Shown here in pieces: positions 1 through 40,366 of a stretch of DNA of 40,366 bases. This DNA comes from Utricularia gibba (lineage: Eukaryota > Streptophyta > Magnoliopsida > Lamiales > Lentibulariaceae): NCBI GenBank assembly GCA_002189035.1, contig NEEC01000257.1, positions 1-40,366 on the forward strand, read 5' to 3'. Within the stretch, counting starts at the first letter, position 1; each line of letters begins with the position of its first letter. The notes beneath the pieces were generated by a model, which saw only the letters and a list, made by a program, of their open reading frames with translations, did no database searches and had not been told where the DNA came from. The position numbers were made by a program, and so were the translations under genes.

Positions 1-619
1 AAAGTGATGTATTTATTATCGTTCGGTTTTCGGGGCTGCCTACATGGTTTTCAAGGAACCGCTTCTCGTTTGGCGGCCAGTCTCGCTGGGAACTTGGTCC
101 TTGACCCGATTCTGTATGGCTCATGAGGTCAACTGGATGCAAATCGATTAAAAAAAATGATCCATTTGTTTAAATTATGATGTCACGTGCACCCACATGA
201 TTTTTCAACAACTTACTTTATACTTGAGAAGGCGGTCTTTGGGGCACTTGGAACCGGAAAAAGATCAGCTTAGGCCTTGGCCAAAGTAAGTTGTAGCCCG
301 GCAAAGAAAGTGATGTATTTATTAACGTTCGGTTTTCGGTGTTGCCTACATGGTTTTTCAAGGAACAGCTTCTCGTTTTGTGGCGGCCAGTCTCGCTAGG
401 AACTTGGTCCGGGCCCGCGATTCTTTATGGCTCATGAGGACAAAAGGATGCAAATCGATGAATACAATGTTGCATTTGTTTAAATTGCGATATCACGTGC
501 ACCCCACATGATTTTTCAACAACTTACTTTATACTTGAGCAGGCGGTCTTTGGGTGCACCTGGAACGGGACAAAGGTAAGGTTTGGCTTGCACCGAGAGT
601 TAGTTGTAGTCCGGCAAAT
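1..619 (+). repeat. Alpha1-beta dimer at the window start
   Basis: An alpha1 monomer (1-306) is followed by a beta monomer (307-619). The alpha copy is short by several single-base losses, for example TCGTTTGGCGG where other copies read TCGTTTTGTGGCGG, and it begins exactly at the AAAGTGATG unit start. The array evidently continues to the left. Confidence 0.9.
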
Positions 620-1848
620 AAAGTGATGTATTTATTATCGTTCGGTTTTCGGGGGCTGCCTACATGGTTTTTCAAGGAACCGCTTCTCGTTTTGTGGCGG
701 CCAGTCTCGCTGGGAACTTGGTCCTTGACCCGATTCTGTATGGCTCATGAGGTCAACTGGATGCAAATCGATTAAAAAAAATGATCATTTGTTTAAATTA
801 CGATGTCACGTGCACCCCACATGATTTTTTCAACAACTACTTATACATGAGGAGGCGGTCTTGGGGGCACTTGGAACCGGAAAAAGATCAGCTTAGGCCT
901 TGGCCCAAAGTAAGTTGTAGCCGGCAAAGAAAGTGATGTATTTATTAACGTTCGGTTTTCGGTGTTGCCTACATGGTTTTTCAAGGAACAGCTTCTCGTT
1001 TTGTGGCGGCCAGTCTCGCTAGGAACTTGGTCCGGGCCCGCGATTCTTTATGGCTCATGAGGACAAAAGGATGCAAATCGATGAATACAATGTTGCATTT
1101 GTTTAAATTGATATCACGTGCACCCCACATGATTTTTTCAACAACTTACTTTATACTTGAGCAGGCGGTCTTTGGGTGCACCTGGAACGGGACAAAGGTA
1201 AGGTTTGGCTTGCACCGAGAGTTAGTTGTAGTCCGGCAAATAAAGTGATGTATTTATTATCGTTCGGTTTTCGGGGGCTGCCTACATGGTTTTTCAAGGA
1301 ACCGCTTCTCGTTTGTGGCAGTCTCGCTGGGAACTTGGTCCTTGACCCGATTCTGTATGGCTCATGAGGTCAACTGGATGCAAATCGATTAAAAAAAATG
1401 ATCATTTGTTTAAATTACGATGTCACGTGCACCCCACATGATTTTTTTAACAAACTTTATACTTGAGAGGCGGTCTTGGGGGGCACTTGGAACCGGAAAA
1501 AGATCAGCTTAGGCCTTGGCCCAAAGTAAGTTGTAGCCCGGCAAAGAAAGTGATGTATTTATTAACGTTCGGTTTTCGGTGTTGCCTACATGGTTTTTCA
1601 AGGAACAGCTTCTCGTTTTGTGGCGCCAGTCTCGCTAGGAACTTGGTCCGGGCCCGCGATTCTTTATGGCTCATGAGGACAAAAGGATGCAAATCGATGA
1701 AATACAATGTTGCATTTGTTTAATTGCGATATCACGTGCACCCACATGATTTTTTCAACATTACTTTATACTTGAGAGGCGGTCTTTGGGTGCACTTGGA
1801 ACGGAAAAGGTAGGTTTGGCTTGCAAAGTAAGTTGTAGTCCGGCAAAT
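620..1848 (+). repeat. Two alpha2-beta dimers
   Basis: Monomers start at 620 (alpha2), 930 (beta), 1242 (alpha2) and 1547 (beta). Both alpha copies have TTACGATGTC. The copy at 620 has ATACATGAGGAGG and the copy at 1242 has the T-run followed by AAC. The beta copy at 1547 is only 302 bp and reads CACTTGGAACGGAAAAGGTAGG then GCAAAGTAAG, a 3' end intermediate between beta and alpha. No hybrid monomer is inserted here, so alpha2 can occur in the plain dimer register. Confidence 0.85.
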
Positions 1849-4542
1849 AAAGTGATGTATTTATTATCGTTCGGTTTTCGGGGGCTGCCTACATGGTTTT
1901 TCAAGGAACCGCTTCTCGTTTTGTGGCGGCCAGTCTCGCTGGGAACTTGGTCCTTGACCCCGATTCTGTATGGCTCATGAGGTCAACTGGATGCAAATCG
2001 ATTAAAAAAATGATCCATTTGTTTAAATTATGATGTCACGTGCACCCCACATGATTTTTTCAACAACTTACTTTATACTTGAGAAGGCGGTCTTTGGGTG
2101 CACTTGGAACCGGAAAAAGATCAGCTTAGGCCTTGGCCCAAAGTAAGTTGTAGCCCGGCAAAGAAAGTGATGTATTTATTAACGTTCGGTTTTCGGTGTT
2201 GCCTAATGGTTTTTCAAGGAACAGCTTCTCGTTTTGTGGCGGCCAGTCTCGCTAGGAACTTGGTCCGGGCCCGCGATTCTTTATGGCTCATGAGGACAAA
2301 AGGATGCAAATCGATGAATACAATGTTGCATTTGTTTAAATTGCGATATCACGTGCACCCCACATGATTTTTTCAACAACTTACTTTATACTTGAGCAGG
2401 CGGTCTTTGGGTGCACCTGGAACGGGACAAAGGTAAGGTTTGGCTTGCCCGAGAGTTAGTTGTAGTCCGGCAAATAAAGTGATGTATTTATTATCGTTCG
2501 GTTTTCGGGGGTGCCTACATGGTTTTTCAAGGAACCGCTTCTCGTTTTGTGGCGGCCAGTCTCGCTGGGAACTTGGTCCTTGACCCCGATTCTGTATGGC
2601 TCATGAGGTCAACTGGATGCAAATCGATTAAAAAAATGATCCATTTGTTTAAATTATGATGTCACGTGCACCCCACATGATTTTTTCAACAACTTACTTT
2701 ATACTTGAGAAGGCGGTCTTGGGTGCACTTGGAACCGGAAAAAGATCAGCTTAGGCCTTGGCCCAAAGTAAGTTGTAGCCCGGCAAAGAAAGTGATGTAT
2801 TTATTAACGTTCGGTTTTCGGTGTTGCCTACATGGTTTTTCAAGGAACAGCTTCTCGTTTTGTGGCGGCCAGTCTCGCTAGGAACTTGGTCCGGGCCCGC
2901 GATTCTTTATGGCTCATGAGGACAAAAGGATGCAAATCGATGAATACAATGTTGCATTTGTTTAAATTGCGATATCACGTGCACCCCACATGATTTTTTC
3001 AACAACTTACTTTATACTTGAGCAGGCGGTCTTTGGGTGCACCTGGAACGGGACAAAGGTAAGGTTTGGCTTGCACGAGAGTTAGTTGTAGTCCGGCAAA
3101 TAAAGTGATGTATTTATTATCGTTCGGTTTTCGGGGCTGCCTACATGGTTTTTCAAGGAACCGCTTCTCGTTTTGTGGCGGCCAGTCTCGCTGGGAACTT
3201 GGTCCTTGACCCCGATTCTGTATGGCTCATGAGGTCAACTGGATGCAAATCGATTAAAAAAAATGATCATTTGTTTAAATTATGATGTCACGTGCACCCC
3301 ACATGATTTTTTCAACAACTACTTTATACTTGAGAAGGCGGTCTTTGGGTGCACTTGGAACCGGAAAAAGATCAGCTTAGGCCTTGGCCCAAAGTAAGTT
3401 GTAGCCGGCAAAGAAAGTGATGTATTTATTAACGTTCGGTTTTCGGTGTTGCCTACATGGTTTTTCAAGGAACAGCTTCTCGTTTTGTGGCGGCCAGTCT
3501 CGCTAGGAACTTGGTCCGGGCCGCGATTCTTTATGGCTCATGAGGACAAAAGGATGCAAATCGATGAATACAATGTTGCATTTGTTTAAATTGCGATATC
3601 ACGTGCACCCACATGATTTTTTCAACAACTTACTTTATACTTGAGCAGGCGGTCTTGGGTGCACCTGGAACGGGACAAAGGTAAGGTTTGGCTTGCACGA
3701 GAGTTAGTTGTAGTCCGGCAAATAAAGTGATGTATTTATTATCGTTCGGTTTTCGGGGGCTGCCTACATGGTTTTTCAAGGAACCGCTTCTCGTTTGTGG
3801 CGGCCAGTCTCGCTGGGAACTTGGTCCTTGACCCCGATTCTGTATGGCTCATGAGGTCAACTGGATGCAAATCGATTAAAAAAAAATGATCCATTTGTTT
3901 AAATTATGATGTCACGTGCACCCCACATGATTTTTTTCAACAACTTACTTTATACTGAGAAGGCGGTCTTGGGTGCACTTGGAACCGGAAAAAGATCAGC
4001 TTAGGCCTTGGCCCAAAGTAAGTTGTAGCCCGGCAAAGAAAGTGATGTATTTATTAACGTTCGGTTTTCGGTGTTGCCTACATGGTTTTTCAAGGAACAG
4101 CTTCTCGTTTTGTGGCGGCCAGTCTCGCTAGGAACTTGGTCCGGGCCCGCGATTCTTTATGGCTCATGAGGACAAAAGGATGCAAATCGATGAATACAAT
4201 GTTGCATTTGTTTAAATTGCGATATCACGTGCACCCCACATGATTTTTTCAACAACTTACTTTATACTTGAGCAGGCGGTCTTTGGGTGCACCTGGAACG
4301 GGACAAAGGTAAGGTTTGGCTTGCACGAGAGTTAGTTGTAGTCCGGCAAATAAAGTGATGTATTTATTATCGTTCGGTTTTCGGGGGCTGCCTACATGGT
4401 TTTTCAAGGAACCGCTTCTCGTTTTGTGGCGGCCAGTCTCGCTGGGAACTTGGTCCTTGACCCGATTCTGTATGGCTCATGAGGTCAACTGGATGCAAAT
4501 CGATTAAAAAAAATGATCCATTTGTTTAAATTATGATGTCAC

Positions 4543-4606
4543 GTGCACCCCACATGATTTTTTCAACAACTTACTTTATACTTGAGAAGGCGGTCTTTGG
4601 GTGCAC
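4543..4606. repeat. Dyad symmetry GTGCACCC / GGGTGCAC within alpha1
   Basis: GTGCACCC (4543-4550) and its exact reverse complement GGGTGCAC (4599-4606) are 48 bp apart in this alpha1 copy. The pair recurs in most alpha1 and beta monomers, for example at 497-504 and 552-559 in the beta copy starting at 307. The left arm overlaps the CACGTG palindrome. In alpha2 the right arm reads GGGGGGCAC and the pairing is lost. Whether a cruciform or hairpin forms is inference. Confidence 0.6.
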
Positions 4607-4646
4607 TTGGAACCGGAAAAAGATCAGCTTAGGCCTTGGCCCAAAG
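4595..4646. repeat. Overlapping dyad CTTTGGG / CCCAAAG within alpha
   Basis: CTTTGGG (4595-4601) is the reverse complement of CCCAAAG (4640-4646) in the same alpha copy, leaving a loop of 38 bp that contains AAAGATCAGC and AGGCCT. It shares the GGG with the other dyad ending at 4606, so the two stems could not form together. Beta lacks the CCCAAAG arm. Only a 7 bp match is seen, so chance cannot be excluded. Confidence 0.45.
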
Positions 4647-4666
4647 TAAGTTGTAGCCCGGCAAAG

Positions 4667-4979
4667 AAAGTGATGTATTTATTAACGTTCGGTTTTCGGT
4701 GTTGCCTACATGGTTTTTCAAGGAACAGCTTCTCGTTTTGTGGCGGCCAGTCTCGCTAGGAACTTGGTCCGGGCCCGCGATTCTTTATGGCTCATGAGGA
4801 CAAAAGGATGCAAATCGATGAATACAATGTTGCATTTGTTTAAATTGCGATATCACGTGCACCCCACATGATTTTTTCAACAACTTACTTTATACTTGAG
4901 CAGGCGGTCTTTGGGTGCACCTGGAACGGGACAAAGGTAAGGTTTGGCTTGCACGAGAGTTAGTTGTAGTCCGGCAAAT
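4667..4979 (+). repeat. Representative beta monomer (313 bp)
   Basis: This is a clean copy of the beta class. It carries ATTAACG, GGTGTTGCC, GAACAGC, CTAGGAAC, CCGGGCCCGCGATTCTTT, GACAAAAGG, GATGAATACAATGTTGC, TTGCGATATCAC, GAGCAGG, CACCTGGAACGGGACAAAGG, TTGCACGAGAGTTAG and a 3' end of GCAAATAAAG. Beta is roughly 15% different from alpha by eye, most densely in the middle (around GTCAACTGG versus GACAAAAGG) and the last 70 bp. GGGCCC and GATATC occur in beta and not in alpha, which gives simple landmarks for monomer order. Every junction I checked runs alpha 3' end to beta 5' end or beta 3' end to alpha 5' end, except the one at 19523. Confidence 0.93.
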
Positions 4980-7900
4980 AAAGTGATGTATTTATTATCG
5001 TTCGGTTTTCGGGGGCTGCCTACATGGTTTTTCAAGGAACCGCTTCTCGTTTTGTGGCGGCCAGTCTCGCTGGGAACTTGGTCCTTGACCCGATTCTGTA
5101 TGGCTCATGAGGTCAACTGGATGCAAATCGATTAAAAAAAATGATCCATTTGTTTAAATTATGATGTCACGTGCACCCACATGATTTTTTAACAACTTAC
5201 TTTATACTTGAGAAGGCGGTCTTTGGGGGCACTTGGAACCGGAAAAAGATCAGCTTAGGCCTTGGCCCAAAGTAAGTTGTAGCCCGGCAAAGAAAGTGAT
5301 GTATTTATTAACGTTCGGTTTTCGGTGTTGCCTACATGGTTTTTCAAGGAACAGCTTCTCGTTTTGTGGCGGCCAGTCTCGCTAGGAACTTGGTCCGGGC
5401 CCGCGATTCTTTATGGCTCATGAGGACAAAAGGATGCAAATCGATGAATACAATGTTGCATTTGTTTAAATTGCGATATCACGTGCACCCCACATGATTT
5501 TTTCAACAACTTACTTTATACTTGAGCAGGCGGTCTTTGGGTGCACCTGGAACGGGACAAAGGTAAGGTTTGGCTTGCACCGAGAGTTAGTTGTAGTCCG
5601 GCAAATAAAGTGATGTATTTATTATCGTTCGGTTTTCGGGGGCTGCCTACATGGTTTTTCAAGGAACCGCTTCTCGTTTGTGGCGGCCAGTCTCGCTGGG
5701 AACTTGGTCCTTGACCCCGATTCTGTATGGCTCATGAGGTCAACTGGATGCAAATCGATTAAAAAAATGATCATTTGTTTAAATTATGATGTCACGTGCA
5801 CCCACATGATTTTTTCAACAACTACTTTATACTGAGAAGGCGGTCTTGGGGCACTTGGAACCGGAAAAAGATCAGCTTAGGCCTTGGCCCAAAGTAAGTT
5901 GTAGCCCGGCAAAGAAAGTGATGTATTTATTAACGTTCGGTTTTCGGTGTTGCCTACATGGTTTTTCAAGGAACAGCTTCTCGTTTTGTGGCGGCCAGTC
6001 TCGCTAGGAACTTGGTCCGGCCCGCGATTCTTTATGGCTCATGAGGACAAAAGGATGCAAATCGATGAATACAATTTGCATTTGTTTAAATTGCGATATC
6101 ACGTGCACCCACATGATTTTTTCAACAACTTACTTTATACTTGAGAGGCGGTCTTTGGGTGCACCTGGAACGGACAAAGGTAGGTTTGGCTTGCAAAGTT
6201 AGTTGTAGTCCGGCAAATAAAGTGATGTATTTATTATCGTTCGTTTTCGGGGGCTGCCTACATGGTTTTTCAAGGAACCGCTTCTCGTTTGTGGCGGCCA
6301 GTCTCGCTGGGAACTTGGTCCTTGACCCCGATTCTGTATGGCTCATGAGGTCAACTGGATGCAAATCGATTAAAAAAAATGATCCATTTGTTTAAATTAT
6401 GATGTCACGTGCACCCCACATGATTTTTTCAACAACTTACTTTATACTTGAGAAGGCGGTCTTTGGGTGCACTTGGAACCGGAAAAAGATCAGCTTAGGC
6501 CTTGGCCCAAAGTAAGTTGTAGCCCGGCAAAGAAAGTGATGTATTTATTAACGTTCGGTTTTCGGTGTTGCCTACATGGTTTTTCAAGGAACAGCTTCTC
6601 GTTTTGTGGCGCCAGTCTCGCTAGGAACTTGGTCCGGCCCGCGATTCTTTATGGCTCATGAGGACAAAAGGATGCAAATCGATGAAACAATGTTGCATTT
6701 GTTTAAATTGCGATATCACGTGCACCCACATGATTTTTTCAACAACTTACTTTATACTTGAGAGGCGGTCTTGGGTGCACTGGAACGGAAAAGGTAGGTT
6801 TGGCTTGCAAGTTAGTTGTAGTCCGGCAAATAAAGTGATGTATTTATTATCGTTCGGTTTTCGGGGCTGCCTACATGGTTTTTCAAGGAACCGCTTCTCG
6901 TTTTGTGGCGGCCAGTCTCGCTGGAACTTGGTCCTTGACCCCGATTCTGTATGGCTCATGAGGTCAACTGGATGCAAATCGATTAAAAAAAATGATCCAT
7001 TTGTTTAAATTATGATGTCACGTGCACCCACATGATTTTTTAACAACTACTTTATACTTGAGAAGGCGGTCTTTGGGTGCACTTGGAACCGGAAAAAGAT
7101 CAGCTTAGGCCTTGGCCCAAAGTAAGTTGTAGCCCGGCAAAGAAAGTGATGTATTTATTAACGTTCGGTTTTCGGTGTTGCCTACATGGTTTTTCAAGGA
7201 ACAGCTTCTCGTTTTGTGGCGGCCAGTCTCGCTAGGAACTTGGTCCGGGCCCGCGATTCTTTATGGCTCATGAGGACAAAAGGATGCAAATCGATGAATA
7301 CAATGTTGCATTTGTTTAAATTGCGATATCACGTGCACCCCACATGATTTTTCAACAACTTACTTTATACTTGAGCAGGCGGTCTTTGGGTGCACTGGAA
7401 CGGAAAAGGTAAGGTTTGGCTTGCAAAGTTAGTTGTAGTCCGGCAAATAAAGTGATGTATTTATTATCGTTCGGTTTTCGGGGGCCTACATGGTTTTTCA
7501 AGGAACCGCTTCTCGTTTTGGCGGCCAGTCTCGCTGGGAACTTGGTCCTTGACCCCGATTCTGTATGGCTCATGAGGTCAACTGGATGCAAATCGATTAA
7601 AAAAATGATCCATTTGTTTAAATTATGATGTCACGTGCACCCACATGATTTTTTCAACAACTTACTTATACTTGAGAAGGCGGTCTTTGGGTGCACTTGG
7701 AACCGGAAAAAGATCAGCTTAGGCCTTGGCCCAAAGTAAGTTGTAGCCCGGCAAAGAAAGTGATGTATTTATTAACGTTCGGTTTTCGGTGTTGCCTACA
7801 TGGTTTTTCAAGGAACAGCTTCTCGTTTTGTGGCGGCCAGTCTCGCTAGGAACTTGGTCCGGGCCCGCGATTCTTTATGGCTCATGAGGAAAAGGATGCA

Positions 7901-10900
7901 AATCGATGAATACAATGTTGCATTTGTTTAAATTGCGATATCACGTGCACCCCACATGATTTTTTCAACAACTTACTTTATACTTGAGAGGCGGTCTTTG
8001 GGTGCACCTGGAACGGGACAAAGGTAAGGTTTGGCTTGCACGAGAGTTAGTTGTAGTCCGGCAAATAAAGTGATGTATTTATTATCGTTCGGTTTTCGGG
8101 GCTGCCTACATGGTTTTTCAAGGAACCGCTTCTCGTTTTGTGGCGGCCAGTCTCGCTGGGAACTTGGTCCTTGACCCCGATTCTGTATGGCTCATGAGGT
8201 CAACTGGATGCAAATCGATTAAAAAAAATGATCATTTGTTTAAATTATGATGTCACGTGCACCCACATGATTTTTTCAACAACTTACTTTATACTTGAGA
8301 AGGCGGTCTTTGGGTGCACTTGGAACCGGAAAAAGATCAGCTTAGGCCTTGGCCCAAAGTAAGTTGTAGCCCGGCAAAGAAAGTGATGTATTTATTAACG
8401 TTCGGTTTTCGTGTTGCCTACATGGTTTTTCAAGGAACAGCTTCTCGTTTTGTGGCGGCCAGTCTCGCTAGGAACTTGGTCCGGGCCCGCGATTCTTTAT
8501 GGCTCATGAGGACAAAAGGATGCAAATCGATGAATACAATGTTGCATTTGTTTAAATTGCGATATCACGTGCACCCCACATGATTTTTTCAACAACTTAC
8601 TTTATACTTGAGCAGGCGGTCTTTGGGTGCACCGGAACGGACAAAGTAAGTTTGGCTTGCCAAGTTAGTTGTAGTCCGGCAAATAAAGTGATGTATTTAT
8701 TATCGTTCGGTTTTCGGGGGCTGCCTACATGGTTTTTCAAGGAACCGCTTCTCGTTTTGTGGCGGCCAGTCTCGCTGGGAACTTGGTCCTTGATTCTGTA
8801 TGGCTCATGAGGTCAACTGGATGCAAATCGATTAAAAAAAATGATCATTTGTTTAAATTATGATGTCACGTGCACCCACATGATTTTTTCAACAACTTAC
8901 TTTATACTTGAGAAGGCGGTCTTTGGGTGCACTTGGAACCGGAAAAAGATCAGCTTAGGCCTTGGCCCAAAGTAAGTTGTAGCCGGCAAAGAAAGTGATG
9001 TATTTATTAACGTTCGGTTTTCGGTGTTGCCTACATGGTTTTTCAAGGAACAGCTTCTCGTTTTGTGGCGGCCAGTCTCGCTAGGAACTTGGTCCGGGCC
9101 CGATTCTTATGGCTCATGAGGAAAAAGGATGCAAATCGATGAATACAATGTTGCATTTGTTTAAATTGCGATATCACGTGCACCCACATGATTTTTTCAA
9201 CAACTTACTTTATACTTGAGCAGGCGGTCTTTGGGTGCACTGGAACGGGACAAAGGTAAGGTTTGGCTTGCACGAGAGTTAGTTGTAGTCCGGCAAATAA
9301 AGTGATGTATTTATTATCGTTCGGTTTTCGGGGGCTGCCTACATGGTTTTTCAAGGAACCGCTTCTCGTTTTGGCGGCCAGTCTCGCTGGGAACTTGGTC
9401 CTTGACCCCGATTCTGTATGGCTCATGAGGTCAACTGGATGCAAATCGATTAAAAAAATGATCATTTGTTTAAATTATGATGTCACGTGCACCCCATGAT
9501 TTTTTCAACAACTTACTTTATACTTGAGAAGGCGGTCTTTGGGTGCACTTGGAACCGGAAAAAGATCAGCTTAGGCCTTGGCCCAAAGTAAGTTGTAGCC
9601 CGGCAAAGAAAGTGATGTATTTATTAACGTTCGGTTTTCGGTGTTGCCTACATGGTTTTTCAAGGAACAGCTTCTCGTTTTGTGGCGGCCAGTCTCGCTA
9701 GGAACTTGGTCCGGGCCCGCGATTCTTTATGGCTCATGAGGACAAAAGGATGCAAATCGATGAATACAATGTTGCATTTGTTTAAATTGCGATATCACGT
9801 GCACCCCATGATTTTTTCAACAACTTACTTTATACTTGAGCAGGCGGTCTTTGGGTGCACTGGAACGGACAAAGGTAAGGTTTGGCTTGCACGAAGTTAG
9901 TTGTAGTCCGGCAAATAAAGTGATGTATTTATTATCGTTCGGTTTCGGGGGCTGCCTACATGGTTTTTCAAGGAACCGCTTCTCGTTTTGTGGCGGCCAG
10001 TCTCGCTGGGAACTTGGTCCTTGACCCCGATTCTGTATGGCTCATGAGGTCAACTGGATGCAAATCGATTAAAAAAAATGATCCATTTGTTTAAATTATG
10101 ATGTCACGTGCACCCCACATGATTTTTTCAACAACTTACTTTATACTTGAGAGGCGGTCTTTGGGTGCACTTGGAACCGGAAAAAGATCAGCTTAGGCCT
10201 TGGCCCAAAGTAAGTTGTAGCCCGGCAAAGAAAGTGATGTATTTATTAACGTTCGGTTTTCGGTGTTGCCTACATGGTTTTTCAAGGAACAGCTTCTCGT
10301 TTTGTGGCGGCCAGTCTCGCTAGGAACTTGGTCCGGCCCGCGATTCTTTATGGCTCATGAGGACAAAAGGATGCAAATCGATGAATAAATGTTGCATTTG
10401 TTTAAATTGCGATATCACGTGCACCCCACATGATTTTTTCAACAACTTACTTTATACTTGAGAGGCGGTCTTTGGGTGCACTGGAACGGAAAAGGTAGGT
10501 TTGGCTTGCACCGAAGTTAGTTGTAGTCCGGCAAAAAAGTGATGTATTATTATCGTTCGGTTTTCGGGGGCTGCCTACATGGTTTTTCAAGGAACCGCTT
10601 CTCGTTTTGGCGGCCAGTCTCGCTGGGAACTTGGTCCTTGACCCGATTCTGTATGGCTCATGAGGTCAACTGGATGCAAATCGATTAAAAAAATGATCCA
10701 TTTGTTTAAATTATGATGTCACGTGCACCCACATGATTTTTTCAACAACTTACTTTATTGAGAGGCGGTCTTGGGCACTTGGAACCGGAAAAAGATCAGC
10801 TTAGGCCTTGGCCAAAGTAAGTTGTAGCCCGGCAAAGAAAGTGATGTATTTATTAACGTTCGGTTTTCGGTGTTGCCTACATGGTTTTTCAAGGAACAGC

Positions 10901-11768
10901 TTCTCGTTTTGTGGCGGCCAGTCTCGCTAGGAACTTGGTCCGGCCCGCGATTCTTTATGGCTCATGAGGACAAAAGGATGCAAATCGATGAATACAATGT
11001 TGCATTTGTTTAAATTGCGATATCACGTGCACCCACATGATTTTTTCAACAACTTACTTTATACTTGAGCAGGCGGTCTTGGGTGCACTGGAACGGGACA
11101 AAGGTAAGGTTTGGCTTGCCCGAGTTAGTTGTAGTCCGGCAAATAAAGTGATGTATTTATTATCGTTCGGTTTTCGGGGGCTGCCTACATGGTTTTTCAA
11201 GGAACCGCTTCTCGTTTTGTGGCGGCCAGTCTCGCTGGAACTTGGTCCTTGACCCGATTCTGTATGGCTCATGAGGTCAACTGGATGCAAATCGATTAAA
11301 AAAAATGATCCATTTGTTTAAATTATGATGTCACGTGCACCCCACATGATTTTTTCAACAACTTACTTTATACTTGAGAGGCGGTCTTGGGTGCACTTGG
11401 AACCGGAAAAAGATCAGCTTAGGCTTGGCCCAAAGTAAGTTGTAGCCCGGCAAAGAAAGTGATGTATTTATTAACGTTCGGTTTTCGGTGTTGCCTACAT
11501 GGTTTTTCAAGGAACAGCTTCTCGTTTTGTGGCGGCCAGTCTCGCTAGGAACTTGGTCCGGGCCCGCGATTCTTTATGGCTCATGAGGACAAAAGGATGC
11601 AAATCGATGAATACAATGTTGCATTTGTTTAAATTGCGATATCACGTGCACCCCACATGATTTTTTCAACAACTTACTTTATACTTGAGCAGGCGGTCTT
11701 TGGGTGCACCTGGAACGGGACAAAGGTAAGGTTTGGCTTGCACGAGAGTTAGTTGTAGTCCGGCAAAT

Positions 11769-12083
11769 AAAGTGATGTATTTATTATCGTTCGGTTTTCG
11801 GGGGCTGCCTACATGGTTTTTCAAGGAACCGCTTCTCGTTTTGTGGCGGCCAGTCTCGCTGGGAACTTGGTCCTTGACCCCGATTCTGTATGGCTCATGA
11901 GGTCAACTGGATGCAAATCGATTAAAAAAAATGATGCATTTGTTTAAATTACGATGTCACGTGCACCCCACATGATTTTTTTAACAACATACTTTATACA
12001 TGAGGAGGCGGTCTTGGGGGCACTTGGAACCGGAAAAAGATCAGCTTAGGCCTTGGCCCAAAGTAAGTTGTAGCCCGGCAAAG
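11769..12083 (+). repeat. Representative alpha2 monomer (315 bp)
   Basis: The first 170 bp are those of alpha1. The 3' part carries a linked set of differences: GATGCATTTG for GATCCATTTG, TTACGATGTC for TTATGATGTC, a T-run followed by AACAACATACTTTATACATGAGG instead of CAACAACTTACTTTATACTTGAG, and GTCTTGGGGGC instead of GTCTTTGGGTGC. The same set recurs in monomers starting at 620, 14571, 15491, 16112, 17654, 18585, 19209, 20145, 21708, 23269 and elsewhere, often with further single-base losses. Because it is a haplotype of linked substitutions seen many times, I treat it as a real subclass and not sequencing noise. It is concentrated in the pentamer regions and is absent from the long alpha1-beta blocks. 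Confidence 0.88.
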
Positions 12084-13020
12084 AAAGTGATGTATTTATT
12101 AACGTTCGGTTTTCGGTGTTGCCTACATGGTTTTTCAAGGAACAGCTTCTCGTTTTGTGGCGGCCAGTCTCGCTAGGAACTTGGTCCGGGCCCGCGATTC
12201 TTTATGGCTCATGAGGACAAAAGGATGCAAATCGATGAATACAATGTTGCATTTGTTTAAATTGCGATATCACGTGCACCCCACATGATTTTTTCAACAA
12301 CTTACTTTATACTTGAGCAGGCGGTCTTTGGGTGCACTGGAACGGGACAAAGGTAAGGTTTGGCTTGCACCGAGAGTTAGTTGTAGTCCGGCAAATAAAG
12401 TGATGTATTTATTATCGTTCGGTTTTCGGGGCTGCCTACATGGTTTTTCAAGGAACCGCTTCTCGTTTTGTGGCGGCCAGTCTCGCTGGGAACTTGGTCC
12501 TTGACCCGATTCTGTATGGCTCATGAGGTCAACTGGATGCAAATCGATTAAAAAAAATGATCCATTTGTTTAAATTATGATGTCACGTGCACCCCACATG
12601 ATTTTTTCAACAACTTACTTTATACTTGAGAAGGCGGTCTTGGGTGCACTTGGAACCGGAAAAAGATCAGCTTAGGCCTTGGCCCAAAGTAAGTTGTAGC
12701 CCGGCAAAGAAAGTGATGTATTTATTAACGTTCGGTTTTCGGTGTTGCCTACATGGTTTTTCAAGGAACAGCTTCTCGTTTTGTGGCGGCCAGTCTCGCT
12801 AGGAACTTGGTCCGGGCCCGCGATTCTTTATGGCTCATGAGGACAAAAGGATGCAAATCGATGAATACAATGTTGCATTTGTTTAAATTGCGATATCACG
12901 TGCACCCCACATGATTTTTTCAACAACTTACTTTATACTTGAGCAGGCGGTCTTTGGGTGCACTGGAACGGGACAAAGGTAAGGTTTGGCTTGCCCAGAG
13001 TTAGTTGTAGTCCGGCAAAT
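11769..13020 (+). repeat. Alpha2-beta and alpha1-beta dimers
   Basis: Monomers start at 11769 (alpha2), 12084 (beta), 12397 (alpha1) and 12710 (beta). This four-monomer stretch is the pentamer order with the hybrid monomer missing. It marks the change from the uniform dimer block on its left to the pentamer block on its right, and may represent the arrangement before the hybrid was inserted or one from which it was lost. Confidence 0.85.
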
Positions 13021-14570
13021 AAAGTGATGTATTTATTATCGTTCGGTTTTCGGGCTGCCTACATGGTTTTTCAAGGAACCGCTTCTCGTTTTGTGGCGGC
13101 CAGTCTCGCTGGGAACTTGGTCCTCCCCGATTCTGTATGGCTCATGAGGTCAACTGGATGCAAATCGATTAAAAAAAATGATGCATTTGTTTAAATTACG
13201 ATGTCACGTGCACCCCACATGATTTTTTTAACAACTACTTTATACTTGAGAGGCGGTCTTTGGGGCACTTGGAACCGGAAAAAGATCAGCTTAGGCCTTG
13301 GCCCAAAGTAAGTTGTAGCCCGGCAAAGAAAGTGATGTATTTATTAACGTTCGGTTTTCGGTGTTGCCTACATGGTTTTTCAAGGAACAGCTTCTCGTTT
13401 TGTGGCGGCCAGTCTCGCTGGGAACTTGGTCCTTGACCCGATTCTGTATGGCTCATGAGGTCAACTGGATGCAAATCGATTAAAAAAAATGATTGCATTT
13501 GTTTAAATTATGATGTCACGTGCACCCCACATGATTTTTTCAACAACTTACTTTATACTTGAGAAGGCGGTCTTTGGGTGCACTTGGAACCGGAAAAAGA
13601 TCAGCTTAGGCCTTGGCCCAAAGTAAGTTGTAGCCCGGCAAAGAAAGTGATGTATTTATTAACGTTCGGTTTTCGGTGTTGCCTACATGGTTTTTCAAGG
13701 AACAGCTTCTCGTTTTGTGGCGGCCAGTCTCGCTAGGAACTTGGTCCGGGCCCGCGATTCTTATGGCTCATGAGGACAAAAGGATGCAAATCGATGAATA
13801 CAATGTTGCATTTGTTTAAATTGCGATATCACGTGCACCCCACATGATTTTTTCAACAACTTACTTTATACTTGAGCAGGCGGTCTTTGGTGCACCTGGA
13901 ACGGGACAAAGAAGCTTTGGCTTGCACCGAAGTTAGTTGTAGCCGGCAAATAAAGTGATGTATTATTATCGTTCGGTTTTCGGGGTGCCTACATGGTTTT
14001 TCAAGGAACGCTTCTCGTTTGTGGCGGCCAGTCTCGCTGGAAACTTGGTCCTTGACCCCGATTCTGTATGGCTCATGAGGTCAACTGGATGCAAATCGAT
14101 TAAAAAAAGATCCATTTGTTTAAATTATGATGTCACGTGCACCCCACATGATTTTTTCAACAACTTACTTTATACTTGAAGGCGGTCTTTGGGTGCACTT
14201 GGAACCGGAAAAAGATCAGCTTAGGCCTTGGCCCAAAGTAAGTTGTAGCCCGGCAAAGAAGTGATGTATTTATTAACGTTCGGTTTTCGGTGTTGCCTAC
14301 ATGGTTTTTCAAGGAACAGCTTCTCGTTTTGTGCGGCCAGTCTCGCTAGGAACTTGGTCCGGGCCCGCGATTCTTTATGGCTCATGAGGACAAAAGGATG
14401 CAAATCGATGAATACAATGTTGCATTTGTTTAAATTGCGATATCACGTGCACCCCACATGATTTTTTCAACAACTTACTTTATACTTGAGCAGGCGGTCT
14501 TGGGTGCACCTTGGAACGGGACAAAGGTAAGGTTTGGCTTGCACCGAGAGTTAGTTGTAGTCCGGCAAAT
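13021..14570 (+). repeat. Pentamer 1 (alpha2-H-beta-alpha1-beta, 1550 bp)
   Basis: Monomers start at 13021 (alpha2), 13329 (hybrid), 13644 (beta), 13952 (alpha1) and 14259 (beta). This is the first appearance of the five-monomer order. The beta copy at 13644 has a private variant, AAAGAAGCTTTGGC in place of AAAGGTAAGGTTTGGC. The alpha1 copy at 13952 reads GATGTATTATTATCG, one T short. Confidence 0.85.
13329..13643 (+). repeat. Hybrid monomer H (beta 5' / alpha1 3')
   Basis: The first 100 bp are beta (ATTAACG, GGTGTTGCC, GAACAGC) and the rest is alpha1 (CTGGGAAC, CCTTGACCC, GTCAACTGG, TTATGATGTC, GAGAAGG, AAAGATCAGC). The switch falls in the shared stretch between GAACAGC and CTGGGAAC. It reads AATGATTGCATTTG, with a TTGC like that of beta. 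Confidence 0.85.
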
Positions 14571-16111
14571 AAAGTGATGTATTTATTATCGTTCGGTTTC
14601 GGGGGCTGCCTACATGGTTTTTCAAGGAACCGCTTCTCGTTTTGTGGCGGCCAGTCTCGCTGGGAACTTGGTCCTTGATTCTGTATGGCTCATGAGGTCA
14701 ACTGGATGCAAATCGATTAAAAAAATGATGCATTTGTTTAAATTACGATGTCACGTGCACCACATGATTTTTTAACAACATACTTTATACATGAGAGGCG
14801 GTCTTGGGGGGCACTTGGAACCGGAAAAAGATCAGCTTAGGCCTTGGCCCAAAGTAAGTTGTAGCCCGGCAAAAAGTGATGTATTTATTACGTTCGGTTT
14901 TCGGGTTGCCTACATGGTTTTTCAAGGAACAGCTTCTCGTTTTGTGGCGGCCAGTCTCGCTGGGAACTTGGTCCTTGACCCGATTCTGTATGGCTCATGA
15001 GGTCAACTGGATGCAAATCGATTAAAAAAATGATGCATTTGTTTAAATTATGATGTCACGTGCACCCCACATGATTTTTTAACAACTTACTTTATACTTG
15101 AGAGGCGGTCTTTGGGTGCACTTGGAACCGGAAAAAGATCAGCTTAGGCCTTGGCCCAAAGTAAGTTGTAGCCGGCAAAGAAAGTGATGTATTTATTAAC
15201 GTTCGGTTTTCGGTGTTGCCTACATGGTTTTTCAAGGAACAGCTTCTCGTTTTGTGGCGGCCAGTCTCGCTAGGAACTTGGTCCGGGCCCGATTCTTATG
15301 GCTCATGAGGACAAAAGGATGCAAATCGATGAATACAATGTTGCATTTGTTTAAATTGCGATATCACGTGCACCCCACATGATTTTTTCAACAACTTACT
15401 TTATACTTGAGCAGGCGGTCTTTGGGTGCACCTGGAACGGGACAAAGGTAAGGTTTGGCTTGCACGAGAGTTAGTTGTAGTCCGGCAAATAAAGTGATGT
15501 ATTTATTATCGTTCGGTTTTCGGGGCTGCCTACATGGTTTTTCAAGGAACCGCTTCTCGTTTTGTGGCGGCCAGTCTCGCTGGGAACTTGGTCCTTGACC
15601 CCGATTCTGTATGGCTCATGAGGTCAACTGGATGCAAATCGATTAAAAAAAATGATGCATTTGTTTAAATTACGATGTCACGTGCACCCCACATGATTTT
15701 TTAACAACATACTTTATACATGAGGAGGGTCTTGGGGGGCACTTGGAACCGGAAAAAGATCAGCTTAGGCCTGGCCCAAAGTAAGTTGTAGCCCGGCAAA
15801 GAAAGTGATGTATTTATTAACGTTCGGTTTTCGGTGTTGCCTACATGGTTTTTCAAGGAACAGCTTCTCGTTTTGTGGCGGCCAGTCTCGCTAGGAACTT
15901 GGTCCGGGCCCGCGATTCTTTATGGCTCATGAGGACAAAAGGATGCAAATCGATGAATACAATGTTGCATTTGTTTAAATTGCGATATCACGTGCACCCC
16001 ACATGATTTTTTCAACAACTTACTTTATACTTGAGCAGGCGGTCTTTGGGTGCACCTGGAACGGGACAAAGGTAAGGTTTGGCTTGCAAAGTTAGTTGTA
16101 GTCCGGCAAAT
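14571..16111 (+). repeat. Pentamer 2 (alpha2-H-beta-alpha2-beta, 1541 bp)
   Basis: Monomers start at 14571 (alpha2), 14873 (hybrid), 15181 (beta), 15491 (alpha2) and 15802 (beta). The fourth position is alpha2 where pentamer 1 has alpha1. The first alpha2 lost ACCCCG between CCTTG and ATTCTG. Confidence 0.82.
14873..15180 (+). repeat. Hybrid monomer H (beta 5' / alpha 3')
   Basis: The 5' part has GAACAGC and the later part CTGGGAAC, CCTTGACCC and GTCAACTGG. The 5' end is degraded (TTATTACGTTCGG and CGGGTTGCC). The 3' part has TTATGATGTC with the T-run followed by AACAAC, and AAAGATCAGC. Confidence 0.82.
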
Positions 16112-17653
16112 AAAGTGATGTATTTATTATCGTTCGGTTTTCGGGGGCTGCCTACATGGTTTTTCAAGGAACCGCTTCTCGTTTGTGGCGGCCAGTCTCG
16201 CTGGGAACTTGGTCCTTGACCCCGATTCTGTATGGCTCATGAGGTCAACTGGATGCAAATCGATTAAAAAAAAATGATCCATTTGTTTAAATTACGATGT
16301 CACGTGCACCCCACATGATTTTTTTAACAACATACTTTATACATGAGGAGGCGGTCTTGGGGGCACTTGGAACCGGAAAAAGATCAGCTTAGGCCTTGGC
16401 CCAAAGTAAGTTGTAGCCCGGCAAAGAAAGTGATGTATTTATTAACGTTCGGTTTTCGGTGTTGCCTACATGGTTTTTCAAGGAACAGCTTCTCGTTTTG
16501 TGGCGGCCAGTCTCGCTAGGAACTTGGTCCGGGCCCGCGATTCTTTATGGCTCATGAGGACAAAAGGATGCAAATCGATGAATACAATGTTGCATTTGTT
16601 TAAATTGCGATATCACGTGCACCCCACATGATTTTTTCAACAACTTACTTTATACTTGAGAAGGCGGTCTTTGGGTGCACTTGGAACGGAAAAAGGTCAG
16701 CTTAGGCCTTGGCCCAAAGTAAGTTGTAGCCCGGCAAAGAAAGTGATGTATTTATTAACGTTCGGTTTTCGGGTTGCCTACATGGTTTTTCAAGGAACAG
16801 CTTCTCGTTTTGTGGCGGCCAGTCTCGCTGGAACTTGGTCCGGCCCCGATTCTTTATGGCTCATGAGGACAAAAGGATGCAAATCGATGAATACAATGTT
16901 GCATTTGTTTAAATTGCGATATCACGTGCACCCCACATGATTTTTTCAACAACTTACTTTATACTTGAGAGGCGGTCTTTGGGTGCACTGGAACGGGAAA
17001 AGGCTTTGGCTTGCCCAAGTAAGTTGTAGTCCGGCAAATAAAGTGATGTATTTATTATCGTTCGGTTTTCGGGGCTGCCTACATGGTTTTTCAAGGAACC
17101 GCTTCTCGTTTTGTGGCGGCCAGTCTCGCTGGGAACTTGGTCCTTGACCCGATTCTGTATGGCTCATGAGGTCAACTGGATGCAAATCGATTAAAAAAAA
17201 TGATCATTTGTTTAAATTACGATCACGTGCACCCCACATGATTTTTTAACAACTACTTTATACTGAGAGGCGGTCTTGGGGGCACTTGGAACCGGAAAAA
17301 GATCAGCTTAGGCCTTGGCCCAAAGTAAGTTGTAGCCCGGCAAAGAAAGTGATGTATTTATTAACGTTCGGTTTTCGGTGTTGCCTACATGGTTTTTCAA
17401 GGAACAGCTTCTCGTTTTGTGGCGGCCAGTCTCGCTAGGAACTTGGTCCGGGCCCCGATTCTTTATGGCTCATGAGGACAAAAGGATGCAAATCGATGAA
17501 TACAATGTTGCATTTGTTTAAATTGCGATATCACGTGCACCCCACATGATTTTTTTCAACAACTTACTTTATACTTGAGCAGGCGGTCTTTGGGGCACTG
17601 GAACGGGAAAAGGTAAGGTTTGGCTTGCCAGAGTTAGTTGTAGTCCGGCAAAT
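16112..17653 (+). repeat. Pentamer 3 (alpha2-H'-beta-alpha2-beta, 1542 bp)
   Basis: Monomers start at 16112 (alpha2), 16427 (late-breakpoint hybrid), 16740 (beta), 17040 (alpha2) and 17346 (beta). The beta at 16740 is 300 bp and reads CGGGTTGCC and CTGGAAC, with a shortened 3' end GGGAAAAGGCTTTGGC. The alpha2 at 17040 has lost TGT from GATGTCAC. Confidence 0.8.
16427..16739 (+). repeat. Hybrid monomer H' (beta to about 225 bp, then alpha)
   Basis: The beta character extends through CTAGGAAC, CCGGGCCCGCG, GACAAAAGG and GATATCAC. After ACTTTATACTTGAG it becomes alpha: AAGGCGG, CACTTGG, GGTCAGCTTAGGCC and a 3' end of GCAAAGAAAG. The switch is thus about 150 bp further along than in H. Confidence 0.82.
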
Positions 17654-19208
17654 AAAGTGATGTATTTATTATCGTTCGGTTTTCGGGGGCTGCCTACATG
17701 GTTTTTCAAGGAACCGCTTCTCGTTTGTGGCGGCCAGTCTCGCTGGGAACTTGGTCCTTGACCCGATTCTGTATGGCTCATGAGGTCAACTGGATGCAAA
17801 TCGATTAAAAAAAATGATCCATTTGTTTAAATTACGATGTCACGTGCACCCCACATGATTTTTTTAACAACATACTTTATACATGAGGAGGCGGTCTTGG
17901 GGGGCACTTGGAACCGGAAAAAGATCAGCTTAGGCCTTGGCCCAAAGTAAGTTGTAGCCCGGCAAAGAAAGTGATGTATTTATTAACGTTCGGTTTTCGG
18001 TGTTGCCTACATGGTTTTTCAAGGAACAGCTTCTCGTTTTGTGCGGCCAGTCTCGCTAGGAACTTGGTCCGGGCCCGCGATTCTTTATGGCTCATGAGGA
18101 CAAAAGGATGCAAATCGATGAAACAATGTTGCATTTGTTTAAATTGCGATATCACGTGCACCCCACATGATTTTTTAACAACTTACTTTATACTTGAGAA
18201 GGCGGTCTTTGGGTGCACTTGGAACCGGAAAAAGATCAGCTTAGGCCTTGGCCCAAAGTAAGTTGTAGCCCGGCAAAGAAAGTGATGTATTTATTAACGT
18301 TCGGTTTTCGGTGTTGCCTACATGGTTTTTCAAGGAACAGCTTCTCGTTTTGTGGCGGCCAGTCTCGCTAGGAACTTGGTCCGGGCCCGCGATTCTTTAT
18401 GGCTCATGAGGACAAAAGGATGCAAATCGATGAAAATGTTGCATTTGTTTAAATTGCGATATCACGTGCACCCACATGATTTTTTCAACAACTTACTTTA
18501 TACTTGAGCAGGCGGTCTTTGGGTGCACCTGGGGACAAAGGTAAGGTTTGGCTTGCACCGAGAGTTAGTTGTAGTCCGGCAAATAAAGTGATGTATTTAT
18601 TATCGTTCGGTTTTCGGGGCTGCCTACATGGTTTTTCAAGGAACCGCTTCTCGTTTTGTGGCGGCCAGTCTCGCTGGGAACTTGGTCCTTGACCCCGATT
18701 CTGTATGGCTCATGAGGTCAACTGGATGCAAATCGATTAAAAAAAATGATCATTTGTTTAAATTACGATGTCACGTGCACCCCACATGATTTTTTTAACA
18801 ACATACTTTATACATGAGGAGGCGGTCTTGGGGGGCACTTGGAACCGGAAAAAGATCAGCTTAGGCCTTGGCCCAAAGTAAGTTGTAGCCCGGCAAAGAA
18901 AGTGATGTATTTATTAACGTTCGGTTTTCGGTGTTGCCTACATGGTTTTTCAAGGAACAGCTTCTCGTTTTGGGCGGCCAGTCTCGCTAGGAACTTGGTC
19001 CGGGCCCGCGATTCTTTATGGCTCATGAGGACAAAAGGATGCAAATCGATGAATAAATGTTGCATTTGTTTAAATTGCGATATCACGTGCACCCACATGA
19101 TTTTTTCAACAACTTACTTTATACTTGAGAGGCGGTCTTTGGGTGCACCTGGAACGGGACAAAGGTAAGGTTTGGCTTGCAAAGAGAGTTAGTTGTAGTC
19201 CGGCAAAT
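17654..19208 (+). repeat. Pentamer 4 (alpha2-H'-beta-alpha2-beta, 1555 bp)
   Basis: Monomers start at 17654 (alpha2), 17968 (late-breakpoint hybrid), 18279 (beta), 18585 (alpha2) and 18899 (beta). It repeats the order of pentamer 3. The beta at 18279 lost AAC from CTGGAACGGGAC, giving CTGGGGAC. Confidence 0.82.
17968..18278 (+). repeat. Hybrid monomer H' (beta to about 225 bp, then alpha)
   Basis: It is beta through GATATCAC, then alpha from GAGAAGG to GCAAAGAAAG with GATCAGC. It differs from the H' at 16427 at the GATC/GGTC position and in the CCGG/CGG context, so the two are not identical copies. Confidence 0.82.
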
Positions 19209-20144
19209 AAAGTGATGTATTTATTATCGTTCGGTTTTCGGGGGCTGCCTACATGGTTTTTCAAGGAACCGCTTCTCGTTTTGTGGCGGCCAGTCTCGCT
19301 GGGAACTTGGTCCTTGACCCCGATTCTGTATGGCTCATGAGGTCAACTGGATGCAAATCGATTAAAAAAAATGATGCATTTGTTTAAATTACGATGTCAC
19401 GTGCACCCCACATGATTTTTTTAACAACATACTTTATACATGAGGAGGCGGTCTTGGGGGCACTTGGAACCGGAAAAAGATCAGCTTAGGCCTTGGCCAA
19501 AAGTAAGTTGTAGCCGGCAAATAAAGTGATGTATTTATTATCGTTCGGTTTTCGGGGTGCCTACATGGTTTTTCAAGGAACCGCTTCTCGTTTTGTGGCG
19601 GCCAGTCTCGCTGGGAACTTGGTCCTTGACCCGATTCTGTATGGCTCATGAGGTCAACTGGATGCAAATCGATTAAAAAAAATGATGCATTTGTTTAAAT
19701 TATATGTCACGTGCACCCCACATGATTTTTTTAACAACATACTTTATACTGAGAAGGCGGTCTTTGGGGCACTTGGAACCGGAAAAAGATCAGCTTAGGC
19801 CTTGGCCCAAGTAAGTTGTAGCCCGGCAAAGAAAGTGATGTATTTATTAACGTTCGGTTTTCGGTGTTGCCTACATGGTTTTTCAAGGAACAGCTTCTCG
19901 TTTTGTGGCGGCCAGTCTCGCTAGGAACTTGGTCCGGGCCCGCGATTCTTTATGGCTCATGAGGACAAAAGGATGCAAATCGATGAATACAATGTTGCAT
20001 TTGTTTAAATTGCGATATCACGTGCACCCCACATGATTTTTTCAACAACTTACTTTATACTTGAGCAGGCGGTCTTTGGGTGCACCTGGAACGGGACAAA
20101 GGTAAGGTTTGGCTTGCACGAGAGTTAGTTGTAGTCCGGCAAAT
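19209..20144 (+). repeat. Irregular trimer with an alpha-alpha junction (936 bp)
   Basis: Monomers start at 19209 (alpha2), 19523 (alpha) and 19832 (beta). The alpha2 ends GTAAGTTGTAGCCGGCAAATAAAG, switching to the beta-type 3' end (AAATAAAG), and is followed by a unit with the alpha 5' end ATTATCG. This is the only place where alpha follows alpha. The second alpha sits where a hybrid would be expected. The trimer can be read as a pentamer that lost its last two monomers. Confidence 0.8.
19523..19831 (+). repeat. Alpha monomer occupying a hybrid position
   Basis: It follows another alpha (19209-19522). Its 5' half is alpha (ATTATCG, GAACCGC). Its 3' half mixes ACATACTTTATACTGAG with GAAGGCGGTCTTTGGGGC. 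It reads TTATATGTCAC, missing the GA of TTATGATGTCAC. Confidence 0.8.
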
Positions 20145-21707
20145 AAAGTGATGTATTTATTATCGTTCGGTTTTCGGGGGCTGCCTACATGGTTTTTCAA
20201 GGAACCGCTTCTCGTTTTGTGGCGGCCAGTCTCGCTGGGAACTTGGTCCTTGACCCCGATTCTGTATGGCTCATGAGGTCAACTGGATGCAAATCGATTA
20301 AAAAAATGATCATTTGTTTAAATTACGATGTCACGTGCACCCCACATGATTTTTTTAACAACATACTTTATACTGAGGAGGCGGTCTTGGGGGGCACTTG
20401 GAACCGGAAAAAGATCAGCTTAGGCCTTGGCCCAAAGTAAGTTGTAGCCCGGCAAAGAAAGTGATGTATTTATTAACGTTCGGTTTTCGGTGTTGCCTAC
20501 ATGGTTTTTCAAGGAACAGCTTCTCGTTTTGTGGCGGCCAGTCTCGCTGGGAACTTGGTCCTTGACCCCGATTCTGTATGGCTCATGAGGTCAACTGGAT
20601 GCAAATCGATTAAAAAAAATGATGCATTTGTTTAAATTATGATGTCACGTGCACCCCACATGATTTTTTAACAACTACTTTATACATGAGGAGGCGGTCT
20701 TGGGGGCACTTGGAACGGAAAAAGGTCAGCTTAGGCTTGGCCCAAAGTAAGTTGTAGCCCGGCAAAGAAAGTGATGTATTTATTAACGTTCGGTTTTCGG
20801 TGTTGCCTACATGGTTTTTCAAGGAACAGCTTCTCGTTTTGTGGCGGCCAGTCTCGCTAGGAACTTGGTCCGGGCCCCGCGATTCTTTATGGCTCATGAG
20901 GACAAAGGATGCAAATCGATGAATACAATGTTGCATTTGTTTAAATTGCGATATCACGTGCACCCACATGATTTTTTCAACAACTTACTTTATACTTGAG
21001 CAGGCGGTCTTTGGGTGCACCTGGAACGGGACAAAGGTAAGGTTGGGCTTGCACGAGAGTTAGTTGTAGTCCGGCAAATAAAGTGATGTATTTATTATCG
21101 TTCGTTTTTTCGGGGGCTGCCTACATGGTTTTTCAAGGAACGCTTCTCGTTTTGTGGCGGCCAGTCTCGCTGGGAACTTGGTCCTTGACCCCGATTCTGT
21201 ATGGCTCATGAGGTCAACTGGATGCAAATCGATTAAAAAAAATGATGCATTTGTTTAAATTATGATGTCACGTGCACCCCACATGATTTTTTCAACAACT
21301 TACTTTATACTTGAGAAGGCGGTCTTTGGGTGCACTTGGAACCGGAAAAAGATCAGCTTAGGCTTGGCCAAAGTAAGTTGTAGCCCGGCAAAGAAAGTGA
21401 TGTATTTATTAACGTTCGGTTTTCGGTGTTGCCTACATGGTTTTTCAAGGAACAGCTTCTCGTTTTGTGGCGGCCAGTCTCGCTAGGAACTTGGTCCGGG
21501 CCCGCGATTCTTTATGGCTCATGAGGACAAAAGGATGCAAATCGATGAATACAATGTTGCATTTGTTTAAATTGCGATATCACGTGCACCCCACATGATT
21601 TTTTCAACAACTTACTTTATACTTGAGCAGGCGGTCTTTGGGTGCACCTGGAACGGGACAAAGGTAAGGTTTGGCTTGCACCGAGAGTTAGTTGTAGTCC
21701 GGCAAAT
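20145..21707 (+). repeat. Pentamer 5 (alpha2-H-beta-alpha1-beta, 1563 bp)
   Basis: Monomers start at 20145 (alpha2), 20458 (hybrid), 20768 (beta), 21080 (alpha1-like with GATGC) and 21394 (beta). The alpha at 21080 pairs GATGC with TTATGATGTC and GAGAAGG, and the same mixed form recurs at 22640. Confidence 0.85.
20458..20767 (+). repeat. Hybrid monomer H (beta 5' / alpha2-like 3')
   Basis: GAACAGC is followed by CTGGGAAC, CCTTGACCCC and GTCAACTGG. The 3' part has GATGC, TTATGATGTC, ATACATGAGGAGG and GGTCAGC. This combination recurs at 22018. Confidence 0.85.
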
Positions 21708-23268
21708 AAAGTGATGTATTTATTATCGTTCGGTTTTCGGGGCTGCCTACATGGTTTTTCAAGGAACCGCTTCTCGTTTTGTGGCGGCCAGTCTCGCTGG
21801 GAACTTGGTCCTTGACCCGATTCTGTATGGCTCATGAGGTCAACTGGATGCAAATCGATTAAAAAAAATGATGCATTTGTTTAAATTACGATGTCACGTG
21901 CACCCCACATGATTTTTTCAACATACTTTATACATGAGGAGGCGGTCTTGGGGGCACTTGGAACCGGAAAAAGATCAGCTTAGGCCTTGGCCCAAAGTAA
22001 GTTGTAGCCCGGCAAAGAAAGTGATGTATTTATTAACGTTCGGTTTTCGGTGTTGCCTACATGGTTTTTCAAGGAACAGCTTCTCGTTTTGTGGCGGCCA
22101 GTCTCGCTGGGAACTTGGTCCTTGACCCGATTCTGTATGGCTCATGAGGTCAACTGGATGCAAATCGATTAAAAAAAAATGATGCATTTGTTTAAATTAT
22201 GATGTCACGTGCACCCCACATGATTTTTTTAACTACTTTATACATGAGGAGGCGGTCTTGGGGGCACTTGGAACCGGAAAAAGGTCAGCTTAGGCCTTGG
22301 CCCAAAGTAAGTTGTAGCCCGGCAAAGAAAGTGATGTATTTATTAACGTTCGGTTTTCGGTGTTGCCTACATGGTTTTTCAAGGAACAGCTTCTCGTTTT
22401 GTGGCGGCCAGTCTCGCTAGGAACTTGGTCCGGGCCCGCGATTCTTTATGGCTCATGAGGACAAAAGGATGCAAATCGATGAATACAATGTTGCATTTGT
22501 TTAAATTGCGATATCACGTGCACCCCACATGATTTTTTCAACAACTTACTTTATACTTGAGCAGGCGGTCTTTGGGTGCACTGGAACGGACAAAGGTAAG
22601 GTTTGGCTTGCACCGAGAGTTAGTTGTAGTCCGGCAAATAAAGTGATGTATTTATTATCGTTCGGTTTTCGGGGGCTGCCTACATGGTTTTTCAAGGAAC
22701 CGCTTCTCGTTTTGTGGCGGCCAGTCTCGCTGGGAACTTGGTCCTTGACCCCGATTCTGTATGGCTCATGAGGTCAACTGGATGCAAATCGATTAAAAAA
22801 AATGATGCATTTGTTTAAATTATGATGTCACGTGCACCCCACATGATTTTTTCAACAACTTACTTTATACTTGAGAAGGCGGTCTTTGGGTGCACTTGGA
22901 ACCGGAAAAAGATCAGCTTAGGCCTTGGCCCAAAGTAAGTTGTAGCCCGGCAAAGAAAGTGATGTATTTATTAACGTTCGGTTTTCGGTGTTGCCTACAT
23001 GGTTTTTCAAGGAACAGCTTCTCGTTTTGTGGCGGCCAGTCTCGCTAGGAACTTGGTCCGGGCCCGCGATTCTTTATGGCTCATGAGGACAAAAGGATGC
23101 AAATCGATGAAACAATGTTGCATTTGTTTAAATTGCGATATCACGTGCACCCCACATGATTTTTTCAACAACTTACTTTATACTTGAGCAGGCGGTCTTT
23201 GGGTGCACCTGGAACGGGACAAAGGTAAGGTTTGGCTTGCACCGAGAGTTAGTTGTAGTCCGGCAAAT
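21708..23268 (+). repeat. Pentamer 6 (alpha2-H-beta-alpha1-beta, 1561 bp)
   Basis: Monomers start at 21708 (alpha2), 22018 (hybrid), 22328 (beta), 22640 (alpha1-like with GATGC) and 22956 (beta). It matches pentamer 5 monomer for monomer, including GATGC in the fourth unit and GGTCAGC in the hybrid, so the two are likely neighbouring copies of one amplified pentamer. Confidence 0.87.
22018..22327 (+). repeat. Hybrid monomer H (beta 5' / alpha2-like 3')
   Basis: It has the same haplotype as the hybrid at 20458, with GGTCAGC, and a shortened AACTACTTTATACATGAGG after the T-run. Confidence 0.85.
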
Positions 23269-23894
23269 AAAGTGATGTATTTATTATCGTTCGGTTTTCG
23301 GGGGCTGCCTACATGGTTTTTCAAGGAACCGCTTCTCGTTTTGTGGCGGCCAGTCTCGCTGGGAACTTGGTCCTTGACCCCGATTCTGTATGGCTCATGA
23401 GGTCAACTGGATGCAAATCGATTAAAAAAAATGATGCATTTGTTTAAATTACGATGTCACACACCCACATGATTTTTTTAACAACATACTTTATACTGAG
23501 GAGGCGGTCTTGGGGGGCACTTGGAACCGGAAAAAAGGTCAGCTTAGGCCTTGGCCCAAAGTAAGTTGTAGCCCGGCAAAGAAAGTGATGTATTTATTAA
23601 CGTTCGGTTTTCGGTGTTGCCTACATGGTTTTTCAAGGAACAGCTTCTCGTTTTGTGGCGGCCAGTCTCGCTAGGAACTTGGTCCGGGCCCGCGATTCTT
23701 TATGGCTCATGAGGACAAAAGGATGCAAATCGATGAATACAATGTTGCATTTGTTTAAATTGCGATATCACGTGCACCCCACATGATTTTTTCAACAACT
23801 TACTTTATACTTGAGCAGGCGGTCTTTGGGGGCACCTGGAACGGGACAAAGGTAAGGTTTGGCTTGCACGAGAGTTAGTTGTAGTCCGGCAAAT
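23269..23894 (+). repeat. Dimer between pentamers, alpha2 with a hybrid-type 3' end
   Basis: An alpha2 (23269) is followed directly by beta (23582). The alpha2 copy carries GGTCAGC, which elsewhere marks hybrids, instead of GATCAGC. It therefore looks like a join of the 5' part of alpha2 to the 3' part of a hybrid, which would remove one monomer length. It also reads GATGTCACACACCCACATG, so the usual CACGTG palindrome is lost. Confidence 0.78.
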
Positions 23895-25439
23895 AAAGTG
23901 ATGTATTTATTATCGTTCGGTTTTCGGGGGCTGCCTACATGGTTTTTCAAGGAACCGCTTCTCGTTTTGTGGCGGCCAGTCTCGCTGGGAACTTGGTCCT
24001 TGACCCGATTCTGTATGGCTCATGAGGTCAACTGGATGCAAATCGATTAAAAAAAATGATGCATTTGTTTAAATTACGATGTCACGTGCCCCACATGATT
24101 TTTTAACAACTTACTTTATACTGAGGAGGCGGTCTTGGGGGGCACTTGGAACCGGAAAAAGATCAGCTTAGGCCTAAAGTAAGTTGTAGCCCGGCAAAGA
24201 AAGTGATGTATTTATTAACGTTCGGTTTTCGGTGTTGCCTACATGGTTTTTCAAGGAACAGCTTCTCGTTTTGTGGCGGCCAGTCTCGCTGGAACTTGGT
24301 CCTTGACCCCGATTCTGTATGGCTCATGAGGTCAACTGGATGCAAATCGATTAAAAAAAATGATGCATTTGTTTAAATTGATGTCACGTGCACCCACATG
24401 ATTTTTTAACAACTACTTTATACTGAGGAGGCGGTCTTTGGGGGGCACTTGGAACCGGAAAAAGGTCAGCTTAGGCCTTGGCCCAAAGTAAGTTGTAGCC
24501 CGGCAAAGAAAGTGATGTATTTATTAACGTTCGGTTTTCGGTGTTGCCTACATGGTTTTTCAAGGAACAGCTTCTCGTTTTGTGGCGGCCAGTCTCGCTA
24601 GGAACTTGGTCCGGGCCCCGATTCTTTATGGCTCATGAGGACAAAAGGATGCAAATCGATGAATACAATGTTGCATTTGTTTAAATTGCGATATCACGTG
24701 CACCCCACATGATTTTTTCAACAACTTACTTTATACTTGAGCAGGCGGTCTTTGGGTGCACCTGGAACGGGACAAAGGTAAGGTTTGGCTTGCCGAGAGT
24801 TAGTTGTAGTCCGGCAAATAAAGTGATGTATTTATTATCGTTCGGTTTTCGGGGCTGCCTACATGGTTTTTCAGGAACCGCTTCTCGTTTTGTGGCGGCC
24901 AGTCTCGCTGGGAACTTGGTCCTTGACCCCGATTCTGTATGGCTCATGAGGTCAACTGGATGCAAATCGATTAAAAAAAATGATCCATTTGTTTAAATTA
25001 TGATGTCACGTGCACCCCACATGATTTTTTCAACAACTTACTTTATACTTGAGAAGGCGGTCTTGGGTGCACTTGGAACCGGAAAAAGATCAGCTTAGGC
25101 TTGGCCCAAAGTAAGTTGTAGCCGGCAAAGAAAGTGATGTATTTATTAACGTTCGGTTTCGGTGTTGCCTACATGGTTTTTCAAGGAACAGCTTCTCGTT
25201 TTGTGGCGGCCAGTCTCGCTAGGAACTTGGTCCGGCCCGCGATTCTTTATGGCTCATGAGGACAAAAGGATGCAAATCGATGAATACAATGTTGCATTTG
25301 TTTAAATTGCGATATCACGTGCACCCACATGATTTTTTCAACAACTTACTTTATACTTGAGCAGGCGGTCTTTGGGTGCACCTGGAACGGGACAAAGGTA
25401 AGGTTTGGCTTGCCGAGAGTTAGTTGTAGTCCGGCAAAT
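23895..25439 (+). repeat. Pentamer 7 (alpha2-H-beta-alpha1-beta, 1545 bp)
   Basis: Monomers start at 23895 (alpha2), 24200 (hybrid), 24509 (beta), 24820 (alpha1 with GATCC) and 25131 (beta). The first unit lost TTGGCCC from GGCCTTGGCCCAAAG, and the two beta units share the shortened TTGCCGAGAG. Confidence 0.85.
24200..24508 (+). repeat. Hybrid monomer H (beta 5' / alpha2-like 3')
   Basis: The 5' part is beta to GAACAGC, then alpha from CTGGAAC onward, with GATGC, ATACTGAGGAGG, TTTGGGGGGCAC and GGTCAGC. Confidence 0.84.
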
Positions 25440-26989
25440 AAAGTGATGTATTTATTATCGTTCGGTTTTCGGGGCTGCCTACATGGTTTTTCAAGGAACC
25501 GCTTCTCGTTTTGTGGCGGCCAGTCTCGCTGGGAACTTGGTCCTTGACCCCGATTCTGTATGGCTCATGAGGTCAACTGGATGCAAATCGATTAAAAAAA
25601 TGATGCATTTGTTTAAATTACGATGTCACGTGCACCCCACATGATTTTTTTAACAACTTACTTTATACTGAGGAGGCGGTCTTGGGGGCACTTGGAACCG
25701 GAAAAAGATCAGCTTAGGCCTTGGCCCAAAGTAAGTTGTAGCCCGGCAAAGAAAGTGATGTATTTATTAACGTTCGGTTTTCGGTGTTGCCTACATGGTT
25801 TTTCAAGGAACAGCTTCTCGTTTTGTGGCGGCCAGTCTCGCTGGGAACTTGGTCCCCCCGATTCTTATGGCTCATGAGGTCAACTGGATGCAAATCGATT
25901 AAAAAATGATGCATTTGTTTAAATTGATGTCACGTGCACCCCACATGATTTTTTTAACAACTTACTTTATACTGAGAGGCGGTCTTTGGGGGGCACTTGG
26001 AACCGGAAAAAGGTCAGCTTAGGCTTGGCCCAAAGTAAGTTGTAGCCCGGCAAAGAAAGTGATGTATTTATTAACGTTCGGTTTTCGGTGTTGCCTACAT
26101 GGTTTTTCAAGGAACAGCTTCTCGTTTTGTGGCGGCCAGTCTCGCTAGGAACTTGGTCCGGGCCCGCGATTCTTTATGGCTCATGAGGACAAAAGGATGC
26201 AAATCGATGAATACAATGTTGCATTTGTTTAAATTGCGATATCACGTGCACCCACATGATTTTTTCAACAACTTACTTTATACTTGAGCAGGCGGTCTTT
26301 GGGTGCACCTGGAACGGGACAAAGGTAAGGTTGGCTTGCACCGAGAGTTAGTTGTAGTCCGGCAAATAAAGTGATGTATTTATTATCGTTCGGTTTTCGG
26401 GGCTGCCTACATGGTTTTTCAAGGAACCGCTTCTCGTTTTGTGGCGGCCAGTCTCGCTGGGAACTTGGTCCTTGACCCGATTCTGTATGGCTCATGAGGT
26501 CAACTGGATGCAAATCGATTAAAAAAAAGATCCATTTGTTTAAATTATGATGTCACGTGCACCCCACATGATTTTTTCAACAACTTACTTTATACTTGAG
26601 AAGGCGGTCTTGGGTGCACTTGGAACCGGAAAAAGATCAGCTTAGGCTTGGCCCAAAGTAAGTTGTAGCCCGGCAAAGAAAGTGATGTATTTATTAACGT
26701 TCGGTTTTCGGTGTTGCCTACATGGTTTTTCAAGGAACAGCTTCTCGTTTTGTGGCGGCCAGTCTCGCTAGGAACTTGGTCCGGGCCCGCGATTCTTTAT
26801 GGCTCATGAGGACAAAAGGATGCAAATCGATGAATACAATGTTGCATTTGTTTAAATTGCGATATCACGTGCACCCCACATGATTTTTTCAACTTACTTT
26901 ATACTTGAGCAGGCGGTCTTTGGGTGCACCTGGAACGGGACAAAGGTAAGGTTTGGCTTGCACCGAGAGTTAGTTGTAGTCCGGCAAAT
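25440..26989 (+). repeat. Pentamer 8 (alpha2-H-beta-alpha1-beta, 1550 bp)
   Basis: Monomers start at 25440 (alpha2), 25752 (hybrid), 26056 (beta), 26368 (alpha1) and 26679 (beta). The alpha2 has ACTTACTTTATACTGAGGAGG, a form intermediate between the alpha1 and alpha2 haplotypes. Confidence 0.85.
25752..26055 (+). repeat. Hybrid monomer H (beta 5' / alpha2-like 3')
   Basis: It is beta to GAACAGC, then alpha. The centre is disturbed: GGTCCCCCCGATTCTTATGG where alpha normally has GGTCCTTGACCCCGATTCTGTATGG. It carries GGTCAGC. Confidence 0.82.
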
Positions 26990-28491
26990 AAAGTGATGTA
27001 TTTATTATCGTTCGGTTTCGGGGGCTGCCTACATGGTTTTTCAAGGAACCGCTTCTCGTTTTGTGGCGGCCAGTCTCGCTGGGAACTTGGTCCCCCGATT
27101 CTGTATGGCTCATGAGGTCAACTGGATGCAAATCGATTAAAAAAATGATGCATTTGTTTAAATTACGATGTCACGTGCACCCACATGATTTTTTAACAAC
27201 TTACTTTATACTGAGGAGGCGGTCTTGGGGGGCACTTGGAACCGGAAAAGATCAGCTTAGGCCTGGCCCAAAGTAAGTTGTAGCCGGCAAAGAAAGTGAT
27301 GTATTTATTAACGTTCGGTTTTCGGTGTTGCCTACATGGTTTTTCAAGGAACAGCTTCTCGTTTTGTGGCGCCAAAAAAATATGGCTCATGAGGTCAACT
27401 GGATGCAAATCGATCATTTGTTTAAATTATGATGTCACGTGCACCCCACATGATTTTTAACAACTTACTTTATACTTGAGAGGCGGTCTTGGGGGCACTT
27501 GGAACGGAAAAGGTCAGCTTAGGCCTTGGCCCAAGTAAGTTGTAGCCCGGCAAAGAAAGTGATGTATTTATTAACGTTCGGTTTTCGGTGTTGCCTACAT
27601 GGTTTTTCAAGGAACAGCTTCTCGTTTTGTGGCGGCCAGTCTCGCTAGGAACTTGGTCCGGGCCCGCGATTCTTTATGGCTCATGAGGACAAAAGGATGC
27701 AAATCGATGAATACAATGTTGCATTTGTTTAAATTGCGATATCACGTGCACCCCACATGATTTTTTCAACAACTTACTTTATACTTGAAGGCGGTCTTTG
27801 GGTGCACCTGGAACGGGACAAAGGTAAGGTTTGGCTTGCAGAGAGTTAGTTGTAGTCCGGCAAATAAAGTGATGTATTTATTATCGTTCGGTTTTCGGGG
27901 GCTGCCTACATGGTTTTTCAAGGAACCGCTTCTCGTTTTTGGCGGCCAGTCTCGCTGGGAACTTGGTCCTTGACCCCGATTCTGTATGGCTCATGAGGTC
28001 AACTGGATGCAAATCGATTAAAAAAAATGATCCATTTGTTTAAATTATGATGTCACGTGCACCCCACATGATTTTTTCAACAACTTACTTTATACTTGAG
28101 AAGGCGGTCTTTGGGTGCACTTGGAACCGGAAAAAGATCAGCTTAGGCCTTGGCCCAAAGTAAGTTGTAGCCCGGCAAAGAAAGTGATGTATTTATTAAC
28201 GTTCGGTTTTCGGTGTTGCCTACATGGTTTTTCAAGGAACAGCTTCTCGTTTTGTGGCGGCCAGTCTCGCTAGGAACTTGGTCCGGCCCGCGATTCTTTA
28301 TGGCTCATGAGGACAAAAGGATGCAAATCGATGAATACAATGTTGCATTTGTTTAAATTGCGATATCACGTGCACCCACATGATTTTTCAACAACTTACT
28401 TTATACTTGAGCAGGCGGTCTTTGGGTGCACCTGGAACGGGACAAAGGTAAGGTTTGGCTTGCACCGAGAGTTAGTTGTAGTCCGGCAAAT
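26990..28491 (+). repeat. Pentamer 9, with internally deleted hybrid (1502 bp)
   Basis: Monomers start at 26990 (alpha2), 27293 (hybrid, 263 bp), 27556 (beta), 27866 (alpha1) and 28181 (beta). The order is intact, and the shorter length is explained by the rearranged hybrid. This is the last pentamer before a long run of plain dimers. Confidence 0.85.
27293..27555 (+). repeat. Internally deleted hybrid monomer (263 bp) with a displaced A-run
   Basis: It starts as beta (GAACAGC) and ends as alpha with GGTCAGC. About 38 bp between GCCA and TATGGCTC are missing and replaced by a run of A (27374-27380 is seven A). The A-run that normally follows ATCGATT is absent: the sequence reads AATCGATCATTTG. 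It is the shortest unit in the window. Confidence 0.85.
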
Positions 28492-31400
28492 AAAGTGATG
28501 TATTTATTATCGTTCGGTTTTCGGGGGCTGCCTACATGGTTTTTCAAGGAACCGCTTCTCGTTTGTGGCGGCCAGTCTCGCTGGGAACTTGGTCCTTGAC
28601 CCCGATTCTGTATGGCTCATGAGGTCAACTGGATGCAAATCGATTAAAAAAAATGATCCATTTGTTTAAATTATGATGTCACGTGCACCCCATGATTTTT
28701 TCAACAACTTACTTTATACTTGAGAAGGCGGTCTTTGGGTGCACTTGGAACCGGAAAAAGATCAGCTTAGGCCTTGGCCAAAGTAAGTTGTAGCCCGGCA
28801 AAGAAAGTGATGTATTTATTAACGTTCGGTTTTCGGTGTTGCCTACATGGTTTTTCAAGGAACAGCTTCTCGTTTTGTGGCGGCCAGTCTCGCTAGGAAC
28901 TTGGTCCGGGCCCGATTCTTTATGGCTCATGAGGACAAAAGGATGCAAATCGATGAATACAATGTTGCATTTGTTTAAATTGCGATATCACGTGCACCCC
29001 ACATGATTTTTTCAACAACTTACTTTATACTTGAGCAGGCGGTCTTTGGGTGCACCTGGAACGGGACAAAGGTAAGGTTTGGCTTGCACCGAGAGTTAGT
29101 TGTAGTCCGGCAAATAAAGTGATGTATTTATTATCGTTCGGTTTTCGGGGGCTGCCTACATGGTTTTTCAAGGAACCGCTTCTCGTTTTGTGGCGGCCAG
29201 TCTCGCTGGGAACTTGGTCCTTGACCCCGATTCTGTATGGCTCATGAGGTCAACTGGATGCAAATCGATTAAAAAAAAATGATCCATTTGTTTAAATTAT
29301 GATGTCACGTGCACCCACATGATTTTTTCAACAACTTACTTTATACTTGAGAGGCGGTCTTTGGGTGCACTTGGAACCGGAAAAAGATCAGCTTAGGCCT
29401 TGGCCCAAAGTAAGTTGTAGCCCGGCAAAGAAAGTGATGTATTTATTAACGTTCGGTTTTCGGTGTTGCCTACATGGTTTTTCAAGGAACAGCTTCTCGT
29501 TTTTGGCGGCCAGTCTCGCTAGGAACTTGGTCCGGGCCCGCGATTCTTTATGGCTCATGAGGACAAAAGGATGCAAATCGATGAATACAATGTTGCATTT
29601 GTTTAAATTGCGATATCACGTGCACCCCACATGATTTTTTCAACAACTTACTTTATACTTGAGCAGGCGGTCTTTGGGTGCACCTGGAACGGGACAAAGG
29701 TAAGGTTTGGCTTGCACGAGAGTTAGTTGTAGTCCGGCAAATAAAGTGATGTATTTATTATCGTTCGGTTTTCGGGGGCTGCCTACATGGTTTTTCAAGG
29801 AACCGCTTCTCGTTTTGTGGCGGCCAGTCTCGCTGGGAACTTGGTCCTTGACCCCGATTCTGTATGGCTCATGAGGTCAACTGGATGCAAATCGATTAAA
29901 AAAAATGATCCATTTGTTTAAATTATGATGTCACGTGCACCCCACATGATTTTTTCAACAACTTACTTTATACTTGAGAAGGCGGTCTTGGGTGCACTTG
30001 GAACCGGAAAAAGATCAGCTTAGGCCTTGGCCCAAAGTAAGTTGTAGCCCGGCAAAGAAAGTGATGTATTTATTAACGTTCGGTTTTCGGTGTTGCCTAC
30101 ATGGTTTTTCAAGGAACAGCTTCTCGTTTTGTGGCGGCCAGTCTCGCTAGGAACTTGGTCCGGCCCGCGATTCTTTATGGCTCATGAGGACAAAAGGATG
30201 CAAATCGATGAATACAATGTTGCATTTGTTTAAATTGCGATATCACGTGCACCCCACATGATTTTTTCAACAACTTACTTTATACTTGAGCAGGCGGTCT
30301 TTGGGTGCACCTGGAACGGACAAAGGTAAGGTTTGGCTTGCACCGAGAGTTAGTTGTAGTCCGGCAAATAAAGTGATGTATTTATTATCGTTCGGTTTTC
30401 GGGGGCTGCCTACATGGTTTTTCAAGAACCGCTTCTCGTTTTGTGGCGGCCAGTCTCGCTGGGAACTTGGTCCTTGACCCCGATTCTGTATGGCTCATGA
30501 GGTCAACTGGATGCAAATCGATTAAAAAAAATGATCCATTTGTTTAAATTATGATGTCACGTGCACCCCACATGATTTTTTCAACAACTTACTTTATACT
30601 TGAGAAGGCGGTCTTTGGGTGCACTTGGAACCGGAAAAAGATCAGCTTAGGCCTTGGCCCAAAGTAAGTTGTAGCCCGGCAAAGAAAGTGATGTATTTAT
30701 TAACGTTCGGTTTTCGGTGTTGCCTACATGGTTTTTCAAGGAACAGCTTCTCGTTTTGTGGCGGCCAGTCTCGCTAGGAACTTGGTCCGGCCCGCGATTC
30801 TTTATGGCTCATGAGGACAAAAGGATGCAAATCGATGAATACAATGTTGCATTTGTTTAAATTGCGATATCACGTGCACCCCACATGATTTTTTCAACAA
30901 CTTACTTTATACTTGAGCAGGCGGTCTTTGGGTGCACCTGGAACGGGACAAAGGTAAGGTTTGGCTTGCACCGAGAGTTAGTTGTAGTCCGGCAAATAAA
31001 GTGATGTATTTATTATCGTTCGGTTTTCGGGGGCTGCCTACATGGTTTTTCAAGGAACCGCTTCTCGTTTTGTGGCGGCCAGTCTCGCTGGGAACTTGGT
31101 CCTTGACCCCGATTCTGTATGGCTCATGAGGTCAACTGGATGCAAATCGATTAAAAAAAATGATCCATTTGTTTAAATTATGATGTCACGTGCACCCCAC
31201 ATGATTTTTTCAACAACTTACTTTATACTTGAGAAGGCGGTCTTGGGTGCACTTGGAACCGGAAAAAGATCAGCTTAGGCCTTGGCCCAAAGTAAGTTGT
31301 AGCCCGGCAAAGAAAGTGATGTATTTATTAACGTTCGGTTTTCGGTGTTGCCTACATGGTTTTTCAAGGAACAGCTTCTCGTTTTGTGGCGGCCAGTCTC

Positions 31401-34400
31401 GCTAGGAACTTGGTCCGGGCCCGCGATTCTTTATGGCTCATGAGGACAAAAGGATGCAAATCGATGAATACAATGTTTTTGTTTAAATTGCGATATCACG
31501 TGCACCCCACATGATTTTTTCAACAACTTACTTTATACTTGAGCAGGCGGTCTTTGGTGCACCTGGAACGGGACAAAGGTAAGGTTTGGCTTGCACGAGA
31601 GTTAGTTGTAGTCCGGCAAATAAAGTGATGTATTTATTATCGTTCGGTTTTCGGGGCTGCCTACATGGTTTTTCAGGAACCGCTTCTCGTTTGTGGCGGC
31701 CAGTCTCGCTGGGAACTTGGTCCTTGACCCCGATTCTGTATGGCTCATGAGGTCAACTGGATGCAAATCGATTAAAAAAAATGATCCATTTGTTTAAATT
31801 ATGATGTCACGTGCACCCCACATGATTTTTTCAACAACTTACTTTATACTTGAGAAGGCGGTCTTGGGTGCACTTGGAACCGGAAAAAGATCAGCTTAGG
31901 CCTTGGCCCAAAGTAAGTTGTAGCCCGGCAAAGAAAGTGATGTATTTATTAACGTTCGGTTTTCGGTGTTGCCTACATGGTTTTTCAAGGAACAGCTTCT
32001 CGTTTTGTGGCGGCCAGTCTCGCTAGGAACTTGGTCCGGCCCGCGATTCTTTATGGCTCATGAGGACAAAAGGATGCAAATCGATGAATACAATGTTGCA
32101 TTTGTTTAAATTGCGATATCACGTGCACCCACATGATTTTTTCAACAACTTACTTTATACTTGAGCAGGCGGTCTTTGGGTGCACCTGGAACGGGACAAA
32201 GGTAAGGTTTGGCTTGCACCGAGAGTTAGTTGTAGTCCGGCAAATAAAGTGATGTATTTATTATCGTTCGGTTTTCGGGGGCTGCCTACATGGTTTTTCA
32301 AGGAACCGCTTCTCGTTTGTGGCGGCCAGTCTCGCTGGGAACTTGGTCCTTGACCCCGATTCTGTATGGCTCATGAGGTCAACTGGATGCAAATCGATTA
32401 AAAAAAATGATCATTTGTTTAAATTATGATGTCACGTGCACCCCACATGATTTTTTCAACAACTTACTTTATACTTGAGAAGGCGGTCTTGGGTGCACTT
32501 GGAACCGGAAAAAGATCAGCTTAGGCCTTGGCCAAAGTAAGTTGTAGCCCGGCAAAGAAAGTGATGTATTTATTAACGTTCGGTTTTTCGGTGTTGCCTA
32601 CATGGTTTTTCAAGGAACAGCTTCTCGTTTTGTGGCGGCCAGTCTCGCTAGGAACTTGGTCCGGCCCGCGATTCTTTATGGCTCATGAGGACAAAAGGAT
32701 GCAAATCGATGAATACAATGTTGCATTTGTTTAAATTGCGATATCACGTGCACCCACATGATTTTTTCAACAACTTACTTTATACTTGAGCAGGCGGTCT
32801 TTGGGTGCACCTGGAACGGACAAAGGTAAGGTTTGGCTTGCACCGAGAGTTAGTTGTAGTCCGGCAAATAAAGTGATGTATTTATTATCGTTCGGTTTTC
32901 GGGGGCTGCCTACATGGTTTTTCAAGGAACCGCTTCTCGTTTTGTGGCGGCCAGTCTCGCTGGGAACTTGGTCCTTGACCCCGATTCTGTATGGCTCATG
33001 AGGTCAACTGGATGCAAATCGATTAAAAAAAATGATCCATTTGTTTAAATTATGATGTCACGTGCACCCCACATGATTTTTTCAACAACTTACTTTATAC
33101 TTGAGAAGGCGGTCTTTGGGTGCACTTGGAACCGGAAAAAGATCAGCTTAGGCCTTGGCCCAAAGTAAGTTGTAGCCCGGCAAAGAAAGTGATGTATTTA
33201 TTAACGTTCGGTTTTCGGTGTTGCCTACATGGTTTTTCAAGGAACAGCTTCTCGTTTTGTGGCGGCCAGTCTCGCTAGGAACTTGGTCCGGGCCCGCGAT
33301 TCTTTATGGCTCATGAGGACAAAAGGATGCAAATCGATGAATACAATGTTGCATTTGTTTAAATTGCGATATCACGTGCACCCACATGATTTTTTCAACA
33401 ACTTACTTTATACTTGAGCAGGCGGTCTTGGGTGCACTGGAACGGGACAAAGGTAAGGTTTGGCTTGCATCGAGAGTTAGTTGTAGTCCGGCAAATAAAG
33501 TGATGTATTTATTATCGTTCGGTTTTCGGGGGCTGCCTACATGGTTTTTCAAGGAACCGCTTCTCGTTTGTGGCGGCCAGTCTCGCTGGGAACTTGGTCC
33601 TTGACCCCGATTCTGTATGGCTCATGAGGTCAACTGGATGCAAATCGATTAAAAAAATGATCCATTTGTTTAAATTATGATGTCACGTGCACCCCACATG
33701 ATTTTTTCAACAACTTACTTTATACTTGAGAAGGCGGTCTTTGGGGCACTTGGAACCGGAAAAAGATCAGCTTAGGCCTTGGCCCAAAGTAAGTTGTAGC
33801 CCGGCAAAGAAAGTGATGTATTTATTAACGTTCGGTTTTCGGTGTTGCCTACATGGTTTTTCAAGGAACAGCTTCTCGTTTTGTGGCGGCCAGTCTCGCT
33901 AGGAACTTGGTCCGGGCCGCGATTCTTTATGGCTCATGAGGACAAAAGGATGCAAATCGATGAATACAATGTTGCATTTGTTTAAATTGCGATATCACGT
34001 GCACCCCACATGATTTTTTCAACAACTTACTTTATACTTGAGCAGGCGGTCTTTGGGTGCACCTGGAACGGGACAAAGGTAAGGTTTGGCTTGCACCGAG
34101 AGTTAGTTGTAGTCCGGCAAATAAAGTGATGTATTTATTATCGTTCGGTTTTCGGGGGCTGCCTACATGGTTTTTCAAGGAACCGCTTCTCGTTTTGTGG
34201 CGGCCAGTCTCGCTGGGAACTTGGTCCTTGACCCCGATTCTGTATGGCTCATGAGGTCAACTGGATGCAAATCGATTAAAAAAAATGATCCATTTGTTTA
34301 AATTATGATGTCACGTGCACCCCACATGATTTTTTCAACAACTTACTTTATACTTGAGAAGGCGGTCTTTGGGTGCACTTGGAACCGGAAAAAGATCAGC

Positions 34401-35375
34401 TTAGGCCTTGGCCCAAAGTAAGTTGTAGCCCGGCAAAGAAAGTGATGTATTTATTAACGTTCGGTTTTCGGTGTTGCCTACATGGTTTTTCAAGGAACAG
34501 CTTCTCGTTTTGTGGCGGCCAGTCTCGCTAGGAACTTGGTCCGGGCCCGCGATTCTTTATGGCTCATGAGGACAAAAGGATGCAAATCGATGAATACAAT
34601 GTTGCATTTGTTTAAATTGCGATATCACGTGCACCCCACATGATTTTTTAACAACTTACTTTATACTTGAGCAGGCGGTCTTTGGGTGCACCTGGAACGG
34701 GACAAAGGTAAGGTTTGGCTTGCACGAGAGTTAGTTGTAGTCCGGCAAATAAAGTGATGTATTTATTATCGTTCGGTTTTCGGGGGCTGCCTACATGGTT
34801 TTTCAAGGAACCGCTTCTCGTTTGTGGCGGCCAGTCTCGCTGGGAACTTGGTCCTTGACCCGATTCTGTATGGCTCATGAGGTCAACTGGATGCAAATCG
34901 ATTAAAAAAAATGATCCATTTGTTTAAATTATGATGTCACGTGCACCCCACATGATTTTTTCAACAACTTACTTTATACTTGAGAAGGCGGTCTTTGGGT
35001 GCACTTGGAACCGGAAAAAGATCAGCTTAGGCCTTGGCCCAAAGTAAGTTGTAGCCCGGCAAAGAAAGTGATGTATTTATTAACGTTCGGTTTTCGTGTT
35101 GCCTACATGGTTTTTCAAGGAACAGCTTCTCGTTTTGTGGCGGCCAGTCTCGCTAGGAACTTGGTCCGGGCCCGCGATTCTTTATGGCTCATGAGGACAA
35201 AAGGATGCAAATCGATGAATACAATGTTGCATTTGTTTAAATTGCGATATCACGTGCACCCCACATGATTTTTTCAACAACTTACTTTATACTTGAGCAG
35301 GCGGTCTTTGGGGCACCTGGAACGGGACAAAGGTAAGGTTTGGCTTGCACGAGAGTTAGTTGTAGTCCGGCAAAT
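28492..35375 (+). repeat. Eleven consecutive alpha1-beta dimers
   Basis: Alpha1 starts are 28492, 29116, 29743, 30370, 30998, 31622, 32246, 32870, 33497, 34123 and 34751. Beta starts are 28804, 29431, 30058, 30685, 31313, 31934, 32558, 33186, 33810, 34439 and 35065. The mean dimer is 626 bp, and this is the most regular part of the window. All alpha copies carry TTATGATGTC and GAGAAGG or GAGAGG, with no alpha2 marks. Notable small changes are the loss of GCA from TTGCATTTG in the beta at 31313 and TTTTTCAGGAAC in the alpha at 31622. Confidence 0.94.
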
Positions 35376-36929
35376 AAAGTGATGTATTTATTATCGTTCG
35401 GTTTTCGGGGGCTGCCTACATGGTTTTTCAAGGAACCGCTTCTCGTTTTGTGGCGGCCAGTCTCGCTGGGAACTTGGTCCTTGACCCCGATTCTGTATGG
35501 CTCATGAGGTCAACTGGATGCAAATCGATTAAAAAATGATGCATTTGTTTAAATTACGATGTCACGTGCACCCCACATGATTTTTTCAACAACTACTTTA
35601 TACTGAGAGGCGGTCTTGGGGGGCACTTGGAACCGGAAAAGATCAGCTTAGGCCTGGCCCAAAGTAAGTTGTAGCCCGGCAAAGAAAGTGATGTATTTAT
35701 TAACGTTCGGTTTTCGGTGTTGCCTACATGGTTTTTCAAGGAACAGCTTCTCGTTTTGTGGCGGCCAGTCTCGCTGGGAACTTGGTCCTTGACCCGATTC
35801 TGTATGGCTCATGAGGTCAACTGGATGCAAATCGATTAAAAAAAAATGATGCATTTGTTTAAATTATGATGTCACGTGCACCCCACATGATTTTTTTAAC
35901 AACATACTTTATAGAGGCGGTCTTGGGGGGCACTTGGAACCGGAAAAGGTCAGCTTAGGCCTTGGCCCAAAGTAAGTTGTAGCCCGGCAAAGAAAGTGAT
36001 GTATTTATTAACGTTCGGTTTTCGGTGTTGCCTACATGGTTTTTCAAGGAACAGCTTCTCGTTTTGTGGCGGCCAGTCTCGCTAGGAACTTGGTCCGGGC
36101 CCGCGATTCTTTATGGCTCATGAGGACAAAAGGATGCAAATCGATGAATACAATGTTGCATTTGTTTAAATTGCGATATCACGTGCACCCCACATGATTT
36201 TTTCAACAACTTACTTTATACTTGAGCAGGCGGTCTTTGGGTGCACCTGGAACGGGACAAAGGTAGGTTGGCTTGCACCGAGAGTTAGTTGTAGTCAAAT
36301 AAAGTGATGTATTTATTATCGTTCGGTTTTCGGGGGCTGCCTACATGGTTTTTCAAGGAACCGCTTCTCGTTTTGTGGCGGCCAGTCTCGCTGGGAACTT
36401 GGTCCTTGACCCCGATTCTGTATGGCTCATGAGGTCAACTGGATGCAAATCGATTAAAAAAAATGATCCATTTGTTTAAATTATGATGTCACGTGCACCC
36501 CACATGATTTTTTTTCAACAACTTACTTTATACTTGAGAAGGCGGTCTTTGGGTGCACTTGGAACCGGAAAAAGATCAGCTTAGGCCTTGGCCCAAAGTA
36601 AGTTGTAGCCCGGCAAAGAAAGTGATGTATTTATTAACGTTCGGTTTTCGGTGTTGCCTACATGGTTTTTCAAGGAACAGCTTCTCGTTTTGTGGCGGCC
36701 AGTCTCGCTAGGAACTTGGTCCGGCCCGCGATTCTTTATGGCTCATGAGGACAAAAGGATGCAAATCGATGAATACAATGTTGCATTTGTTTAAATTGCG
36801 ATATCACGTGCACCCCACATGATTTTTTCAACAACTTACTTTATACTTGAGCAGGCGGTCTTTGGGTGCACCTGGAACGGGACAAAGGTAAGGTTTGGCT
36901 TGCACCGAGTTAGTTGTAGTCCGGCAAAT
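35376..36929 (+). repeat. Pentamer 10 (alpha2-H-beta-alpha1-beta, 1554 bp)
   Basis: Monomers start at 35376 (alpha2), 35685 (hybrid), 35993 (beta), 36301 (alpha1) and 36619 (beta). It is embedded in plain dimers, about 7 kb from the main pentamer block, and its hybrid carries the same GGTCAGC mark. The beta at 35993 lost four bases from TCCGGCAAATAAAG at its 3' end. Confidence 0.86.
35685..35992 (+). repeat. Hybrid monomer H (beta 5' / alpha2-like 3')
   Basis: It is beta to GAACAGC, then alpha with GATGC, TTATGATGTC, AACAACATACTTTATAGAGG (shortened), GGGGGGCAC and GGTCAGC. It matches the hybrids at 20458 and 22018 although it lies more than 13 kb from them. Confidence 0.85.
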
Positions 36930-38481
36930 AAAGTGATGTATTTATTATCGTTCGGTTTTCGGGGGCTGCCTACATGGTTTTTCAAGGAACCGCTTCTCGT
37001 TTTGTGGCGGCCAGTCTCGCTGGGAACTTGGTCCTTGACCCCGATTCTGTATGGCTCATGAGGTCAACTGGATGCAAATCGATTAAAAAAAATGATCATT
37101 TGTTTAAATTACGATGTCACGTGCACCCCACATGATTTTTTCAACATACTTTATACATGAGGAGGCGGTCTTGGGGGCACTGGGAACCGGAAAAAGATCA
37201 GCTTAGGCCTTGGCCAAAGTAAGTTGTAGCCGGCAAAGAAAGTGATGTATTTATTAACGTTCGGTTTTCGGGTTGCCTACATGGTTTTTCAAGGAACAGC
37301 TTCTCGTTTTGTGGCGGCCAGTCTCGCTGGAACTTGGTCCGGGCCCCGATTCTTTATGGCTCATGAGGACAAGGATGCAAATCGATGAAACTTGCATTTG
37401 TTTAAATTGCGATATCACGTGCACCCCACATGATTTTTTCAACAACTTACTTTATACTTGAGAAGGCGGTCTTTGGGGCACTTGGAACCGGAAAAAGATC
37501 AGCTTAGGCCTTGGCCCAAAGTAAGTTGTAGCCCGGCAAAGAAAGTGATGTATTTATTAACGTTCGGTTTTCGGTGTTGCCTACATGGTTTTTCAAGGAA
37601 CAGCTTCTCGTTTTGTGGCGGCCAGTCTCGCTAGGAACTTGGTCCGGGCCCGCGATTCTTTATGGCTCATGAGGACAAAGGATGCAAATCGATGAATACA
37701 ATGTTGCATTTGTTTAAATTGCGATATCACGTGCACCCCACATGATTTTTTCAACAACTTACTTTATACTTGAGCAGGCGGTCTTTGGTGCACCTGGAAC
37801 GGGACAAAGGTAAGGTTGGCTTGCACCGAGAGTTAGTTGTAGTCCGGAAAATAAAGTGATGTATTTTTATCGTTCGGTTTTCGGGGGCTGCCTACATGGT
37901 TTTTCAAGGAACCGCTTCTCGTTTTGTGGCGGCCAGTCTCGCTGGGAACTTGGTCCTTGACCCCGATTCTGTATGGCTCATGAGGTCAACTGGATGCAAA
38001 TCGATTAAAAAAAATGATCCATTTGTTTAAATTATGATGTCACGTGCACCCCACATGATTTTTTTCAACAACTTACTTTATACTTGAGAAGGCGGTCTTT
38101 GGGTGCACTTGGAACCGGAAAAAGATCAGCTTAGGCCTTGGCCCAAAGTAAGTTGTAGCCCGGCAAAGAAAGTGATGTATTTATTAACGTTCGGTTTTCG
38201 GTGTTGCCTACATGGTTTTTCAAGGAACAGCTTCTCGTTTTGTGGCGGCCAGTCTCGCTAGGAACTTGGTCCGGCCCGCGATTCTTTATGGCTCATGAGG
38301 ACAAAAGGATGCAAATCGATGAATACAATGTTGCATTTGTTTAAATTGCGATATCACGTGCACCCCACATGATTTTTTCAACAACTTACTTTATACTTGA
38401 GCAGGCGGTCTTTGGGTGCACCTGGAACGGGACAAAGGTAAGGTTTGGCTTGCACCGAGTGTTAGTTGTAGTCCGGCAAAT
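36930..38481 (+). repeat. Pentamer 11 (alpha2-H'-beta-alpha1-beta, 1552 bp)
   Basis: Monomers start at 36930 (alpha2), 37239 (late-breakpoint hybrid), 37542 (beta), 37853 (alpha1) and 38169 (beta). It directly follows pentamer 10 but has the other hybrid type, so the pair is not a simple tandem duplication. The alpha1 reads GTATTTTTATCG instead of GTATTTATTATCG. Confidence 0.82.
37239..37541 (+). repeat. Hybrid monomer H' (beta to about 225 bp, then alpha)
   Basis: Beta marks run through GATATCAC, then GAGAAGG, CACTTGG, GATCAGC and GCAAAGAAAG. The copy is noisy: CGGGTTGCC, CTGGAAC, GACAAGGATGC and GATGAAACTTGC. Like 16427 and 17968 it retains GATATC. Confidence 0.78.
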
Positions 38482-40361
38482 AAAGTGATGTATTTATTAT
38501 CGTTCGGTTTTCGGGGGCTGCCTACATGGTTTTTCAAGGAACCGCTTCTCGTTTTGTGGCGGCCAGTCTCGCTGGGAACTTGGTCCTTGACCCCGATTCT
38601 GTATGGCTCATGAGGTCAACTGGATGCAAATCGATTAAAAAAAATGATCATTTGTTTAAATTATGATGTCACGTGCACCCCACATGATTTTTTTCAACAA
38701 CTTACTTTATACTTGAGAAGGCGGTCTTTGGGTGCACTTGGAACCGGAAAAGATCAGCTTAGGCCTTGGCCCAAAGTAAGTTTTAGCCCGGCAAAGAAAG
38801 TGATGTATTTATTAACGTTCGGTTTTCGGTGTTGCCTACATGGTTTTTCAAGGAACAGCTTCTCGTTTTGTGGCGGCCAGTCTCGCTAGGAACTTGGTCC
38901 GGCCCGCGATTCTTTATGGCTCATGAGGACAAAAGATGCAAATCGATGAATACAATGTTGCATTTGTTTAAATTGCGATATCACGTGCACCCCACATGAT
39001 TTTTTCAACAACTTACTTTATACTTGAGCAGGCGGTCTTTGGGTGCACCTGGAACGGGACAAAGGTAAGGTTTGGCTTGCACCGAGAGTTAGTTGTAGTC
39101 CGGCAAATAAAGTGATGTATTTATTATCGTTCGGTTTTCGGGGGCTGCCTACATGGTTTTTCAAGGAACCGCTTCTCGTTTTGTGGCGGCCAGTCTCGCT
39201 GGAACTTGGTCCTTGACCCCGATTCTGTATGGCTCATGAGGTCAACTGGATGCAAATCGATTAAAAAAAATGATCCATTTGTTTAAATTATGATGTCACG
39301 TGCACCCCACATGATTTTTTCAACAACTTACTTTATACTTGAGAAGGCGGTCTTTGGGTGCACTTGGAACCGGAAAAAGATCAGCTTAGGCCTTGGCCAA
39401 AGTAAGTTGTAGCCCGGCAAAGAAAGTGATGTATTTATTAACGTTCGGTTTTCGGTGTTGCCTACATGGTTTTTCAAGGAACAGCTTCTCGTTTTGTGGC
39501 GGCCAGTCTCGCTAGGAACTTGGTCCGGGCCCGCGATTCTTTATGGCTCATGAGGACAAAAGGATGCAAATCGATGAATACAATGTTGCATTTGTTTAAA
39601 TTGCGATATCACGTGCACCCCACATGATTTTTTCAACAACTTACTTTATACTTGAGCAGGCGGTCTTTGGTGCACTTGGAACGGGACAAAGGTAAGGTTT
39701 GGCTTGCACGAGAGTTAGTTGTAGTCCGGCAAATAAAGTGATGTATTTATTATCGTTCGGTTTTCGGGGGCTGCCTACATGGTTTTTCAAGGAACCGCTT
39801 CTCGTTTGTGGCGGCCAGTCTCGCTGGGAACTTGGTCCTTGACCCCGATTCTGTATGGCTCATGAGGTCAACTGGATGCAAATCGATTAAAAAAAATGAT
39901 CCATTTGTTTAAATTATGATGTCACGTGCACCCCACATGATTTTTTTCAACAACTTACTTTATACTTGAGAAGGCGGTCTTTGGGTGCACTTGGAACCGG
40001 AAAAGATCAGCTTAGGCCTTGGCCCAAAGTAAGTTGTAGCCCGGCAAAGAAAGTGATGTATTTATTAACGTTCGGTTTTCGGTGTTGCCTACATGGTTTT
40101 TCAAGGAACAGCTTCTCGTTTTTGTGGCGGCCAGTCTCGCTAGGAACTTGGTCCGGGCCCGCGATTCTTTATGGCTCATGAGGACAAAAGGATGCAAATC
40201 GATGAATACAATGTTGCATTGTTTAAAATGCGATTCACGTGCACCCCACATGATTTTTTCAACAACTTACTTTATACTTGAGCAGGCGGTCTTGGGTGCA
40301 CCTGGAACGGGACAAAGGTAAGGTTTGGCTTGCACCGAGAGTTAGTTGTAGTCCGGCAAAT
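38482..40361 (+). repeat. Three alpha1-beta dimers to the window end
   Basis: Monomers start at 38482, 38797, 39109, 39423, 39735 and 40050, alternating alpha1 and beta. The last beta has several unusual changes within 30 bases (GCATTGTTTAAAATGCGATTCACG for the usual GCATTTGTTTAAATTGCGATATCACG), consistent with lower base quality near a sequence end. Bases 40362-40366 (AAAGT) begin the next unit. Confidence 0.9.
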
Positions 40362-40366
40362 AAAGT

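What the first reader, a model, noticed from the sequence alone, without database searches (positions are those of the whole stretch)
13021..28491. Pentameric higher-order repeat of about 1.55 kb nested on a dimeric one
The monomer order alpha2, hybrid, beta, alpha1 or alpha2, beta recurs nine times here, starting at 13021, 14571, 16112, 17654, 20145, 21708, 23895, 25440 and 26990 (1502-1563 bp each). Outside this region the array is almost purely an alpha-beta dimer. An odd-numbered higher-order repeat built from a strict two-class alternation needs an odd monomer, and the hybrid supplies it. That such structure marks actively exchanging satellite arrays is established for primate alpha satellite and some plant satellites. 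Applying it here is inference.
Basis: seen in the sequence. Interest (0 to 1): 0.7.

Follow-up and report, generated by a model that had tools for sequence, protein, structure and literature searches.

The report
Pentameric satellite repeat in a bladderwort
This contig is one long run of a 313-base satellite repeat, very probably from the carnivorous plant Utricularia gibba, in which out-of-step DNA exchange between two alternating versions of the repeat seems to have made hybrid copies that locally reset the pattern from two-step to five-step; this type of structure is well known, but the repeat looks undescribed in a plant whose centromeres were reported to lack satellites.

Summary
The whole 40,366-bp contig is a tandem array of 130 monomers of about 313 bp in two classes about 12% apart (alpha, beta). 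In 13021-28491 identity peaks at lag 5 (97.7%, against 94.4, 90.5 and 90.7% at lags 3, 4 and 6); shuffling whole dimer/trimer units matches it in 2 of 5000. All nine pentamers are present. Corrections: two more pentamers lie outside the region (35373, 36927); 'the hybrid' is two different recombinants (H1 switches from beta to alpha between alignment columns 61 and 92, H2 between 187 and 236); and the pentamer zone is less homogeneous than the dimer zones (lag-2 identity 99.4-99.9%), so it is not the freshest part. Every hybrid sits as alpha2-H-beta, the slot produced when arrays exchange one monomer out of register. Both hybrid junctions recur in other contigs (H1 in 11, H2 in about 20, this contig included). 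Elsewhere the satellite forms pure dimers, hybrid-rich runs, other pentamers and an 11-mer. The genome fits Utricularia gibba; the satellite is at least about 2% of it. A related satellite lies at the non-telomeric end of a 3.7-Mb contig, although a paper says putative centromeres of this plant lack satellites. Known kind of structure, new member.

The parts
1..40366 (+). Tandem array of ~313-bp satellite monomers, 130 copies, one orientation; the window is contig G000:C17:1-40366
1846..11765 (+). Dimer zone: strict alpha-beta alternation, lag-2 identity 99.43%
13018..20141 (+). Mixed pentamer zone: four pentamers (two with H1, two with H2) then an alpha-alpha-beta trimer; lag-5 identity 97.95%
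20142..28488 (+). H1 pentamer zone: five pentamers alpha2-H1-beta-alpha1-beta with one extra dimer at 23266-23891; lag-5 identity 98.19%
28489..35372 (+). Dimer zone, most homogeneous of the zones tested, lag-2 identity 99.87%
35373..36926 (+).
36927..38478 (+). Eleventh pentamer (H2 type): alpha2-H2-beta-alpha1-beta, also missed
13326..13640 (+). H1 hybrid, alpha1-like 3' part
14871..15177 (+). H1 hybrid, alpha1-like 3' part, small 5' deletions; ambiguous, H1
16424..16736 (+). H2 hybrid: beta up to column 187, alpha from column 236
17965..18275 (+). H2 hybrid
19206..20141 (+). alpha2-alpha-beta trimer: the odd slot filled by an alpha
20455..20764 (+). H1 hybrid, alpha2-like 3' part
22015..22324 (+). 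H1 hybrid
24197..24505 (+). H1 hybrid
25749..26052 (+). H1 hybrid
27290..27552 (+). H1 hybrid shortened to 263 bp by deletions, one of them over the breakpoint region
35682..35989 (+). H1 hybrid outside the reported region
37236..37538 (+). H2 hybrid outside the reported region

Best explanation
A plant satellite array with layered periods. A unit of about 157 bp doubled long ago into the 313-bp monomer; two diverged monomer classes, alpha and beta, were amplified together as a 626-bp dimer. Occasional homologous exchange between arrays misaligned by an odd number of monomers joined the 5' part of a beta to the 3' part of an alpha. Such a junction must leave alpha-H-beta, an odd trimer inside a dimer array. 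It happened at least twice, at different breakpoints (H1, H2). A trimer plus the neighbouring dimer was then copied as a pentamer, the H1 form to at least five copies that are 99.4-99.9% alike. Shown: the classes, breakpoints, slot, periodicity, and recurrence of both junctions in other contigs. Inferred: unequal exchange as the mechanism, and the order of events. The array probably belongs to pericentromeric or centromeric heterochromatin of Utricularia gibba; that location is only partly supported.
For: Lag-5 peak and nulls. Outgroup-polarised sites (7 of the 8 H1 and all 3 H2): H2 carries beta-derived states up to column 182 and alpha-derived states from 256, with single-monomer exceptions; H1 carries beta-derived states at 34 (6 of 7) and 36 (7 of 7), alpha or ancestral states from 92 to 182 with single-monomer exceptions, and mostly alpha-derived states from 183 on. 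H1 and H2 breakpoints fall in the two longest alpha1/beta identity blocks, 30 and 48 bp. In the classification all 11 hybrids are preceded by alpha2 and followed by beta, and 0 of 40 alpha1 monomers precede a hybrid. H1 pentamers at 20145, 21708, 23895, 25440 and 35373 are 99.4-99.9% alike. The 78-base H1 junction is found exactly in 42 places on 11 contigs, a 58-base H2 junction in 82 places on 20 contigs; full three-part classification finds H2-type monomers also in C60, C55, C24, C10, C96 and C485. Half-monomer homology: score 20 against a shuffled mean of 6.4, sd 2.4, maximum 16.5 of 500.
Against: No reads were seen, and the consensus has many missing bases, mostly in homopolymers (2.8-5.8 per monomer by zone); order over more than a read length may be wrong. 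The beta at 16737 looks mosaic; it and the hybrid at 14871 were ambiguous. H1 has only two beta-derived sites 5' of its breakpoint, one of them also common in another subfamily, and it lacks alpha1's derived base at column 167; five H1 keep a non-alpha base at 272. The reciprocal hybrid (alpha 5', beta 3') was not found in the window (0 of 130); elsewhere it was called once each in C10 (of 22), C24 (of 31) and C312 (of 23), apart from C8, whose monomers do not fit the alpha/beta scheme. The breakpoints lying in the two longest identity blocks has about a 6% chance probability for two random breaks (own arithmetic, (78/316) squared), so it is only consistent. The H2 search pattern rests on two sites; its 9 hits in C477 may be other monomers.
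Confidence: 0.82

Rival explanations
1. Assembly artefact: reads from different arrays were merged, giving false hybrids and a false pentamer order.
For: Many missing homopolymer bases and a few mosaic-looking monomers; the array is longer than the mean subread of 10,385 bases that a review gives for the U. gibba data (PMC5793159, passages). The exact alpha2-H-beta-alpha-beta order was not seen as a run in the other stretches sampled.
Against: Identical H1 junctions on 11 contigs and H2 junctions on 20; several pentamers fit within one 10-kb read; five pentamer copies are 99.4-99.9% alike, and another contig carries a clean pentamer of different monomers.
Confidence: 0.1
2. Gene conversion of a beta by a neighbouring alpha made the hybrids, with no change of register.
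For: H1 comes in two forms that share a breakpoint interval but differ in the 3' part (alpha1-like in 2, alpha2-like in 5), which suggests later patchy conversion.
Against: Conversion of a beta in place would leave alpha-H-alpha; all 11 hybrids are followed by a beta, so the register shifted by one monomer.
Confidence: 0.05
3. H1 and H2 are old, unrecombined monomer types; alpha and beta are the derived ones.
For: The column pair A61/G92 of H1 is the common state in other subfamilies: a junction pattern using only those sites hits 1,139 places.
Against: When polarised by three other contigs, both hybrids carry derived states of beta on one side and of alpha on the other; a stricter 78-base H1 pattern that includes beta-derived bases falls to 42 places.
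Confidence: 0.06
4. The satellite is a heterochromatic block elsewhere (a knob or a supernumerary chromosome), not (peri)centromeric.
For: Contigs C1-C6, including two with telomere at both ends (C3, C4), seem to hold no exact match to either satellite word (inferred from the contig order of capped listings). The window's own subfamily is linked to a large contig only by 126 bp (C414).
Against: 3 of 48 examined ends of 24 large contigs carry this or related satellite and none of those three is telomeric; C213 starts with telomere and has related satellite hits from 64 kb before its other end up to that end.
Confidence: 0.35

Closest known systems
Human alpha satellite higher-order repeats with hybrid monomers (CentromereArchitect, PMC8336445, passages read)
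   Same: Multi-monomer units, and hybrid monomers made of the start of one monomer and the end of another, proposed there as driving the birth of new monomers
   Different: Sequences were not compared here; 313-bp monomer instead of 171; hybrids here sit in a fixed odd slot of a dimer array; no centromere protein data
Plant centromeric satellite higher-order repeats (PMC4053949, Genome Biology 2013, passages read: Sorghum AB dimer, switchgrass multi-monomer units)
   Same: AB dimer and longer repeat units; doubling of an ancestral unit, as described there for the 343-bp New World monkey repeat
   Different: That main text has no occurrence of Utricularia; here a dimer and two odd pentamers with identified breakpoints share one contig
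~310-bp satellite at the end of contig C213 of the same genome
   Same: Same period and recognisable homology, about 73% mean identity to sampled monomers
   Different: A separate subfamily, on a large contig that starts with telomere

Membership tests
Higher-order repeat (HOR) satellite | Identity between multimers n monomers apart exceeds identity between neighbouring monomers | tested here: met
   Lag 5 97.72% against 90.10% at lag 1 and 90.48-94.43% at lags 2-4 and 6; unit-shuffle null 2 of 5000
Higher-order repeat (HOR) satellite | The multimer itself is repeated in tandem with its internal order kept | tested here: met
   Runs of 4, 2 and 3 consecutive pentamers in the region and 2 outside; the hybrid type and the second alpha subtype vary between runs
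Higher-order repeat (HOR) satellite | Position-specific variants for every monomer of the unit | tested here: not met
   Betas at positions 3 and 5 are not distinguishable (pos3-pos3 98.3, pos5-pos5 99.1, pos3-pos5 98.7); only the hybrid slot and the alpha subtype are position-specific. It is a class-order HOR, weaker than the strict kind
Centromeric satellite | Binds the centromeric histone CENH3 or lies at the primary constriction | not testable with these tools
   No ChIP or FISH data at hand
Centromeric satellite | Sits at the internal, non-telomeric side of chromosome arms | tested here: inconclusive
   3 of 48 large-contig ends carry this or related satellite, none telomeric; the C213 and C402 copies are only about 73-75% alike to the sampled monomers
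Centromeric satellite | Among the most abundant tandem repeats of the genome | tested here: inconclusive
   6,841 exact copies of one 21-base word, floor 2.1 Mb of 100.09 Mb; no other tandem repeat was counted

The most novel reading that the evidence does not exclude
Utricularia gibba, described as having putative centromeres without satellite repeats, in fact has a large centromeric or pericentromeric satellite family with layered periods (157, 313, 626 and ~1,565 bp, and an 11-mer) that sits in unplaced contigs because the arrays broke the assembly; the arrays were captured while switching between even and odd higher-order repeats through at least two out-of-register exchanges.
Probability: 0.4. 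Interest if true: 0.6.

Novelty: new member of a known kind. Interest (0 to 1): 0.42.

Why it matters
The contig lets one read off how an odd higher-order repeat can start: two separate beta/alpha junctions, each adding one odd monomer to a dimer array and then copied with a neighbouring dimer. If the satellite proves (peri)centromeric, it would also revise a published statement that putative centromeres of this tiny plant genome lack satellite repeats (PMC8333044, passage seen), and would give a probe for testing it.

Tried and rejected
Considered and rejected: a single hybrid type (two breakpoints); gene conversion as the origin (register shift); H1 as merely the ancestral monomer; position-specific betas as the source of the lag-5 peak. 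Tandem Repeats Finder, with a longest period of 500, could only report the 313-bp period. Rfam gave no match. The best place that one search reported for the pentamer outside the window was on contig C485 (1 of 715 candidates scored); that stretch turned out to be alpha-beta dimers with one H2 nearby and irregular spacing, not a second copy (15 monomers kept of 27 starts). Colinear comparison with contig C96, whose H1 junctions have similar spacing, showed a different pentamer (alpha-h-alpha-H-beta) and 96.2% identity at best. The genome paper of U. gibba (recalled as Lan et al. 2017, PNAS) is not held, so whether it describes this repeat is unknown. Rows dropped before counts: the last window monomer, and in all loci monomers outside 240-330 bp; the H1 at 27290 (two-form comparison); the beta at 16737 in the beta-by-lag table; one alpha that could not be assigned to alpha1 or alpha2. 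The alpha2 consensus was built from 13 monomers of which 9 precede hybrids, and pentamer copies are not independent, so the Fisher value (2.7e-7) overstates the evidence.
Full report
Observation. The window is contig C17:1-40366 of a 100.09-Mb, 516-contig genome. It is one tandem array in one orientation: 130 monomers of about 313 bp (Tandem Repeats Finder reports the same period). Forty-three columns vary strongly and split the monomers into alpha and beta; the alpha1 and beta consensus are 87.9% alike, alpha1 and alpha2 differ by 2.5%.

Test against chance. Ignoring gaps, mean identity in 13021-28491 is 97.72% at lag 5, 94.43 at lag 3, 90.48 at lag 4, 90.71 at lag 6 and 94.32 at lag 2. Shuffling monomers never reaches the lag-5 value (0 of 5000); the stricter shuffle, which keeps every dimer and trimer whole and only permutes them, reaches it 2 times of 5000, and the observed 17 of 19 dimer/trimer alternations are reached 21 times of 20,000. 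In the dimer zones lag 2 is 99.43% (1849-11768) and 99.87% (28492-35372).

Two more pentamers lie at 35373-36926 and 36927-38478, and the first is 99.9% like the pentamer at 23895. The hybrid slot contains two different recombinants: H1 (monomers at 13326, 14871, 20455, 22015, 24197, 25749, 27290, 35682) is beta-like up to column 61 and alpha-like from 92; H2 (16424, 17965, 37236) is beta up to 187 and alpha from 236 (column numbers of the reference alignment). H1 itself has two forms (2 monomers with an alpha1-like 3' part, 5 with an alpha2-like one, 98.4% alike; the eighth, at 27290, carries deletions and was left out). H1 and H2 are 94.4% alike. So the pentamer arose at least twice in the same form. 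Betas at positions 3 and 5 cannot be told apart, and beta-beta identity shows no trend with lag: the pentamer is an order of classes rather than five individually marked monomers.

Are the hybrids real recombinants? Three other contigs (C10, C11, C477) served as outgroups for 37 alpha1/beta differences, 35 of which could be polarised. H2 is clear: beta-derived states up to column 182, alpha-derived states from 256, with single-monomer exceptions. H1 is supported upstream by only two beta-derived sites (34 in 6 of 7 monomers; 36 in 7 of 7, but that state is also common in C477) and downstream by many alpha-derived sites, though it lacks alpha1's base at 167 and five copies differ at 272. A loose H1 pattern that separates alpha from beta only at columns 61 and 92, where H1 shows the ancestral state, hits 1,139 places, which shows why polarising matters; a 78-base pattern that includes beta-derived bases hits 42 places on 11 contigs (in this window it finds 4 of the 8 H1, so counts are lower bounds). 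The H2 junction hits 82 places on 20 contigs, but rests on two sites; without C477, where the sites are less diagnostic, 73 places on 19 contigs. The hybrids are therefore not an artefact of this contig.

Mechanism. A junction from a beta into an alpha must be preceded by an alpha and followed by a beta, and it changes the register by one monomer. That is the arrangement in 11 of 11 hybrids (the hybrid at 14871 and the beta at 16737 were ambiguous); conversion in place would instead give alpha-H-alpha. The preceding alpha is alpha2 in 11 of 11, while 0 of 40 alpha1 monomers precede a hybrid, which suggests that the alpha2-H-beta trimers were copied together (inference). Both breakpoints lie in the two longest alpha1/beta identity blocks, 30 and 48 bp, consistent with homology-limited exchange but with about a 6% chance probability (own arithmetic). 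Copying of trimer plus dimer then gave the pentamer; the H1 pentamers at 20145, 21708, 23895, 25440 and 35373 are 99.4-99.9% alike, the one at 26990 with its deleted hybrid 98.7-99.1%. The alpha-alpha-beta trimer at 19206 shows a third way of filling the odd slot. The reciprocal hybrid is absent from the window (0 of 130) and was called three times in other alpha/beta contigs.

Layers. The two halves of the monomer align with score 20 against a shuffled mean of 6.4 (sd 2.4, maximum 16.5 of 500), so 313 bp is an old doubling of about 157 bp. In stretches of up to 10 kb of other contigs the same satellite forms a pure dimer (C7, 30 of 30 monomers alternate), hybrid-rich runs (C60, 22 of 29 monomers H2; C55, 15 of 32), a clean pentamer of a different monomer set (C11:1-10000, lag 5 98.8% against 89-92% at other lags up to 9), a monomeric stretch (C11:20001-30000, 98.5-98.9% at all lags tested) and an 11-mer (C477, lag 11 93.6%, next best 90.5 among lags 1-13). 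C96 has three units alpha-h-alpha-H-beta among other orders (lag 5 95.2%, equalled at lag 12). Five-monomer units thus arose in more than one subfamily. Other stretches showed no clear higher order: C10, C24, C94 and C312 and C8.

Organism. An open RuBisCO large-subunit frame of 485 residues in what reads by eye like plastid DNA, and plant-type TTTAGGG telomeres, point to a flowering plant. Utricularia gibba fits: GenBank NEEC01000001-NEEC01000518 (PMC6982007, passage); a 6.8-Mb Unitig_8 (PMC8333044, passage) against C451 of 6,822,880 bp; contig N50 3.4 Mb (PMC5793159, passages) against half of 100.09 Mb reached at a contig of 3.45 Mb when the contig lengths seen here are summed (own arithmetic, other contigs unseen). 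Against: PMC8333044 speaks of 18 contigs above 1 Mb and four putatively whole chromosomes, while I saw 21 contigs above 1 Mb and two with telomere at both ends; PMC5793159 gives 581 contigs in one place. The identification is circumstantial; no named sequence was compared.

Abundance and place. One 21-base word occurs 6,841 times, a floor of 2.1 Mb; scaled by its detection rate in sampled loci (452 of 562 monomers) about 2.7 Mb; a second word (9,324 places) gives a floor of 2.9 and an estimate of 4.9 Mb, probably with related subfamilies. Both listings are capped at 100 places and begin at contig C7; since listings run in contig order I infer no exact match in C1-C6. I examined both ends of 24 of the 26 contigs that had kinase hits (three starts over 200 bases, one over 800, the others 1,000; stretches that read N say nothing): of 48 ends, 19 carry at least six telomere units and 3 carry this or related satellite: the end of C213, the end of C402, and 126 bp at the start of C414. 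C213 begins with telomere; its last 10 kb are a ~310-bp relative at about 73% identity, and further hits lie 56-64 kb before the end, the stretch between not being examined. C402 ends in satellite pieces inside units of about 2.3 kb. This favours a pericentromeric or centromeric place but does not prove it for the window's own subfamily.

Comparison with what is known. PMC8333044 (passages) states that putative centromeric regions of U. gibba lack satellite repeats, citing a reference that I take to be the genome paper, which is not held. Listings for Utricularia or Lentibulariaceae with satellite, centromere or tandem-repeat terms, a search for a 313-bp satellite, and passages of PMC6982007 and PMC10663240 showed no description of this repeat; most listed papers were not opened, and the unread genome paper might describe it. 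Higher-order repeats in plants, AB dimers and doubled monomers are known (PMC4053949, passages), and so are hybrid monomers in human arrays (PMC8336445, passages). The structure is therefore a new member of a known kind; what is fresh is the species and the visible two-fold origin of an odd unit.

Noticed in passing
L002 and L003 (G000:C11:1-20000): A very regular pentamer of five different monomers of the same satellite (lag 5 98.8% in the first 10 kb), passing into a monomeric stretch by 20 kb (L004); a cleaner higher-order repeat than the one in the window.
   Followed up: partly
L011 (G000:C477:60000-69999): An 11-monomer unit of about 3.39 kb that includes a shortened 252-bp monomer recurring at 1586 and 4971.
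   Followed up: partly
L010 883-2095 (G000:C477): Just after the satellite at the start of C477 lies a stretch with several long, 99% complementary inverted repeats (235, 156, 95 and 94 nt), like a foldback insertion or an assembly palindrome.
   Followed up: partly
L079, L056 (end of G000:C213): A sister satellite of ~308-310 bp, about 73% identical to the window family, at the non-telomeric end of a 3.7-Mb contig; also found on contig C56.
   Followed up: partly
L080 (end of G000:C402): Units of about 2.3 kb, each holding ~850 bp of related satellite, separated by stretches with degenerate ~62-bp tandem repeats.
   Followed up: no
window 27290-27552: One H1 hybrid with deletions (263 bp), one of them right over the breakpoint region.
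   Followed up: no
window 1-28488 versus 28489-40366: Missing bases are about 1.6-2.1 times as frequent per monomer in the left part (4.4-5.8 against 2.8), mostly in homopolymers: probably uneven consensus quality along the contig.
   Followed up: no
G000 contigs C1, C2, C409, C505, C507, C515: Lengths are exact multiples of 2,500 (for example 8,500,000 and 6,192,500), as if contigs had been cut at fixed bins.
   Followed up: no
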